In this document: positions 1 through 64,000 of the stretch, piece by piece
How positions within the stretch are numbered: the stretch's first letter is position 1
Layout of the letters: every line of letters starts with the position of its first letter
Source: Syntrophotalea carbinolica DSM 2380
Lineage (GTDB): Bacteria; Desulfobacterota; Desulfuromonadia; Desulfuromonadales; Syntrophotaleaceae
Reading direction: 5' to 3'
Length of the DNA: 64,000 nucleotides
NCBI RefSeq assembly: GCF_000012885.1
Contig: NC_007498.2
Coordinates: forward strand, 2,108,001-2,172,000
Notes under the pieces: model-generated
Seen by the model: the letters and a program-made list of their open reading frames with translations, nothing else
Database searches by the model: none
What the model was told of the DNA's origin: nothing
Program-made: the position numbers and the translations under genes

Positions 1-731
<731 letters not shown>

Positions 732-979
732 TTAAGATTCCTATTTTGTATCTGCCATCGCAATGCAATTTGATGATGGCTAGTGATATTTCAAAGCGTT
801 GAATAGTACGAGTATTAAATCCTAAAATCAAAGCCATCTCAAAATGAATAGGACGCGGATAATATCTTATGCGCGCGGATTTTCGCAGACCTAGACCCAA
901 AAACATGATTTGAGGTTAAATCAGATTTTTATCCCTGCCGTTTCCGCGGTATCGGCGTCCTATTGCCTTTGATACCCCC
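732..979. other. Intergenic gap with one partial repeat copy
   Basis: This gap lies between glmS and the first galE. A segment at about 925-970 (tttatccctgccgtttccgcgg and following) matches the repeat found in two further copies on the other side of glmS. A short minus ORF crosses the gap into galE but has no recognisable motif and no Shine-Dalgarno, so I do not call it. Confidence 0.5.
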
Positions 980-2809
980 CTACTCCACCGTCACACTCTT
1001 TGCCAAATTCCGCGGTTGGTCAACATCGGTGCCACGCAACACAGCAAAATGATACGCCAGGAGTTGAAGAGGTATCGACGTGAGCACCGGCATGAGTTCA
1101 TCGGCAATTGAGGGGATGGGCAGTACGACATCGGCTTTGCCCTTCAATCCATCATCAGCACAGTCGGTGATCACTACAACCTGCCCGCCGCGTGCCCTCA
1201 CCTCTTCCATATTGGAAAAAACCTTCTCAAAGCTTTCGTTCTGGGTGGCAACCACCACTACCGGCAGCTGATCATCGATCAGGGCAATGGGACCGTGCTT
1301 CATCTCCCCTGCAGGATAGCCCTCGGCATGGATATAGGAGATTTCTTTCAGTTTAAGCGCCCCCTCCAAAGCAATCGGATACTGATTACCGCGCCCAAGG
1401 AAAAGAAAATCGGTGGCCTGCGCATAAATACGCGCAATCTCCTCCATATGTTCACAAGCTGCAAGGGTATCCTGAATTTTTGAGGGAAGCGTTTTCAGAG
1501 CGGCGATTATTGACCCCAGTCGCTCATCCGTCAAGGATTTCCGCGCACGCCCGAGGCGCAGGGCCAAAAGGATGAAGGCTACCAGTTGAGTGGTAAAGGC
1601 TTTGGTCGAGGCAACGCCGATTTCGGGACCGGCGTGGGTATAGATCACCCCATCACTTTCCCGTGCGATGGAAGAGTCAACCACGTTACAAATGGCGACC
1701 GCTTTGCCTTGCTTCCCTTTTGCCTCGCGCAAAGCCGCTAGGGTATCGGCCGTTTCGCCGCTCTGGCTGATCAAAATCGTCAAAGTGCCTTCATCGACGA
1801 TGGGATCACGGTAGCGGAATTCACTGGCGATATCGACCTCGACCGGGACGCGAGCTAGTTTTTCAATCAGAAACTTACCGACCAGAGCCGCATGCCAGGA
1901 TGTACCACAAGCGACCAGGAAGACTTTTCGGAAACTCTGGAGTTCTGCATCACTCAGCCCGAGTCCCTCAAGTACCACGTCGGCCTGATCATCGGGAATG
2001 CGACCAGCAAGGGTATCAGCAATGGCGCGGGGCTGCTCGTAAATCTCTTTGAGCATGAAGTGGCGGTAACCGCCCTTCTCCGCCATGGCCGGGTTCCAGG
2101 TGATGGTCTTTGGCAGGCGGGTGACCGGATTACCTGCGAGATCCATAAGGGTCATGGTATTCCCAGCGAACCAGGCAAGTTCGCCATCCTCGAGAAAGAT
2201 CATCTCACGGGTATGCTTGAGAATCGCCGGGACATCGGAAGCGACAAAGAACTCCTCCTGACCTTGCCCGATTACCAGTGGAGACCCGGATCGGGCTGCG
2301 ACCATCTTGCCCGGTTCCTGTTCGCACAGTACCGCGACAGCGTAGGCACCGCGCACTTCGGTTAAGGTCTTCCGCACAGCGCTGAGAAAGTCTCCGGACT
2401 CCCGATAAAAATCCTCAACCAAATGGGAAATAACTTCGGTGTCGGTATCGGAACTAAATGAATGCCCCTTCTCAATCAATCTATCTCGAAGGTCAAGATA
2501 ATTTTCGATGATGCCATTATGTACGACAACAATCCCATCAGCGCGGTGCGGATGAGCATTCGCGACAGAAGGCCGTCCGTGGGTTGCCCAACGGGTATGG
2601 CCGATGCCACAGCTGCCGCTAACGGGATTACTGGTCAGCAAACGCTCCAGGTTGACAAGTTTTCCTTCGGCGCGAAGGACTTCAATGCCCTTGCCGTTCT
2701 GGGTTGCGATACCGGCGGAGTCGTACCCGCGGTATTCGAGTTTTTTCAACCCATCTATAATAATAGGCGGAGCCTGGCGCGCCCCGACATAGCCGACTAT
2801 GCCACACAT
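980..2809 (-). CDS. glmS: Glutamine--fructose-6-phosphate aminotransferase (isomerizing)
   Basis: GlmS makes glucosamine-6-phosphate from fructose-6-phosphate and glutamine, the first step to UDP-GlcNAc for peptidoglycan and LPS. I chose the start at 2809, which gives [11 protein letters not shown]. The enzyme needs Cys2 as its N-terminal nucleophile after Met removal, so the 23-residue upstream extension in the same frame cannot be right. The 609 aa match the family. Residues 1 to about 240 form the class II glutamine amidotransferase domain ([16 protein letters not shown]). Two SIS domains follow ([18 protein letters not shown], the second near [18 protein letters not shown]), and the C-terminus is LAKSVTVE. 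No glmU or glmM is nearby. No ribozyme-like leader was recognised; upstream is a repeat-rich gap. Confidence 0.97.
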
Positions 2810-2879
2810 AATTTTTCGTTCCCAATCCCAACAAATATTGAATGTAAATTTGTCCGTTGTCAGTGGTAACCAAGACAAC

Positions 2880-3510
2880 GAAGTTTATCCCTGCTATTTC
2901 CGCAGCATCCGCGCTCTATTGCCCCTCAGTCAAAACCTCTTTGAACACAGATAACAGCGGATGCACATAGATACAACCTTACATCCATAACAAAAACTCG
3001 GATATTGACTTAGATTTCAAGGTATTATCCGCCGTTATCCGATTTTATCTATGTTCACCAACATGCCTTTTGCTTTAAAACTTAAATTCCTAACGGTACA
3101 CGGATCACATCTGATGCGCACGGATTTACGCGGATCAACCCTAAACCAAACGCCTTGGATTGATCAGACTTTTATCCCTGCCGTTTCCGCGGCATCCGCG
3201 TTCAATTGCCTTTCAATCAAAACCTCTTCGAACACAGATAACGGCAGATGCACACAGATAACACCTTACTACCATATCTAAACCCCGGATATTGCCTTAG
3301 ACTTCAAGGTATTATCCGCCGTTATCCGATTTTATCTGTATTCGCCAACATGCCTTTTGCTTTAAAGCTTAAATTCCTAACGGTACACGGATCACATCTG
3401 ATGCGCACGGATTTACGCGGATCAACCCTAAACCAAACGCCTTGGATTGATCAGACTTTTATCTCTGCCGTTTCCGCAACATCGGCGTCCCATTGCCTTT
3501 GATGTTTGGA
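2880..3510. repeat. Degenerate direct repeats, period about 288 bp
   Basis: Two long near-identical units start at about 3002 and 3290 (both contain attatccgccgttatccg, then aacatgccttttgctttaaa, then cacggatttacgcggatc). A partial unit starts at about 2885 and another lies beyond glmS at about 925. The units contain short inner repeats of the acacagata and cggat type. Small ORFs appear at the same place in both units but start and stop differently and look non-coding. This resembles the dispersed non-coding repeats common between genes in Desulfuromonadales; the function is unknown. Confidence 0.75.
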
Positions 3511-3564
3511 TTTATTCAAATTTATCCGGCTATTATCCTCACCGTCCACAAGTATGTTTTTACA

Positions 3565-3709
3565 AGCAATCTCCCAACCAATTTATTCTTCTAAAATAAC
3601 TATTTACGGTGCCTCCCCAAGCAGTTCGAAAAATTTCGATGATATCGACAAATTGAGGACGTCACTTAAGTTCATTTTTAAACAGGGAAGGATCTGCGAC
3701 CATAATGGA
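3565..3709 (-). pseudogene. Decayed duplicate of the 3' end of galE
   Basis: About 145 bp here align, base by base and almost without gaps, with 5231-5375, which is the end of the intact galE plus about 25 bp downstream. Shared stretches include gatgatatcgaca and attgaggacg. By eye identity is about 80 percent. The reading frame is broken and no start exists, so it is a relic. It stops right at the end of ugd, which suggests that a recombination or deletion between galE copies shaped this junction. Confidence 0.8.
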
Positions 3710-3710
3710 T

Positions 3711-5114
3711 CTAAACTATCGCAACGGTAGGTATGCTCTCGGATAGACTTTCGGAAACACCAGCAACCCGAGAATAATCACCACATCGACCAATGCCCCA
3801 ATATTCAAACCCCTCAGATTTCATCTCTTTGGGGTCATACTGATTCCGCCCGTCGAAAACAACCGCTTGGCTCATCAACGAGCTCATCACTTTAAAATCT
3901 GGGTGGCGAAACGGTTTCCATTCAGTGACCAGCGCCAATGCATCCACGTCATCCAAAGCATCATACTGATGTTGGCAAAGAACCAAAGCACCCTTTTCAA
4001 ACCAGTCTTTGGGAAGCTCTTGCATAGCTACATCCATTGCCTCGGGATCGTATGCTTTGACCTTGGCGCCGGAATCAATTAACTGCCGCAGCAGCACGAC
4101 AGATGGAGCCTCCCGCATGTCATCCGTACCGGGCTTGAATGCCAGGCCCCAAAGGCCGAATGTCATGCCAGAAAGATCTGATCCAAAACGGGCAACAATT
4201 TTACGGAAGAGAACGTTCTTTTGATCCGCATTGCGCTGATGAACGGCGTTAAGGATCATAGGTTCAAGGTCGTTTTCCTCTGCCATGCTAATTAATGCGT
4301 TGACGTCCTTAGGAAAACATGACCCACCATAACCGCAGCCAGGATAAATAAAAGGGAACCCGATACGCGAATCGGAACCGATGCCTAAGCGAACTTTTTC
4401 TACATCGACCTGTAAAGCATCGCAAAGCCCTGCAATTTCATTCATAAATGAAATTTTGGTAGCAAGCATGGCATTGGCAGCGTACTTGGTCATTTCCGCC
4501 TCACGAACCCCCATCATGACCATACGGTTATGGTTACGGCAGAAATCAGCATAAAGATTACACATGATGTCGCGAGCCTGGTCGCTGTTGCAGCCAATGA
4601 CGATACGGTCGGGCTTCATGAAATCGTCTACGGCAGCCCCCTCCTTGAGAAACTCAGGATTGCTTACCACATCAAAAGCAATATCTACACTACGCTTATC
4701 GAGCTCATCCTGGATCACGGCGGCTACCTTTTCCGCCGTACCTACCGGCACTGTCGACTTGTCGACAATAACAGCATATTTATCCAGACACCGCCCGATC
4801 TCCCGGGCCACGGCCAACACATGGCGCAGATCTGCAGAACCATCTTCACCAGGCGGAGTACCAACGGCAATGAAGTAAACCTGGGAATCGGTCATCGCCT
4901 CGGCCAGAGAGGTGGTGAAACGCAGACGACCATCGGCCAGATTTGAAAGAATCACAGGCTCAAGGCCGGGCTCGTAAATGGGGATCCGCCCCTGATTGAG
5001 ATCCGCTATTTTCTTCTCATCAAGGTCAACACACGTCACATGGTTGCCCATCTCGGCAAAACATGTACCAGTCACCAACCCTACATAGCCAGATCCTATA
5101 ATTGTCAAATTCAT
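3711..5114 (-). CDS. ugd: UDP-glucose 6-dehydrogenase
   Basis: This enzyme oxidises UDP-glucose twice with NAD to UDP-glucuronate for capsule, O-antigen or exopolysaccharide. The start MNLTIIGSGYVGLVTG carries the GxGYVG NAD site. The catalytic cysteine is in GCGYGGSCFPKDV, and GLWGLAFKPGTDDMREAPS is the C-terminal UDP-binding signature. The family normally ends shortly after a GFEYxGIGR motif. Here that motif (EGFEYWGIGR) is followed by about 24 extra residues (CGDYSRVAG and on), and the stop falls right where the galE relic begins. The tail therefore looks like read-through into rearranged DNA. It lies between two epimerase genes on the same strand, consistent with one nucleotide-sugar locus. 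Confidence 0.95.
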   Translation of the reverse strand: MNLTIIGSGYVGLVTGTCFAEMGNHVTCVDLDEKKIADLNQGRIPIYEPGLEPVILSNLADGRLRFTTSLAEAMTDSQVYFIAVGTPPGEDGSADLRHVLAVAREIGRCLDKYAVIVDKSTVPVGTAEKVAAVIQDELDKRSVDIAFDVVSNPEFLKEGAAVDDFMKPDRIVIGCNSDQARDIMCNLYADFCRNHNRMVMMGVREAEMTKYAANAMLATKISFMNEIAGLCDALQVDVEKVRLGIGSDSRIGFPFIYPGCGYGGSCFPKDVNALISMAEENDLEPMILNAVHQRNADQKNVLFRKIVARFGSDLSGMTFGLWGLAFKPGTDDMREAPSVVLLRQLIDSGAKVKAYDPEAMDVAMQELPKDWFEKGALVLCQHQYDALDDVDALALVTEWKPFRHPDFKVMSSLMSQAVVFDGRNQYDPKEMKSEGFEYWGIGRCGDYSRVAGVSESLSESIPTVAIV

Positions 5115-5256
5115 AACTCGTTGCCTTCCAATCCATTAGCTGCAATTAAATTTAATAAAATGTTAGTCTCTTGACTCTTTCAAACTTTCTTGCAAAGGGG
5201 ACAATGGTTCAAAAAGCCCCCATTCCCTAAAGCAATTTCCCGACCAATTTAATCTT

Positions 5257-6231
5257 CTAAAACAATTGTTTACGGTGCCAATCCCAAGCAGTCCGAAGAA
5301 TTTCAATGATATCGACATATTGAGGACGCCACTTTAGTTCTTTTTTTGCCAGAGTGGCATCGGCGACCAGAATGGGCGGATCGCCGGGGCGTCGGTCGCA
5401 TGACTCATATTGGATCTCCCCACCGGTGACACACTCCGCCGCATTATTGATCTCGAAAATGGAAAAACCTTGCCCGTTACCCAGGTTAAAGCCAAAAGCA
5501 CCGTCATTATTATCCATATAGCCAAGAGCCAGAAGATGGGCCTGACACAGGTCGTTGATGTGAATGTAGTCGCGCACGCAGGTACCATCAGGGGTCGGAT
5601 AATCCTGACCGAAAACCTTTAGGGTTTTATGAGGATCGAGAGCGGCTTTGAGGATATTGGGGATCAGATGGGTTTCCGGATCGTGGGCTTCGCCGATTTC
5701 TCCGGAGGGATCAGCCCCTGCGGCATTGAAGTAACGCAGGCTGACGGAGCTCAATCCGTAGGCAGCTGCATAATCGCGCAGCATGTGCTCAACCATCAAC
5801 TTGGTTTCGCCATAGGGGTTGATGGGTGCCTGGGGATGATTTTCATCGATGCGATCGGCGACGGGATTGCCGAAGGTGGCGGCCGAAGAGGAAAAGACGA
5901 ATCGCTTGACATCGGCGGCACGCATGGCTTCAAGAAGATTGAAGGTACCGATAACGTTATTCTTATAATACATGGCCGGCTGCGCAACGGACTCACCGAC
6001 CAACGATTTGGCCGAAAAATGCATGACGGCATCGAAGCTGTTCTCCGCAAACAACTGCCGCAGAGCAGCCTCGTCAAGCAGATCCCCTACCACCAGTTTG
6101 CCCCACTTGACCGCTTCCCGGTGCCCGGTGGAGAGATTGTCAAAGATTGTTACAATATGACCCGACGCTGTCAACATCTTGACCATATGGGAACCGATGT
6201 ACCCTGCTCCACCACAAACGAGGATGTTCAT
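5257..6231 (-). CDS. galE: UDP-glucose 4-epimerase, second copy
   Basis: The 324-aa protein starts MNILVCGGAGYIGSHMVKML with the Rossmann glycine motif. SSSAATFGN and NPYGETKLMVEHML hold the catalytic S/T and YxxxK. RYFNAAGADPSGEIGE and TPDGTCVRDYIHINDL are typical GalE core motifs, and the length matches the family. Its 3' end is the parent of the relic at 3565-3709. It lies 142 bp upstream of ugd on the same strand, so the two may be co-transcribed. It probably supplies UDP-galactose for surface polysaccharide. The substrate range (plain or N-acetylated sugars) cannot be decided from sequence alone. Confidence 0.95.
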   Translation of the reverse strand: MNILVCGGAGYIGSHMVKMLTASGHIVTIFDNLSTGHREAVKWGKLVVGDLLDEAALRQLFAENSFDAVMHFSAKSLVGESVAQPAMYYKNNVIGTFNLLEAMRAADVKRFVFSSSAATFGNPVADRIDENHPQAPINPYGETKLMVEHMLRDYAAAYGLSSVSLRYFNAAGADPSGEIGEAHDPETHLIPNILKAALDPHKTLKVFGQDYPTPDGTCVRDYIHINDLCQAHLLALGYMDNNDGAFGFNLGNGQGFSIFEINNAAECVTGGEIQYESCDRRPGDPPILVADATLAKKELKWRPQYVDIIEILRTAWDWHRKQLF

Positions 6232-6263
6232 GTTTTTTCCTTTAAAATTTCTAAAAAAACTAT

Positions 6264-6574
6264 TTTACCGCAGAGCACACTGAGAGCGCAGAGACAAGAC
6301 TAGATTTTGTCTTACAACCAAACAACCAAACAACCAACTCCGGGTTTTGCCTCTCTCAGCGACCTCCGCGTTCTCGAGTGAGCGAAGCGAACGGGCGGTA
6401 ACATGCTGTTCAATGGGACGCGGGGCAACCTTAAAACCAAGCCGTTAACCGCAGAGCACGCCGAGAGCGCAGAGTAAAGCTTAGATTTTGCTTTAAAACC
6501 AAACACCGAACTCCGGGCTTTGCCTCCCTCTGCGATCTCCGCGTTCTCGAGTGAGCGAAGCGAACGGGCGGTAA
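6264..6574. repeat. Two copies of a 130-140 bp imperfect palindromic repeat
   Basis: Copy one (about 6264-6402) and copy two (about 6445-6574) both run from accgcagagcac through gagagcgcagag, then a variable centre with aaccaa, then ctccgcgttctcgagtgagc to gaacgggcggta. The two ends are roughly complementary (accgcagag...cgcgtt), so each copy could fold as a long hairpin. This is the cacgaag/cgcagag type of dispersed repeat seen between genes in this group of bacteria. No coding capacity is supported. Confidence 0.7.
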
Positions 6575-7533
6575 AATGCCTTTAAGTCAATTTTTTACTC
6601 TTGCCGCTTCCCCAGCATGTACCGCCTGTAAGCCGCAAGCTGTATTGAATCGAACAAAAGAGATGAAGCATGCAGCTCAAGCATGAAAAATCCGCCAAAC
6701 GACCACACATAAGGCCAGTTCTTCACCGGCCAATATTACCCGTACTGGATGGTTTTGAATCCCTGAATAAAATCCAACGTTGTCTACCCGACAACATAAC
6801 ATCGGGCGAAGATACTCGTTTCCACACCGACTTTCAATTAAATAATTGTAAATTAAGACGTGTTTCCAATCGTTGGACATTTCGCGCATGTTTATCATGG
6901 GTGCAAAGGTTAAGCGCGAGCACTGGATTTGAAATTGTAATGGAAATGCGAAAGGTGGAACAGAAGCGGGAAAGAATGGTCAGGCAGAGCCTGAATGGCG
7001 CTCAACATTAAATTAAATGTATGTAGCATTTCGACGACAGGTTATCAGGTAGCCGCCAGAATTATGGTGTAAGCAGGCAAGCGCCTGTTATCGAATTTTC
7101 AAGGAAAACGCATGGAATAAGCGCCAAAATTGGGTGTCGCAGTGCAGGCAAAAATAACAACGGGAATGCGGAAACAAACGCATCCACCAGTCGCGTCGGA
7201 TTCTTTCAATTTTAGCCCTGCCACAACGTGGACAAACTATACTACGCATCCCCATGGATAACCCTTTCCAAACGACAGCCCATCATGTCTGTTGTGCAAA
7301 ATACCATCAAGCGTTATGTCAAACTAGTGACATCCCTCATAGTCTATGTTGGTATCCTCCCATTGTCAAATTGTTTTTTTACCAATTTAATTAATAAACG
7401 CGCAGCTTTAGTGCATCTCTGTTCCCGCAAAAACCTCCCCTACCAATATCCCATCAACCATTTGAATATGTCATTCAGGAGTCAATTTACCCTCAGGCAA
7501 ACAAAAAGCCCGACCGAAAGGCCGGGCTTTTTC
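6575..7533. other. About 960 bp without a recognisable gene
   Basis: The region between the palindromic repeats and the outer att copy holds only short ORFs (for example a 113-codon plus-strand frame at 6670) that lack a plausible Shine-Dalgarno, family motifs or codon bias. It is locally AT-rich around 7300-7480. It may be decayed DNA at the edge of the island. I see nothing else in it until the hairpin at 7503. Confidence 0.4.
7503..7532 (-). terminator. Intrinsic terminator beside outer att copy
   Basis: Read leftwards the hairpin is AGCCCGgCC-TTTC-GGtCGGGCT followed by a T run. It sits directly after the displaced tmRNA 3' end at 7534-7558. It may be the original tmRNA terminator, carried away from the gene when the elements inserted. 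Confidence 0.75.
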
Positions 7534-7558
7534 AAATGGTGGGGTAGCGGCAATCGAA
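7534..7558 (-). repeat. Outer att copy (displaced tmRNA 3' end, degenerate)
   Basis: The 25 bp starting aaatggtgggg and ending caatcgaa match the tmRNA 3' terminus at 27008-27033 with one deletion and two substitutions. It marks the far end of the stacked tmRNA-integrated elements. Its divergence suggests that it is the oldest junction. Confidence 0.75.
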
Positions 7559-7748
7559 TAATAATATGTTAGAAAGCTGAGCGGCACCAAGCATGTGTTG
7601 CTGACCAATCCCGCCAACATGAGCAACGAGCAATGACGCTGTTTCGCGATCTGCGAACGAGCAGCCTGAAAACGGCACGCACTTGGGCGCTAAAAGGGCC
7701 GCCACGGGCTTGTGGCATTACGTTCAAGGGTTTCTTGACAGTTGCAAT

Positions 7749-8924
7749 TCATAGCTCCCGAAGAACTTCAAGCAGAAAGTCATACCCGACCCTCTCCTGC
7801 TCAAGACGAACGCGATCCCCCCAATGGTTCTGCCGTAATTGGTCGTAAAGGGCGCTTTCGTCCAAGAGTAACCGCGAAAGGGTCCCTGTTTCAGGCTGAG
7901 TTTCAACTCCCCAGAGTGCTCTGTGGGCAAGAAGTGTCTGCTGATCCATGAGAAAAGATACAACATGAGGCAAGAATCCGCGCAATTGGTTAAGAATGGC
8001 AAATCCGTGAGTATCGATGTCCCCCCAATAGTAGATATCTTTCTCGTGCAGCCAAGAGGCCGCAGAGAGATTGTCAAAACCGTATCCCGCCCCGAAAATC
8101 ACCATCGCATCCGAGACATCCGGAAAAGCCAAGAAGTTGATCTCGTTTTCGGTGATGAACACTTTCGATACCGGCAAAGCAAATGAGGCAAAGGCTTCCT
8201 GTGTCAGAGTAATATCTTGACCAGCTTTCACTGGCAGCAAGCGAATATTTGAGTCCAACACTCGAAAACGCACACGTGTGGGTTTATCCAGAAAACCATA
8301 ACGACGGCAGAATCCACCGACGCCTTTGTGTGTTGCGTCAATGGCGGACTCTGGCAAGACAAGATCGAGCAGGTCCGCAAGCACTCCCCGATACTTCTCG
8401 ATAATCTTGCTATGAACACCCGGCAGATCGATCTGGCGCAGATAAATGGCAGGACGAGGGTGTCTGTGCAACCAGTCGACAATCGCAAGGAGCCGCGGCC
8501 AATCTGCGCCCAATTCAAGAGCTCGTAGCGGGCGTTTTCCCAACCAGGAAACCAGTTCGGGCTGTTTCTCTCTCGTCAATTCGACCAACGCAGCAAACTG
8601 CTCCGCCGCTCTGCGTTTGCCGATCAACCCGACTGCGTCCTCAAGGCTGTCGACCCAGATTTTCGAGGGAATTTCATTAGCCCCAAGGACACGGTGGTTG
8701 ATGCAACGCCATTCGATTCGATAGGGACCAGCGGCAGCGGACAACTGGGCGATCCAGTCACGCACCTCGGAAAACCTTTGGCTCAGTTCCTGGGAGTCAG
8801 GGCCTTTGAACGTGAGACGTCTGGGGAAAACCGACTCATCGCCGGACAATGATGCGAGCAGCAAGCCGCGATCCCATAGCTTTTGCACCTGAGCTTTGAG
8901 GTCAGCCGGGGTCGTCCACGTCAT
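7749..8924 (-). CDS. jetD: Wadjet defence protein JetD (Toprim-like nuclease)
   Basis: JetD is the nuclease subunit of Wadjet, the condensin-like system that senses and cleaves circular plasmid DNA. The N-terminal half ([20 protein letters not shown], then [12 protein letters not shown]) fits DUF3322. The C-terminal half fits DUF2220, with the Toprim-like acidic motif [11 protein letters not shown] near residues 298-308 and an upstream ITENE near 257-261. These look like the metal-binding residues, so the enzyme should be active. The 391-aa length is typical. Its ATG overlaps the jetC stop by 4 bp, so the two are translationally coupled. It is the last gene of the operon, 190 bp from the outer att copy. 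Confidence 0.92.
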
Positions 8925-11900
8925 CCTTGCATCCTTTGCTTCTCGTCGCGATATTCCTCAATACTCAGGTTGCGCAGGACAGAGTTGCGACCTTCTTCAC
9001 TGTGAACAAAACCGACACCGGCAACAAAAGGCTCGATGATATGGATTTTCTGCAACGGTGTAACGATCAGCAGTTGCAAATTGAGTTGTGCGAAAAGCTG
9101 CAAACCATACTGAGCCGATTCATCGGAACCCCGTCCGAAAGCCTCGTCGATCACCACGAAGCGGAAAGAGCGCGAACGCACCGATCCCCATTCCAGGCCG
9201 AACTGATACGCCAGACTGGCTGCAAGCACGGTGTAGGCCAGCTTTTCTTTCTGACCACCCGATTTTCCGCCGGAATCTGCATAATGTTCATACTCGGTGT
9301 GGTCTTCACGCCAGCGCTCGCTGGCGGCGAAAACGAACCAGTTGCGCACATCGGTCACCTTGGCCGTCCAGCGCCGATCCAGATCCGAATGTTCTTCCCG
9401 GCCTCGGAACCGCTCGATAATTCGCTTCACCTGCAGGAATTTTGCTTCCGAATACTGGGCATCCTCCGAGCCGGTGAGCGCTCCTTCGGTACAGGTACGC
9501 AACTCGGTCTGGAATTCACGGATATCGGCATCTAGATTCATCTGTGCTTCGAGACTTATATAGCGGCCGGGGTTGTAATCGATCTGGGTGAGTGATTCGT
9601 TGATTTGAGCAATGCGTTCTTTGATGGTTTCCCGTTCGCGTGCCAGCTGAGATTGAAAATTCGCCACCTCTCGGATGGTGTTCTCGTTCAGGAGTTCCTT
9701 GAAACGTCCTTCAAAGCGTGGCAAATCGTCAGCCTTTAGCTGATCCAGCATCGACCGGAACTCGGGAGCGGCAGCTAAATCGGCATCGACATCCTTGGTT
9801 TCCAAACCCCACTGCCCTTTGTATTCGGTCATTGCCTTGATAATGTTTCCGGACAAACGCTTGATCTTCGAAGCTTCGGCATCGATCCTGGCCTGTAACC
9901 AGTCCCGCATATCGCGCTCGCGGTTGTCACAGGATTCAACCGTCAACACCTGATCGCCAAGCGCGTCCTCGCGCATCTCCCCCAACATGGAAAATCGCTG
10001 TACAATCTCTTCGGTTGTTTCCGCCAAAAGGGCTTGAGCCTGTTCCTGCAACTCTTGCGCGAAGCTGATTTTTTCCTCGGTTTTCGAACGCTTATCCTTC
10101 CGCCCATCAAGCTTCTCCTCCGTTTCTTTCAACTCCCCTTCGAGCGCGATCAATTGCGCTGTAAGGGTTTTGAGCAGATCGGAGGCCGCTTCAAGCTCTC
10201 GCTTCTCGGCTTCCAGCCTGGCGATAAAAACCGCCACGGGTTTCCAGTCAAGGTCATGAAAATCGGTGTATTCGCCTAGCTTCGAGAGAACCGAAAGACG
10301 CTCCTTGAGGGCGGCTTGTTCCTTTTGCAGCGTGCTGATGCGACCGGCAAGTTCGGCGAGTTGTGTTTCCTGCCGCTTGGCCTCTTTTTCCAATGCCGCG
10401 ATTTTTTCGGCGTTGCTCCAGCCGAGGACATAGCGACGACGATCATCGAGCCGATGCCGATCATCTTTTTCATGTCTTTCCCCTGGAGCCTTGATCTGCC
10501 CAGCCTTGGTAACGGCACGGGTTTCGCGGCGAAACTGCTCCTGCGACTGACAGCACGCTAAATCAAAGCGATGTGCCACCTCGCGTTCAATCCAATCGTA
10601 AAAGAGCGAATCGGGTTTGACCTGGATCTTGCGCACCAGGGAATCGCGATGAAGCGACGGCAACTCGCCGCGCCCCTTTGCCCGCACGCGGAAATAAACC
10701 AGACGCCCACGCAGATGGGTTTGGTCTACCCACTGCGCTACCTTGGCGTAATGCCGATCAGGAACCAGCAGAGACAAGCCGAAACCGTGAAGCAGACGTT
10801 CAATGGCACCTTCCCAGTCACGCTCATCGTCGCGTACCTTCAGCAGCTCACCGGCAAAAGGCATCTCTTCTTCGACCAGATTCAGGGCCCCACAGAGTGC
10901 GCGCCGCATGGCGATCTGTTTTTCGTCGATATTGCTGACCCGAGCTTTCAGACTTGCGATTTCATTTTGCAGTTGATCGTATTCGTCCTTTCCCTGCTTG
11001 AACAAGACACCTGCTTCATTGAGATTATTCTGCGTGCGGATTTCGGTTTCTTCTGTCGTTTCACGCCAATTGGCGATTTCGGACCGCTGCCGCAGAAATT
11101 CGTCGCAGGTCGTAGCGGGGTATTGGCCCAAAGCACGTACCAGCTCCTCATAGCGGGAGGCTTTTTGCTTGCGACGCTCCAATTCATCCTGTTTCTGGAG
11201 AATTTCCCCGGCGATGCTTTCGATGCGGTCCCCACCATTTTCCGCAATAGTACGGCGAAGATCGCGCTCCTGTCCCTGCTGCTCGCGACGCTGCTCCTCC
11301 AACCGCACGATGACGGTTCGATGTCTGGCCAACTCTTCATTCAGCGAAGTAAGACGTTTCTCCAGCAGATCGATTTTCAGGGTAGCGAACCAGGGGCGCA
11401 AGGCATCACGACACGCTCGAAGATTATCCGCCGTTTGCGCCAGCGTCCGATATCGATCACAATCATCCACCAAGGGCTCTAGCATTTCAACCTGATGCTT
11501 AGCCTTGAGAACCGCCTCATGAGCTCGGTTGAGATCCTCGTAGTGACCGATCAGAGCTGAGATACGTGGTGCAACATCGAAAGGTTCAAGCATGTGGCTG
11601 CGCACGAATTCCGTCAGGTTTCCGACCGACTTGAGGGATACTGTCTGATGAAACAGATCCAGCGCCTGCTCGCTATCGATGCCGAAACGACGGCGAAACC
11701 AGGAACCGTAAGAAGGGAAGCTGTCGAACAACTCGACATGGCTTGCCCGCAGTTGCTTGCGAAGACCGAGAATCTCGCTGCCGAACCCGGAAAAGTCGGC
11801 CATAATGGACAAGTCGCGTTCACAAGCCGCATACAGGCGAGCCGGTTGCGCACCCGCTTCTTTCATCCAGAAGACCTGCGCCAAAGTGACGGTCTTGTTG

Positions 11901-12286
11901 TAACCTGCATTGTGAAAAACACCGAGGATGACCGAGTAACTGTTTAAGTCGCGTAGTGCGACCGGTTTTGCGCTGCCCAGAGTTTCCTGCCGCTCCGATT
12001 TATAAAACCCCAGCACATAGGATCTGAGCGAACGTTCACGACTCTCGGCCCCAGCCGCCTTGTTGTAGGCAACCCGATGACTCGGCACCAGCAGAGTGGT
12101 AACGGCGTCGACCAGGGTCGATTTTCCGGAACCGATATCACCGGTAAGCAGACTGTTTTCCCCGCCCAGGCGCAGTGTCCAGACCCGGCCGTCAAAGGTT
12201 CCCCAGTTAAAAACCTCGAGCCGTTGCAGGCGAAATCCGGCCAAACGATCATCGCCGATAAATTCCAGCTCCAATGTTTCAGACAT
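8921..12286 (-). CDS. jetC: Wadjet defence protein JetC (SMC-like ATPase)
   Basis: JetC is the SMC/MukB-like motor of Wadjet, thought to extrude DNA loops to measure whether a molecule is a small circle. The Walker A motif GDIGSGKST is at residues 49-57. A long coiled coil (roughly 270-960, rich in E, K, R and Q) separates it from the ABC signature [10 protein letters not shown] near 1000-1010 and the Walker [12 protein letters not shown] near 1035-1042. All ATPase motifs are intact. The length of 1121 aa is normal for JetC. The start overlaps the jetB stop by 8 bp. I see no frameshift. Together with jetA, jetB and jetD this gives a full type I set. Confidence 0.94.
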
Positions 12287-12914
12287 CCGTTTCCTCCGGT
12301 GGTTCGGCTATTTGCTGCCGATATTCCGCCAGCCGTTTATCAAAGTCGGCGAGCCATTGAGCATCGACAAACGCCTTGATAATGCGTCGAACCTCAATCA
12401 TCTGCCCCTGCCCCCGCAAGCGGCGAATAAAACCCAGTTCAGCGATCTTGTTCAAGGTAGCGTCGACCTGATCGATGAGTTTTACCTCGTTGCTGCCCGC
12501 CGGAAGAAAAATCCGGACCAACTCCACCACCTCATCCCGAGAAAGAATCAGGCGTGTATCTCCACCGCCAGCGTCGAACTCGGCCAGTTTTTTCCGCAAA
12601 AGGGCAAGCAGCAAACTGACCGGATAGGAGAGCTGCCGCCGGGCAACCAGGCGTGGGATGGCTACCGGAGCATCTTCTTCGTCATCGCGTCGGGAACGCA
12701 AAAAAGCGTACCCCTCTGCCTCGTCGAGCATCAACTCCAGGCCGAGAACGGCGACATAATCCCGAACACTCGCTTGAAGCTTCTGAAGCAAACCCCACAG
12801 CCCTGGGTTATCCTCCCGATAGAGCACACCCTTGAGCAGTGGCACCAGCACAGACGAGAGTTCGTGGAGCGGTTTGGCAAAATAACCCGGATTGGTATCG
12901 GCAACATTCATCAT
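12279..12914 (-). CDS. jetB: Wadjet defence protein JetB (DUF4194, kleisin partner)
   Basis: The 211-aa protein fits DUF4194, the small winged-helix (MukE/KITE-like) subunit of Wadjet that bridges kleisin and motor. The middle carries [21 protein letters not shown] and a [17 protein letters not shown] segment typical of a winged helix. Its first base shares the stop of jetA and its end overlaps the jetC start, so the three genes are translationally coupled. No catalytic residue is expected. The family call rests on both the sequence pattern and the position between a DUF3375 gene and the SMC gene. Confidence 0.9.
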
Positions 12915-14359
12915 CAGTTCCTCAGCAAAATAATGCGTGGCAAAGTCGCCTGACGCATAACGCCAGTCCCCAACTGCCAGCTCACCTTCTCCTGAACCTC
13001 ATCGTCCACGACCGTTTCAGGCCATTCACCTGCCAGCTGCAAATAAGCAACCAGTTCGGCCAATCCGTGACGCAACGGGTGGCGGGTCACCACCTCGGCA
13101 AGGCTGATCTGACTGCGGCCCTGGAGTTCCTGCCGAATATTGCGGGTCAACTCGGCCCGGTCGACCACCACCTGTGCGTAGAGAGCCGCCGTATCCACAT
13201 CCGCGTCCCCTTCATCAAGCGCCATCTCGGTAATGAGAGTTTTAAGCGGAGGCCGGTAAAGAGGTCGTTCCAAGGGAAGTTCGACCGTTGCGGAGGTCTC
13301 TGACAAAGTCGTAAAGCCCCCTGAAGGAACCGCCTCGCGTACCGCCAACGCGTTGTTTTCAATGCTGTGCAGGATATCCATGATGCGGCGATTCTCCAGC
13401 CAGGCCTGATCGTCGAGAAACCTCCGTAGCTGCTCGGAAAGCTTAGCCACCGTTCGTTGGGTGTGTTCTCCAGCTTCCAGCCAGTCGTAATGCACGCGCT
13501 GCAGCCGGGATTCGGGACACATGGCAAGGATCGGCGGAAGGGACAAGACCTGTTCCAGCAGGCGGCTCAACTCTTCCTGCCGGGACTGGGACATCAGAAA
13601 ATCCCAGAAGGCACGAAAGCTTTTCCCCTGGTCGGAATCGGCGATGGCATCGCGCTCGCCCATAATTTCCTCGAGCAGCGCCCCTTTGGATCCATCCCAA
13701 AGGGCAATGCGCTCGCGCACCCGCCGATCGAGAGTTCGGAAATTGTGCTCTACCTCGCGAAAGTCGGTCAGCAGTTCCCGCGCCAGCTGCAAAAACTGCT
13801 GAAAACGATCCTTCAGACCGGTGTCATCCAAAAGCGGAATATCACCCGCCAAAATACGGGCGATCTCCGCGTCAATATCGCTGCGGCGCTTATGCAATTC
13901 AGCGATTCGCACTTGCGGATCAGTCTGGCTCCCCTCACTCATCTGCCGCAACAGCTCAAACAAGGTAAGTAGACGGGATTCAGTGCCGACAAATGCGCGC
14001 TCGGTCAACCCTTCCAGCCAAACCAAAGCCTTCTCCGTCGCTGGAGTCAGATCAAAGTGCGGTTCGTCCGTCCCTGCCGGATAAAATTTCCGCAACCACC
14101 CCTTGTCATTTTCAGCCCAATCGTTGAGATAGCTTTGCGCGGATCCGGGAAAGGCTTCATCCCCCAACTGCTCGCGCAGGGCGAAGAGCTCATCTTCCAG
14201 CGCCTCGACCAGGTCTGCCTGTGGTAGATTTCGAACATTGGGCACGATAAACACCCGGTGCAGAAAACCGGCCACCAGCGGAGCGTGATGAGCACACAAC
14301 AACCGCCAGGCCGGATGGTTCTGGCGGAGCAATTCTAATGTGGCGTAGTCCAGTGCCAT
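12914..14359 (-). CDS. jetA: Wadjet defence protein JetA (DUF3375, kleisin-like)
   Basis: JetA is the kleisin-like subunit that closes the Wadjet motor ring. The N-terminus ALDYATLELLRQNHPAWRLL is the hallmark of DUF3375, and the 481-aa length is typical. A central helical stretch (about 190-290) contains the DIDAEIARI and DRFQQFLQLARELL type heptads expected of the kleisin neck. A GGGGG Shine-Dalgarno lies 5 bp before the ATG. It is the first jet gene and starts 15 bp after the stop of the truncated Fic gene, so transcription must come through that gene. Confidence 0.92.
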   Translation of the reverse strand: MALDYATLELLRQNHPAWRLLCAHHAPLVAGFLHRVFIVPNVRNLPQADLVEALEDELFALREQLGDEAFPGSAQSYLNDWAENDKGWLRKFYPAGTDEPHFDLTPATEKALVWLEGLTERAFVGTESRLLTLFELLRQMSEGSQTDPQVRIAELHKRRSDIDAEIARILAGDIPLLDDTGLKDRFQQFLQLARELLTDFREVEHNFRTLDRRVRERIALWDGSKGALLEEIMGERDAIADSDQGKSFRAFWDFLMSQSRQEELSRLLEQVLSLPPILAMCPESRLQRVHYDWLEAGEHTQRTVAKLSEQLRRFLDDQAWLENRRIMDILHSIENNALAVREAVPSGGFTTLSETSATVELPLERPLYRPPLKTLITEMALDEGDADVDTAALYAQVVVDRAELTRNIRQELQGRSQISLAEVVTRHPLRHGLAELVAYLQLAGEWPETVVDDEVQEKVSWQLGTGVMRQATLPRIILLRN

Positions 14360-14374
14360 AGATTCCCCCAGAAG

Positions 14375-15049
14375 TTATCTTTCTCCATGCTGTACCAGCC
14401 ACTGGCGACCTTTGGCGGTAAGACGGTATTTTTGCAGGCGGCTGTTGGGCTTGTCGGGAAGGGTCATCTCGATTAAGCCATCGGCCAGAGCGGGTTTGAG
14501 GTAGCGCTCGCGGAAGGATTTACGGTCAGAAAGACCCAGGGCGGATTGCAGCGCCTCACGACCCATTTCGCCTTGGATCGTTGTCAGCAACCCGCTGACT
14601 TGGGGGGTGACTTGAGGTCTGACTTGGGGGGCGGAGGTGATCAGAGTATCCAGAATCATCCGCAGCATGAAGGCAATGAAAGGCGCGGAGTCGGTCTGCC
14701 GGGTGCTCTCCTGAATGGCTTGATAATACTCGGCCTGGTGCTCGAAGATCAGGCTTTCCACCGGGAGGCCGGCGAACAGGGCGTTTTTAACTACTTGCAC
14801 CTCGCGAGGCGGTGCGATCACCCGTTTGCCGTCCAGAATTGCGGTGATCTGCGCCTCGCTCAGCGTGTTGCCCTCGATGGCCAGCGAACTATGGATGGTG
14901 CGTACACGGTTGATACGCCGCAGCCGCAAAGCTTTGGCGTTTTCAGCAATAACGGTCAGACGCCCCGTAACTTCGCTGATCTTGGCGATAAAATTTACGA
15001 TGGCCGGAGTAATGGTGTAGGGAGGTTGGTATGGGTGTTGGTTGCTCAT
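14375..15049 (-). pseudogene. Fic-family protein lacking its catalytic core
   Basis: The 224-aa frame is open and starts MSNQHPYQPPYTITP. Its N-terminal 90 residues match the Fic_N region and keep the inhibitory motif [S/T]xxxE[G/N] as S55-LAI-E59-G60. Right after EVQVVKNA (residue 90) the protein jumps to LPVESLIFEHQAEYYQAI, which in intact homologues follows the Fic core by roughly 80-100 residues. The HPFxxGNGR AMP-transfer motif is therefore missing. A C-terminal winged-helix tail (PQVTPQVSGLL repeats, then LTAKGRQWLV) is intact. It cannot AMPylate. It could still bind DNA or act only as a leader gene for jetA. The deletion is in frame. Confidence 0.85.
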
Positions 15050-15088
15050 GGGAATCAACCCTTTTCCCAATCCATGCGGAAAGTGAGG

Positions 15089-15122
15089 AAAGCCGGACTG
15101 CTGAGAACAGTCCGGCTTTTTT
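15089..15122. terminator. Intrinsic terminator beside middle att copy
   Basis: AGCCGGACTG-CTGAGAA-CAGTCCGGCT is a perfect 10-bp stem with six T after it on the plus strand; leftwards only TTT follows. It sits between the middle att copy and the Fic relic, about 40 bp upstream of the relic ATG. It should block transcription entering the Wadjet operon from the neighbouring element, at least partly. Confidence 0.75.
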
Positions 15123-15148
15123 AAATGGTGGAGGTGGCGGGAATCGAA
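15123..15148 (-). repeat. Middle att copy (exact tmRNA 3' end)
   Basis: The 26 bp from aaatggtggagg to gggaatcgaa are identical to 27008-27033, the tmRNA acceptor end and T-arm half. Homology stops abruptly on both sides. This is the expected attachment-site duplication left by a tyrosine integrase acting on the tmRNA gene. Confidence 0.92.
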
Positions 15149-15673
15149 TAATTATCGCAAGGTCTTGTTTTCCCTACCCTTTTTGCGATTTATAAAAATA
15201 TCGTATACTCACGCCTATACCCATAAAAATACGTGAAAATCGAAATCACACCGACGTCCGATTTCTTAATATTACCCATATCCGAGCCACATAACAAGGC
15301 AGAAAAAATCTCCCCCAGGTGGTAGTCATGAATTCTATGCGGTGTTTTTCTGGTCGTCTCACCCCACGTTCCAAAAATGGCAACTGGTTCCATTTGGCAA
15401 CCTCAAAACTGGAACCGTTCCAGATCCACGTTCCAGCCGCAAAACCGCACCAGTTCTATATTTGGTAAACTTTTACCATATCTGGCAACAGTAAAATGGC
15501 ACCCTCAAAAATCGACCTGTATCTAGCTAAAAGCCGGGCCTCCGCGTCTACCCCCGGCTTAGACGCTAGAAAGAACCTACGGCAAATCCGCAGGCCACTT
15601 GAGTTCGTCATGAAATGCGATATTAAATATCTCTGAGCTTTTACTTTATGGTTACTGAACAGGAGGTATATCA
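15149..15673. other. Non-coding att-proximal region with short repeats
   Basis: Five copies of gttcca or its complement tggaac lie at 15368, 15387, 15410, 15417 and 15430. A perfect palindrome TGGTAAA-ct-TTTACCA spans 15463-15478. Several tttggcaac/aaatggcaac words are interspersed. A hairpin agccggg...ccccggct follows at about 15532-15560. These could be integrase arm sites or operators. A 67-codon minus frame at 15190 looks spurious. Confidence 0.5.
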
Positions 15674-16045
15674 GTGCATTTTTCAGTGAAGGTGAAGAGC
15701 AGCGACCCAGACAGGCACTATTTGGTTGAGGTGATTAGGCGGAATGAATTGCTGAGGGTGTCTTGTACTTGCCGAGCCGGGGAGCTTGGACAGATGTGCA
15801 AGCACAAAAATGCTATTCTGCGCGGGGATGCGTCGATACTGGTTGACCAGGGAGATGAGGAGGAAATGATCCACGCCCTACAGGTTGTCAATAAAACTGT
15901 TATCCCTGCAAAGCTGGCTGATCTTGACCGCAGATTAAATGAAATCGAGAAGGAAAAGAAACGGATAAACTCTCAATTCAACGCTAAAGCAAAAGAGTTA
16001 AAAAAAGAGTTTGCTGCAGTGCTTTTCGGGGCGCCGGCGAGATAG
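15674..16045 (+). CDS. Small SWIM-type zinc-finger protein
   Basis: The 123-aa protein begins at a GTG 7 bp after a strong AGGAGGT. SCTCRAG...CKHKNAILRG fits the CxCx(n)CxH SWIM zinc finger (residues about 33-53). A charged C-terminal coiled coil (LADLDRRLNEIEKEKKRIN, then AKELKKEF) follows. SWIM domains bind DNA or protein. It is the only gene of the element on the plus strand, pointing away from the att end, which is typical for an accessory or cargo gene. Its role is unknown; a regulator or a defence or counter-defence cargo are both possible. Confidence 0.7.
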   Translation: MHFSVKVKSSDPDRHYLVEVIRRNELLRVSCTCRAGELGQMCKHKNAILRGDASILVDQGDEEEMIHALQVVNKTVIPAKLADLDRRLNEIEKEKKRINSQFNAKAKELKKEFAAVLFGAPAR

Positions 16046-16053
16046 GCGCCATG

Positions 16054-16551
16054 CTACATCTCCTGATCCGGCGTATCTGTCGGGCCGCCGCTGTCGTTTT
16101 CAGGATGTTTGTGGCTGTTGTAAATATCACGGTCGGCCGCCATAGTCCTCACGCCATCGTAAATATCCCCGGTAACGTGCAGGTCTGCATCTATGTCCAC
16201 CCGCGTGGCTCCGGTTATCGCCACGGTTTTACCTGCCAGCAGCTTAATCACCACACCTTCGGAGTTATACAGACAGGACTCGCCTGGATCGAGGTGCGGA
16301 CGGTATCTGCCATCGTCAACAGATACCGCTATGCCATGGCTGCGGTCGCCACCGGGGAAAACAACTGCTGCCTGCGCACCAGGTAGCGGAACCGCGCAAT
16401 GGCCGAACTGCTGAAAATACTGGATGGCGCCGCGCAGTTCATCGGTGAGCAGAGATACTTGAAGCTCCTGTATCTTCGGACCATCGTTAACAGCACGCAC
16501 CACAGCCCGCCCGATCATGAGCATGACGCGATGAGTAATGGAGCGCTGCAT
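16054..16551 (-). CDS. Mu gp45-like baseplate spike protein
   Basis: The core from KIQELQVSLLTDELRGAIQYFQQFGHCAVPLPGAQ through GEVV-type IKLLAGKTVAITGATRVDID to DLHVTGDIYDG matches the phage Mu gp45 / baseplate assembly V family, which forms the membrane-piercing spike. The AVVFPGGDRSHGIAV segment is also typical. I chose the ATG at 16551 (MQRSITHRVMLMIGR, 165 aa) because the longer in-frame extension has no Shine-Dalgarno. In Mu this gene follows gene P; here the P homologue is 1.2 kb upstream with three small genes between. No downstream tail genes follow, so the module is truncated. Confidence 0.75.
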   Translation of the reverse strand: MQRSITHRVMLMIGRAVVRAVNDGPKIQELQVSLLTDELRGAIQYFQQFGHCAVPLPGAQAAVVFPGGDRSHGIAVSVDDGRYRPHLDPGESCLYNSEGVVIKLLAGKTVAITGATRVDIDADLHVTGDIYDGVRTMAADRDIYNSHKHPENDSGGPTDTPDQEM

Positions 16552-16615
16552 TTTCCGTACGAAAGTTATCATGGGAATATTGTGCGATAGGCGAGACAGG
16601 CTCCGCAACCCATGA

Positions 16616-16649
16616 GGAAAAAAGCCCCGCAGTATCACACCACGGGGCT
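16616..16649 (-). terminator. Intrinsic terminator
   Basis: Read leftwards: AGCCCCG, a 13-nt loop, CGGGGCT, then TTTTT. It lies after the small gene 16678-16881 and before the gp45-like gene. Confidence 0.7.
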
Positions 16650-16677
16650 CAGTCCTTTTGATTCTGACATTTATCGA

Positions 16678-16881
16678 TCACCCACCCAACTCAGCCATAG
16701 CGGCACAGACCGGACAAAACTCACCATCACCAGTGCAGGTGCAGCGATCTGCTTGCGTTCTCTCGATATATTCCAGCATGGCCGCGCTCAGATCGGCGGG
16801 CCTTAATTCGAATTTCTCGACAGCTTGAACGATGGTTTTAACGGCGGGGGCGATGTTGGCAGGTACGGAAACTTGGTGCAT
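16678..16881 (-). CDS. Small Cys-rich element protein, unknown
   Basis: The 67-aa product starts MHQVSVPANIAPAVKT after AAAGGATC at good spacing. The C-terminal part holds CTCTGDGEFCPVC, four cysteines in the pattern CxC...CxxC, likely a small zinc site. I do not recognise the family. It sits among small genes between the two Mu-like tail genes and ends just before a terminator. Confidence 0.55.
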   Translation of the reverse strand: MHQVSVPANIAPAVKTIVQAVEKFELRPADLSAAMLEYIERTQADRCTCTGDGEFCPVCAAMAELGG

Positions 16882-17091
16882 TGTGAAGATCCTTTCAATG
16901 GTGAGAAGTTATAAAAACTTACCGGAAAGAATTACCGTGCGCCAACCATACGCCCAGCATTATTCAGCGTCAAGGAAAAAAATGCTTATTTTTCATGCAC
17001 TTACTGTGAACGGCTGGACCACTTAATGTGAACTATCGGGAATGCTTGCGGAATTTTCACGTTTTGGAGGGAATTTCACGTGAAAAAAGTT

Positions 17092-17292
17092 TCAGGATGG
17101 GTCGGGAATGTCTGCCAGAATGCGCTCGATGATGATTGACGGCGTGGTGGCTTCGCTGGTAGCGAGCCGTTTTAATTTTTCTGCGGCATCGATGGGCAAG
17201 GAAATTTCAACCCTGCGGTGGGTGTCGGACTTGCGTTTGCGGTGTTCAGCTACACATTCGGCTGCGGTGTCGTGTTTCCGTTTTCGGGCCAT
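17092..17292 (-). CDS. Small ribbon-helix-helix-like protein
   Basis: The start at 17292 (MARKRKHDTAAECV, 66 aa) has CCGGAGGAG 7 bp upstream, better than the longer frame. After a basic N-terminus comes RRVEISLPIDAAEKLKRLATSEATTPSIIIERIL, which fits a ribbon-helix-helix DNA-binding fold (one beta strand, then two helices). It may regulate element genes. The palindrome TTTCACGTGAAA at about 17077-17088 lies directly downstream. Confidence 0.6.
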   Translation of the reverse strand: MARKRKHDTAAECVAEHRKRKSDTHRRVEISLPIDAAEKLKRLATSEATTPSIIIERILADIPDPS

Positions 17293-17336
17293 GGGTATCT
17301 CCTCCGGATGTGGTTTCTGTTGAGATTGTAGCATAA

Positions 17337-17371
17337 AGAAAGGCCCCCGGAAAAACCAGGGGCCATTCTGC
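17337..17371 (-). terminator. Intrinsic terminator
   Basis: Read leftwards: GGCCCCtGG-TTTTT-CCgGGGGCC followed by TTTCTTT. It separates the 93-aa gene from the ribbon-helix-helix gene. Confidence 0.7.
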
Positions 17372-17493
17372 CCATCGCGGAACGGAGAGAAGGTCCGGTA
17401 ACGCTCCCATGGGCTCTACAGGGTTATTCCACGCGGCACTCCTGTAGTTGCCGCGTCCCGCCCGATGCTCACGGATGGCGGGATTATCGTAAG

Positions 17494-17775
17494 TTATTGC
17501 GCCAGGTGCAAACGGTCCACCGTCAACTCCAGCCCCTTGCCGACCTTGGCAGATGGCTTGAACCCGAACAGCAGCACGGGTTTTCCGCGCCAGGTGAACA
17601 GGGTCGTCCCGTCATCCTGTGTTTCGAGTTTTCCGAAGTCGGATGGATCGATGTCTGCATTGACTCCTTCGATCTGCAAGATCGCTGCGGCGGCCTCGGT
17701 CTGCATCTCACTCTGCAAGCGGCCTCTTTCACGAAAAAATACGCTGTCAAGTTCGTTGTATGTTTTATGTGCCAT
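17494..17775 (-). CDS. Small element protein, unknown
   Basis: The 93-aa product starts MAHKTYNELDSVFFRERGRL after CGAGGAGATC. It is slightly acidic with a C-terminal beta-rich part (GTTLFTWRGKPVLLFGF). No family was recognised. It follows the Mu P-like gene by 20 bp on the same strand and may be a minor tail or baseplate component by position only. Confidence 0.6.
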   Translation of the reverse strand: MAHKTYNELDSVFFRERGRLQSEMQTEAAAAILQIEGVNADIDPSDFGKLETQDDGTTLFTWRGKPVLLFGFKPSAKVGKGLELTVDRLHLAQ

Positions 17776-17795
17776 GTAGATCTCCTCGGTTCGGG

Positions 17796-18848
17796 TCAGA
17801 TTAATGCCAACGGGTCCAGATCTTCGGGCACAGTCGGTTTCGGTATAAAGGCATCCGGCCTCCGCAGCGTCAGTGTGGTCTGCGTCCCCGATTCATCCAG
17901 CGTGTGGGTCAACTCCGTTATCAGCATATCCCCAGACAGTCGCAGCCACGGCAGATCGACATTCACCAGTGCATTGACCGGCCACAACTCCCCATTGCCC
18001 TGTCGCCATCCCTGAACTGTCACCTGTGCTGATACGGCCCTAGCGGCTCTGACAGTCGCCTCCCATTGGGCGCGTTTTTTCGCTGCGGCGATATCAACGG
18101 AGTTTTCCGGAAGAACAATCAAGGTCCGGCCAGAGGGTACTCCCACGTCGCTGGCGCGGCCATCTACTGCAAACGCCTGTTCAGGGGCAATAAAATCGGT
18201 ACTCGGTTGACTGCCACGGACGACATACGTGCGGAAACGGTCGATGATGTCGTCAATCAGGCTGGCAGATTTCACATTCTGGCCCTGGATTAATGCAGTG
18301 CTACATCTGGTTTTCCCCGGCCTAGTTAGTATCAAGCCACCTTGACCATCAGAAACAGGCAGAACCCCGCAGAAACGGCAATGCCGGTCCAATGCCTCGA
18401 AAGAGGTTTCGCCTGGTTGAATTTTAACCAACTGGATAGGAGCGCCGGTATCGACTTCGGTTTTAACCGAGATTCCGAACGGCTCTGCCAGAATCGCGGC
18501 CAGACGTTCAAGCCTGATGTTTGCCCAATCGCCAGGGCTATGAACTGCCGAACAGTCCACCATCTGGCCGGTTCGGTCGCGGCCACTGGCGCTGTTCGTA
18601 TGGCTGTTCGCGTCGTAGCGCGGGGCGATCGAGTCAACCCGCCCTGTGATAACGGTATCGTCGCCGATCTTTACGGTACACTCAGCGCCTGGCAGTATCG
18701 GCCATGGCGTGTCTTGCCCCTGCCAGCGATCGGTAAGACCGAGTGAAAACCTGCCGGATATGGCTTCAATGCTGCGGGTGATCGATATGCTGGTCCAGCC
18801 CTGGTATATTCGGCCACCAGTGGTGAGTTTTACAATCTCAGATCCCAT
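17796..18848 (-). CDS. Mu gene P-like baseplate hub protein
   Basis: The 350-aa protein (MGSEIVKLTTGGRIYQGW) resembles Mu gp44 (P) and the gpD-like baseplate hub proteins of contractile phage tails. The N-terminal ISITRSIEAISGRFSLGLTDRW, then GDDTVITGRVDSIAPRYDA, and CSAVHSPGDWANIRLERLAAILAEPFGI are characteristic, as is FEALDRHCRFCGVLPVSDGQGGLILTRPG. A GGAGGAG precedes the ATG. The hub sits at the tail tip and carries the spike encoded by the gp45-like gene at 16054. The main tail sheath, tube and tape measure genes that normally precede it are absent. Confidence 0.82.
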   Translation of the reverse strand: MGSEIVKLTTGGRIYQGWTSISITRSIEAISGRFSLGLTDRWQGQDTPWPILPGAECTVKIGDDTVITGRVDSIAPRYDANSHTNSASGRDRTGQMVDCSAVHSPGDWANIRLERLAAILAEPFGISVKTEVDTGAPIQLVKIQPGETSFEALDRHCRFCGVLPVSDGQGGLILTRPGKTRCSTALIQGQNVKSASLIDDIIDRFRTYVVRGSQPSTDFIAPEQAFAVDGRASDVGVPSGRTLIVLPENSVDIAAAKKRAQWEATVRAARAVSAQVTVQGWRQGNGELWPVNALVNVDLPWLRLSGDMLITELTHTLDESGTQTTLTLRRPDAFIPKPTVPEDLDPLALI

Positions 18849-18895
18849 GTCTCCTCCAAGGGTGGGGCCAGTCCGCAGACCGGCCCCCGGTTAAT

Positions 18896-19495
18896 TTACG
18901 CGAGATATTCTGCCTCGATGGCAGTGGTGGCTGCTTCACGTTTGCCGGATGCCTGGTCAATGGCCTTGGTCAACGCGGCAACAAGATCCTGCCGGCCAAA
19001 TCCGTCGATTGCCTTGCGGAGCACCGCTTCCAATCGGGCCAGACCGGGCACCAACTCGGCGGTGATCGATGCCACCTCGACACGGCGCACGGCGTCCCAC
19101 AATGCGGCCTCTGCGGTGGGGATTGCCGTTTCCGACTCGGTAATGGTGACCTGCAGCGCGTCGATTTCATCGTCGGTGACATTCAACAGCGTCCGCGTTG
19201 CATCCAGCTCGGTTTCTGCTGCATCGGCATCGCTCTGTGCGGCTGACAGGTCGTCGGCGATTTCCTCGGCAGTTGAGAGGCCTTTGACCTGTCGGCGAGC
19301 AAGGCCGGTTTTTGTCTCACTCGCCGATGCGGCCAGCTTCGCGGCGGTATTGCGACGCTCGACAAGTTCGCCACGACGGACCCGCAGGTCGGTCAGCGAA
19401 GCGGTTGCTGTGTCACGGCTGGTTTTGAGGTCGGCAAGGGCGGTCTGTGCTTCGGTGATGTTGTCCTGCAATCTCTTTTTTTTCTCTGCGTTCAT
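18896..19495 (-). CDS. Coiled-coil element protein, unknown
   Basis: The 199-aa product starts MNAEKKKRLQDNITEAQTAL after AAAGGAAAC. Heptads run almost end to end (ADLKTSRDTATASLTDLRVRRGELVERR; AAQSDADAAETELDATRTLLNVTDDEIDAL). It is Ala-rich and lacks Cys and Trp-rich motifs apart from one W. It lies 26 bp after the S49 protease gene, where phages often keep a scaffold or decoration protein, but I recognise no family. Confidence 0.65.
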   Translation of the reverse strand: MNAEKKKRLQDNITEAQTALADLKTSRDTATASLTDLRVRRGELVERRNTAAKLAASASETKTGLARRQVKGLSTAEEIADDLSAAQSDADAAETELDATRTLLNVTDDEIDALQVTITESETAIPTAEAALWDAVRRVEVASITAELVPGLARLEAVLRKAIDGFGRQDLVAALTKAIDQASGKREAATTAIEAEYLA

Positions 19496-19521
19496 TGTGC
19501 CGTTTCCTTTCGTTGTAAGTG

Positions 19522-20673
19522 TTATGCCTCGGGTCCGTAGATCCGTGCTGCGATTGCTGCGAGCCGGTCTTTCTCGACTACGACATGGCTGCTCTGCGCT
19601 GCGGGCGGCTGCTGTTCCTGCGGCTGTTCCTCGACGGTCTGGGTATATTCCTGCCGGGTCTTTTCGCGCTTGAAGTAGGCATCTGCGGCGATTTTATCGA
19701 AACTCGCGGCTGCGGGCTCTTTCGCCGTCAACAACTCGGCATCCTTCCGGGCCTGTGAACCGAACATGGCCCGCTCGCTCTCGGTGGCTTTATCGATGGC
19801 GATGGCCGGTTCTGCTGCCTCCATGCGGAGCGGGGTGCTGCTACCCCCTGATCCGGACAGATACCTGTCCACGGCTGCGACCTGATCGGCCAGACCTGCC
19901 GCCACAGCCTTGGAGCCGATGTAAATACAGGCCTCAGTCTTTCTGACGGCCTCGGCACTCATGTTGCGGTTGCGGGAGACGGTCGAGACAAACAACGAAT
20001 ATGTTTCATTAACCATCCCCTGCAAGCGGGTCTTTGCTTCCTCGCTCAAGGCGTGATGCGGCGAAAAATCAGCCTTGTGTGCGCCAGCGAAAATATGCGT
20101 AACCGCAAGGCCGTTTTTCTCGTTGAACCCGCTCTGATCCACATGTGCCAAGATGACCCCAATGGACCCGGCCCCACCAGTGCGGGGGAGGATAATCTTG
20201 TCGGCAGCACTGGCCAAGGCATACGCGGCGCTGTAGCAGGACTCATTCACCACAGCGGTTATCGGCTTTTTGCCTCGGCTCTGGTAGATATGGTCTGCCA
20301 GGTCGAAACAACCGGTAACTTCACCGCCAGGGGAATCAACATCGAAGATGATCCGGCGCACGGCGTCATCCTCAAGGGCCAGGTCGAAAGAACTCCGCAG
20401 GGATTCATAACTGCTTAAACCGCTGAGAGCGTCGAGGTATCCCGATTTGTGAACCAACGTACCCTGAATGCCGATGATAGCGGTCCCGTTGCGCACCACG
20501 TACCCGGCACGGTTTCGCTCGGATTCGGCAACCTCTCGCGCCTCGATGGCTGGCAGGTTATCCAGGTCCAGGTCGAAGCGTGGGCCAAGCACGTGCAACA
20601 GCACGTTTAATTTTTCTTCGGCGATCATCAAGGGCGTGTTGAATATCCGCCCGGCGAATTTTGCGTTTTTCAT
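19522..20673 (-). CDS. S49 family serine peptidase (SppA/protein C-like)
   Basis: The 383-aa product (MKNAKFAGRIFNTPLMIAEE) has the phage minor capsid protein C / SppA fold. FDVDSPGGEV is near residues 110-119, the nucleophile is Ser148 in NESCYSAAYALASAADKI, and Lys200 in FAGAHKADFSP fits the catalytic lysine of the S49 dyad. After residue 270 comes a low-complexity Q/E/P-rich tail (EEQPQEQQPPAAQ). In lambda-like and Mu-like phages this enzyme processes the prohead with a scaffold. Here no portal or capsid gene accompanies it, so its present substrate is unclear. It keeps its catalytic residues. Confidence 0.85.
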   Translation of the reverse strand: MKNAKFAGRIFNTPLMIAEEKLNVLLHVLGPRFDLDLDNLPAIEAREVAESERNRAGYVVRNGTAIIGIQGTLVHKSGYLDALSGLSSYESLRSSFDLALEDDAVRRIIFDVDSPGGEVTGCFDLADHIYQSRGKKPITAVVNESCYSAAYALASAADKIILPRTGGAGSIGVILAHVDQSGFNEKNGLAVTHIFAGAHKADFSPHHALSEEAKTRLQGMVNETYSLFVSTVSRNRNMSAEAVRKTEACIYIGSKAVAAGLADQVAAVDRYLSGSGGSSTPLRMEAAEPAIAIDKATESERAMFGSQARKDAELLTAKEPAAASFDKIAADAYFKREKTRQEYTQTVEEQPQEQQPPAAQSSHVVVEKDRLAAIAARIYGPEA

Positions 20674-20725
20674 TTCTTTGCTCCTTTAAAATGGTGGGCG
20701 GCCACGGTGCAGCCGCCCGGATAAC

Positions 20726-21646
20726 TTACTTGTCGGCCTTACCAATACCAGTGGCCTGCTCGAATCGATCGCGCCAAATGGTGCCTTTCGCGGGCCCGTT
20801 GTCCTTTAACTGCATGGTCACAGGCTTTCTGCTGTCTTCGGCGGGGGGCTGTGCCACAGGGGGAGCCTTGCGATGATCGCGGACATAATCCTCAAGTGCC
20901 GATGCCAGACGGGTTTTACGTTGCACCTCCTCGGACCTTGCATTTTTAGCGGCCAGCAGGCGCTCGGTATGCTTTTTAGCTGCCTCGATTTCTGCCTCGG
21001 TCTTCAGAAAAGCCTCTTTCCCACGGGAGCCCTGCCAGCGTTCCCGGGCGTCAACGAATGCGGCGTGAGACCCGTCACGGGCTGCGATAATTCTCTCCAT
21101 TTTCTCGCTGAAAAAGTCGTGGGGAAGCAACTCGTTACGCTCGATTCCCAGCACGCTCTCGGGGCTCATATCCGGGTCACGATTCACAAGGAACCCAGCC
21201 TCCTCAGCGGCACAATACGCGGCCTCGAGGGCCTGCTCGGCGGTGAATAACCTGGCTTCGGCCTTGGCAACCTCACCGGGCAAGTCGGCAGCAGAGATTG
21301 CCAAGCCCCCAACTTCGACGTGTCGCTGGTGCTGCGCCTCAATGGCCTGGTGCATGGTTTCGGAAAGTTCCGGGTGCAAGCTCGCGAAAACAGCCTCGGC
21401 ATGGCAGTTGTTTTCGCCAAACAACGAGGTCCAAGGCACGTCACGTTCACCCTGTGCCTTACCCCAATAGTCCAGATGGTCGCGGCCACTTTCGGCAAGA
21501 CCCTTAAACCTGGTATCCGCGATCTTGAGTTTTTCCTCCAGCGTGCGATGGGAGCCGTTAATCGCGTCGAGTGCTTCGCGGGCTGTGTCGCGGCCCGCCA
21601 GTGCCTTTTGGATGTTGCCCAAAAAATCGGTGTTTTTCTTTGCCAT
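20726..21646 (-). CDS. Coiled-coil element protein, unknown (306 aa)
   Basis: It starts MAKKNTDFLGNIQKALAGRD after CTGGAGGAAA. It is mostly helical with heptads at about 95-150 and 210-255, and ends in a proline-rich linker (KAPPVAQPPAEDSRKP) and a short FEQATGIGK tail. No enzyme motif is visible. It is the third gene after the replication ATPase and lies between two other coiled-coil genes. It may be structural or packaging-related, but this is position only. Confidence 0.6.
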   Translation of the reverse strand: MAKKNTDFLGNIQKALAGRDTAREALDAINGSHRTLEEKLKIADTRFKGLAESGRDHLDYWGKAQGERDVPWTSLFGENNCHAEAVFASLHPELSETMHQAIEAQHQRHVEVGGLAISAADLPGEVAKAEARLFTAEQALEAAYCAAEEAGFLVNRDPDMSPESVLGIERNELLPHDFFSEKMERIIAARDGSHAAFVDARERWQGSRGKEAFLKTEAEIEAAKKHTERLLAAKNARSEEVQRKTRLASALEDYVRDHRKAPPVAQPPAEDSRKPVTMQLKDNGPAKGTIWRDRFEQATGIGKADK

Positions 21647-21665
21647 GTTTTCCTCCAGTTGGTTG

Positions 21666-22166
21666 TTAAATTCGATAACTTCGTTTCAGCCGACCAGTAA
21701 CAGCGGCCAGATCCTTTTCGCCGGTCTGAAACTCCCGCCCAGCGGCCTGTAGTTGCTCGCGGATAAGCTCCCCGGCATAGCTCGGCAGCGATGGTGCCAA
21801 ACGCCCACGGCTGGCTCTGCAAGACCACAGAACGCTAAGGTCGCGCACGATCCCAGGGACACGGCGGCGAATTTCCAAACATTCGATGTGCCGCAACGCT
21901 TCGGCCTCCAGATCCTCGACCATTTCCTCGGTGTGGTCGATTTCGGCTGTGTACCGGTCGATATTCTCCCGTGCTTCGGCAAGCTGGCGCTGAATGTTCT
22001 CGGGGTCCTCGCCAGGCTTATCAAGCAGACCGGCTAAGACTGCTTCGGAGCGGTACGCCTGGCGCCGGTTGTTAATCAGTCGCCCCAGCTGGTGGCGATG
22101 CTCTGCGACTTCGGCGCGAATACCTGCGAGCTGGGTTTCGATCTCGTGACGGTCCGGTAAATTCAA
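21666..22166 (-). CDS. Coiled-coil element protein, unknown (166 aa)
   Basis: The start is a TTG at 22166 preceded by CGGAGGC, and it overlaps the stop of the upstream zinc protein (TTGA), so the two are translationally coupled. The sequence (LPDRHEIETQLAGIRAEVAEHRHQLGRLI) is almost fully heptad-like up to residue 100 and basic near the end. No family was recognised. Confidence 0.6.
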   Translation of the reverse strand: MNLPDRHEIETQLAGIRAEVAEHRHQLGRLINNRRQAYRSEAVLAGLLDKPGEDPENIQRQLAEARENIDRYTAEIDHTEEMVEDLEAEALRHIECLEIRRRVPGIVRDLSVLWSCRASRGRLAPSLPSYAGELIREQLQAAGREFQTGEKDLAAVTGRLKRSYRI

Positions 22167-22621
22167 TTTTTGCCTCCGTTATTTTTGCGGTCTGGGTTGA
22201 AAATCCAGCGGTCTAAAACCTTGATGATCGGTGCCGGCTTCGTTTTCGCGCTGCGTTCCCAGTCGAACATCAACCGGTTACACTTCGTGCAGCGACCTGT
22301 TTCGTTATTCTCGAGATGAATCATGTTCTGGCAGCCGACCACGGAGCACGGGACGCGAGTATTCCGGTTTTTCACGACCTGGCGGGTCATGCCCCTGGGA
22401 GCGTCATCAACATCCCGCCAAAATCCACACAGTACGCAGGAGAGGCCCGGCGCGATGCCGTCATCGGTCCCGACGCGCTGATACCACAGCGGGCCTCCGC
22501 ACCTTGGGCAGCGGTTGGTTTTATTTGTGCTGTCTGCTGTGTCGTTCAATTCAAAACCCCCGGCAGTTAGGTTCAATTCCTTGTTTCCCTCGAAATCTCC
22601 AACGCTCCAACACCTGTCCAA
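22163..22621 (-). CDS. Zinc-ribbon protein of the element
   Basis: Three Cys pairs are visible: CPRCGGPLWYQ with CVLCGFW, CSVVGCQNMIH, and CTKCNRLMFDW. Together these make a multi-zinc ribbon protein of up to 152 aa. The start is uncertain. The longest frame uses a TTG inside the gttgga/tccaac repeat array; a later TTG near FELNDTADSTNKTNRC, close to a GGGGG, is more likely. Zinc ribbons of this kind occur in phage transcription or replication proteins. It lies between the iteron-like array and the coiled-coil genes. Confidence 0.65.
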   Translation of the reverse strand: MDRCWSVGDFEGNKELNLTAGGFELNDTADSTNKTNRCPRCGGPLWYQRVGTDDGIAPGLSCVLCGFWRDVDDAPRGMTRQVVKNRNTRVPCSVVGCQNMIHLENNETGRCTKCNRLMFDWERSAKTKPAPIIKVLDRWIFNPDRKNNGGKN

Positions 22622-22901
22622 CGCCCTTCCAACGGTCTTTTGTTGGACGAAAAACCCTTTAAAATCGGTGCCTTATATACATATCTATACATTTCCAACA
22701 GGAATTAATAATAGATACGTACGAGAGACGGGCTTGTTTATACATAGGGGTGTGTCTCTCAAAAAGCGTTGGAACGTTGGGAAATCCGTAACCATTTGTT
22801 TTCCTTGCGAAATCGGCCCAACACAGAGGTGTTGGAAGTATGTTGGAGTGTTGGAGTCCAACATAAGTTAGTCCTCCAACGCCGGGAAAACGGTGTCCAA
22901 C
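22598..22901. other. Iteron-like array, candidate replication origin
   Basis: The hexamer tccaac or its complement gttgga occurs 13 times in about 300 bp, at 22598, 22606, 22617, 22628, 22642, 22694, 22768, 22831, 22842, 22850, 22857, 22875 and 22896. About 0.15 would be expected by chance. Spacings of 8, 11, 11 on the left and 11, 8 on the right are near-helical and mirror each other around an AT-rich centre (22660-22740). The array lies just downstream of the replication ATPase gene and runs into its last codons. It has the form of an iteron origin with an unwinding element. Confidence 0.65.
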
Positions 22902-24592
22902 GGGATTGAAACGGCCCGGCTTGTCGATCCGCTGAAATAAACAGCCCCAGCCCGTTCTGCCCCCGGCAGTCTCAGCAGCAGCACATCCCAGTTTTTCGAC
23001 CACGGAGTATCCCGCAGAATTTTTCCGATTTCGCGATGGTTGTTGGAGACCAGCAGATCCTCCGATGCGGTTTTGACTTTAAGGCCGGTTCGGCCCAATG
23101 CCTGTGCCAGCTTCGCGGCGTCGAGCCCGTCATAGCCACCAGCACGGCCTGAAACGACCCCAACGACCTCACCGATGGCCATATCGGCAATGCCACGGCC
23201 AGCATCGATCCTGATGGTGTTTTCGAGGATGTTCGACAGGCATCGGAATTCATCGGCCTGGGTATCGGCAGCAGTCGGCGCGAGTGCTCCCCAATCCTGT
23301 TTTTTGATCCAAGCGGTGGCTTCTTCGGGGGATATTTCAGACGTTGAAAACAGGCTGTAGGCTCCGGCCAGAAGGGTGCCCAGCTGGTCCCCGGCGCGAG
23401 CGTTGCCAACATGGCCAGCGGCGGCGCGGGTGAACGTCTTGACGTTACGCTTAATGGTCGGGATCAGAAGAACAGTTCTTGCGCGAAGGGCTGCGCACCA
23501 TTCATCTGTCAGCAGTTCGTGAACGGTGCGCTGTAAAAACTCAAACTGCGACTTGGCATCAGGGCCACAGTTCCGGCACAGAGTTAAAACAGTGATACGG
23601 CCAATGTCGGCAGCTTGGGTGGCAGCTGGCACGATTGACGCGAGGCAGGCCATACTCCTTATAAAATATGTTTGTGCAGCGCCGCTTGATGATCCCTTGA
23701 TGATTCCGGCGCCGGTTTCACTTGACGCCTGCCGCATGAGCTCTAACACGGCTTGAATTTTCCCTGCCGCTTTTTGGGTTTCCCCTTCGGCTTCATCGAA
23801 CAGAATTGGCCTTGCGTCGTGTTTCAGAAACTGTCGAAGCCCTGCCTCTGTAGTGGCCCCCTGGACGTGAAGACCGATGGGCCCGACTGCGGGTTTCACA
23901 ATGTTATCGGCGCACCACGTCTTGCCCGTCCCGGCTTGACCCGTAATCCATAGGTGCGGACGCCATGACATGGCCCCGCAGATCGGAGCGACGACGCACC
24001 AGCCAGCGAGTAGACGACCATAGATCCCAGATTCCCATGAAGGTAAGTTGCAGAGTTCGGCGAACCGATTAGCCTCTTTGGTCGATAGCGGTTTTTCATT
24101 CATACCGGCATCGATGGCAGCGGCTTGTTCATAAACATATTCAGACTCGATGCAACCAACGTCTGTGGCGATGCCATCAACTATCAGCCGGTCCCCCAGG
24201 TGCAACACACTGCGCCCGTCGTCCTCCCATGCGCCACGCCCCCGAACCTTGCCAGCATCATAGACGCCCTTGCGCTCGCAGGCCCGCAGACAGGCGTTAA
24301 TGGCCGTATCCCAGTGAACCCCCGTCTTCTTGTTGGGGAATTTACGTTCCCACCATTGCAGCGGCGCCAGCCCTGTCAGATTTGGCTTGTTATGCCCTGC
24401 CGCCGTGAGTTCGACAACCTGCCTGGTTCCGCGAGGTAAATAAAAATACCTGCCGTGATCGTACCCGAGCACCTGGAACGACGCTCCGTCGAGCGTGAAC
24501 TGATCCGGATCGGAATGATCGCAGGGGAGTGGTGCACCATCCAGTTCGGGCGGCTCTTCGGGGAGTGGTATCTGTTCGGCGTGATCGATCAT
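22868..24592 (-). CDS. Element replication ATPase/helicase-like protein
   Basis: The 574-aa product has a P-loop GQAGTGKT at residues 218-225 and a Walker B-type RPILFDEAEGE at 261-271, in the arrangement of the helicase half of phage and plasmid primase-helicases (DUF927/D5-like). A following sensor region (GSSSGAAQTYFIRSMACLASI, 298-318) fits. The N-terminal 150 residues hold no clear primase catalytic site. Its start overlaps the stop of the upstream 75-aa gene (ATGA). With the adjoining repeat array it probably forms the element's replication module. The C-terminal 80 residues may bind DNA. The exact family is uncertain. Confidence 0.7.
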   Translation of the reverse strand: MIDHAEQIPLPEEPPELDGAPLPCDHSDPDQFTLDGASFQVLGYDHGRYFYLPRGTRQVVELTAAGHNKPNLTGLAPLQWWERKFPNKKTGVHWDTAINACLRACERKGVYDAGKVRGRGAWEDDGRSVLHLGDRLIVDGIATDVGCIESEYVYEQAAAIDAGMNEKPLSTKEANRFAELCNLPSWESGIYGRLLAGWCVVAPICGAMSWRPHLWITGQAGTGKTWCADNIVKPAVGPIGLHVQGATTEAGLRQFLKHDARPILFDEAEGETQKAAGKIQAVLELMRQASSETGAGIIKGSSSGAAQTYFIRSMACLASIVPAATQAADIGRITVLTLCRNCGPDAKSQFEFLQRTVHELLTDEWCAALRARTVLLIPTIKRNVKTFTRAAAGHVGNARAGDQLGTLLAGAYSLFSTSEISPEEATAWIKKQDWGALAPTAADTQADEFRCLSNILENTIRIDAGRGIADMAIGEVVGVVSGRAGGYDGLDAAKLAQALGRTGLKVKTASEDLLVSNNHREIGKILRDTPWSKNWDVLLLRLPGAERAGAVYFSGSTSRAVSIPLDTVFPALED

Positions 24593-24816
24593 CGTTCACC
24601 CTCCGCAAGACCGGCAGCATGAACGAACAGATTAATTTCTCGACGAAGGTTTCGGAGGGACGCCAACACGGCACGGTGATTCAGTTCGCCATCCCCCTGG
24701 CGCCAGATATAGGCGACCAGGAACGCATTGGCAGCGTCGCGGACCTTGGACAGGTCGGCGCGGGTAAATCCACCAAGGGTTTCTGATTTTGAATTTTCGA
24801 TGTATTCTGGTGTCAC
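24589..24816 (-). CDS. Small element protein upstream of replication ATPase
   Basis: I chose the GTG start at 24816 (VTPEYIENSKSETLGG, 75 aa) because GGAGGAAG lies 7 bp before it; the longer frame has none. The product is helical (DLSKVRDAANAFLVAYIWRQ; VLASLRNLRREINLFVHAAGL). Its stop overlaps the start of the ATPase gene, so the pair is coupled. No family was recognised. Confidence 0.6.
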   Translation of the reverse strand: MTPEYIENSKSETLGGFTRADLSKVRDAANAFLVAYIWRQGDGELNHRAVLASLRNLRREINLFVHAAGLAEGER

Positions 24817-24910
24817 GTTTCCACTTCCTCCACTGCTGCGCGGTCCGTCCAACCGCACACACCACTTCACGAGAGCGCCCCGGCTATCACCAGCGGGGGC
24901 GCTTTTACGT

Positions 24911-25126
24911 TCAGGCGTTTTCAGGCACCCATTCACCGTTAGCAATGGCTCGTATATCCTGCTCCCTGAATGCAACCGTTCTGGGGCCGAGCCTTACAGG
25001 TTTAGGCCAGGTTCCATCACTTATGCGTCGATAAACTGTCGCCCGGCACACAGGTATGATTGGTTCAATCGGTGGCGTTGCCTTCGGATCTCCGATGATT
25101 TGTTTAATGCGCAATAATTTGTACAT
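24911..25126 (-). CDS. AlpA-family regulator (excisionase-like)
   Basis: The 71-aa product (MYKLLRIKQIIGDPKATP) has the AlpA/MerR-like helix-turn-helix: PIIPVCRATVYRRISDGTWPKPVRLGPRTVAFREQDIRAI. AlpA-type proteins switch on excision of tmRNA- and tRNA-integrated elements by activating integrase. It is the first gene after the integrase on the same strand, 445 bp away, and the 9-bp tandem repeats in between are a plausible target. Confidence 0.85.
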   Translation of the reverse strand: MYKLLRIKQIIGDPKATPPIEPIIPVCRATVYRRISDGTWPKPVRLGPRTVAFREQDIRAIANGEWVPENA

Positions 25127-25570
25127 AATGTTTTACCTTTCTGTCGATTGAATTGTTGTTTCAATCATTCAACGCGTCGAACAACGTGATTCAAAGATAC
25201 ACACAACTAGACAAGATGCGCAAGCGGTGACCAAAAACATACAGGGCTAGAGGATCAAACATAGCCCTCTTAACGAAGTACTATACGGAAAACACGGAAA
25301 ATGCGGTAAATACGGAAAAAATGGAAATTATGCTTTTTTCAATCGATAAACCAGATACTTGCAAAGTCGTTGTTTGTGTAACTGTAAAATTAATAAATAA
25401 CAATACGTAGTGTTTACGGGTAGTTATCGAAATTTGGAATTTGTCAACGGATTTTTTTTGAATTTAAAGGATTTTTTAGTCTTGTAATGTCTCTTGAAAG
25501 GTCTAAAAGCACAAAAAAAGCCCCCATCCGTGAGGATGAGGGCCATGCGTGTCGGGGGTATTGGGTGCGG
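25127..25570. other. Regulatory gap with five tandem 9-bp repeats
   Basis: At 25284-25328 five 9-bp units follow each other: tacggaaaa, cacggaaaa, tgcggtaaa, tacggaaaa, aatggaaat. The surrounding sequence is AT-rich. The array lies upstream of the AlpA-type gene and downstream of the integrase gene. It probably holds the promoter of the leftward operon and a protein-binding site. No ORF is supported. Confidence 0.65.
25511..25546 (-). terminator. Intrinsic terminator after integrase
   Basis: Read leftwards: GGCCCTCATCC-TCAC-GGATGGGGGC then TTTTTTT. It ends the integrase transcript before the AlpA region. Confidence 0.8.
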
Positions 25571-26836
25571 TTATTTGGATGCAGTGCGCTTTGAAATCGG
25601 TATCACCTTGGCACCTGCTTTCAGGCCGTCGAGGTAGTCGGCCCATAGCTGCATCATTTCCCGGCGCTCGGGTAGAAAACTTGTGCGGTTGTATGCCCTC
25701 CCGAGAGGATCACGTACACTGTGCGCCAGCTGGTGCTCGATCAGATCGGGGCGAACCTGTAGCACTTCATCAAGGATCGTTCGCGCAGTGGCTCGAAAAC
25801 CGTGACCTGTTGCTTCGTCTTTTGAATATCCAAGACGACGCAAGGCGGCATTTATGGTGTTGTCGCTCATCGGCCTGCCAGCAGATCGCACCGATGGGAA
25901 CACGTATAGACCATCCCCGGTCAGAGGTTGCAGATCCCGCAGGATCTCCACAGCCTGTTTCGACAACGGGACAAGGTGCGCTTCACCGGCACGTCGTATT
26001 TTGGTTTTTTTCGGCAGCTTCATGCGCTCAACAGGTATGTTCCACTCCCCTGCATCAAGGTCGAACTCAGACCATTCAGCCTGTCTCAATTCCCCTGGCC
26101 GGACAAATACCAGAGGGGCGAAACGCAAAGCACAGCGGACCACGTGTGACCCTTCATAAGCGTCAATTGTACGAAGCAGGTCGGCCAGATCGCCAGGTTT
26201 CGTCATGGCGGCATGATGGGTCGCCTGCACTGGAGGCAAAGCTCCTTTGAGGTCTGCGGCAGGATCGCGCTCTGCCCTACCCGTTGCTATTGCATAACGG
26301 AATATCTGACCGCAGATAGTTTTTACCCTGTGGGCTGTTTCCAAAGCTCCGCGTGACTCGATCCGGCGCAATACGGCCAACAACTCAGGTGAGGTTATTT
26401 CGACAATTGGACGATCTCCCAACCATGGGAACAGGTCACGCTCCATTCGTCCAAGTTGGGTTTTGGCGTGAGATTCAGACCATGTTGACGAAAATTTCTG
26501 GTGCCATTCCCTGGCTACAACCTCAAAACTACCTTCACCGGCAGCCTGCGATTCTTTAACAGCCCTCCGCACCACACAAGGATCAATACCGTTGGCAACC
26601 TGCTTCCTTGCTGCGGTGCGCTTTTCCCTGGCCTGCTCCAGACTGACCTCGGGATATGCCCCGAAAGACATCAGCTTCGGCTTACCATTCAAACGATACT
26701 TGAAGCGCCACAGCTTACTACCAGTTGGTGTCACCAGCAGAAACAGCCCTTGACCATCAAAAAGGGTGTACTGCTTTTCGGCTGGCTTCGCTTTCTTCAC
26801 TTTCGTAGCGGATAACGGTTTAATGCTTTTAGCCAT
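25571..26836 (-). CDS. Tyrosine integrase of the tmRNA-integrated element
   Basis: The 421-aa product is a P4/CP4-57-type integrase with a DUF4102 N-terminal domain (LSATKVKKAKPAEKQYTLFDGQGLFLLV). I chose the ATG at 26836 (MAKSIKPLS) because AAGGGGGCG precedes it. The catalytic set is complete: Arg246 in VRPGEL, His345 and Arg348 in HGFRATARTIL, His372 in LAHSVRD and the nucleophile Tyr382 in GRAYNRT. It lies about 175 bp from the tmRNA 3' end and should recombine the 26-bp att core. It is probably active and could also act on the Wadjet island, which has no integrase of its own. Confidence 0.95.
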   Translation of the reverse strand: MAKSIKPLSATKVKKAKPAEKQYTLFDGQGLFLLVTPTGSKLWRFKYRLNGKPKLMSFGAYPEVSLEQAREKRTAARKQVANGIDPCVVRRAVKESQAAGEGSFEVVAREWHQKFSSTWSESHAKTQLGRMERDLFPWLGDRPIVEITSPELLAVLRRIESRGALETAHRVKTICGQIFRYAIATGRAERDPAADLKGALPPVQATHHAAMTKPGDLADLLRTIDAYEGSHVVRCALRFAPLVFVRPGELRQAEWSEFDLDAGEWNIPVERMKLPKKTKIRRAGEAHLVPLSKQAVEILRDLQPLTGDGLYVFPSVRSAGRPMSDNTINAALRRLGYSKDEATGHGFRATARTILDEVLQVRPDLIEHQLAHSVRDPLGRAYNRTSFLPERREMMQLWADYLDGLKAGAKVIPISKRTASK

Positions 26837-26950
26837 TGCTCGCCCCCTTGGGTATACACTCAAACGCGTGGGTATATCTTGCCTACATCATATACCCATA
26901 ATGATGAGATTCAAGGGTTTTTTATGGAACAACGTGAGACAAACAAAAAA

Positions 26951-26980
26951 GAAAAAGCCCTGATTTCTCAGGGCCTTTTC
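26951..26980 (-). terminator. ssrA: tmRNA terminator
   Basis: Read leftwards: GCCCTGA-GAAA-TCAGGGC followed by TTTTT, a GNRA-loop intrinsic terminator about 31 nt after the tmRNA CCA end. It belongs to the element, which supplied new DNA downstream of the gene on integration. Confidence 0.8.
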
Positions 26981-27007
26981 TACTTTATGGTACCTTGTGG
27001 TACCCTC

Positions 27008-27033
27008 AAATGGTGGAGGTGGCGGGAATCGAA
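27008..27033 (-). repeat. Inner att copy inside tmRNA 3' end
   Basis: The 26 bp are the tmRNA 3' terminus, identical to 15123-15148 and nearly identical to 7534-7558. The gene stays intact because the element carries the same sequence. Confidence 0.92.
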
Positions 27034-27368
27034 CCCGCGTCCGAAAATCTTTCACATAAGGCTTCTACATGCGTAGTCGATGTTTTGAGTTTAACCGGAT
27101 ACAACTCCCGTCGACAGGATGTGTATCAGGCGAGTTCGCTTAAATTTCGCTTCGGCACCGCGAACGCTCACCGAAACTAGCCCACTCAATTGACGTCTTT
27201 AAGCTCCGCGCAGGCGAAGGAACTCAAGACGAGGCAGCAATTAAGCTGCCAGTGCGTACGAAACGTCAGTATCGGCGTTTGTATGTATGCCAGTTTTTTA
27301 ACGAGGCCAACTGGCGTCCCCGGCATGCCACCTTCGCTTCCAATCCCCGTCGAAACCGTGTCACCCCC
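27011..27368 (-). ncRNA. ssrA: tmRNA (SsrA)
   Basis: Read on the minus strand the RNA starts GGGGGTGACACGGTTTCGACGG and ends GGTTCGATTCCCGCCACCTCCACCA, about 358 nt, with the usual tRNA-Ala-like acceptor and T-arm. The tag reading frame is GCC GAT ACT GAC GTT TCG TAC GCA CTG GCA GCT TAA, giving ADTDVSYALAA. The ALAA end is the usual degradation signal. tmRNA rescues stalled ribosomes with SmpB, whose gene is next door. Its 3' end is the integration site for the elements to the left. Confidence 0.97.
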
Positions 27369-27487
27369 ATGATTCTTGTTGATTTTGAGTATAAAATGTC
27401 GGATCCGAAGACCCGACACGCTGAATTGCTTTTTGGAACATCTGCATTATCGCACGACTGGCAAAAAAAGCCAAGGGATATGAAGGC

Positions 27488-27940
27488 TTAATGCCGGTCG
27501 CGCAGGGCGCGGGCCATTTCGCGATCGGCCTCTTTGCTCTTAAGGGTTTGGCGTTTATCATGCAGTTTTTTACCGCGGGCGATACCAATTTCGATCTTGA
27601 CCCGCCCTTCCTTGAAATAGAGCTTGGTCGGCACCAGGGAAAGTCCCTTTTCATCGACTTTACGCGCCAGTTTGTCGAGTTCGGCGCGATGCACCAACAG
27701 CTTGCGGGCACGGGTCGGATCCGCATTTTCGCGGTTGCCGAATTCGTAGGGGCTGATATGCAGATTGTTGACGTACAACTCTCCGCCCATGATGCGACAG
27801 AAGGCATCCTTAAGATTGGCCTTGCCCAGGCGCAGCGATTTAACCTCGGTACCGAGCAGCACCATGCCGGCTTCCAGAACCTCGTCTATGAAATAGTCGT
27901 GGTAGGCTTTTTTGTTATTTGCAATGATTTTAATACCCAT
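27488..27940 (-). CDS. smpB: SsrA-binding protein SmpB
   Basis: SmpB binds tmRNA and guides it to stalled ribosomes. The 150-aa product ([20 protein letters not shown]) has the family motifs [26 protein letters not shown] and a basic tail [22 protein letters not shown]. Its length is normal. It lies 120 bp upstream of the tmRNA on the same strand, and its start overlaps the end of the rseC-like gene. A GGC-type hairpin with a T run (about 27461-27475) may end its transcript before the tmRNA promoter. Confidence 0.97.
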
Positions 27941-28400
27941 GTTGTTCTTCGCTGCACTCCTCGCCGGGCAGTATTTCGATGATTTCCGGCATAAAAGTCC
28001 CGCGCGGAATGGCGCGGCTCCCTATGCGGATGATGAAAAAAGATCCCACCAAAAAGCTTAGGCCGAATATCGCCGCCAGCAGATTGGGGTCGATGCGTAA
28101 CGTATAAAAGGCGCCGATAATCTCGCCCAGCACAGCGCCGCCGATCAGGGCCAGCAGCGGCACCACATAGAGCAGAAAGGACGCCAGCAGGAACTGCCCG
28201 GCGCGACTGGCCAGCCGCACCTTGTCGCCGACCACGGCACCGAGCACATTATGAGTCTCCACCAGCATGGAACGCCCGTCATCGCCGACATGACAGAGCC
28301 CCATGGCAGCACAGCCCGCACAAAAGGTGCTCTTGCGGCAAAGCACCATGGCCACATGGCATCCGCGAAGTTCGACGACGGTTCCAGTTTCCTGCATCAT
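27930..28400 (-). CDS. rseC: RseC/MucC-family membrane protein
   Basis: The 156-aa product starts [20 protein letters not shown] and has the RseC cysteine motif [16 protein letters not shown] (residues about 21-36). Two membrane segments follow ([44 protein letters not shown]). RseC proteins are tied to sigma-E signalling, SoxR reduction or Rnf-linked electron flow. There is no sigma-E or rnf gene here; it overlaps smpB. The Cys cluster may bind an Fe-S cluster. Confidence 0.85.
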
Positions 28401-28448
28401 GGCTGAACTACCTCGCTCTGGTTCCCATGCCGGAAAACGAAAGGTTTG

Positions 28449-29147
28449 TTACCGACCATCCTCTGACGGGAAGCTGCTGGCCGCAGCGCCTGCGACGGGA
28501 ACGCCCTTATAGCGATCGGGCGGCGACACCATGCCGCCGGAGACGATCAGCTTGAAAGCTTCTTCCACCGTCATCCCGAGTACGCAGGTGTCTTCCTCCG
28601 GCACCAGGATGTAATAGCCCGAGGTCGGATTGGGGGTGGTCGGTATAAAAACGTTGATCACCCGCCGCGCCGTGATGCGCTGCAGCTCACCCTCGCTGAC
28701 ACCGGTAACGAAGCCGATGGACCAGAGGCCCTTGCGCGGGTATTCGATGAGAACAACCTTGCGAAATCCCTGGCGATCGCTGCTGAGAACCGTGTCGGCC
28801 ACCTGCTTGAACAGGGTATAGATCCCCTTGACCAGGGGAATGCGGTAGACCAGTTTTTCGGAAGCACGCACCAGCTTGTGCCCGAAATAGTTGGTAGCCA
28901 GCACGCCGGTAAAAATAATCAGCAGGAAAGTCAATACCACGCCGAGGCCGGGCACCGCAAATCCGAACAGCTGCTCGGGTTGCCAGCGCAGCGGCAGCAT
29001 GCGCACCAGCAAGCCGTCCATCAGGCTGACAATCCATCGCACCACGACGATGGTCAGTCCTACCGGCACCAGCACCAGCAGGCCGGCGAAAAAATAGCGA
29101 CGCAGTTTTTTCCGTAAAAAACGTTTCAGAACCGATACGCGAGCCAT
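28449..29147 (-). CDS. DUF502 family inner-membrane protein
   Basis: The 232-aa product starts MARVSVLKRFLRKKLRRYFFAG and has two membrane helices (GLLVLVPVGLTIVVVRWIVSLMDG and LFGFAVPGLGVVLTFLLIIFTGVLATNYFG) followed by a cytoplasmic domain. PLVKGIYTLFKQVADTV and FIPTTPNPTSGYYILVPEEDT are DUF502 signatures. The family is widespread and of unknown function. It lies between the amidohydrolase and the rseC-like gene on the same strand. Confidence 0.88.
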   Translation of the reverse strand: MARVSVLKRFLRKKLRRYFFAGLLVLVPVGLTIVVVRWIVSLMDGLLVRMLPLRWQPEQLFGFAVPGLGVVLTFLLIIFTGVLATNYFGHKLVRASEKLVYRIPLVKGIYTLFKQVADTVLSSDRQGFRKVVLIEYPRKGLWSIGFVTGVSEGELQRITARRVINVFIPTTPNPTSGYYILVPEEDTCVLGMTVEEAFKLIVSGGMVSPPDRYKGVPVAGAAASSFPSEDGR

Positions 29148-29260
29148 ACAAGGACCCTTCTATGGGCGAATCGCATAGCACCGTATGGCGCTTGCGCCCG
29201 AAAATTTCAGCGTCTCGCCACGAATGCGTACCCGTGAAAAAGTTGCCTGATGCAAAGGAA

Positions 29261-30547
29261 TTATAAAGAGGCCATGGAAGGATTGCAAGGTTTGCCATCG
29301 AGAAACAGCGCGTCCACCTCATCGGTACGCCCGGGACGGCACAAAAAGTCTGGGAGATCGGGCAGAGACGGCAATTGCGCAGGTCGCAATACCTGGAAAT
29401 GTGCGCCGTAACCGGGTGCCAAAGCGCCCATTTCCCCGGCCAGCCCCAAAGCGCAAGCCCCGTAATAGGTCGCCATTTCCAGCAAACTGGCCGCGTCGAG
29501 ATCCTCGCCGAAGCACTGTCGGGCAAAAGCCACTTCGTCCCAGACGGAAAGGCTGTCGCAGCTGGCCAGACTGTCGGTACCCAGCACCAGCGGCACCCCT
29601 GCGGCCCGATAGGCGGCCACCGGGGCTTTACCGACACCGAGCCGATGATTGGAACGGGGACAAAGCACCACGTACACCCCCGCATCGGCAAGGAGTTCAA
29701 TCTCTTCGGCGGACACATGCACGCCATGCACCAGCAGATCGCCGGCTTTCAGCAAGCGATGCTGCGCCAACCAATGGACCGGCGTCAGGCCCCGGGCCGG
29801 GGGAATCCTGTCGCCCCATCCGACCTGGGGATATAAGCGTTCGGCAAAGGGACCGTCGCCATCCCTTATCAAAGAGACCTCTTCGGGAGATTCGGCGACA
29901 TGCATCGACTGCATAAGGTGCCGCTGCGATGCCAGCTCGAATAATTGCTGCAGAAAATCGGCGGACACCGTATAGATGGAATGCGGTGCCAGACCGTAGA
30001 TCATTTTCCCGGGGGCCGGCTGATCCAGAAGGTTGCTCAGAACGTCGAGGGTTTGCCGGTTGCGCCCGGCGTCGAGCCCCAGCGCTTCCAGAAACAGGCG
30101 CCCCCGCAGCGGCGTGCTCACATAGGCGTCTCTGGCATGGATTCGGGAAAGGATATCGCCGATGGCACCGGTACCATAGCGGATCGATCGTCGGATGCCA
30201 TCGCGCAGGGATACGCCGAACTCTTCCTGCGGAACGCCCCGCAACACCCCGATAAGACGCAGCATCCAGTCGGTAAAACCGGCAATTTCCCGGTCTTGAC
30301 CGAAAGCGTCCCAATAGGGAACGTGGGTCAGTTCCAGGTGAGTATGAGCGTTGGCCATGGGCGGCAGCAATATGGCTTCGCCGAAATCGACGGTTTCCCC
30401 TGCATCGCCCCAGGCTTTCAGGCTGCGATCGTTGCCGACCTCGACAATGCGTCCGTCGCGCACCAGCAACGCGCCGTTTTCCACGCACGGCCCGCTCATG
30501 GGAAGCAGATACCGGGCCCTGAAAATCATCGTTTCGGCGCTCGCCAT
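29261..30547 (-). CDS. Amidohydrolase/deaminase (MTA/SAH or TRZ/ATZ type)
   Basis: The 428-aa product starts MASAETMIFRARYLLP. The amidohydrolase metal site is visible: HTHLE in PPMANAHTHLELTH, LAPHSIYTVS, HVAESPEEV and GTDSLASCD. This pattern fits deaminases of 5-methylthioadenosine, S-adenosylhomocysteine or related aromatic amines. The start at 30547 is chosen over a 42-residue extension that runs into panD. It is 10 bp downstream of panD and probably in the pan operon. The substrate cannot be fixed; 5'-deoxyadenosine/SAH recycling is the main candidate given the neighbouring biosynthetic genes. Confidence 0.85.
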   Translation of the reverse strand: MASAETMIFRARYLLPMSGPCVENGALLVRDGRIVEVGNDRSLKAWGDAGETVDFGEAILLPPMANAHTHLELTHVPYWDAFGQDREIAGFTDWMLRLIGVLRGVPQEEFGVSLRDGIRRSIRYGTGAIGDILSRIHARDAYVSTPLRGRLFLEALGLDAGRNRQTLDVLSNLLDQPAPGKMIYGLAPHSIYTVSADFLQQLFELASQRHLMQSMHVAESPEEVSLIRDGDGPFAERLYPQVGWGDRIPPARGLTPVHWLAQHRLLKAGDLLVHGVHVSAEEIELLADAGVYVVLCPRSNHRLGVGKAPVAAYRAAGVPLVLGTDSLASCDSLSVWDEVAFARQCFGEDLDAASLLEMATYYGACALGLAGEMGALAPGYGAHFQVLRPAQLPSLPDLPDFLCRPGRTDEVDALFLDGKPCNPSMASL

Positions 30548-30557
30548 GGCAAGCCGC

Positions 30558-30953
30558 TCAGATAGCGTTACGCAGGCTGCCCTGCCCGGGATTTTCGCTT
30601 TTTTGCGTGGTGGGAACGTTTTTATCGTCGACAAACACCAGCTTCGGCTCGTAAGCCGCAGCCTTGTCGGCATCGATATCGATCCAGCTGGCGATAATCA
30701 CCATGTCGCCCTTGGAAACCATCCGCGCCGCGGCGCCGTTGATGCAGATCACGCCGCTACCGGGCTGTCCTTCTATGGCGTAGGTCTGAAAACGGGTGCC
30801 ATAGGTGACATTCCAGATATCGACGGCTTCGTAAGGCAGGATATCGGCCTGTTTCATCAGTTCGGAGTCGATGGTGATACTACCTTCGTAGTGCAGGTCG
30901 GCGCCGGTCACAGTGGCGCGGTGAATCTTGGATTTGAGCATTTTCCGTTTCAT
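30558..30953 (-). CDS. panD: Aspartate 1-decarboxylase
   Basis: PanD makes beta-alanine from aspartate for pantothenate. The start at 30953 gives [21 protein letters not shown] and places the self-cleavage Gly24-Ser25 (HYEGSITID) at the usual position; Ser25 becomes the pyruvoyl group. The 131-aa length is normal, and [19 protein letters not shown] is typical. It lies 7 bp after panC on the same strand. Confidence 0.96.
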
Positions 30954-30960
30954 GGATATG

Positions 30961-31812
30961 TCAAACCTCCTCAAGGATATAGTTATTGTCGATCAATCGC
31001 GTTTGGCCGATTCGCACTGCCATCAACAGCACCGAATTGGCATCTATCCGGTCGACACCTTCCAACGTGTCGCCGTCACAGATCTTTATATAATCGATTT
31101 GGGCGTCCGGCTCTCTGCCGATGCGTTCACGGACCAGGCCGACCAGACGCCGGGCGTGGTGCTCACCATGATGCGCCGCAACCCGGGCTTGCCGCAAAGC
31201 GTCGACCAGAGCCAGCGCCTGTTTGCGCTCTTCGGCAGACAAAAAGACGTTGCGCGAACTCATGGCCAAACCGTCCTTTTCCCGTACCGTCGGCAGCCCG
31301 ACAACTTCCACGGGCAGGTTAAGGTCCGCGGCCATGCGGCGCAAGACGGCCAATTGCTGAAAATCTTTCCTCCCGAACAGGGCTATGTCGGGCTGAACGA
31401 TATTGAACAACTTACAGACCACCGTGGTCACGCCGCGAAAATGTCCGGGCCGGCTTTCGCCGCACAGGGTCTTGGTCAGCCCCTCGACATGCACGTATGT
31501 CTTGTAACCGTTGGGATACATGGTTGCAGGCGTCGGATGGAACAGGATATCGACACCGACCTCGCGGACCAGCTCGGCATCGCGCTCCAGATCCCTCGGG
31601 TAGGACGCAAGGTCCTCCTTGGGACCGAACTGGGTAGGATTGACAAAAATGGAGGCGACCAGCAGATCGCCGCGCTTGCGCCCTTCGCGCATCAGGGACA
31701 GATGCCCCTCATGCAGATACCCCATGGTCGGAACGAAGGCGATACGCTGACCGGCTTGCCGCGCCTGGAGACAGCGGCTCTGGACTGTGGCAATATCGTT
31801 GATGATGTCCAT
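30961..31812 (-). CDS. panC: Pantothenate synthetase
   Basis: PanC joins pantoate and beta-alanine with ATP. The start at 31812 gives [16 protein letters not shown] (283 aa). The class I synthetase motifs are present: [15 protein letters not shown] (HxGH), [22 protein letters not shown] and the KMSKS-like MSSRN. It follows panB by 22 bp. Confidence 0.97.
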
Positions 31813-31834
31813 ATGGATTTGAAACAACCTCGTA

Positions 31835-32638
31835 TCAGGAAAAACTGTGCTCGGGTCCGGGGAAAACACCTTGTTTCACGTCGCCGATATATTCCTTGAC
31901 CCCCTGGCGTATGATGGACGCCACATCGGCATATCGTTTAACGAAGCGAGGAGAATATTTTTCGCACAGACCGAGAATATCGTGAATCACCAGCACCTGG
32001 CCGTCACAATCGACGCCGGCACCGATGCCGATGGTGGGAATGTCGAGGGCCTCCGTAATCTGACCGGCCAGCCCCGCCGGAATACCTTCGAGGACGACGG
32101 CAAAAGCGCCGGCCTCCTGCACCGCCCGGGCATCGCGCATCAACTGGCGGGCCTGCTGATCATGCTTGCCCTGCACCTTGTAGCCGCCCATACGATGGAT
32201 GGACTGGGGAGTCAAACCGATATGACCGACCACCGGAATGTCCATATCCACGAGAGTCCGGATGACTTCGGCAACAGGTTCTCCGCCTTCGAGCTTGACC
32301 GCCTGGGCGCAACCCTCTTTGACCAGACGACCGGCATTGAGACGGGCTTCGCGCAAATCGACCTGGTAGGACAAAAACGGCATGTCGGCCACCAGAAACG
32401 CCTGGCCCAGCCCCCGCGCCACGGCGCGGCAATGATAAATCATTTCGTCCATGGTTACAGGCAAGGTATGGTCGTAACCGGCAACCACCGGACCGACGGA
32501 ATCGCCGACCAGCACCATATCGATGCCTTCCAGGTCCATCAACCGTGCAAAGGGATAATCGTAAGCCGTCAGCATGGCGATTTTTTCGCCCTCGGCTTTC
32601 ATGCGTTGAATATCGAGTACCGTTTTACGCTTTTGCAT
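31835..32638 (-). CDS. panB: 3-methyl-2-oxobutanoate hydroxymethyltransferase
   Basis: PanB adds a hydroxymethyl group from methylene-THF to ketoisovalerate, the first committed pantothenate step. The start at 32638 gives [14 protein letters not shown] (267 aa); the long upstream extension in frame is the leader and part of the gdh end. [27 protein letters not shown] and [21 protein letters not shown] are family signatures. It is the first gene of panBCD. Its leader has an intrinsic terminator ending about 40 bp before the ATG. Confidence 0.97.
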
Positions 32639-32874
32639 GCGCGCTCTCCGTAACGCGCCCGGATTGAAAATACACGGCAAAAAAAAAGCCCCCCGGACGC
32701 CGTCCGAAAGAGCTGTGCCTGTACGGTAGAAGCGGTATGCCTCCCCCTCTGGTGCAACTGCCTTCCGTCCCGGTCCGATGGATCCAGGCGGTATAAGTCT
32801 TGGCTGAACGAGGCGGCGATCTTTTGGCTCCGGCTCATGTTCCGGGCCTGCGCCTGCCTGTTTCAGGTGGCCAT
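32639..32874 (-). promoter_or_regulatory. panB leader, candidate attenuator or riboswitch
   Basis: The 236-bp gap between the gdh stop and panB ends in a strong terminator (32679-32714), leaving no room for a promoter before the ATG. A structured GC-rich segment with several pairable blocks (about 32720-32830) precedes it. This looks like a regulated leader. The published pan RNA motif sits before pan genes; I could not verify its bulged-A hairpins here. Confidence 0.5.
32679..32714 (-). terminator. Intrinsic terminator just upstream of panB
   Basis: Read leftwards: AGCTCTTT-CGGAC-GGC-GTCCG-GGGGGCT then nine T. The stem is about 12 bp with G-U pairs. The T run ends 41 bp before the panB ATG. 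It may simply end the gdh transcript or act as an attenuator. Confidence 0.85.
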
Positions 32875-35800
32875 CTATAGCATAGTCCCGGGAGGCTGTC
32901 CAGATTTTTCCCTGTCGCCGCTCGCGAGCAACGACTCCAGAGTCCCCACCAGAACCACAAATGGATGATACCCCAAAGGCGAACTGCCACGCAAGCGGTC
33001 CTGTTGTTCGCGCAGCACCCGCATACGCGACCCCCGCCGCGCTAAAAAGCGCTGGCAGTCCCCCGTGGTTTCCCGCCACACGGCAAGGGCCACATCGAAC
33101 CCCAGAGAACCGAACTTGCTGTGCAACGCCTGCCAGGCCAGCCTGTCCCATCGCTCCAGCGCCTGCACCCTGCCAAGCTGCTCGACAATTTCGTACCAGC
33201 CGAGGCGCTGTTTGGTATCCGCCAGCAGCCGGGCCATGGTCAAAAGGTCTTTACCGGTCAATAGCGCCAGATTCGCTACCGGCAAAAAATCTTCCAGATA
33301 ATGCAATGCGGCACATTTTGCCGCCAGATTTTTTTCGCAACCACCTGCGACCAGCTGGCGCTCCGCTTCGGCCCGGGATTGCAGACTTTGCTCCGGTTGA
33401 ATTTCATCGAGAATCCGAAGATAACTGGCGATATCTTTGCGGAAGGCTTCCACCACGGAAGTCCGCAGTTCGATCGTCAGATTGCGCACAAGCGCCCATC
33501 GGCACATCTCCTCCAGGGTCTTCTCAAGGCGCAGCAGCCATTGCAACTGTTGCGTAGCGGGCCACGGGTTATCTTTGCCGGCCACCGCATCCCGGATTCG
33601 CGCCCCCCCAAGGGCTTCATCGAACAACAGATACAGGCCGACCACCCTGGTAAGCTCCGCCCCGGTCTGCCGACAGAGCCGGCCGCACATGGCGCTACCC
33701 GCCTGGTTGATGACCCGGTTGGTCATAACGGTGGCGGCGATCTCCCGCGCCAAAGGATGCGCCGGCAGGGCCTCCCCGAATCTCTGCACCAGCCGGGAGG
33801 GGAAATATTCCCGCAGGCAACGTTGCCCGAAAGCCGTCTCGGGCAAATCCCCCTGCAACACCGCGTGGTACATCTGCATCTTGCTGTAGGCCATCAAAAC
33901 GGCCAGTTCCGGCCGGGCAAGGACAGGTTCGGAGCGCGCCATGGTTTGCTTGAGGGTCGGCAGATAGTGCGCTTCCGGATCGAGGATACCCGCGTTGGCC
34001 AGGGTTTCCATCTGGGCGAAAAAGGATTCCAGCCGGTCCCCGCATCGGGCCTGATCCAGGCTGAGGCACAGTCCTTGCCTGCCGCAATCGTCCAGCACCG
34101 CCTGACAGACCTCTTCGGATACGGCTTCCAGCATCCGGTCGCGTTCGTCCCGGCTGGCCAATTGACCGCTTTCGAGAAGCTGGCGCATGAAAATCTTGAG
34201 GTTGACCTCGCGATCCGAACAGGCCACGCCACCGGCATTGTCTACGGCATCCGTATTAATGCGGCCACCGCCCAGTCCGTAGGCGACACGGGCCCGCTGG
34301 GTAAAGCCCAGGTTGCCACCCTCGCTCACCACTTTCACCCGCAGGTCCCGGGCGTCGATCCGCACATCGTCGTTGGCATGATCCCCCACCTCCTGATGGG
34401 TCTCTCCATCGGCCTTGATGTAGGTTCCGATGCCGCCGTTCCACAACAGATCGGCCGGCGCAGCCAGAATCATCCGTATCAGGCCGGGGCCGTCCGTCGA
34501 TCGCTGGCGAGTTCCGAGCCAACGCCGCACCGGCGCCGAGAGCGGAATATCCTTGCTGTTCCTCGGGTAGACGCCCCCGCCGGCCGACATGGCTTGCGGA
34601 TCGTAGTCGGCCCAGCTGGAGCGCGGCAGGGCGAACAGCCGCTGTCTCTCCCGAAACGCACGGGCGGGATCGGGATCGGGATCGAGAAAAATATGCCGAT
34701 GATCGAAGGCTGCCAGCAGGCGCACGGTGTCGGACTGCAGCAAACCGTTGCCGAAAACATCGCCACTCATATCGCCGATACCGATGACGGTCAGGGACCG
34801 GTCGGTACTATCCGCATCCAGCTCGCTGAAATGTCTGCGAACGCTGACCCAGGCGCCGCGGGCTGTAATACCCAGCTTTTTGTGGTCATAGCCATGCGAG
34901 CCGCCACTGGCGAAAGCATCGCCGAGCCAGAAATCATACTCGGCGGAGATGTGGTTGGCCCGGTCGGAAAAATGCGCAGTCCCCTTGTCGGCGGCGACCA
35001 CCAGATACGAATCGTGGTCGTCGTAAGCCACCAACTGGGGATGGCGCCGCGCCGCGCCGCCCTTGAGGTTATCCGTCACATCGAGCATGCCGCGAATAAA
35101 ATCCTCATAGGCCTGCGCCACCTGTTTCTGAACCTTTTCCCGGTGTTCGGACAGGTGCTTGACAATGAACCCGCCCTTGGAACCCACCGGAACGATCAAG
35201 GCATTTTTGATCATCTGGGTGTTCATGAGGCCCAACACCTCGTCGCGCATCCCTTCATGGCGATCGCACCAGCGAATGCCGCCCCTGGCCACCTTGCCGC
35301 CACGTAAATGGATCCCCATCATCAGGGGAGAATGGACGAATATTTCATAAAGCGGGCGCGGCGCCGACAAGTCGATAATCCCCATGGACGCGATCTTGAA
35401 GGATAAGGGATAGCAGGGACGTTCTTCGCACAGGAAAAAATTGGTCCGCACCGTGGCGTCGATCAAGTTGAACAGCATCCGCAGAATCGTATCCTGACGT
35501 AAATCTTTCACCTCGGACAGAGCTGACACCATGGACTGTCGCAACGCCGGCAACTGCCCTGCTTCCTTTTGCCGCAACGCCTGCACTTCACCGGGACCCC
35601 GGAACCTGGCCTCGAAATAGCTGTACAGCAGGCGCGCTGTCGCAACATGGGTCACCAGGGCCCGACCGACGTCTCCCCGGCTGAAAGGATGTCCCAACTG
35701 CAGCAGGTAATCGCGATAAGCCCTCAGTACGTGAATCTGCCGCCAGCTCATGCCGCCGATCGTCACCAACCGGTTGAGAATATCGCTTTCGGCGTAACCG

Positions 35801-37671
35801 TCACGCAGGGCCTGCAGGGCATCGAGCAGCAGGTCGTGGATGGATGCGGCACCATCGTGGCAAGGCGGCAGTCGCACGGCGATACTGTGTATGAAATAAC
35901 GCTGCTGATCCCGGTCGATCTGGAAATCGACATTGGTCTCCACCTCGAGACCGAGATCTTCCAGCACCGGCATGATTTCGCCCAAAGGTAAAGCCCGCAT
36001 ACCGTAGTATTGCAGCAGGTGCTGTCCGCCAGGCCCCGGCAGGGGCCCCCACAGGGCAAAATGCTCACGTTTTCGAGCAAGCAGCGTATCCAGAGCTTTG
36101 ATGTCACGTACCGCAAACCGCGGATGTACAAGAGCGCGATATTCGCGGGAAAAAAGCGGAACGAAGCGGGACGTCAGACGGGCCCCCTCGACAGGGCCAT
36201 GTAGTTTTTCCAACAGCAGTCCGCATTTTTCCTCCCAGGATCTGCCGATGCGGGTCAGAGCGCGTTCAAGCCTGCTACCGTCGAACTGTTCATGCCCGGT
36301 GACCAGGGGACAGCGTACCTGCAGGGTAACCGTATCCGCACCCCCCTGCCCCATGCGAAGGGACAACTGGTCGGTCCGCAGATAGCGCTGCATGTAGATT
36401 TCCATGCGATGCAGATTATCGGCGGAATAAAAACGTCTCGGCAGCATAATGACCAGTGTCAACCAACCGGCGGCAAGCCCCGGCACAGCCACTACCTTGA
36501 CCGTGCCGTCACGATAAAGCTGCGTCAGGGCCCGCACGATACGTGTTAATTCGACACGTTGGATCAAAAAAAGCTCGATGGTGGGGAAACCATCGAGAAT
36601 CTCCATGGTTTTGCGCCAGTCGTGACAGTGAGGACGAATCCCCAGGGATTGCAAAACCTGTTGAATCCGACGCCGCAAAGGGGGCAAGCCCATATTGCCC
36701 TGCATCCGCCCCTGAGGGGTCGGCATGCCGGCAAAAACATGTTCACGGCACAATTCCGGATCGACATTTTCCCGCAGGGCCAGAAACAACAGTGGCTCCT
36801 CGGGTCTTACCGGGCTCGGCTGTTCTCCGGGAACCACGGTGACGGTCTCATGACGTAACATGCGCTGTCGAAACGGCATCGGCATTTCGCACAAGCACTG
36901 CCCCGTCTCCGGAAAAACCTCCCAGTCTCCGGGAATAAACCCCACCGTTGCATCATGTTGCTGGTAAAGCACCAGTTCGCCGTCTCCACGCAGGCGGATA
37001 TCGAGACAACGGTACGCTACCGGTTCGAAATTACCCGCCTGCAACCATCGCCAGAAAGCGCCGTAACCGTCGGCGGCAGCAAAATCCTGCAAACTCTCCA
37101 GGCGCTGCTTGAGTGCCGGCTGGTCCTCGGCCAACCGCGTCATGCCCTGGACGAGTCGACGCACATCATCCACCAGCTCGGGAGACTCTTCCGGCAGGAA
37201 ACTCTGCAACTCGAAAACCATCAACGACAACCGGGAGACCTTCCTGTCCCCCCGCACCAGCCGAACCTTGCCCTCTGCCATGCGCACATTGAGCAGCGGA
37301 TGTGACACCACCCGGAACCGCAAGACCCTCTGCTTGATGAATCCGACCACCGCATCGAAGAGATAGGGCACATCGACAACACAGGCAACCAACCAATAAC
37401 GGCCGGGTTTTGCCAGGGGATGCAGCGCAACCGCCTCTTCTTGGACACAACTTTTAAGCATCTCGAGCATCTGTTCCAGAAGCCCGGCCAGCGCCTGCTC
37501 CCCCAACTCGGCAATAGCGGCCGGCGCCGCGCGCTCCGTCAAACGTTGCGCCAACAGCGTCAGGGACTGTAACCGGCGGCCGGCATGCCGCTGAGCCAGA
37601 ATCCGGAGAGCCCGCTCCGCCGTGCCATGAAGAACCTCAATAGGTTGCGATGCCGATTCCGTCGTTGTCAT
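32875..37671 (-). CDS. gdh: NAD-specific glutamate dehydrogenase, large type
   Basis: The protein is about 1598 aa, the size of the 180-kDa-class bacterial NAD-GDH, which converts glutamate to 2-oxoglutarate and ammonia. The catalytic core near residue 780-840 is clear (KVARGGIRWCDRHEGMRDEV, LMNTQMIKNALIVPVGSKGGF with the active lysine). RGAWVSVRRHF, IGIGDMSGDVFGNGLL and DLLWNGGIGTYIK follow. The large N-terminal half holds ACT-like regulatory segments. I prefer the ATG at 37671 with AGAGG upstream; a TTG one codon earlier is possible. It precedes the pan leader on the same strand. Confidence 0.96.
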   Translation of the reverse strand: MTTTESASQPIEVLHGTAERALRILAQRHAGRRLQSLTLLAQRLTERAAPAAIAELGEQALAGLLEQMLEMLKSCVQEEAVALHPLAKPGRYWLVACVVDVPYLFDAVVGFIKQRVLRFRVVSHPLLNVRMAEGKVRLVRGDRKVSRLSLMVFELQSFLPEESPELVDDVRRLVQGMTRLAEDQPALKQRLESLQDFAAADGYGAFWRWLQAGNFEPVAYRCLDIRLRGDGELVLYQQHDATVGFIPGDWEVFPETGQCLCEMPMPFRQRMLRHETVTVVPGEQPSPVRPEEPLLFLALRENVDPELCREHVFAGMPTPQGRMQGNMGLPPLRRRIQQVLQSLGIRPHCHDWRKTMEILDGFPTIELFLIQRVELTRIVRALTQLYRDGTVKVVAVPGLAAGWLTLVIMLPRRFYSADNLHRMEIYMQRYLRTDQLSLRMGQGGADTVTLQVRCPLVTGHEQFDGSRLERALTRIGRSWEEKCGLLLEKLHGPVEGARLTSRFVPLFSREYRALVHPRFAVRDIKALDTLLARKREHFALWGPLPGPGGQHLLQYYGMRALPLGEIMPVLEDLGLEVETNVDFQIDRDQQRYFIHSIAVRLPPCHDGAASIHDLLLDALQALRDGYAESDILNRLVTIGGMSWRQIHVLRAYRDYLLQLGHPFSRGDVGRALVTHVATARLLYSYFEARFRGPGEVQALRQKEAGQLPALRQSMVSALSEVKDLRQDTILRMLFNLIDATVRTNFFLCEERPCYPLSFKIASMGIIDLSAPRPLYEIFVHSPLMMGIHLRGGKVARGGIRWCDRHEGMRDEVLGLMNTQMIKNALIVPVGSKGGFIVKHLSEHREKVQKQVAQAYEDFIRGMLDVTDNLKGGAARRHPQLVAYDDHDSYLVVAADKGTAHFSDRANHISAEYDFWLGDAFASGGSHGYDHKKLGITARGAWVSVRRHFSELDADSTDRSLTVIGIGDMSGDVFGNGLLQSDTVRLLAAFDHRHIFLDPDPDPARAFRERQRLFALPRSSWADYDPQAMSAGGGVYPRNSKDIPLSAPVRRWLGTRQRSTDGPGLIRMILAAPADLLWNGGIGTYIKADGETHQEVGDHANDDVRIDARDLRVKVVSEGGNLGFTQRARVAYGLGGGRINTDAVDNAGGVACSDREVNLKIFMRQLLESGQLASRDERDRMLEAVSEEVCQAVLDDCGRQGLCLSLDQARCGDRLESFFAQMETLANAGILDPEAHYLPTLKQTMARSEPVLARPELAVLMAYSKMQMYHAVLQGDLPETAFGQRCLREYFPSRLVQRFGEALPAHPLAREIAATVMTNRVINQAGSAMCGRLCRQTGAELTRVVGLYLLFDEALGGARIRDAVAGKDNPWPATQQLQWLLRLEKTLEEMCRWALVRNLTIELRTSVVEAFRKDIASYLRILDEIQPEQSLQSRAEAERQLVAGGCEKNLAAKCAALHYLEDFLPVANLALLTGKDLLTMARLLADTKQRLGWYEIVEQLGRVQALERWDRLAWQALHSKFGSLGFDVALAVWRETTGDCQRFLARRGSRMRVLREQQDRLRGSSPLGYHPFVVLVGTLESLLASGDREKSGQPPGTML

Positions 37672-38048
37672 CAAACCTCTCCCGAAGAGCTTACCCTTTA
37701 AATATTCATTGTCTTATCAAGAGGCTATATCATATAAACAAGGATACAAGAAAATTTGAAACATACGTCAGCCGCCGACCGGCTCGACGCTTATAAAGGA
37801 TGGGGCCTACGCAAGAACTTACCGTAAACAACATTTAATATCATATCGTGTGCAGAAATGTTTCACTTAACCGCGGCTTTGGCCTATAATACCGGGAAAT
37901 GATCAGACTTAAACGCGCATGGCCGTCACTTGTTACTTTTTTAACCACCATGCATCTATTGGGGAAGATGCGTGGACGGAAACGGCGATGTGCCTGAACA
38001 AGGGGGCTGGAGGAGACTGTCCGCACCGGATCGAGGAGACCTAATCTT
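37672..38048 (+). promoter_or_regulatory. Divergent region between gdh and the H2-sensor operon
   Basis: A likely plus-strand promoter is TTCACT at 37862-37867, 17 bp, TATAAT at 37885-37890, which would give an untranslated leader of about 150 nt before 38049. The AT-rich part 37690-37770 probably holds the gdh promoter on the other strand. A short minus ORF here is not convincing. Confidence 0.4.
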
Positions 38049-38297
38049 ATGAAAAAACAAATCGTCATCTGCATGGGCAGTTCCTGTTTCAGCCGTGGCA
38101 ATGACCGCAACCTTGAAATCATCGAGGAGTTCATCGCCCGTCACCAATTGGACGCTGAGGTCGATCTGCGCGGCAGTCGTTGCGAGGGTCGCTGCGACCA
38201 GGGCCCGGTCTTCAAGATCGATGACAAGATTTTTTCCCATGCAAATCAGAGCGACATTGTTGAGATCCTGAAAGAGAACCTTTTCGCAAACGATTGA
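38049..38297 (+). CDS. Thioredoxin-like [2Fe-2S] ferredoxin
   Basis: The 82-aa product (MKKQIVICMGSSCFSRGND) has the four-Cys pattern of the NuoE/HndA-type ferredoxin fold: CMGSSC at the start and CEGRCDQGP near residues 48-52. RBS AGGAGACC lies 8 bp upstream. It is the first gene of a three-gene operon with an [FeFe]-hydrogenase-like sensor and a SpoIIE phosphatase. It may pass electrons to or from the sensor. Confidence 0.88.
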   Translation: MKKQIVICMGSSCFSRGNDRNLEIIEEFIARHQLDAEVDLRGSRCEGRCDQGPVFKIDDKIFSHANQSDIVEILKENLFAND

Positions 38298-38396
38298 TGC
38301 AAGACCCGGATCCTCATCCATGCACCGTTAACGTTCATACGGCAAAGTTCATCTCACTATTCATCGACACGACCAACACAAGGGGTATCATCTGTC

Positions 38397-40148
38397 ATGA
38401 ATCCGCACCAGCCTGCTCAACCCCCCATCTATACCCGGGAAACTGAATGCCAGGACTGCTCCAAATGCGTGCGCTACTGTCCCGTCAAGGCGATCAAGGT
38501 CGCTGACGGGCAAGCCCGCATCGTGCCTGAAAAATGCGTGGCCTGCGGCACCTGCGTAAGGGTATGTCCCGCCAACGCCAAGCGCGTTCGGGACGACCTC
38601 GATCCGACCAAACGGATGTTGCTTTCCAGCGATCGAGTTTATGTGTCTCTCGCCCCATCCTACGTCAGCGAGTTCCCGGACATCCCCTCGACCCAGATCA
38701 TTGCGGCCCTGCGCAAACTTGGGTTTGCCGGCGTCAGTGAAACCGCCCTGGGTGCCCAGGATGTATCGGCCCTGGTGGCCGCCGATCTGGCCAAAGGGGA
38801 AAACCGCCTGTACCTGTCATCGGCCTGCCCGGCCGCCGTAACCTACATCCAGAAATACCTGCCCGATCTGACCGACTCCATCACTACGGTATTGTCGCCG
38901 CTGCTGTCCCATTGCACCAAGCTGCGAGAACATTTCGGCAACGATATTCGTATTGTCTTTATCGGGCCGTGCGGCGCCAAAAAGAATGAAGCCGACCGTC
39001 ATCCTGAACTGCTTGACGCCGTCATCACCTTTGCGGACCTGCGCCAATGGCTGGAGGATGAACGCATCCACCCGGGGGCTCTGCCCACAACCCCGGAGGA
39101 CCGCTTCGTGCCGGAAACTTCCCAGGAAGGTGCCCTGTATCCGGTGGAAGGCGGCATGATCGAGACCATACGCCTGCAGGGCGGCTGCGATAACGTGCGC
39201 TGCATCACTGTGGCCGGCATCAACGGCATCCGCCACGTCTTATCCGGGTTCAAACCCAAATCGCTGCCCCAACCGCTGTTCATGGAACTGCTCGCCTGCC
39301 GGGGCGGCTGCATCAACGGTCCCTGCGCCGAGTTGCGCGAAGGAAACCTGGATCAATGGCAGGAGGTGATCGCCCGGGCAGATGTGCCTGCGGCTCCGGT
39401 GCACCGCGTTCCGCGCAACGATATCATCGAGACCATTATCGACGAGCCGTTACCGACCCGTAAATATAACGATGAACAATTGCGGCAGGCCCTGCGCCTC
39501 ATCGACAAGGAAAAGATCGAGGACGAACTGAACTGCGGCGGCTGCGGCTATGAAACCTGCCGGGACTTTGCCGAAGCGATTCTCTCCGGCCACGCCGAAG
39601 CGTCCATGTGCCTGTCCTATTTACGACGCCAGGCGCAGCGCAAAGCCAACGCGTTGCTGCACTGCATTCCCTCGGCCATCGTGCTGGTAGACAAGGATTT
39701 GCGTGTCGTGGACTGCAACCGCCAGTTTGCCGAGTTGTTCAGCGACGACCTTGCGGAAGCCTACGACATGTGCCCGGGTCTCAAGGGCGCCGTGCTGGAA
39801 CACATTCTGCCCTTTACCAAACTTTTCAAACAAGTCTTCGACAGCGGAGCCACTCTGCAGCACGATGCCCTGCACGTCGATGACCGCATCTATCAGGTCA
39901 CCATATTCCCCATCGAACCGAGCCAGATCACCGGTGGCGTCATCAGCGATATCACGGCCCATGAGATGCCGCGCGAGATGATCGCCAAACGCGCTCGCGA
40001 GGTTATTCACAAAAACCTCAAGACGGTTCAGGAAATCGCTTGCCGGCTTGGCGAGAATATGGCCGACACGGAAATTCTGCTGCGCTCCCTGGCGGAAGGT
40101 TTCTCCCCGAGTCAGCCGGTAGATGACGACAGCAACGACAAGGACTAG
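38397..40148 (+). CDS. [FeFe]-hydrogenase-like PAS sensor (HydS/HsfB type)
   Basis: The 583-aa protein combines two [4Fe-4S] ferredoxin sites (Cys18-21-24-28 and 47-50-53-57) and an H-cluster-type domain. L1 is SACPA (Cys144), L2 is GPCGAKKNE (Cys192), and L3 is ELLACRGGCINGPC (Cys301, 305, 310). A four-Cys Fe-S domain follows (NCGGCGYETC...ASMC, about 378-403). A PAS domain (about 415-520, HCIPSAIVLVDKDLRVVDCN) and a short helical end complete it. Such proteins are thought to sense H2 or redox state rather than turn over H2. L1 is altered from TSCCPxW, which supports a sensor role. SpoIIE follows directly. Confidence 0.88.
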   Translation: MNPHQPAQPPIYTRETECQDCSKCVRYCPVKAIKVADGQARIVPEKCVACGTCVRVCPANAKRVRDDLDPTKRMLLSSDRVYVSLAPSYVSEFPDIPSTQIIAALRKLGFAGVSETALGAQDVSALVAADLAKGENRLYLSSACPAAVTYIQKYLPDLTDSITTVLSPLLSHCTKLREHFGNDIRIVFIGPCGAKKNEADRHPELLDAVITFADLRQWLEDERIHPGALPTTPEDRFVPETSQEGALYPVEGGMIETIRLQGGCDNVRCITVAGINGIRHVLSGFKPKSLPQPLFMELLACRGGCINGPCAELREGNLDQWQEVIARADVPAAPVHRVPRNDIIETIIDEPLPTRKYNDEQLRQALRLIDKEKIEDELNCGGCGYETCRDFAEAILSGHAEASMCLSYLRRQAQRKANALLHCIPSAIVLVDKDLRVVDCNRQFAELFSDDLAEAYDMCPGLKGAVLEHILPFTKLFKQVFDSGATLQHDALHVDDRIYQVTIFPIEPSQITGGVISDITAHEMPREMIAKRAREVIHKNLKTVQEIACRLGENMADTEILLRSLAEGFSPSQPVDDDSNDKD

Positions 40149-40158
40149 GTGATCTTCC

Positions 40159-41334
40159 ATGAACCATTCGCTGTTTGTTGAAATCGATTCGTTCCAATAC
40201 AACTGTGTCGGGGAGGACATTTGCGGCGACTGCTTCCAGATGCAGAAGACCCCCGGCTTCAACCGCATCATTGCCATCCTGTCCGACGGCCTCGGACACG
40301 GCGTCAAAGCCGGTATCCTGTCCAACATGACGGCTTCCATGGCCCTTAAATTCATGGCCAGCAACCAGGCGCTCATCCCCTCGGCCGAGATCATGATGGA
40401 CGCCCTGCCGGTGTGCCAAACCCGCAAAATAAGTTATGCGACTTTTTCCATCGTCGATTACATGCCCGGCGAGGGGGTTCGCGTCATCGAAATGGACAAC
40501 CCCCCGGTCATCCTGATCCGCAACGGCGCCCTGCTCGATCCCCCCTATAAGGAAGTCTGGTCGCCGCGACATGAAAACCGCAAAATGCGCATCTATGAAA
40601 TCGACGTGCAACCCCAGGATCGCCTCATTATCATGTCCGACGGAATCAGCCAGGCCGGACTCGGTTCCGACATCTACAAACTCGGGTGGCGCCGCCAGGG
40701 TTGTGCCGACTATGCGCTGGATATGATCCGAACGCAACCGTCGATCTCGGCCCGTAAACTGGCGCGGGAAATTGTCGTCAAGGCCCGGGAACTGGAAGAA
40801 AACGGCAAACCCGGCGACGACATGACGGCGGCCGTGTTTTATTTTCGCATTCCCCGTCGCACCATCCTGCTCACCGGCCCTCCTTTTTCCAAGGATCACG
40901 ACCGGGAATATGCCTGGATTCTGAACGCCTTTCGCGGCAACAAGGTCATCTGCGGCGGCACCTCGGCGGAAATCGTGGCACGGGAACTGGACCGGGAAAT
41001 CCATACCGATCTGTCCACCGTCGCCGAAGGGATTCCACCCATCGCCACCATGGAGGGGGTCGATCTCATTACCGAAGGCATCCTGACCCTTACCCATACG
41101 GCCCAGTTGCTGGAGAGCGGCGAGGCCCCTCAGGAAAAAAACGGCGCCGCGCTATTGACCAACCTGCTGCGGGACAGCGACAGTATCCAGTTCGTGATCG
41201 GCACCAAAATCAACGAAGCACATCAGGATCCGCGTCACCCCGAAGACCTGGAAATACGCCGTAATATCACCAAACGCCTGGCCACGGTACTGGAAAAGAA
41301 ATACCTCAAAGAGGTGTCCATTCGTTATATCTGA
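40159..41334 (+). CDS. SpoIIE-family PP2C serine phosphatase
   Basis: The 391-aa product (MNHSLFVEIDSFQYNCVGEDIC) has PP2C metal-site motifs: GEDICGDCFQ, ILSDGLGHGVKA, IMSDGISQAGLG and NGKPGDDMTAAVF. It starts 11 bp after the sensor gene stop. Residues 240-391 form an extra domain (RTILLTGPPFSKDHDREYAW) of the type seen in H2-sensor operons. It likely dephosphorylates an anti-sigma-antagonist or other target in response to the hydrogenase-like sensor. No sigma-factor or anti-sigma gene is in the window, so the target is elsewhere. Confidence 0.88.
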   Translation: MNHSLFVEIDSFQYNCVGEDICGDCFQMQKTPGFNRIIAILSDGLGHGVKAGILSNMTASMALKFMASNQALIPSAEIMMDALPVCQTRKISYATFSIVDYMPGEGVRVIEMDNPPVILIRNGALLDPPYKEVWSPRHENRKMRIYEIDVQPQDRLIIMSDGISQAGLGSDIYKLGWRRQGCADYALDMIRTQPSISARKLAREIVVKARELEENGKPGDDMTAAVFYFRIPRRTILLTGPPFSKDHDREYAWILNAFRGNKVICGGTSAEIVARELDREIHTDLSTVAEGIPPIATMEGVDLITEGILTLTHTAQLLESGEAPQEKNGAALLTNLLRDSDSIQFVIGTKINEAHQDPRHPEDLEIRRNITKRLATVLEKKYLKEVSIRYI

Positions 41335-41364
41335 TCCGACCTGCATCTCGCAGATTCCGAACTG

Positions 41365-41413
41365 ACGGCATCGAATTTCGAAGCAAGCCTCTCGATAATT
41401 CGATGCCGTTTTC
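41365..41413 (+). terminator. Terminator-like inverted repeat after sensor operon
   Basis: acggcatcgaatt and aattcgatgccgt form a perfect 13-bp stem with a 19-nt loop, followed by a short T run on the plus strand. It lies between two converging transcripts. Confidence 0.65.
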
Positions 41414-41458
41414 ATGCTACGGACACAGCTTTTCGTCACCAACTTGATAATGAAGCGC

Positions 41459-42493
41459 TCAGCCGGCACCTTCCTGTCCGGGCAGCAACGGGCGCAAATT
41501 GCCGATGTCGACCCCCGCCTGATCGGCCAGCGTCTCCAAAATACCGATCAATGCGCCATGTTCGGGATGCCGGGTATCGTGGACGCATCGAAGGCGATAC
41601 TCCTGTTCCGAAAAAGTCCCCCAATTGACCAGTCGGCTGAAATAAACCGCGGCACCGTACTCCCGTGCCAGATCGACGAACGCGGCCATTTCCGTGTAAT
41701 TGTTCTGCTGCACCACAAAACTCAGGGTAAGCGGCACGTTCAGAGACCGGATAAAGGCCAGATTATTCAACAGCCGCGAAAAATCGCCGCCCCGCCGATT
41801 AAGAGCATAGGTCGATGCACGGGCCGCATCCACCGAGATTTCGGCGGATTTCAGCAATTCCCGGGCATGGGGCATGGAATCCCACATGCGCGCATCCCAG
41901 AGCAAACCGTTGGTATGCAGACGAAGGGTATGCAGGCGCGGAAAATCGCCGCGGGTCATAGTCTGCAACAAAGACCGGTAGGAAGGACTGCCGAAAGGGT
42001 CGCCGAAACCGCTGACGGTCATCTCCTCCAGACCGGGGCCGATGGCGATTCGAATGCGATCCTCGATCTGCCGCAGCCGCCTTTCGGTGCGCTTGCCTGC
42101 CTGCATGAAATCTCTGCGACAACTGGCACAGGCCAGATTGCAGCGATGGTCGTAACAAAGATTTATGGCACGCGGTCCAAAAGGCAGCTGCACCATTTGG
42201 CGTTGCATCATATGCCGCAACGCCGGCGTAACCGCCGTCAGCGGCATAACCGGAGACGAACCAGCGGCCAGTCTGGGACAACGCAAACGATTGCACCGGG
42301 CAAAGGATCCATCGATCACGGAACGACGTATGGCCAGGGCCACGGCACCGTTCCAGATATCACCAAAAGCATTCTGCAGCAGGTTACCCAACGGCCGCTC
42401 CAGCCAACTTGGACAACAGGCAAAGACCGACCCGTCCGCATGGACTTCGCACCAGGTAAAAGGTTGCGTGCAAACCAAACCATGATCGTTCAT
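41459..42493 (-). CDS. Radical SAM protein with N-terminal SPASM-like segment
   Basis: The 344-aa product has the radical SAM CxxxCxxC as CNLACASC (residues about 119-126, after RAINLCYDHR). A SPASM-like segment precedes it rather than following it: WCEVHADGSVFACCPSWL...GNLLQNAFGDIWN (14-49), with CNRLRCPRL near 67-75. VSGFGDPFGSPSYRSLL and LRLHTNGLLWD match the barrel. The order suggests circular permutation or a fused auxiliary cluster domain. It is a single gene with no obvious peptide substrate nearby. I cannot name the reaction. Confidence 0.8.
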   Translation of the reverse strand: MNDHGLVCTQPFTWCEVHADGSVFACCPSWLERPLGNLLQNAFGDIWNGAVALAIRRSVIDGSFARCNRLRCPRLAAGSSPVMPLTAVTPALRHMMQRQMVQLPFGPRAINLCYDHRCNLACASCRRDFMQAGKRTERRLRQIEDRIRIAIGPGLEEMTVSGFGDPFGSPSYRSLLQTMTRGDFPRLHTLRLHTNGLLWDARMWDSMPHARELLKSAEISVDAARASTYALNRRGGDFSRLLNNLAFIRSLNVPLTLSFVVQQNNYTEMAAFVDLAREYGAAVYFSRLVNWGTFSEQEYRLRCVHDTRHPEHGALIGILETLADQAGVDIGNLRPLLPGQEGAG

Positions 42494-42630
42494 GTCAAAC
42501 CGTCACACTTTTAAATCGCCGGGGAAAATCCCCGACCGAAGGAAACGAACCGTCATCCGGCATGGCCACATCCGTCACCGACTCCCCTCAAAACGCGCTG
42601 CAAGATGGCGAACAGGCATTCTTTTACAAC

Positions 42631-42661
42631 AAAAAAAGCCCCCTTGCATAGCTCGGAGGCT
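42631..42661 (-). terminator. Intrinsic terminator after lipoprotein gene
   Basis: Read leftwards: AGCCTCC, a 10-nt loop, GGGGGCT and then TTTTTT. It lies 70 bp after the stop of the lipoprotein gene. Confidence 0.75.
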
Positions 42662-42730
42662 TTAAAAATCACGATTTACACCCGGCCAGTGTGCACGTAC
42701 ACGCTGACAGAGGGTTTTTGTACGGCGATA

Positions 42731-43057
42731 TTATTCGGCAGCTTCGGGTTTTTCCATTTTTATGGCATCAGCGGCAGCTTCAGTAGCCTCGGCAGCTTCA
42801 TCCATAACATCGGCAGCAGCATCCTTGACAGCCTCAGCGGCGTCCTCGGCGACTTCTTCAGCGGCTTCGGTAGCCTGGTCCATAGTTTCAGCGGCTTCAT
42901 CCATGACGTCTGCAGCTTCGTCAGCCGCCTGATCCATGGCCGGAGCGACATCCTGGACCTCTTCCGCGGGAGCAGGAGCCTCTTCTTTTTTCTGACACGC
43001 GACCGTCATACCGGCCATAAGCAGCATACAAAAGAAAACAAGCACTTTTTTCATCAT
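42731..43057 (-). CDS. Acidic alanine-rich lipoprotein
   Basis: The 108-aa product has a lipoprotein signal (MMKKVLVFFCMLLMAGMTVAC) with Cys21 after the lipobox. The rest is a low-complexity helical chain of EAA/DAA/MDQA repeats (AADVMDEAAETMDQATEAAEEVAEDAAE) with about 11-residue periodicity, as in LEA-like or Lpp-like coiled coils. It ends IKMEKPEAAE. It probably sits in the outer membrane facing the periplasm. RBS TTAGGAGA is good and a terminator follows, so it is a monocistronic gene. Confidence 0.82.
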   Translation of the reverse strand: MMKKVLVFFCMLLMAGMTVACQKKEEAPAPAEEVQDVAPAMDQAADEAADVMDEAAETMDQATEAAEEVAEDAAEAVKDAAADVMDEAAEATEAAADAIKMEKPEAAE

Positions 43058-43231
43058 GGCAAATCTCCTAAATATCCATAGTAATTATTTTGAGAAATCC
43101 GTCTGCCCCTATGACAGACGACCGAAAGATACGCTCATTCGCAATAAAATCAATGGAAATCTTATGCAACCGGCTAAATTTAAGTATGTCACGAACCATG
43201 AGCTATCGGGAGCCCGGGAACACCTGAAAGT

Positions 43232-43510
43232 TTATTTCAAAAACATGGAGATACCGACATCCTGAGCCCGCCGATATCCGGCCGTTTCGTTCTGGGACCA
43301 CGCATGCAGCGCAGGCCCCGACAACATGGCGTCCTGCTCGACCCTCTCGGGATCCCAGCCCTGATGTTTCAGATAGTGCCGGGCACGCCGCATCGCTCCG
43401 TCCGGACTACGTTCCATCACCCAAAAATGAGCGCTGACCCCGGGGACAACACGAAAGTTCGGATTCCCGGGAACAGGCCTGGCTCTGATAACGAGAAAAT
43501 AAGTTTTCAT
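43232..43510 (-). CDS. Small conserved-looking protein, unknown
   Basis: The 92-aa product starts MKTYFLVIRARPVPGNPNFR and ends in YRRAQDVGISMFLK. The composition is normal for a soluble small protein (HFWVMERSPDGAMRRARHYLKHQGWDPERVEQ). The Shine-Dalgarno is weak. I recognise no family. It stands alone between the lipoprotein gene and focA. Confidence 0.55.
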   Translation of the reverse strand: MKTYFLVIRARPVPGNPNFRVVPGVSAHFWVMERSPDGAMRRARHYLKHQGWDPERVEQDAMLSGPALHAWSQNETAGYRRAQDVGISMFLK

Positions 43511-43774
43511 CGCAAACCGTTACCCCGTTACAAAAGTGGGGAATGAAACAGCGGAGCAGAAGTGCGTTATAATTTACCACTCCTACCATTCACATGCAAA
43601 CGCTAATTAATGTACGCCATAATTCGACACCACCATGAATTTCCGCTTATCCCGCGCGCGCATCCAAAGCCTGCCGAACGGGATACAAATCCAGGCCCGG
43701 ACTAAACAGCGTTATACTCACCTTGCCGCATTCACCAACACAGCCTGCGTCATGCATTTTTTCAAAAAATATTA

Positions 43775-43804
43775 TTGACACAAATCGTCATTCAGACCTA
43801 TACT
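43775..43804 (+). promoter_or_regulatory. Probable focA promoter
   Basis: TTGACA at 43775-43780, 18 bp spacer, TATACT at 43799-43804. It would give a leader of about 215 nt before focA, containing the hairpin at 43922-43958. Confidence 0.55.
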
Positions 43805-43921
43805 GCGAACGTTTTTATGATGTTATTTTTCTCTTTATCTACCTTATAAAACATATAGTTGTAACCTTCGGGATTATTTCGCTGGTTTTGTCGAGCTGGT
43901 TGGGAGGCTAGTTCTGCACGC

Positions 43922-43958
43922 GGGCTCAATAAGGTGAGTTGCACCTTATTAAAGGCCC
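43922..43958 (+). promoter_or_regulatory. Stem-loop in focA leader
   Basis: AATAAGGTG-AGTTG-CACCTTATT is a perfect 9-bp stem, with GGGC and GCCC outside able to extend it. It lies 70 bp before the focA ATG and has no T run, so it may affect RNA stability or translation. Confidence 0.5.
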
Positions 43959-44028
43959 AAAACCATCTAAAATCCCTTTGTTATTGTTCCTGGTCGATAA
44001 AACGCATTTTCATGGGGAGGAGAACCAG

Positions 44029-44907
44029 ATGTCTAACTTCGCACCACCTGCGGAACTGGCCAAGTCTTTCATTGCCATCGGCAAGGCAAAGGCTAACAAC
44101 ACCACCGTAAAACTTTTTGTACTCGGCATTCTTGCAGGTGTCTTCATCGGCTTTGCCGCACACCTTGCCACCACTGTCGCCACCGGCGCCTGGACCGTTT
44201 TCGGCCTGAAAAAATTCTTCATCGGCGCGGTCTTCAGCGTAGGACTTATGTTGGTCATGATTCCCGGTTCGGAACTCTTTACCGGCAACAACATGATGAC
44301 CGTTGCTCTGTTCAACAAAGACATCACCCTGGCGCAGATGCTGCGCAACTGGGTCATTGTCTACTTCGGCAACTTCGTCGGTTCCATCGCCCTGGCCTGG
44401 ATGATCGGCAGCGCCAGCGGCCTGCTCGACGGCGCCGTCGGTGCTACCGCCATCAAGATTGCTTTCGGCAAAGTCACCGCCGGCGGCGATGCACACATCA
44501 GCATGTACTTCTGGCGCGCCATCGGCTGTAACTGGCTGGTCTGCCTGGCCGTTATGATGGCTATCGCAGCCAAGGACATCGCCGGCAAAGTACTGGCGAT
44601 CTTCTTCCCCATCATGGCGTTCGTCACCTCCGGTTTTGAGCACTGCGTGGCCAACATGTACTTCATCCCTGCCGGTATCTTCGCCAAGTCCTCCGCTGCT
44701 GCCGTGGCAGCTTCCGGCAAATCCGCCGAAGCCCTCGCCGGCCTCAACTGGAGCACCATGTGGACCAGCAATCTGCTGATCGTTACCGCCGGCAACATCG
44801 TTGGCGGAGCCGTTCTGTGCGGTGTCGTTTACTGGTGGGCTTTCGTCCGCGGTACGACCCAGCAAGCTGAAGCAGTTGCAGCCAAATCGACGGCTAAAGC
44901 TATCTAA
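44029..44907 (+). CDS. focA: Formate channel of the FNT family
   Basis: FocA/NirC proteins are pentameric inner-membrane channels for formate or nitrite. The start at 44029 (MSNFAPPAELAKSFIAIGKAKA, 292 aa) has GGGGAGGAG 5 bp upstream; a longer frame does not. Six membrane segments are visible, with the FNT motifs PGSELFTGNNMMT and NWLVCLAVMMA and the conserved GFEHCVANMYFIPAG (pore His). Position next to fdh, fdhD and mobA supports formate over nitrite. Confidence 0.95.
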   Translation: MSNFAPPAELAKSFIAIGKAKANNTTVKLFVLGILAGVFIGFAAHLATTVATGAWTVFGLKKFFIGAVFSVGLMLVMIPGSELFTGNNMMTVALFNKDITLAQMLRNWVIVYFGNFVGSIALAWMIGSASGLLDGAVGATAIKIAFGKVTAGGDAHISMYFWRAIGCNWLVCLAVMMAIAAKDIAGKVLAIFFPIMAFVTSGFEHCVANMYFIPAGIFAKSSAAAVAASGKSAEALAGLNWSTMWTSNLLIVTAGNIVGGAVLCGVVYWWAFVRGTTQQAEAVAAKSTAKAI

Positions 44908-45255
44908 ACACCTTATATAATCGATCGGGATTTGGCATAGAGGAGCACTCTCCTCTATGCCTTTTTTTATTTTGCGCCTCGCCTCACTGATTGACAGCCA
45001 CAAACTCCACCCCGAAGCCCGCCTTCGCCATCCAGGCCCGACCTGACCACGATCGGTAAAACAACAGCCCGTATCGGACTGTCACGCAACAGGGTTTTCG
45101 ATGCCTACGCCGTTAACTCCGGACGGCCGGAATCGGCTTAAGAAAACACCGTAGACGCACCTGATCGAACAAATACTGCGGGTACCCACCCGGCAGCAAA
45201 TCTGCCCCACCTAAACGATAAATAAAAATGGATTTTGTTTTTCAGAAGGGAAATT
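44908..45255. other. Gap between focA and mobA
   Basis: It holds the focA terminator at 44933-44968 and then about 280 bp with no recognisable gene or repeat. Confidence 0.5.
44933..44968 (+). terminator. Intrinsic terminator of focA
   Basis: GGCATAGAGGAG-CACT-CTCCTCTATGCC is a perfect 12-bp stem followed by TTTTTTT. Confidence 0.92.
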
Positions 45256-45888
45256 TCACCGGGAAGCGGCGCATGACGGCGCATGGAATCCCAGACCGGG
45301 GCCCTGACGCCGCCATTTTTCGAAATCCTCGCGGGTGTTGAGATTGAGAAACATCCGCCAATCGGGACTGAAGTGCCTGGCCTGTTGCTCCGAAACATAG
45401 TGCGTGGCCAGGCTTTTGAGAAACCGGAACAGGGAATGGTGCCCGGCGCCGAGATAATCCTCAATCGCCGCGACCAGATCGCGTGAGTAGAAAGCATTGA
45501 AAGGTTCGATCCAGTCTCCGAAACGCGTGATACAGGCACGAGCCGGGCTGCTTTCAAGGCATTGCCGCATATAACGAATATAATCCAGATTAATATTGGG
45601 CATATCGCAGGCCAGGAAATAAACATAGTCCGAGACGGCTGTCTTCAGACCGATATGAATCCCGCCCAGCGGCCCTTTATCGCGGATCTCATCGCTAACC
45701 ACGACAAAGGGTGTTTCACGATAGAGTTCCGGCGTATTGCTGACAACGATAATCTTGTCGAAAAGCGCCGCAAGCTGCTCTCCGTGATGGCAAAGCAGGT
45801 AGTGATTTTTTACCTGCAAAAATTGTTTGTCGAAACCCATCCGACGGCTCTTGCCACCGGCCAGAATCACTGCGCTGCCGAATTTCAT
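45256..45888 (-). CDS. mobA: Molybdenum cofactor guanylyltransferase
   Basis: MobA attaches GMP to molybdopterin for bis-MGD enzymes such as formate dehydrogenase. The 210-aa product starts MKFGSAVILAGGKSRRMGFDKQFL, the nucleotidyltransferase signature LAGGxSxRMGxDK. DKGPLGGIHIGL and YFLACDMPNIN (the metal Asp) follow. It is downstream of fdhD on the same strand, 42 bp away. Confidence 0.93.
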   Translation of the reverse strand: MKFGSAVILAGGKSRRMGFDKQFLQVKNHYLLCHHGEQLAALFDKIIVVSNTPELYRETPFVVVSDEIRDKGPLGGIHIGLKTAVSDYVYFLACDMPNINLDYIRYMRQCLESSPARACITRFGDWIEPFNAFYSRDLVAAIEDYLGAGHHSLFRFLKSLATHYVSEQQARHFSPDWRMFLNLNTREDFEKWRRQGPGLGFHAPSCAASR

Positions 45889-45930
45889 ATCTTTATATCC
45901 CCTGGCTGCCTCGCTTATCGGACGAGGTGA

Positions 45931-46737
45931 TCACTCACTGCACAGAGCATCAAAGTGGGTATAGACATTAAACTTGCCGCCACGGGCAAAACCGACCAGG
46001 GTCATTCCCAGCGCCTGGGCCTGCTCAATGGCGGCACTGGTCGGTGCGGAACGGGAAACAATAGCAGGGATACCGCGCCGGGCCACTTTACCGACAATTT
46101 CGCTGGAAATCCTGCCGCTGGTCAGAACCATTTTATCCTGTAACGATATACCCTGCAGCATGGCATAGCCCAGAATCTTATCCAGGGCATTGTGCCGGCC
46201 GATATCCTCTTCGAAAACCAGGATTCCGGAACCGTCGGAAAGCGCGCAACTATGCACTCCGCCCGTATCCAGAAACAGCTGAGATTGCCTGTTGAACTGA
46301 GCCATCAGATCGAGGATATGGGTGGCCTGAAATGTGAAGTTACCCTCGATACGGTCGGCAAGGTCACCGAAATCGGCCAGGTACAACATGGATCGCCCTT
46401 TGCCGCAAGCGGTGGTGACGGTCTTCTGGGCAAAGAGCTGATCTCCGGCCAGCATAAACGCATCCTTGTTTTCCAGGGTCACCTGCGCCTGTTTCCGTTC
46501 GACATCGACACTCAGGCTTTCCAGTTCGTCGCGACTCTGAATAACCCCTTCGGAGAACAGAAAGCCGACCACCAGGTTTTCCAGGGAACGGGGCGTACAC
46601 AGCAATGTGATGAAATCCTTACCGTTGACCTGAATCGCCAGATCGTATTCCTCAGCCACCACATCCGTAACCTGACGGATCTGCCCCTGCCGGTATTGCA
46701 GGATATCGAATTCTCGTTGTTCCCTGTCTGCTGCCAT
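45931..46737 (-). CDS. fdhD: Formate dehydrogenase sulfurtransferase FdhD
   Basis: FdhD passes sulfur from a cysteine desulfurase to the Mo/W-bisPGD cofactor and is required for active formate dehydrogenase. I chose the ATG at 46737 (MAADREQREFDILQ, 268 aa; upstream GGAAGGCG); a TTG overlapping the desulfurase stop is a weaker choice. VNGKDFITLLCTPRSLENLVVGFLFSEGVI, TTACGKGRS (active Cys; only one of the usual CxxC pair), HSCALSDG, FEEDIGRHNALDKI and TSGRISSEIVGKV are family motifs. It follows the desulfurase gene nearly without a gap. Confidence 0.95.
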   Translation of the reverse strand: MAADREQREFDILQYRQGQIRQVTDVVAEEYDLAIQVNGKDFITLLCTPRSLENLVVGFLFSEGVIQSRDELESLSVDVERKQAQVTLENKDAFMLAGDQLFAQKTVTTACGKGRSMLYLADFGDLADRIEGNFTFQATHILDLMAQFNRQSQLFLDTGGVHSCALSDGSGILVFEEDIGRHNALDKILGYAMLQGISLQDKMVLTSGRISSEIVGKVARRGIPAIVSRSAPTSAAIEQAQALGMTLVGFARGGKFNVYTHFDALCSE

Positions 46738-46756
46738 AGTCGCCTTCCCGAAAACG

Positions 46757-47911
46757 TCAATCAATAAAGGACGGGGCCGCTGCGATGCCCCGCTGCAGCA
46801 ACCTGGCGATTTTATCGATCGCCACGCCGGGCCTCAAGCCGAGCCGAATAGTCTGAAAACATTCCTCATCGCTCAATCCGATGGCCCTCAGGACATGAGA
46901 CGGCTTTGTATCGGACGAGGAACAGGCCGAGCCGGCGGAAAAGGATAACGTGTCCTTGAGAAGCAGCATAAGGGCACTGGCCTCGATCCCGGGAATGGTT
47001 ATGCTGAGATTGCGGGCCAGCTTGTGTTCCGCATCGCCATTCATGCGCAGTTGCGGAAATGCGCGCTGAAGACGGGCGAAAAGCTCCCCTGACGCCTCCC
47101 GAAGATTCCGTTGATTTTCGTCCATCTCCGTCATGCATAAACGCAAAGCGGACGCCATACCGACAATAGCCGGCACATTGAGGGTACCCGGGCGCAGTCC
47201 CTGCTCCTGACCGCCGCCGTACAGAATCGGTTGCCAGTGAGCGGTCGCCACGGTATCTCGGATATACAGACCGCCAATGCCCTTGGGCCCGTAAAATTTA
47301 TGGGCACAAAAGGACAGCAAATCGATGTGCAACTGTTCGACGTCGAGCGGTTCGTGCCCAACGGCCTGGGCCGCATCGCAATGGAACAGGATTCCGGCTT
47401 CGCGGCATATTCGTCCGATATCCGCCACCGGCTGCAAGGTACCGATCTCGTTATTGGCAAACATGACCGAAACCAGCCTGGTTTCGGGCCGCAAGGCTCG
47501 TCGCAGACACTCCGGATCGATGCGACCGCAGCTGTCGACCGGAAGCAGGGTCACCTCGACACCGAAGTTTTCAAGCCGGGCCAGCGGCGCCAGCACCGAG
47601 GCATGCTCAATGGCCGAAGCGATAACATGGCGTTTGCCGCTACAGGCTCCCAAAGCTCCGAACAGTGCCATATTATTGGCCTCGGTAGCGCCGCCGGTAA
47701 AAACAATCTCGCGCCCGGAACGACAACCGAGGGACTCGGCGACAGTTTGTCGCGCCTGCTCTACGGCCCGATGCGCGACCTCGCCATGTCTATGCTCCGA
47801 CATGGCCGGATTGCCGCACTGAGCGGTAAAATAGGGCAGCATGTCTTCGAGCACCCGGGGATCCACCGGGGTGGTGGCATGACAATCGAGATAAATAGGT
47901 TCGTGACTCAA
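46757..47911 (-). CDS. Cysteine desulfurase (NifS/IscS type)
   Basis: The 384-aa PLP enzyme starts MSHEPIYLDCHATTPVDPRV. The PLP lysine is in FCAHKFYGPKGIGGLYI and the catalytic Cys in FSAGSACSSSDTKPSHVLRAIG. It removes sulfur from cysteine. Its direct link to fdhD suggests that it supplies FdhD, as IscS does in E. coli, rather than general Fe-S assembly; no iscU or nifU is nearby. The end overlaps the earliest possible fdhD start. Confidence 0.92.
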   Translation of the reverse strand: MSHEPIYLDCHATTPVDPRVLEDMLPYFTAQCGNPAMSEHRHGEVAHRAVEQARQTVAESLGCRSGREIVFTGGATEANNMALFGALGACSGKRHVIASAIEHASVLAPLARLENFGVEVTLLPVDSCGRIDPECLRRALRPETRLVSVMFANNEIGTLQPVADIGRICREAGILFHCDAAQAVGHEPLDVEQLHIDLLSFCAHKFYGPKGIGGLYIRDTVATAHWQPILYGGGQEQGLRPGTLNVPAIVGMASALRLCMTEMDENQRNLREASGELFARLQRAFPQLRMNGDAEHKLARNLSITIPGIEASALMLLLKDTLSFSAGSACSSSDTKPSHVLRAIGLSDEECFQTIRLGLRPGVAIDKIARLLQRGIAAAPSFID

Positions 47912-48010
47912 AAGCTACATTCCTAGGTGCATAATTCGCAGATGTGTGCCGAAAGGTCGCAACCATGCGGCAAGCGAGCCTTCCGACACTTTCATCAATA
48001 AGCTACAGAA

Positions 48011-48628
48011 TCAGTTGCCCTGCTTGACCATATACCCCTTGGCCAGGGCCGTGTTAACATGCACAACACCCGGATTCATCGCCCGAAAAGGGTAATCGGC
48101 ACCGATTTCCGGCAAGGCATCGGCATCTTCCTGGGTACGAATAACGGAACCGGCCGGCACATAACGCCCGTCCGCTACCGTCACGCCCATGACGATGGAC
48201 CCCGGTTCGATAACACAACCCTTACCGACAAAAGATTTGAATACCAGCGACTTCATGCCCACGAAAGTATCGTCCAGAACCACAGCCGGACCATGGATCT
48301 GCACCTGGTGCGCGAGAGAAACCCGGCAGCCGACGTAGGCCCCATACGACCGGCCATCAACCTGATAAAGGTTTTTGGCCACCGGCTTGCCATTCATCTC
48401 CGTCTCCAGGGCATGAATCACCACCCCGTCCTGAATATTGGAATCGTCGCCGACATGAAGCGGCTGTCCCTCGTCGCCCCGCACGACGGCGGTAGGCGAA
48501 ACCATGATATTTTTTCCCAGAATAACATTCCCGATGACTGCCGCCAAGGGGTGAACATAGGTGCTGGCATCGATGACAGGCTCCGATGCCTCGCTACAAA
48601 AATCAGTGACAACGTTTTTTTCGATCAT
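48011..48628 (-). CDS. Gamma-class carbonic anhydrase-like protein
   Basis: The 205-aa product is a left-handed beta-helix with hexapeptide repeats (VIGNVILGKNIMVSPTAVVRGDEG, NIQDGVVIHALET). Three metal-binding histidines are in place (VVIHALE, SLAHQVQIHGP). It is of the Cam/gamma-CA type. It lies 190 bp downstream of fdhA and could equilibrate CO2 and bicarbonate for the formate dehydrogenase. RBS GGGAGGGT is good. Other hexapeptide transferases are possible but less likely. Confidence 0.85.
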   Translation of the reverse strand: MIEKNVVTDFCSEASEPVIDASTYVHPLAAVIGNVILGKNIMVSPTAVVRGDEGQPLHVGDDSNIQDGVVIHALETEMNGKPVAKNLYQVDGRSYGAYVGCRVSLAHQVQIHGPAVVLDDTFVGMKSLVFKSFVGKGCVIEPGSIVMGVTVADGRYVPAGSVIRTQEDADALPEIGADYPFRAMNPGVVHVNTALAKGYMVKQGN

Positions 48629-48677
48629 TGGTCAACCCTCCCCTATCCTGACATGAAATATGTTGCTGATAACAACG

Positions 48678-48807
48678 CCCCCCATACCAGATACGATTGG
48701 CATGGGGGAACGGTAAGAGAAAAGTCCTTCCTCTGTTGAGCCTTATACATTGAAAAAACGGGGCAATCGGACCATACGGTAACGGGGACGGCGAATGCCG
48801 TCCCCGT
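48678..48807 (-). terminator. Two stem-loops after fdhA
   Basis: The stem 48782-48807 (acggggacggc-gaat-gccgtccccgt, perfect 11 bp) starts 12 bp after the fdhA stop, and a second (cccccatacca...tggcatggggg) is at 48678-48708. No long T run follows either, so they may stabilise the RNA 3' end or reduce read-through to the carbonic anhydrase gene. Confidence 0.55.
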
Positions 48808-48819
48808 ACATATGGACTA

Positions 48820-51549
48820 CTATTTGATCTTGTCCGTTTCCTCAGACCAGTCCCAGGCCACCTTTTCAAGCTTGGCTGCACAGGATTTGTACTCGGGAAT
48901 CTTGGCGATCGGATCGAGTACAGGGTTGGTCAGGGTATTGGCCGCACCCTCGGCGAAGTGGAACGGCATGAAGATGACGTTCTCCTTCAGTTTGGGCGTA
49001 ACCTTGGCCGTTGCCACGACAGTACCGCGACGGGTGCTGACCTTGACCTTGTCCCCCTCCACAATGCTCAGCTTGCGAGCCGCTTCGGGATTGATCTCGA
49101 CAAAGGATTCGGGTGACATGGCGTTCAGCCCATCCACTTTGCCGGTCATGGTACGGGTGTGATAGTGATAGAGAACACGACCGGTGGTCATAATCACGGG
49201 GTACTCGTCGCAAGGCAACTCGGCACTGGGCTTGAATGCAGCAGGCTTGAAGATACCGAGACCACGAGCAAACTTGCCGACATGCAGGAATTTGGTGCCG
49301 GCGTGATCTTCGGTGGGACAGGGCCACTGCAGGCTGCCCAGCTCCGCGAGACGATCGTAACTGATACCGGCATACGAAGGCGTTACCTCGCGGATTTCAG
49401 CAAACACGTCCTCAGGGCTGACATAGTCTTTCCCGATTCCAAGTCGCTTGAGGACCTCGGACAGGATCTGCCAGTCGGGCTTGCAGTCGCCGACGGGAGC
49501 GATGGCCTTGCGTACCCTCTGAACACGCCGTTCGGTATTGGAGAAGGTACCATCCTTTTCGGCGAAAGAGGCCGCAGGCAGAACCACGTCGGCCAGCTGA
49601 GCCGTTTCCGTCAGGAAGATATCCTGCACCACCAAAAATTCGGTGTTTTTCAGGGCCTCTTCCACATGGTTCAGATCCGGATCCGATACCATCGGGTTTT
49701 CGCCCATAATATACAGGAACTTGATATCGCCGTGACCGGCGCTGTGAACGATTTCGGTAAGGGTCAGCCCCACCTTATCGGACAACTCGGCACCCCAGGC
49801 CTTCTCGAACTTGGCCTTGACATCGGCATCGACTACCTTCTGGTAGGCGGGATAGGTACCGGGCAGAGCACCCATATCGCAGGCACCCTGTACGTTGTTC
49901 TGTCCGCGCAGCGGGTTAACGCCACCGGATTCGATACCGATGTTGCCGCACAGCATAGCCAGGTTGGCCATGCTCATAACGCCTTCGGTACCGCTGGAAT
50001 GCTGGGTTACACCCATGCAGTAGACGATGGAGCCTTTTTCACCTTCGGCATACATGCGAGCTGCCTTCTTGATATCTTCGGCGCTGACACCGCAGATTTC
50101 AGCAGCTTTTTCCGGAGTGAAGTCGCCAACGATAGACACCAGTTCATCGTAGTTCTCGGTGCGCTCCTTGACGTACTCGGCATCCTCCAGCCTTTCGGTA
50201 ATGATGTAGTTCATGATGGCGTTGCTAAGAGCGATATTGGTTCCGGGGTTGACCTGAAGGAAAACATCGGCATCATTGGCAATGTCAATCCTGCGCGGAT
50301 CGACAACGATGATTTTCGCGCCTTTTTTCTTTGCCTGACGGATCTTGGCACCGATAACCGGATGGTTTTCGGTGGTATTGGAACCGCTGATGAAAATAAC
50401 ATTACTATCGATCAACTCGTTGATGGAGTTGGTCATTGCGCCACTACCAAGCGTAGTTGCCAGACCGGCAACGGTGGAGCTGTGTCAAAGTCGGGCGCAG
50501 TGGTCGACACTGTTTGTGCCGAACCCCGCGCGTACCATTTTCTGGAACAGATAGTTTTCTTCGTTGGTGACACGTGCGGAGCTCAAACCCGCGAGAGCTT
50601 CGCTACCGTATTCAGCCCTGACGGTCTTGGCTTTGGAGGCAACCAGATCGAGAGCTTCTTCCCAGGTCGCCTTGACCAGCTCGCCATTTTTCCTGACCAA
50701 CGGGGTGGTCAGACGATCGGGATGATTGATGAAATTGTAGCCGAACTTACCTTTGACACACAGCAGACCGTCGTTGGAAGCGCCGTTAAGCGGTTCAACG
50801 CCGACCACTTTGTTGCCCTTGGTAACCAGGTTCATCTGGCAACCGACACCACAGTAGGAGCAGGTGGTCTGGGTTTTGCTGATTTCCCAGCTGCGATATT
50901 TTTCTTTGCTTTTCGGCAGCAGGGCGCCGACCGGGCAAACCGACACGCAGTTACCGCAGGAGACGCAATCGGAAGCATCCATGCCCTTATCGAAAGGAGC
51001 TACGGGATGGGTGGTAAAACCGCGATTACCGAAGCCGATGGCATTGGTATTCTGGAAGTTGGAGCAAACCTGCACGCAACGACGGCAGGCCACACATTTA
51101 TTCAGGTCGCGGATATAGAATTTATTGGTATCGTCCACCGGGAAATCGTTACGCAGTCCGGGGTAGATGGTCTCCTCGATACCGTACTGATAACAAAGAT
51201 CCTGCAGCTTGCAATTACCGGCCTTCTCGCAGGTCAGACAATCGAGAGGATGGTCGGAAAGCATCAGGTGAAGCACCGTCTTGCGCGCTTCGATAACCCG
51301 CGGGGTATCGGTCTTGATCACCATTCCGTCCATCAGGGGAGTAGCGCACGCCGGAGCGAGGTTACGGCGATTCTCAACTTCAACCACGCAGATACGGCAA
51401 GCCGCAGCCTGCTGGCTGAACATTTTTTCCATATCGAGATGGCACAGGGTAGGAACATCAATCCCTGCCTTCTGCGCTGCCTGCAGAATCGTGCTGCCGG
51501 CAGGCATTTCGACAGACTGACCGTCGATGGTTATATTCATCATAGACAT
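48820..51549 (-). CDS. fdhA: NAD-linked formate dehydrogenase catalytic subunit, selenoprotein
   Basis: One gene of 909 aa is split for a standard reader by TGA at 50485-50487. Read as selenocysteine (residue 355) it gives HCARL-U-HSSTVAGL, the active site of formate dehydrogenases. A hairpin with loop GGTCT follows the TGA as a bacterial SECIS. N-terminal domains match NuoG/HydA: a [2Fe-2S] site (about 36-75), HxxCxxC...C (about 110-124), two [4Fe-4S] (CVACRRCVQVC; CVSCGNCVSVCP), then the Mo/W-bisPGD domain (CSYCGVGC near 231). RBS AAGGAGAC. It forms a complex with NuoF-, ferredoxin- and NuoE-like subunits, so it uses NAD and perhaps ferredoxin. Confidence 0.95.
50456..50487 (-). promoter_or_regulatory. 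UGA selenocysteine codon and SECIS-like hairpin
   Basis: Right after the TGA (50485-50487) the sense RNA has GTTGCC-GGTCT-GGCAAC at 50472-50456, a 6-bp stem with a GGUCU loop, 12 nt from the codon. The loop and distance match the E. coli fdhF SECIS bound by SelB. selA, selB and selC are not in the window. Confidence 0.85.
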
Positions 51550-51567
51550 CTGGAATGTCTCCTTTCG

Positions 51568-53028
51568 TTACTGTTTGATGATGGCGTCGAACTTACACTT
51601 GTCCAGACATGCGCCGCACTTGATACATGCAGCCTGGTCGATGACATGGACTTCCTTCGGCTTACCGCTGATGCAGTTAACCGGGCAGACTTTGGCGCAC
51701 AGGGTACAGCCAACGCACTTCTGGTCCACAACAGTGTATTCGAGCAGTTCGGCGCAAACGCCGGCAGGACATTTCTTGTCGATAACGTGCGCGCGGTACT
51801 CGTCTTCGAAGACGCGCATGGTCGACAATACCGGGTTAGGCATGGTCTGGCCCAGGCCGCACAGAGCGGTGTCCTTGATGTTCACCGACAGGCTGCGCAG
51901 TTTTTCCAGATCTGCTTCGGTACCCTGACCGATGGTGATTTTATCAAGCAGTTCGTAGATACGCTTGGAGCCGATACGGCAGGGCGTACATTTGCCGCAG
52001 GTCTCGTCCATGGTGAAGTCGAGGAAGAACTTGGCAACCGACACCATGCAGTCCTCTTCGTCCATGACGATCATGCCGCCGGAACCCATCATCGACTGGC
52101 GTGCCACGAGGTTTTCGTAGTCGATAGGAGCGTCCAGATCCTTGTAGGTCAAAGCACCGCCGGAGGGACCGCCGGTCTGAACGGCTTTGAATTCCTTGCC
52201 GCCGGGGATGCCGCCGCCGATATCGTAGATAACTTCTTTGAGGGTGGTTCCCATGGGAACCTCGATCAGACCGACATTGGCGATCTTACCGCAGATACAG
52301 AAAACCTTGGTGCCCTTGGAAGTTTCGGTACCGATCTTGTTGAACCAGTCGGCGCCCTTCATGATGATGGCCGGGATGTTGGCCAGGGTCTCGACGTTGT
52401 TCACGATGGTCGGCTTGTTCCAGTAACCGGCTTCGGCAGGGAAAGGAGGCTTGGTGTAAGGCTCGCCGCGGTTACCTTCCATGGAGTTGATCAGGGCGGT
52501 TTCCTCGCCGCAGACAAACGCGCCGGCGCCGTATTTCAACTCGAGGTCGAAACAGAAGTCGGTGCCCATGATGTTGTCGCCCAGCACGCCCATTTCCTTG
52601 GCCTGCTCGATGGCCATTTTCAGGCGGGCAATGGCCAGCGGGTACTCGGCACGGATGTAGATGGTGCCTTTGTTGCCGCCGATGGCGTAGGCGCCGATGG
52701 CCATAGCTTCCAGAACGCTGTGCGGGTCGCCTTCGAGAACCGCGCGGTCCATGAATGCCCCCGGGTCGCCTTCATCGGCGTTACATACGACATGCTTGAT
52801 GTCGGAATCGTACTTGGCGGCAAAACCCCATTTTACGCCGGTGGGGAAACCTGCGCCGCCACGGCCGCGCAGACCGCTGTTTTTCATCAGTTCGATAACG
52901 TCGGCAGGCTTCATTTCGGACAGGCATTTGCCCAGAGCCTGGTAGCCGCCGACGGCAATGTAGGACTCGACGGATTCCGGATCGATAAACCCGCTGTTGC
53001 GGGTGGCTATTCTAAGCTGAGTTGCCAT
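51568..53028 (-). CDS. NuoF/HydB-like NADH-binding subunit of the formate dehydrogenase
   Basis: The subunit of 486 aa carries FMN and NAD sites (RGRGGAGFPTGVKWGFA, CNADEGDPGAFMDR, GAGAFVCGEETALINSMEGNRGEP). The [4Fe-4S] site is ETCGKCTPCRIG...CGLG. A C-terminal two-cluster ferredoxin domain follows (CVGCTLCAKVCPVNC, CIKCGACLDKCKF). This is the HndC/HydB layout. I prefer the ATG at 53028, 9 bp after GGGAG; one codon pair earlier is possible. It lies 18 bp upstream of fdhA. The extra ferredoxin domain supports ferredoxin involvement. Confidence 0.94.
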   Translation of the reverse strand: MATQLRIATRNSGFIDPESVESYIAVGGYQALGKCLSEMKPADVIELMKNSGLRGRGGAGFPTGVKWGFAAKYDSDIKHVVCNADEGDPGAFMDRAVLEGDPHSVLEAMAIGAYAIGGNKGTIYIRAEYPLAIARLKMAIEQAKEMGVLGDNIMGTDFCFDLELKYGAGAFVCGEETALINSMEGNRGEPYTKPPFPAEAGYWNKPTIVNNVETLANIPAIIMKGADWFNKIGTETSKGTKVFCICGKIANVGLIEVPMGTTLKEVIYDIGGGIPGGKEFKAVQTGGPSGGALTYKDLDAPIDYENLVARQSMMGSGGMIVMDEEDCMVSVAKFFLDFTMDETCGKCTPCRIGSKRIYELLDKITIGQGTEADLEKLRSLSVNIKDTALCGLGQTMPNPVLSTMRVFEDEYRAHVIDKKCPAGVCAELLEYTVVDQKCVGCTLCAKVCPVNCISGKPKEVHVIDQAACIKCGACLDKCKFDAIIKQ

Positions 53029-53046
53029 AGTCATTCTCTCCCTGGA

Positions 53047-53430
53047 TTAAAAAACAACGCGCTCGTAGGCGGACGGAATCACACCGTCGACCATCTCGCC
53101 GTTTTTGATGTATTTCTGCACCAGTTCTTTGGCCTTTTCGTCTTTGACGTATCCAAAAACAACAGGCTCCTTGCCGGGCAGAGTGATCTCAACGGTGGGC
53201 TCGGCGTAGCAGTAGGTCTGGCAACCCACCTGATTGAACTCGACGTTGGTCAGCCCTTGCGCTGCGCATTCCTGCTTCATGGCTTCCATGGCTTCCTTGC
53301 CGCCCGAAGCGATGCTGCAGGTTGCCAGAGAAACATTGACTATAACGTTATCGCTTTTGATTTTGTTGGCAGCAGCTTTCAGTTCTTCAGCTTTTTTCTG
53401 CAGCTCTGCCAGAGATTTGATCTTGGCCAT
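53047..53430 (-). CDS. Thioredoxin-like [2Fe-2S] ferredoxin subunit (HndB type)
   Basis: The start at 53430 (MAKIKSLAELQKKAEELKAA, 127 aa) has GGGAGGTAAC before it. The Cys pattern is CSIASGG near 38 and QVGCQTYCYAEPTV near 68-73. HndB-like subunits stand between NuoE and NuoF genes in NAD-linked hydrogenases and formate dehydrogenases, as here. The gap to the NuoF gene is 18 bp. Confidence 0.9.
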   Translation of the reverse strand: MAKIKSLAELQKKAEELKAAANKIKSDNVIVNVSLATCSIASGGKEAMEAMKQECAAQGLTNVEFNQVGCQTYCYAEPTVEITLPGKEPVVFGYVKDEKAKELVQKYIKNGEMVDGVIPSAYERVVF

Positions 53431-53450
53431 TTCCGTGTTACCTCCCTGCA

Positions 53451-53957
53451 TTAAGCAAACTCGGCGATGATGTCTTTGACCTGGTCGGGCGTAACATTGG
53501 CGTAAACCTTTTCGCCAACCAGAACAACCGGAGCCAGTGCGCAAGCACCAACGCAGCGCAGGCAGTCGATGGAGAACTTACCGTCCTCGGTCACTTCGCT
53601 CACAGCGACATTAAGCTGATTTTTAAAGGCATCAACGACTTTGTCGGCACCTTTAACGAAGCAGGCGGTACCCATGCAGACAGAGATGGGATGCTTCCCT
53701 TTGGGAATCATTGTGAAGAAAGTGTAAAAACTGACCACTCCGAACACTTGCACGACCGGAACGTTCATGGCGTTGGCAACATACTCTTGAATCTCTTCGG
53801 GAAGATACCCGAACAGACTCTGCGCTTTGTGCAAAGCGGTAATGAGGTGGCCTTCCTTGGTCGGCAAGGCCTCGATGAAATCATCGAGTTCCCGGAAAAG
53901 ATATTCCGGCAAATCTTGCGGCGACCCGCATTTCTGTGTTTCCTGGCAGCTAGACAT
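53451..53957 (-). CDS. NuoE/HndA-like [2Fe-2S] subunit
   Basis: The start at 53957 (MSSCQETQKCGSPQDLPEYL, 168 aa) follows GGGGAGGAAG. The four Cys of NuoE are present (CMGTACFVKGA and CLRCVGACALAPV). GYLPEEIQEYVANAMNVPVVQVFGVVSFYTFF is the usual helical part. It is the first gene of the fdh operon and should shuttle electrons near the NADH site. Confidence 0.93.
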   Translation of the reverse strand: MSSCQETQKCGSPQDLPEYLFRELDDFIEALPTKEGHLITALHKAQSLFGYLPEEIQEYVANAMNVPVVQVFGVVSFYTFFTMIPKGKHPISVCMGTACFVKGADKVVDAFKNQLNVAVSEVTEDGKFSIDCLRCVGACALAPVVLVGEKVYANVTPDQVKDIIAEFA

Positions 53958-54786
53958 AGCTTCCTCCCCTGAATCAAAAGATTGGCATCCAAACGCAAAC
54001 GGAGGGCATTTGCACACAGGTGCAGAATTATCACGCATGCATTGCATGCCTGACCTGTCGGCAAACAGGCGCAGCTATCCCTCGCCCGAAACGCCTAGAT
54101 CCCGGTTGAAATACCACGCAAGAGGACACGCGTTGCTGGATATCGCGCATCTATGCGGTTTTTTTTGCTGGTTTTTTACTGAGTGTGGGATATACAGAGA
54201 AAAGGCCGAGCCTTAACACTCGGCCATTTCTCCTCCTCCAATAACAATATGCAAACGTCGGCCCTTCTCAGGCAGACAAAAACAACAGGGAGTTAAAGAC
54301 AAAGAATTTCATAGACGGCGCCCCAGTCATGAATCTCCTCGCCGGCACCTCAAGGCACCCTCAAGTTTTCCTCGCTATCGTTTTTTTCTGCCAAATAAGG
54401 CCACATGATTGATAGCATCAATAAAATATCATTTCAACATAATTCGCCCTGAAATCACCGGATGAAACACAATTTTATGGGGAAATCATTTTATTCCCAA
54501 TGGTTTACAAAAAAATAAGCAAAACATTAAATTTACACAACGTTACCATCGGATAAATCATAGCCGACCAGCGGAAGAGAATAACGACGTTCGCCCCCCC
54601 CACATCCAGGGCGGTGCCGCCGCAAGCGGCAACAATAGCGTTGACTGGCGACAGGGCGTTCTTGCTGTTTTTCCGTTTGTTGAAATCCAGGAGACAGGGA
54701 AAGCGGCGGGAATAAGTCGGAGACAGCCCCGAAATACCGAGACAGATCGGATTAAAACGCATGCGGCGCTGCGCATAGCGCTACGA
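53958..54786. other. 829-bp gap upstream of the fdh operon
   Basis: It contains a hairpin GGCCGAG...CTCGGCC with a short T run leftwards (about 54202-54225), an AT-rich part (54370-54540) that probably holds the fdh promoter, and small minus frames at 54505-54776 that look non-coding. I found no clear sigma-54 -24/-12 box. No gene is supported. Confidence 0.45.
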
Positions 54787-55581
54787 TCAAACGAAATGCG
54801 GTTGAATCAATTGCGCCAGTTTGCCGAACTCTTCAAGACTGAGGGTCTCGGCACGTCGACCGGGATCGATCCCGGCGTCCAGCAGGGACACTTCCAGACC
54901 GTCGAATCCCAAACCTGCGCCGGTCAGACTGTTGCGCAGAGTTTTGCGCCGCTGGGCAAAGGCGGCCTTGACGACGCGTCGGAAAAACTGCTGATCCTCG
55001 ACGACAATGCGCGGTTGCGCCAGTGCATCGAAACACAACACAGCCGAATGGACTTTCGGTGGCGGGTAAAACGCGCCGGGAGGAACGCGCAAGACACGGC
55101 GGATATCGAACCACACCTGGCACAATACGGACAGAATGCCGTAATTCTTGCTGCCGGGACCGGCACACAGTCGCTCTCCGACCTCCTGCTGGAACATCAA
55201 TACCAGGCGCGAAAAAAGATGCCGGTGATCGAGGATCTTAAAAACAATCTGGCTGGAGATATTATAGGGCAGATTGGCGATCAGCTTATACGGCGGATCG
55301 GTCAAAAGAGCCGTCCAATCCAGCTTCAGGGCATCCCCGAGATGTACAACAAGCTTGTCCTCATCGCGGGCCTGCAAGCCGGCCCCAAGATCCCGATCGA
55401 TCTCGATGACATGCAGTCTGGCCACCTCCGGCAACAACCGGTCGGTCAACGCTCCAAGGCCGGGACCGATCTCCAGCACCCGGTCCTCAGGCTGCAAATC
55501 GGCCGCCGCGAAAATCCCGTCGACAACCTGGCGGTCCTGCAGAAAATTCTGTCCGAAACGTTTTTTGGGACGGTGATTCAT
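54787..55581 (-). CDS. rsmA: 16S rRNA dimethyladenosine transferase
   Basis: RsmA (KsgA) dimethylates two adenosines near the 3' end of 16S rRNA. The start at 55581 gives MNHRPKKRFGQNFLQDRQVV (264 aa). The SAM site is VLEIGPGLGALTDRLL and the catalytic motif ANLPYNIS. FQQEVGERL, PPGAFYPPPKVHSAVL and AAFAQRRKTLRNSL are diagnostic. The start overlaps the end of the DUF2062 gene. Confidence 0.96.
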   Translation of the reverse strand: MNHRPKKRFGQNFLQDRQVVDGIFAAADLQPEDRVLEIGPGLGALTDRLLPEVARLHVIEIDRDLGAGLQARDEDKLVVHLGDALKLDWTALLTDPPYKLIANLPYNISSQIVFKILDHRHLFSRLVLMFQQEVGERLCAGPGSKNYGILSVLCQVWFDIRRVLRVPPGAFYPPPKVHSAVLCFDALAQPRIVVEDQQFFRRVVKAAFAQRRKTLRNSLTGAGLGFDGLEVSLLDAGIDPGRRAETLSLEEFGKLAQLIQPHFV

Positions 55582-56075
55582 GGCCCTTCTTTCTGTCTGC
55601 GCCGAGGCCGTCGGGGCCAGCGGGGTATTTTCCAGGTTTGCGTTATGGGAATAATGCGAATAGCGGCGAGATAGACCGTCATGGCGGTCAATGCAGCCCA
55701 TAACAGGCTGCCGACACCGAGGGGCAGCAACACTTCCCAACCGAGGCTTTTCAATGCGGAAAAACTCAAAGAGGCCGGTATGTGGACATAATCCATATTC
55801 AACAATACGCGTCCGGATTCATACTCGAGGGCATAGATGAAAGGCGCGGTAAAAGGATTCGTCACCCAGACGCCCAACACGGCGGCGAACTTATTCTCTT
55901 TGAGCATCACGGCCAGGCAAACGGCCAGCAGCATCTGAAAACCGAAGGTCGGGGTCAGCCCGATAAAAATACCCAGAGCCAAACCTTTGGATATTTCCTC
56001 AGGAGCACCGCGCAGACGCAGAAACCGTACAACCAATAATTTGATTTGCCGAACCAGAGGCCATCGCCTATACAT
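55578..56075 (-). CDS. DUF2062 family membrane protein
   Basis: The 165-aa product starts MYRRWPLVRQIKLLVVRFLRL. GTPEEI-like GAPEEISKGLALGIFIGLTPTFGFQMLLAV and VWVTNPFTAPFIYALEY are DUF2062 signatures. Three or so membrane helices are visible. The family is of unknown function. It overlaps rsmA by 4 bp. Confidence 0.88.
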   Translation of the reverse strand: MYRRWPLVRQIKLLVVRFLRLRGAPEEISKGLALGIFIGLTPTFGFQMLLAVCLAVMLKENKFAAVLGVWVTNPFTAPFIYALEYESGRVLLNMDYVHIPASLSFSALKSLGWEVLLPLGVGSLLWAALTAMTVYLAAIRIIPITQTWKIPRWPRRPRRRQKEGP

Positions 56076-56200
56076 GCGGTTCCATCCGTTCGTGACTAGC
56101 CTGTGCGGGAAGTGGCGTCACATCTCTCTGAAAATGTCAGGTCTTGCAAAAACACACCAACACCCTCGCCAACCGAAAAAAGTCAGGGGCAGAGCACAAG

Positions 56201-57229
56201 CTACCGGCAGGGCTGTGGCCAACCGGCCTGATCGAGGGGCCAATTGGACCGGGCGTTGAGATCCAGATCGGAGGTACAGCCCCCCGCAAGGTAGGCGTCT
56301 CCGGCAACACCGAGCATGGCGGCATTATCCGCGCATAAGCCCGGGCTGGGGAAAAATACCTGGAATCCTTCTTTAGCCGAACGCTCCCCCATCATGCGAC
56401 GCAGTCCCTTGTTGCAAGCTACGCCACCGGCCACCACGATGCGTTGCAGCCCTGTTTCCCTGGCCGCCCGCAGGGTTTTTTTGCAAAGTACTTCGACCAC
56501 CGCCTGCTGAAAACTGGCCGCAACATCGCGAAGATGATCCCCTTCGATGGGACCTTTCTGACTTTGCGCATAATACAGCAAGGCGGTTTTGATTCCGCTG
56601 AAACTGAAATCAAAGTTGGGTTTTTTAAGCAACGGCCGTGGAAAATCGAAGGCCTTGGGATTGCCCTCGGCGGCCAGCCGATCGATGACCGCACCGCCGG
56701 GATAACCGAGCCCCAGAAGCTTGGAGACCTTGTCGAAAGCTTCCCCCGCGGCGTCATCGAGGGTCCGGCCGACAATCCGGTACCGACCGATACCGTCGAC
56801 GCGATAAAGGTGGGTATGCCCCCCTGAAACAGCCAAAGCCAGATAGGGAAACGGGACATCCTGCTCCAACAGAGGCGCCAGAATGTGCCCTTCCATATGA
56901 TGAACGCCGACCAGCGGGATATCCAGCGACATGGCCATGGCCTTGGCCATGGACAAACCGACCAGCAAGGCACCCACCAGACCGGGACCGCGCGTTACGG
57001 CGATGCCTTCGATATCGCCAAGCGCAACCCGGGCCTGGCGCAAAGCATCGTCGACCACCACCGCCACAGCTTCCATATGTTTGCGCGAAGCCAGTTCGGG
57101 GACGACACCGCCATACAATGCGTGAACGTCGATCTGCGATGCAATGACATTCGACAAAACCTGGCGGCCGTCACGTACGACAGCCGCCGAAGTTTCGTCA
57201 CAGGAAGATTCAAGGGTCAACAATAACAT
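56201..57229 (-). CDS. tsaD: tRNA threonylcarbamoyladenosine transferase TsaD
   Basis: TsaD transfers threonylcarbamoyl to A37 of ANN-decoding tRNAs. The 342-aa product starts MLLLTLESSCDETSAAVVRDG. The metal-binding HHMEGH and the ASKHA motifs (AVSGGHTHLY, VVAGGVACNKGLR, CADNAAMLG) are intact. Confidence 0.96.
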   Translation of the reverse strand: MLLLTLESSCDETSAAVVRDGRQVLSNVIASQIDVHALYGGVVPELASRKHMEAVAVVVDDALRQARVALGDIEGIAVTRGPGLVGALLVGLSMAKAMAMSLDIPLVGVHHMEGHILAPLLEQDVPFPYLALAVSGGHTHLYRVDGIGRYRIVGRTLDDAAGEAFDKVSKLLGLGYPGGAVIDRLAAEGNPKAFDFPRPLLKKPNFDFSFSGIKTALLYYAQSQKGPIEGDHLRDVAASFQQAVVEVLCKKTLRAARETGLQRIVVAGGVACNKGLRRMMGERSAKEGFQVFFPSPGLCADNAAMLGVAGDAYLAGGCTSDLDLNARSNWPLDQAGWPQPCR

Positions 57230-57283
57230 GAAACAGGGTCTTCTTTCTGAACCGGCAGCCCGTAAATCGAGGCATGCAGAAAA

Positions 57284-58600
57284 TCAAAGCAGATTGGCCG
57301 CCAGTTCCGCCAACGGCGAACGCTCTCCGCGCATCAGGGTTATGTGCCCGGCAATGGATTGATTTTTGAATTTTTCCACGGCATAGGTCAGGCCATTACT
57401 CGATGAATCGATATACGGATTGTCAATCTGATACGGGTCGCCCGTCAGGACGATTTTGGTCCCTTCCCCGGCACGGGTGATGATCGTCTTGATTTCGTGA
57501 GGCGTGAGGTTTTGCGCCTCGTCGACAATCATGTACTGTTTAGGAATGGAACGCCCTCTTATATAGGTCAGGGGTTCGATTTCCAATATCCCCATTTCGA
57601 CCAGCTCCTTGTAACCGCGCTTGCGCTTGCCGTGCTCATCGACCATGCCAAGCAACAATTCGACGTTATCGAAGATCGGTTGCATCCACGGAGCGAGCTT
57701 TTCCTCGACGTCGCCGGGCAAAAACCCGAGATCCCGACCGAGGGGAAAGATGGGCCGCGACACCAACAGGCGACTGTAACTGCCTTCATCGGCCGACTTG
57801 GCCAAACCCGCGGCAATGGCGAGCAGAGTCTTGCCGGTGCCGGCCTTGCCCACCAGGGTAACGAGCTGGATGTCATCGTTGAGCAACAGATCGATAGCGA
57901 ATTGCTGTTCGCGATTGCGCGGGGTAATGCCCCACAACCCTTCCTTGGGAGGTTTAATCAGCGGTAAGACCCGTCCCAGGGCGGCATCGTAGCGCCCCAC
58001 GGCCGTATGGGAGGTATTGCCCTCGTCGACCAGGGTCAAACACTGGTTATCGAAAAAATCACCGTCGACATCGATATACCCCTGACCGTAGAAGCGGTCA
58101 ACCTGCTCGCGGGGCAGAACCGCCTCGTCCATACCGGAGTAGAGTTCTTCTATGGAAACCTTGTCCGACTCGTAATCCTGGGCATTAAGGCCGACGGCAT
58201 CGGCCTTGATGCGCAAGTTGGTGTCCTTGGTGACAAACACCACGGGACAATTGCAGTCATCCTTCAGTTGCATGGCTACCGCCAGGATGCGGTTATCGCC
58301 ACGATCCGCGCGCAGCTCCGGCGGCAGACGTTTAAGGGCCTGCTCGGAATAAAGAACCACCTTAAGCGTGCCCCCCTCAGGAAGTTGCACACCATCGATA
58401 AGGTGAGCCTGAGCGCGAAAGCTGTCCAGCAGACGCGAAACCTGGCGCGCATTGCGCCCTATTTCGCTGAGATCCTTTTTAAAGGTGTCAATTTCTTCGA
58501 CAACCGTGATGGGAATCATCACATCGTTGTCCTTAAAACGGAGCAGAGCCTGAGCGTCGTGCAGCAGAACGTTGGTGTCCAGGACGAAAACCTTTTTCAT
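57284..58600 (-). CDS. PIN-PhoH (YlaK-like) ATPase
   Basis: The start at 58600 (MKKVFVLDTNVLLHDAQAL, 438 aa) has GGGAGCGCC upstream. Residues 1-140 are a PIN nuclease domain (VLDTNVLLHD, then DNRILAVAMQLKDD, VTKDTNLRIKADAVG). Residues 220-438 are the PhoH ATPase: VGKAGTGKTLLAIAAGL (Walker A) and MIVDEAQNLTPHEIKTIITR (Walker B). Such PhoH2 fusions are RNA helicases/ribonucleases. It lies 54 bp from tsaD. Confidence 0.92.
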   Translation of the reverse strand: MKKVFVLDTNVLLHDAQALLRFKDNDVMIPITVVEEIDTFKKDLSEIGRNARQVSRLLDSFRAQAHLIDGVQLPEGGTLKVVLYSEQALKRLPPELRADRGDNRILAVAMQLKDDCNCPVVFVTKDTNLRIKADAVGLNAQDYESDKVSIEELYSGMDEAVLPREQVDRFYGQGYIDVDGDFFDNQCLTLVDEGNTSHTAVGRYDAALGRVLPLIKPPKEGLWGITPRNREQQFAIDLLLNDDIQLVTLVGKAGTGKTLLAIAAGLAKSADEGSYSRLLVSRPIFPLGRDLGFLPGDVEEKLAPWMQPIFDNVELLLGMVDEHGKRKRGYKELVEMGILEIEPLTYIRGRSIPKQYMIVDEAQNLTPHEIKTIITRAGEGTKIVLTGDPYQIDNPYIDSSSNGLTYAVEKFKNQSIAGHITLMRGERSPLAELAANLL

Positions 58601-59046
58601 GGCGCTCCCTTCAAAATGCCGAAATCGTTGGATGACGATACGCGGAAAACCTTGCAGGCCACGACCGGGGCCCGGCCATTTTTTGTGTACCCGGAAATGA
58701 AACACGGTGCATTGTGAAAAAAACTGTGTGAAACTACCACCGGGCGTCCGGTTTGGCAACCCCTTTGTCCTGCGTCGAAACGGGTTTCCCGCAGCGGAAG
58801 ATACGATTCTCAACACATCGGGTGTATTCTACAATAACAGGTCATTCCAGGTAAAATTCATTTTGGAAAATCCGTCAACCGAAGGCCGGCCGGCTTACCG
58901 GGGGCGTTTCGGCAAAGGGCTTGCGGCAAACGCTACAGCGTGCTTGACACAACCCAAGATATTGTGGTTTAAAGACCCCTTTGGTACAGTATATTGTCAA
59001 TGCGCACAAATTTCCCTTAAATAAAATACACAAAGGATCGTTGCAT
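58601..59046 (+). promoter_or_regulatory. Divergent region with nrdJ promoter
   Basis: The first half holds no gene. A TTGACA (58944-58949) is followed 17-18 bp later by gTTTAAA. The NrdR-box pair at 58952-58999 overlaps and follows it. Confidence 0.5.
58952..58999 (+). promoter_or_regulatory. Tandem NrdR-box pair upstream of nrdJ
   Basis: Box 1 acccaagatattgtgg (58952-58967) matches 13 of 16 of the ACACAATATATTGTGT-type consensus; box 2 gtacagtatattgtca (58984-58999) matches about 11. Their starts are 32 bp apart, three helical turns, the usual spacing for NrdR pairs. NrdR represses ribonucleotide reductase genes. Confidence 0.6.
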
Positions 59047-61281
59047 ATGATGACCACCGCGGATCTTGCATCCCTGCTCAGCAAAAACGCCCTCACCGTT
59101 CTCAAGCGCCGCTATCTCAAGCGCGACCAGGATGGCCGGATTCTCGAAGATCCGGCGGACATGTTCCGCCGTGTGGCCGACGCCGTGGCCGACGCCGAAA
59201 CCCGATTGGCTTCCGGCCAGGATGCCACATCCCTCGCCGACCGGTTTTACGACGCCATGACCTGCCTGGAGTTTCTGCCCAACTCCCCGACCCTGATGAA
59301 TGCCGGACGGGAACTCGGCCAGCTGTCGGCCTGTTTCGTGCTGCCCGTCGACGATTCCATGGAGAGCATCTTCGAGGCCATCAAACAGACCGCCCTGATT
59401 CACAAAAGCGGCGGCGGCACCGGCTTTTCCTTTTCACGCATCCGCCCGGCAAACGATGTCGTCCTGTCCACCAAAGGCGTCTCCTCGGGACCGATCTCCT
59501 TCATGAAGGTTTTTGATGCCGCCACCGAGACCATCAAGCAAGGCGGCACCCGGCGCGGGGCCAACATGGGGATTCTGCGCGTCGACCATCCGGATATCAT
59601 GGATTTTATTATGGTCAAAAAAGACCTTACGGTCCTGACCAATTTCAACCTTTCCGTGGGACTGACCGAGGCCTTCATGAAAGCCGTGGAAGAAGGTCAG
59701 GAATACGATCTGCTCAACCCGCGCACCGGTGAACCGCTTAAAAAACTCGATGCCCGCAAGGTCTTCGACCGGATTATCGACATGGCCTGGACCAGCGGTG
59801 AACCCGGAATCATCTTCCTCGATCGCCTCAACCGCGACAACCCGACCCCCCATGTCGGGGAAATAGAAGCGACCAACCCTTGCGGGGAGCAACCGCTGCT
59901 GCCTTACGAATCGTGCAACCTCGGCTCCATCAATCTGTCCCGCATGGTGACCGGCGATGGCGAAGTCGACTGGGAAAAGCTGCGTGACACCGTTCAGTTG
60001 GGCGTACGTTTTCTCGACAATGTCATCGAGATAAACCGCTACCCCCTGCCGCAGATATCGGAAATGACCTTGTCCAATCGCAAAATCGGTCTCGGCATCA
60101 TGGGCTGGGCGGACATGTTGATACTGCTGGGGCTGCCCTACAACAGCAGCCAGGCCATTGCCTTGGCGGACAAACTGATGAACTTCATCACCACCGAAGC
60201 GCGCGCCACCTCTGTCAAACTCGCCGAACAGCGCGGCGCTTTCCCCAATTTCCCCGGCAGCAGCTACGATCAGGCCGGCGACGGACCATTGCGCAACGCC
60301 ACCTGCACCACCATCGCCCCCACCGGAACCATCTCCATCATTGCCAACACCTCCAGCGGCGTGGAACCGATCTTTGCCGTTTCCTACATCCGCCAGGTCA
60401 TGGATAACGACGTGCTCGTCGAGGTTCACCCCCTGTTCGAAGCCATCGCCCATAAAGAAGGCTTCTACAGTCCCGAACTGATGAAGGCCATCGCTGAAAA
60501 AGGCACCATCCAGGGGTTTGACGAAATCCCCGAAAAGGTGCGTAAACTCTTTGTGACCGCCCACGACATCACCCCCGAGGATCACATCCACATGCAGGCG
60601 GCCTTCCAGAAACATACGGACAATGCCGTGTCCAAAACAGTGAATTTCCCCCACTCGGCAACGCGCGAAGAAGTGGCCGAGGTTTACCGCCTGGCCTATA
60701 AGGAAGGGTGCAAAGGGGTAACCATCTATCGGGATGGCTCGCGGGACATGCAGGTATTGTCCGTCGCCAAAGCCGAAGAAAAACCGGAAGAGCCCGCGAT
60801 TCCCGTCGAATCGGGCAAATCCGGGCACAAACGGGAGCGGCCCCGCGCTCTGACCGGAAAAACCTACCAGATGAGCACCGGCTGCGGCCCCTTGTACGTT
60901 ACCATCAACCAGGACAACAGCGGTCTGTTCGAATTGTTCACCACCATGGGCAAAGCCGGCGGATGCGCCGCCAGCCAGTGCGAAGCCATTGGTCGGCTGG
61001 TATCGCTGGCCTGGCGCAGCGGCGTACAGGCGCGGCAAGTGGTCAAGCAACTGATCGGCATCACCTGCCATAAACCGGCCGGGTTCGGTGAAAATCGGGT
61101 AACCTCCTGTGCCGATGCGGTGGCCAGGGCGATCCTGACCCACATGCAGATGGAAACCGACGACGACTCCGTGATCAAAACCGTCAACAACGGCGGCGCC
61201 TGTCCGGAATGCGGAGGCCCGGTCGAGCACGAGGGAGGATGCTGCGTCTGTCATGCCTGCGGCTATTCGGAATGTGCCTGA
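59047..61281 (+). CDS. nrdJ: Adenosylcobalamin-dependent ribonucleotide reductase
   Basis: NrdJ makes deoxyribonucleotides with a B12 radical and works without oxygen, fitting an anaerobe. The start at 59047 (MMTTADLASLLSKNAL, 744 aa) is chosen over a TTG extension. LPNSPTLMNAGRELGQLSACFVLPV, HKSGGGTGFSFSRIRP, TNPCGEQPLLPYESCNLGSINLSRM and TIAPTGTISIIANTSSGVEP are class II signatures. The C-terminus carries a zinc ribbon CPECGGPVEHEGGCCVCHACGYSEC. Confidence 0.97.
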   Translation: MMTTADLASLLSKNALTVLKRRYLKRDQDGRILEDPADMFRRVADAVADAETRLASGQDATSLADRFYDAMTCLEFLPNSPTLMNAGRELGQLSACFVLPVDDSMESIFEAIKQTALIHKSGGGTGFSFSRIRPANDVVLSTKGVSSGPISFMKVFDAATETIKQGGTRRGANMGILRVDHPDIMDFIMVKKDLTVLTNFNLSVGLTEAFMKAVEEGQEYDLLNPRTGEPLKKLDARKVFDRIIDMAWTSGEPGIIFLDRLNRDNPTPHVGEIEATNPCGEQPLLPYESCNLGSINLSRMVTGDGEVDWEKLRDTVQLGVRFLDNVIEINRYPLPQISEMTLSNRKIGLGIMGWADMLILLGLPYNSSQAIALADKLMNFITTEARATSVKLAEQRGAFPNFPGSSYDQAGDGPLRNATCTTIAPTGTISIIANTSSGVEPIFAVSYIRQVMDNDVLVEVHPLFEAIAHKEGFYSPELMKAIAEKGTIQGFDEIPEKVRKLFVTAHDITPEDHIHMQAAFQKHTDNAVSKTVNFPHSATREEVAEVYRLAYKEGCKGVTIYRDGSRDMQVLSVAKAEEKPEEPAIPVESGKSGHKRERPRALTGKTYQMSTGCGPLYVTINQDNSGLFELFTTMGKAGGCAASQCEAIGRLVSLAWRSGVQARQVVKQLIGITCHKPAGFGENRVTSCADAVARAILTHMQMETDDDSVIKTVNNGGACPECGGPVEHEGGCCVCHACGYSECA

Positions 61282-61294
61282 TAAATCGGCCGAG

Positions 61295-61555
61295 ATGCAG
61301 GAATGGGAGGATATCTGCCGGCAATGCGGGGCCTGCTGCTTCGAAAAGCTTCCCGACAAACATGGGCGGCTATACACCAGCAACATCGCATGCCGGTTTC
61401 TGGATGTGGCCACCCGCAAGTGCAAGGTCTATCACAAGCGGTTTGACGTCGGCGAAGGATGTGTCAAACTGACCCCTGAAGTGGTCCGTGAAGCCGACTG
61501 GCTGCCGGAGGACTGCGCCTATGTCCAACATATGCGCCGCGAAAAAGAGAAGTGA
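61295..61555 (+). CDS. YkgJ/YcgN-like cysteine-cluster protein
   Basis: The start at 61295 (MQEWEDICRQCGACCFEKL, 86 aa) is 13 bp after the nrdJ stop. CRQCGACC, then ACRFLD...CKVYHKR, and DCAYV fit the YkgJ/UPF0260 family, which binds zinc or iron. It is probably co-transcribed with nrdJ. Function is unknown. Confidence 0.85.
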   Translation: MQEWEDICRQCGACCFEKLPDKHGRLYTSNIACRFLDVATRKCKVYHKRFDVGEGCVKLTPEVVREADWLPEDCAYVQHMRREKEK

Positions 61556-61556
61556 C

Positions 61557-61600
61557 AATCCGGCGTGCCCTATGGAACCCATGGGGCACACCGGATTTTA
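61557..61600 (+). terminator. Intrinsic terminator of nrdJ operon
   Basis: aatccggcgtgccc and gggcacaccggatt form a 14-bp stem with one mismatch, followed by TTTT. Confidence 0.88.
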
Positions 61601-61641
61601 GGCGACAGCCTGCTTTTTCATAACCCGTGGGATCGAACACC

Positions 61642-62964
61642 ATGCCTGACCCCGTAAAGACCAAACCCGCTCCGACACGCCGGCAGGCCTGGTTTGGCTG
61701 GTGCATGTACGATTGGGCCAACTCGGCCTTCGCCACAGTGATTCTGGCGGCGGTGCTGCCGGTATATTTCGTTTCGCTGGTCCCCACGGCAGGCGTCACA
61801 CTGCCGATAATCGGAGGCCCGCTGAGCGCCTCGGCTCTGTGGAGCTATGCCGTGGCGGGATCCATGACCCTGGTGGCGCTTGCCGCGCCGGGCCTTGGCG
61901 CTATTGCGGATCGCAGCCGTTGCCGCCGACGCTGGCTGATGATCCTCTGCGTTACGGGCGCGTCTGTCACCTGCCTTCTGGCCCTGGCCGGCCCCGGCCG
62001 CTACCTGCTGGCGGCGGGTTTGTTCATGCTGGCCAACGCCTGTTTTGCCACCGCCAACATTTTCTACAATGCCTTTTTGCCGGCACTTGCCCAAAACCAT
62101 GAAATGGACCGCCTGTCGGCCCGGGGATTCGCCCTGGGCTACGTTGGCGGCGGCCTGATGCTGCTGCTCACCTTTTTGCTGATCCAACACCATGACGTGA
62201 TGGGTCTGGCAACCCCCTCGCAAGCCACACGTCTCGGATTTTTTTTGACCGGGCTTTGGTGGTTGTTCTTCTCCTTGCCGACGTTTTATTTTCTGCGCGA
62301 GGAAATGATTCCCCTGCCAAGCGTGAAATCGACCACGGCCACCGGTCTGCGCGCCATGTGGCAAGTCTGGAAAGAACTTCGGGACTATCCGGATCTGCTG
62401 CGTTTTCTGCTCGCCTACCTGTTTTACAACGACGGTATTCAGACCGTCATTGCGGTAGCCGCCATTTTCGGCAAGGATGAACTGGGACTGGGTACGACCA
62501 GCATTCTCGGCTGTTTTCTCATGATCCAATTCGTCGCCATGCCCGGCTCGCTGCTGTTCGCCCGCTTCGCCCACCTGTGGGGCGCCAAAAGAGCTATCCT
62601 GCTGTCCCTGGTTTTATTTACGGTGGTCACGGTATATGCCTACGCCATGCAACAGGCCTGGCAGTTCTGGCTCATGGGGTTGGTCGTCGCCCTGATCCTG
62701 GGCGGTAGTCAGGCCATCAGCCGCTCCTTGTTCGGAAGTTTGCTGCCACCTGGGAAAAATGCCGAATTCTACAGTTTTTATGCCGTCAGCGGCAAATTCG
62801 CCGCCATCCTCGGACCGGTTGCCTTCGGGCTGCTGGCCCAGATCACGGGCTCCAACCGCATGGCGATTCTCGGCCTGGGACTGTTCTTTGGGGCGGGTTT
62901 CGGCCTGTTGCTCTCCGTCAACGTGCAACGCGGCCGCGAGGCGGCCCTGGAGAAGACACCATGA
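61642..62964 (+). CDS. MFS transporter of the UMF1/Atg22-like type
   Basis: The 440-aa product (start 61642, MPDPVKTKPAPTRRQAWFGWCMYDWANSAFATV) has 12 membrane segments; WxxYDWANSAF is the UMF1 signature. GAIADRSRCRRRW is the loop 2-3 motif. The substrate is unknown. Its stop overlaps the glycerophosphodiesterase start (ATGA), so the two are coupled, hinting at a phosphodiester or glycerol link. Confidence 0.9.
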   Translation: MPDPVKTKPAPTRRQAWFGWCMYDWANSAFATVILAAVLPVYFVSLVPTAGVTLPIIGGPLSASALWSYAVAGSMTLVALAAPGLGAIADRSRCRRRWLMILCVTGASVTCLLALAGPGRYLLAAGLFMLANACFATANIFYNAFLPALAQNHEMDRLSARGFALGYVGGGLMLLLTFLLIQHHDVMGLATPSQATRLGFFLTGLWWLFFSLPTFYFLREEMIPLPSVKSTTATGLRAMWQVWKELRDYPDLLRFLLAYLFYNDGIQTVIAVAAIFGKDELGLGTTSILGCFLMIQFVAMPGSLLFARFAHLWGAKRAILLSLVLFTVVTVYAYAMQQAWQFWLMGLVVALILGGSQAISRSLFGSLLPPGKNAEFYSFYAVSGKFAAILGPVAFGLLAQITGSNRMAILGLGLFFGAGFGLLLSVNVQRGREAALEKTP

Positions 62965-63776
62965 AATCAAAGTATTTCGACCCACCGCGGCCAAGGCTGT
63001 TCGGTCACCGCGGCAACTCGGGCGATTTTCCGGAAAACACACTGCCCGCCTTTAGCGACGCCCTGGCCTGCGGCACGCCCTATCTCGAACTCGATGTGCG
63101 CGCTACCAAAGACGACGAAGTGGTTGTCATTCACGACGAGTCACTACTGCGCACCTGCGGCATCGACCGCCCCGTCGCCGGCCTGACCTTTGCCGAGCTT
63201 CAAAACTACGATGCCGGTGCGACCTTCACCCCGGACCAGGGGCGTTCCTACCCCCATCGCGGATGCGGAATCCGGGTACCGTTGCTGGCGGATGTATTGC
63301 AGGCTTTTCCCAGGGCCCTGTTCAATATCGAAATCAAACAGGAGACACCGGCGATGGAAACCGCCACCCTGGAAGTCATCCGGCGTGCAGACATGACCGA
63401 GCAGGTACTGTTGGCTGCGGAAAACGACGCGGTCATGGCCCGTTTGCGCCCCCTGTGCCAAACGGCCGGTATTCCGACCAGTTTCAGCTATGGCGAGCTG
63501 GTGAGCTTTTTCACCTGGCTGCAAGCCGGCGGACAATCCCCCTACCACCCGCCGGCACAGGCCCTGCAGATCCCCGAGACATACGAGGGGCAAACGCTGG
63601 TAACGCCCCAGTCCATCGCCGCAGCGCATACCCTTGGGATCGAAATCCACGTCTGGACGGTCAACCAAGCCCAAGACATGGAGCGCCTGCTGCGCATGGG
63701 GGTGGATGGCGTGATGAGCGACCGGCCTGCCGTTTTACAAAAAGTCGCCGCCCTCACCTTGCCCAACGATCATTAA
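62961..63776 (+). CDS. Glycerophosphodiester phosphodiesterase
   Basis: The 271-aa cytoplasmic-type GDPD (MKSKYFDPPRPRLFGHRGNSGDFPENTLPAF) has the catalytic GHRG, ELDVRATKDDEVVVIHDESL (metal Glu/Asp and second His) and NIEIKQ. It splits glycerophosphodiesters to glycerol-3-phosphate and alcohol. No signal peptide is present. It starts inside the last codons of the MFS gene. Confidence 0.94.
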   Translation: MKSKYFDPPRPRLFGHRGNSGDFPENTLPAFSDALACGTPYLELDVRATKDDEVVVIHDESLLRTCGIDRPVAGLTFAELQNYDAGATFTPDQGRSYPHRGCGIRVPLLADVLQAFPRALFNIEIKQETPAMETATLEVIRRADMTEQVLLAAENDAVMARLRPLCQTAGIPTSFSYGELVSFFTWLQAGGQSPYHPPAQALQIPETYEGQTLVTPQSIAAAHTLGIEIHVWTVNQAQDMERLLRMGVDGVMSDRPAVLQKVAALTLPNDH

Positions 63777-63803
63777 AAAATGCCAGTGGCAACAAAATTA
63801 CCC

Positions 63804-63833
63804 TTGACATATATAACCTGCGTGGTTATATAT
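63804..63833 (+). promoter_or_regulatory. Promoter with embedded palindromic operator
   Basis: TTGACA (63804-63809), 17 bp, TATATA (63827-63832). The spacer and -10 form a perfect inverted repeat atatataacc-tgcgt-ggttatatat (63809-63833). A repressor bound here would block the promoter of the following rubredoxin-like gene. Confidence 0.75.
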
Positions 63834-63890
63834 AGACCACGACTTGAAAGCACATCGGACATCCTGAATTTCTAACCGAGGGAGAAAGTT

Positions 63891-64000
63891 ATGCCGAATA
63901 CCAAAACCTGGCAATGTACTGTCTGTGGTCTCAAGCATGATGGCGACGCGCCTCCGAAAACCTGTCCCAAGTGCGGTGTCAACAGTAGCAAATTTATTAA
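63891..64000 (+). CDS. Rubredoxin-like protein, partial at right edge
   Basis: The reading starts MPNTKTWQCTVCGLKHDGDAP after GAGGGAGAAA and continues PKTCPKCGVNSSKFI to the window end. The CxxC...CxxC knuckles match a rubredoxin-type iron site as in rubredoxins or the C-terminus of rubrerythrin; here it is N-terminal, so it may be a rubrerythrin-like fusion or small rubredoxin. It runs off the window. Confidence 0.8.
   Translation, partial: MPNTKTWQCTVCGLKHDGDAPPKTCPKCGVNSSKFI

Follow-up and report, generated by a model that had tools for sequence, protein, structure and literature searches.

A type I Wadjet operon in a probable eroded defence island at the tmRNA gene of Syntrophotalea carbinolica

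The jetABCD genes form an intact type I Wadjet operon

The window analysed here is a stretch of 64,000 nucleotides from S. carbinolica DSM 2380, of the order Desulfuromonadales, whose genome is a single contig of 3,665,893 bases. The tmRNA gene is followed downstream by two layers of DNA, an outer layer (15149-27010) and an inner layer (7559-15125) that contains the Wadjet genes, and each layer ends at a copy of the tmRNA 3' end. The features are as follows.

27011-27368, minus strand: intact tmRNA gene, the integration target (ARAGORN; Rfam 226 bits)
25571-26863, minus strand: tmRNA-proximal tyrosine integrase, 430 aa (Arm-DNA-bind_3, Phage_int_M, Phage_integrase)
15149-27010, minus strand: outer layer, a putative younger prophage- or satellite-like element with integrase, primase-like, head protease and baseplate hub genes (Pfam, PHROGs)
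15126-15148, minus strand: exact copy of the last 23 nt of the tmRNA (23/23), the bound between the two layers
14375-15070, minus strand: SoFic-like Fic gene, 231 aa (Pfam Fic-like_C 3.2e-28; PADLOC SoFic 7.2e-7)
12914-14359, minus strand: jetA (DUF3375), 481 aa (Pfam DUF3375 2.1e-161; PADLOC JetA1 2.8e-228)
12279-12914, minus strand: jetB (DUF4194, MukE-like), 211 aa (Pfam DUF4194 2.5e-49; PADLOC JetB1 2.4e-92)
8921-12286, minus strand: jetC (SMC ATPase), 1121 aa (AAA_29 8e-24, SbcC_Walker_B 2.2e-23; PADLOC JetC1 E=0)
7749-8924, minus strand: jetD (DUF3322 + JetD_C, Toprim nuclease), 391 aa (DUF3322 2.5e-62, JetD_C 7.8e-60; PADLOC JetD1 3.5e-153)
7577-7725, plus strand: ISL3-family transposase remnant, 89% identical to two other places in the genome, one within a 411-aa DDE_Tnp_ISL3 protein
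7537-7558, minus strand: decayed copy of the tmRNA 3' end (20/23 columns, one gap), the distal bound

Pfam and PADLOC profiles bear out an earlier note on this DNA, made from the sequence alone, which had described a complete type I Wadjet operon of overlapping DUF3375-DUF4194-SMC-DUF3322/2220 genes with intact motifs. The operon (7749-14359) lies entirely on the minus strand, its genes have the order DUF3375, DUF4194, SMC, DUF3322/JetD_C that type I systems require, and the overlaps from jetA to jetD are 1, 8 and 4 nt; the few type II and type III Jet models listed by PADLOC are all at 1.9e-8 or weaker against the type I best. In the JetC translation the Walker A, signature and Walker B motifs of the ATPase are intact, VVIDEAF included, and the protein matches solved JetC chains at 3e-67. 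Solved MksG and JetD chains are relatives of the window JetD, and when the catalytic residues are aligned it keeps both the glutamate at the position mutated in the solved chain JetD(E248A) and YWGDxD, so that the Toprim catalytic acidic residues expected of a type I system are present. Relative to G004, from the same order, protein identity is 92.5% for JetA, 86.6% for JetB, 89.2% for JetC and 80.8% for JetD, and third codon positions hold 70, 68, 70 and 60% of the nucleotide differences from jetA to jetD; with 60-70% of the differences at these positions, jetABCD is under constraint.

The likeness to known type I Wadjet systems (JetABCD; also MksBEFG and EptABCD) thus covers gene order, the four families, and the ATPase and JetD motifs, and the operon itself shows no difference from them; only its setting differs, in that a Fic-derived gene precedes jetA by 15 bp. 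JetABCD is described as cutting circular DNA below about 50-100 kb, with JetD probably kept inhibited until the circle has been extruded by the SMC motor (PMC10586767). Nothing in the window sequence appears to point to a mechanism other than this published one. The window operon is predicted to work as the other type I members do: JetABC would extrude DNA, and JetD, set free on small closed circles, would cut, with loss of plasmids.

Copies of the tmRNA 3' end bound two layers of DNA

The segment 7559-15125 has copies of the target site at both ends, as the earlier note had recognised, one exact and one decayed. Taken alone the decayed copy is weak, its score of 16 being reached by 17 of 300 random sequences; a 140-bp junction around 15126, compared with the 14 kb beyond, finds 7505-7565 with a score of 35, against a null maximum of 23 (0 of 300). 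The copies at 7537 and 15126 have in common the element-side flank ATWATTATTCGATT, where the tmRNA differs, and this common flank suggests that an integrase of similar specificity probably acted at 7537 in the past. The 62 bp from the copy at 7537 are 81% identical to the tmRNA end and flank of G007, 22 bp of this being the tmRNA end itself; the distal copy may therefore be the ancestral flank, with 7559-27010 consisting entirely of inserted DNA. A hairpin lies 3' of each of the three tmRNA ends (z of -5.4, -7.4 and -7.5); scanning 14300-15250 for consensus terminators gave no match, so the middle hairpin is without a proper T run. The site is commonly occupied in tandem: of the 22 tmRNA stretches compared, which range from 2.7 to 40 kb, five (G000, G004, G024, G032 and G036) have exact extra copies of the last 20 nt farther downstream in the same orientation.

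Nine PF00589 matches are present in the genome, and the sole one near the tmRNA sits in the outer layer. With PF00589 as the single profile searched, none lies within 7537-15148, in agreement with the earlier description of a segment without an integrase. Beside the integrase of the outer element, a 71-aa frame (24911-25126, minus strand) looks AlpA-like by eye.

The inner layer carries a deleted Fic gene and an insertion sequence remnant

The jet genes make up most of the inner layer, although not quite to the extent implied by the earlier note, which had the operon as nearly the whole content; the Fic-derived gene and the ISL3 remnant are also inside. The fic gene stops 15 bp before jetA, a spacing also seen in G004, G015, L103 and L126 (68 bp in L147). 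In comparison with intact relatives, the window Fic is without about 115 residues, including HPFADGNGR, through an in-frame deletion with CCCTG common to both ends. A chimera of a G007-like start and a G004-like end was also considered; the N-terminal part has 78% DNA identity to G004 and 66% to G007, and we set this reading aside because the in-frame deletion with CCCTG at both ends fits better. The gene is a relative of SoFic, a single-gene Fic defence in PADLOC, but the window copy has no Fic core and matches at 7.2e-7 only, whereas the intact Fic of L126, a protein identical to that of G004, matches SoFic at 8.3e-41. Activity of the window Fic has presumably been lost.

We clustered 13 Fic proteins, of which ten are encoded in tmRNA stretches and three in jet loci; nine of them keep the motif HPFxxGNGR, which is absent from the window copy. 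Breakpoints differ among the four motif-less proteins (window, G003, G025 and G035), and the deletion in G035 breaks the frame; the intact Fic of L099 falls outside the cluster and keeps the motif. Two of the four motif-less tmRNA-linked genes have an in-frame loss with the N- and C-terminal parts retained. Across the order, Fic-like_C occurs in 31 of 136 genomes. At the other end of the inner layer the ISL3 remnant is within 20 bp of the decayed repeat. With the Fic core deleted and an insertion sequence remnant beside a decayed repeat, the layer is, to judge from its sequence, eroded.

jetABCD lies near the tmRNA gene in several relatives

DUF3375 is found at E<=1e-20 in 29 of the 136 genomes of the order. 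We set the jet positions against tmRNA matches, which are listed for 98 of the 136 genomes, most relatives being drafts; jet and tmRNA are on one contig in 9 of the 29 jet genomes and on different contigs in 16, and four have no listed tmRNA match. In five genomes from three families jetA is 4-33 kb downstream of the tmRNA on the same strand (4.0 kb in G035, 5.7 kb in G015, 12.7 kb in G000, 18.1 kb in G070 and 32.8 kb in G004), and in four it is farther away (52 kb in G080, 97 kb for a fragment in G120, and hundreds of kb in G026 and G077). The nearest PF00589 match in G070 is about 63 kb from jet.

G015 and G035, which belong to another family of the same order, have fic and jetABCD 3-6 kb from the tmRNA. 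Neither has a PF00589 match on its tmRNA-jet contig (the whole genome of G015 has two, and a second jet operon lies on another of its contigs), and the search for a second tmRNA 3' copy was negative over 39 kb of G015 and over the 28.8 kb to the contig end of G035. This search covered G004, G015 and G035, with thresholds of 15 in the first 20 kb and 16 beyond; these equal or barely undercut what the decayed copy of the window scores, so that a more decayed copy would have escaped it. The tmRNA of G004 is separated from a second tmRNA copy by 26 kb of DNA with two integrases, fic-jet lies beyond that copy, and there is no tmRNA copy in the 20 kb after jet. The window and G004 are alike in having their integrases in a separate tmRNA-proximal element. 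A tblastn search with the window integrase finds nothing at E<=1e-8 in the G004, G015 and G035 stretches, and when seven stretches of tmRNA-proximal DNA from relatives were searched with three integrases for hidden remnants, the lowest tblastn E was 0.24, with no credible match.

jet varies as a block beside fic

The earlier note had proposed comparing related genomes for presence or absence of the whole segment as a unit. What varies is a smaller block, jet itself, whose edges are fic and other genes, without tmRNA copies at the edges. G015 and G035 have fic, then jetABCD, then a gene for a 121-aa protein; G006, G017 and L099 have fic followed by the 121-aa gene with no jet between, and L099 afterwards has a fic fragment and jetA. 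Similarly, G004 has fic, jet and a Na/Ca exchanger gene, and G003 a fic remnant and partial exchanger without jet. Among these relatives the whole of jet is either there or missing with the same genes on either side, so that the turnover is real. Other island cargo includes a BsuBI/PstI-type restriction-modification pair, RhuM, MazG-like, Schlafen-group helicase and zeta-toxin-like proteins. A stretch of ~34 bp with repeated GCGACA/TGTGACA units recurs at the edges of these modules, right after the fic stop in G006, G003, G017 and L099, and after a RhuM gene in G004.

Fic was rejected as a fixed partner of Wadjet, adjoining jetA in only 5 of the best 80 loci (of 540), one of them a fragment. 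On a quick-method JetA tree of 86 rows with many weak forks, the state could be assigned for 77 rows, with fic beside jetA in 8, and this distribution calls for a minimum of four changes; G004 and L126 are near-duplicates, and L099 is scored positive on a fragment. The pairing may be ancestral with later losses. A further suggestion, which we regard as doubtful, is that Wadjet operons of different lineages would be swapped as whole blocks at a recurrent slot, namely the 3' end of the SoFic-like genes of tmRNA islands, by recombination between common island genes rather than by an integrase.

Wadjet loci beyond the order

Named jet loci are the best 80 of 540 relatives, and many are short, making their tmRNA-linked counts a minimum. 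Among these 80, two Chlorobiaceae contigs have jetA 1.2 kb (L142) and 0.7 kb (L146) downstream of the tmRNA, with no further tmRNA copies in 21 kb; in both (8369-16611 in L142, 8867-16611 in L146) jetABCD begins about 1 kb past the tmRNA without fic or repeat copies. The tmRNA of L141 is 7 kb away and oppositely oriented, L108 is the locus of G015, and L126 resembles the G004 locus, with a tmRNA 3'-end copy and no whole tmRNA in its stretch. L103 has a tmRNA-like 3' end (4423-4449) about 5.6 kb upstream of another fic-jet pair, where ARAGORN finds no tmRNA gene. Also among the best 80 of 540, JetA is 91% identical to that of a Marinobacterium-labelled MAG versus 79% to Pelovirga of the same order, which we take as a sign of horizontal movement.

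Neither phages nor plasmids are indicated as known carriers. A JetC relative occurs in 1 of 50,697 phage records, at 30.5% identity, and 12 of 72,556 plasmid records match some portion of 7500-15200, but coverage at a single place never reaches 80%; a Thiodictyon plasmid comes closest (62% covered at 69.8%).

Origin of the island

The locus is probably best explained as a chromosomal type I Wadjet operon in an old, eroded defence island at the tmRNA site, displaced by a later integrase-bearing element. Reading the order of insertion from the anatomy, an earlier island without recognisable mobility genes would have left the inner layer, with its Fic remnant, jetABCD and ISL3 remnant; a younger prophage- or satellite-like element would then have integrated by its own tyrosine integrase, leaving the tmRNA whole and pushing 7559-15125 away from it. 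The intact, constrained type I genes, the sole nearby PF00589 match in the outer layer, the erosion of the inner layer and the block variation of jet all favour this reading, as do the same layering in G004 and the fic-jet pairs near the tmRNA without an outer layer in G015 and G035. On account of that layering and those pairs, the exact repeat at 15126 most plausibly marks the distal end of the younger element. Against an eroded island stand the tmRNA copies with a common element-side flank on both sides, as in a former integrative unit; moreover, integrase absence is judged from PF00589, the relatives are mostly drafts, the second-copy scan covered G004, G015 and G035, and no empty site of the species was seen.

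The same flank is what favours the earlier note's proposal that the immunity travels as a passenger of a neighbour's integrase. In its explicit form, 7537-15148 would be a compact non-autonomous element moved in trans through common att sites, having no PF00589 integrase of its own and an intact-looking one next door. This we consider improbable, although the flank common to both bounds leaves it a small chance. The distal copy has three differences, and an insertion sequence remnant and the Fic deletion lie inside the segment. The earlier note had itself named jetABCD at the same place without att repeats as the finding that would speak against a passenger, and G015 (5.7 kb) and G035 (4.0 kb) are of this kind, with jetABCD near the tmRNA and neither PF00589 on the contig nor a second copy; in the window and G004, the integrases belong to a separate element. 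The passenger reading is therefore unsupported.

Quite unlikely, too, is a composite element in which 7559-27010 came in as one and can exit by its outermost copies, at 27011 and 7537, with the 15126 copy lying inside. Such an element would account for the same flank at both inner bounds and for the resemblance of the outermost copy to the G007 tmRNA flank, but G004, G015 and G035 lack the outer element of the window (integrase tblastn-negative, E<=1e-8) and have fic-jet by the tmRNA or by a separate copy of its end. That the genes are another SMC system (MksBEF/MukBEF or Lamassu) is hardly credible: JetB has a secondary Pfam match to MksE (3.5e-20) and JetC a weak PADLOC match to LmuB (1.1e-13), but all four proteins, JetD included, fit type I Jet models best by wide margins, which disposes of the other-family outcome that the earlier note had put to a profile search.

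Wadjet at a hotspot flanked by ssrA is already published for Pseudomonas aeruginosa, and the window operon is mostly ordinary. The core defence hotspot cDHS2 at ssrA is reported to hold Wadjet in its variable stretch, with Druantia and Wadjet given as roughly 25% of the immune systems there (PMC10250203). The likeness is Wadjet in variable DNA flanked by the tmRNA gene; the window differs from the hotspot as described in being from another phylum and in having layers marked by tmRNA 3' copies. For E. coli, the tmRNA is described as a landing site for many elements, and Wadjet carriers as favouring another hotspot (PMC10121019). As a weak indication that the pair is absent from print, titles and abstract openings of literature on Wadjet with tmRNA, Fic, SoFic, or islands and integrase describe no fic-jet pair.

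The locus clearly shows that a tmRNA landing site can house anti-plasmid immunity in bacteria other than Pseudomonas, and it suggests a layering of the site in which younger integrase-bearing elements displace older defence genes, which then decay. It also cautions that a segment bounded by att copies need not be a mobile unit. Two small questions open to testing are why jet comes and goes as a block beside fic and why the Fic core has been lost repeatedly.

Surroundings of the island

The window also encodes a GlmS-like protein (SIS and glutamine amidotransferase; 980-2878, minus strand), with a second copy in the genome at 69% identity. We tried the flanking glmS as a synteny marker and rejected it, its best matches in relatives being on non-tmRNA contigs or far from the tmRNA, so that it defines no empty site. 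An Rfam 'pan' motif (40.3 bits) lies at 32761-32848 on the minus strand, and just outside the island, at 6264-6579, there are intergenic direct repeats of 83 nt at 92% and 66 nt at 82%.
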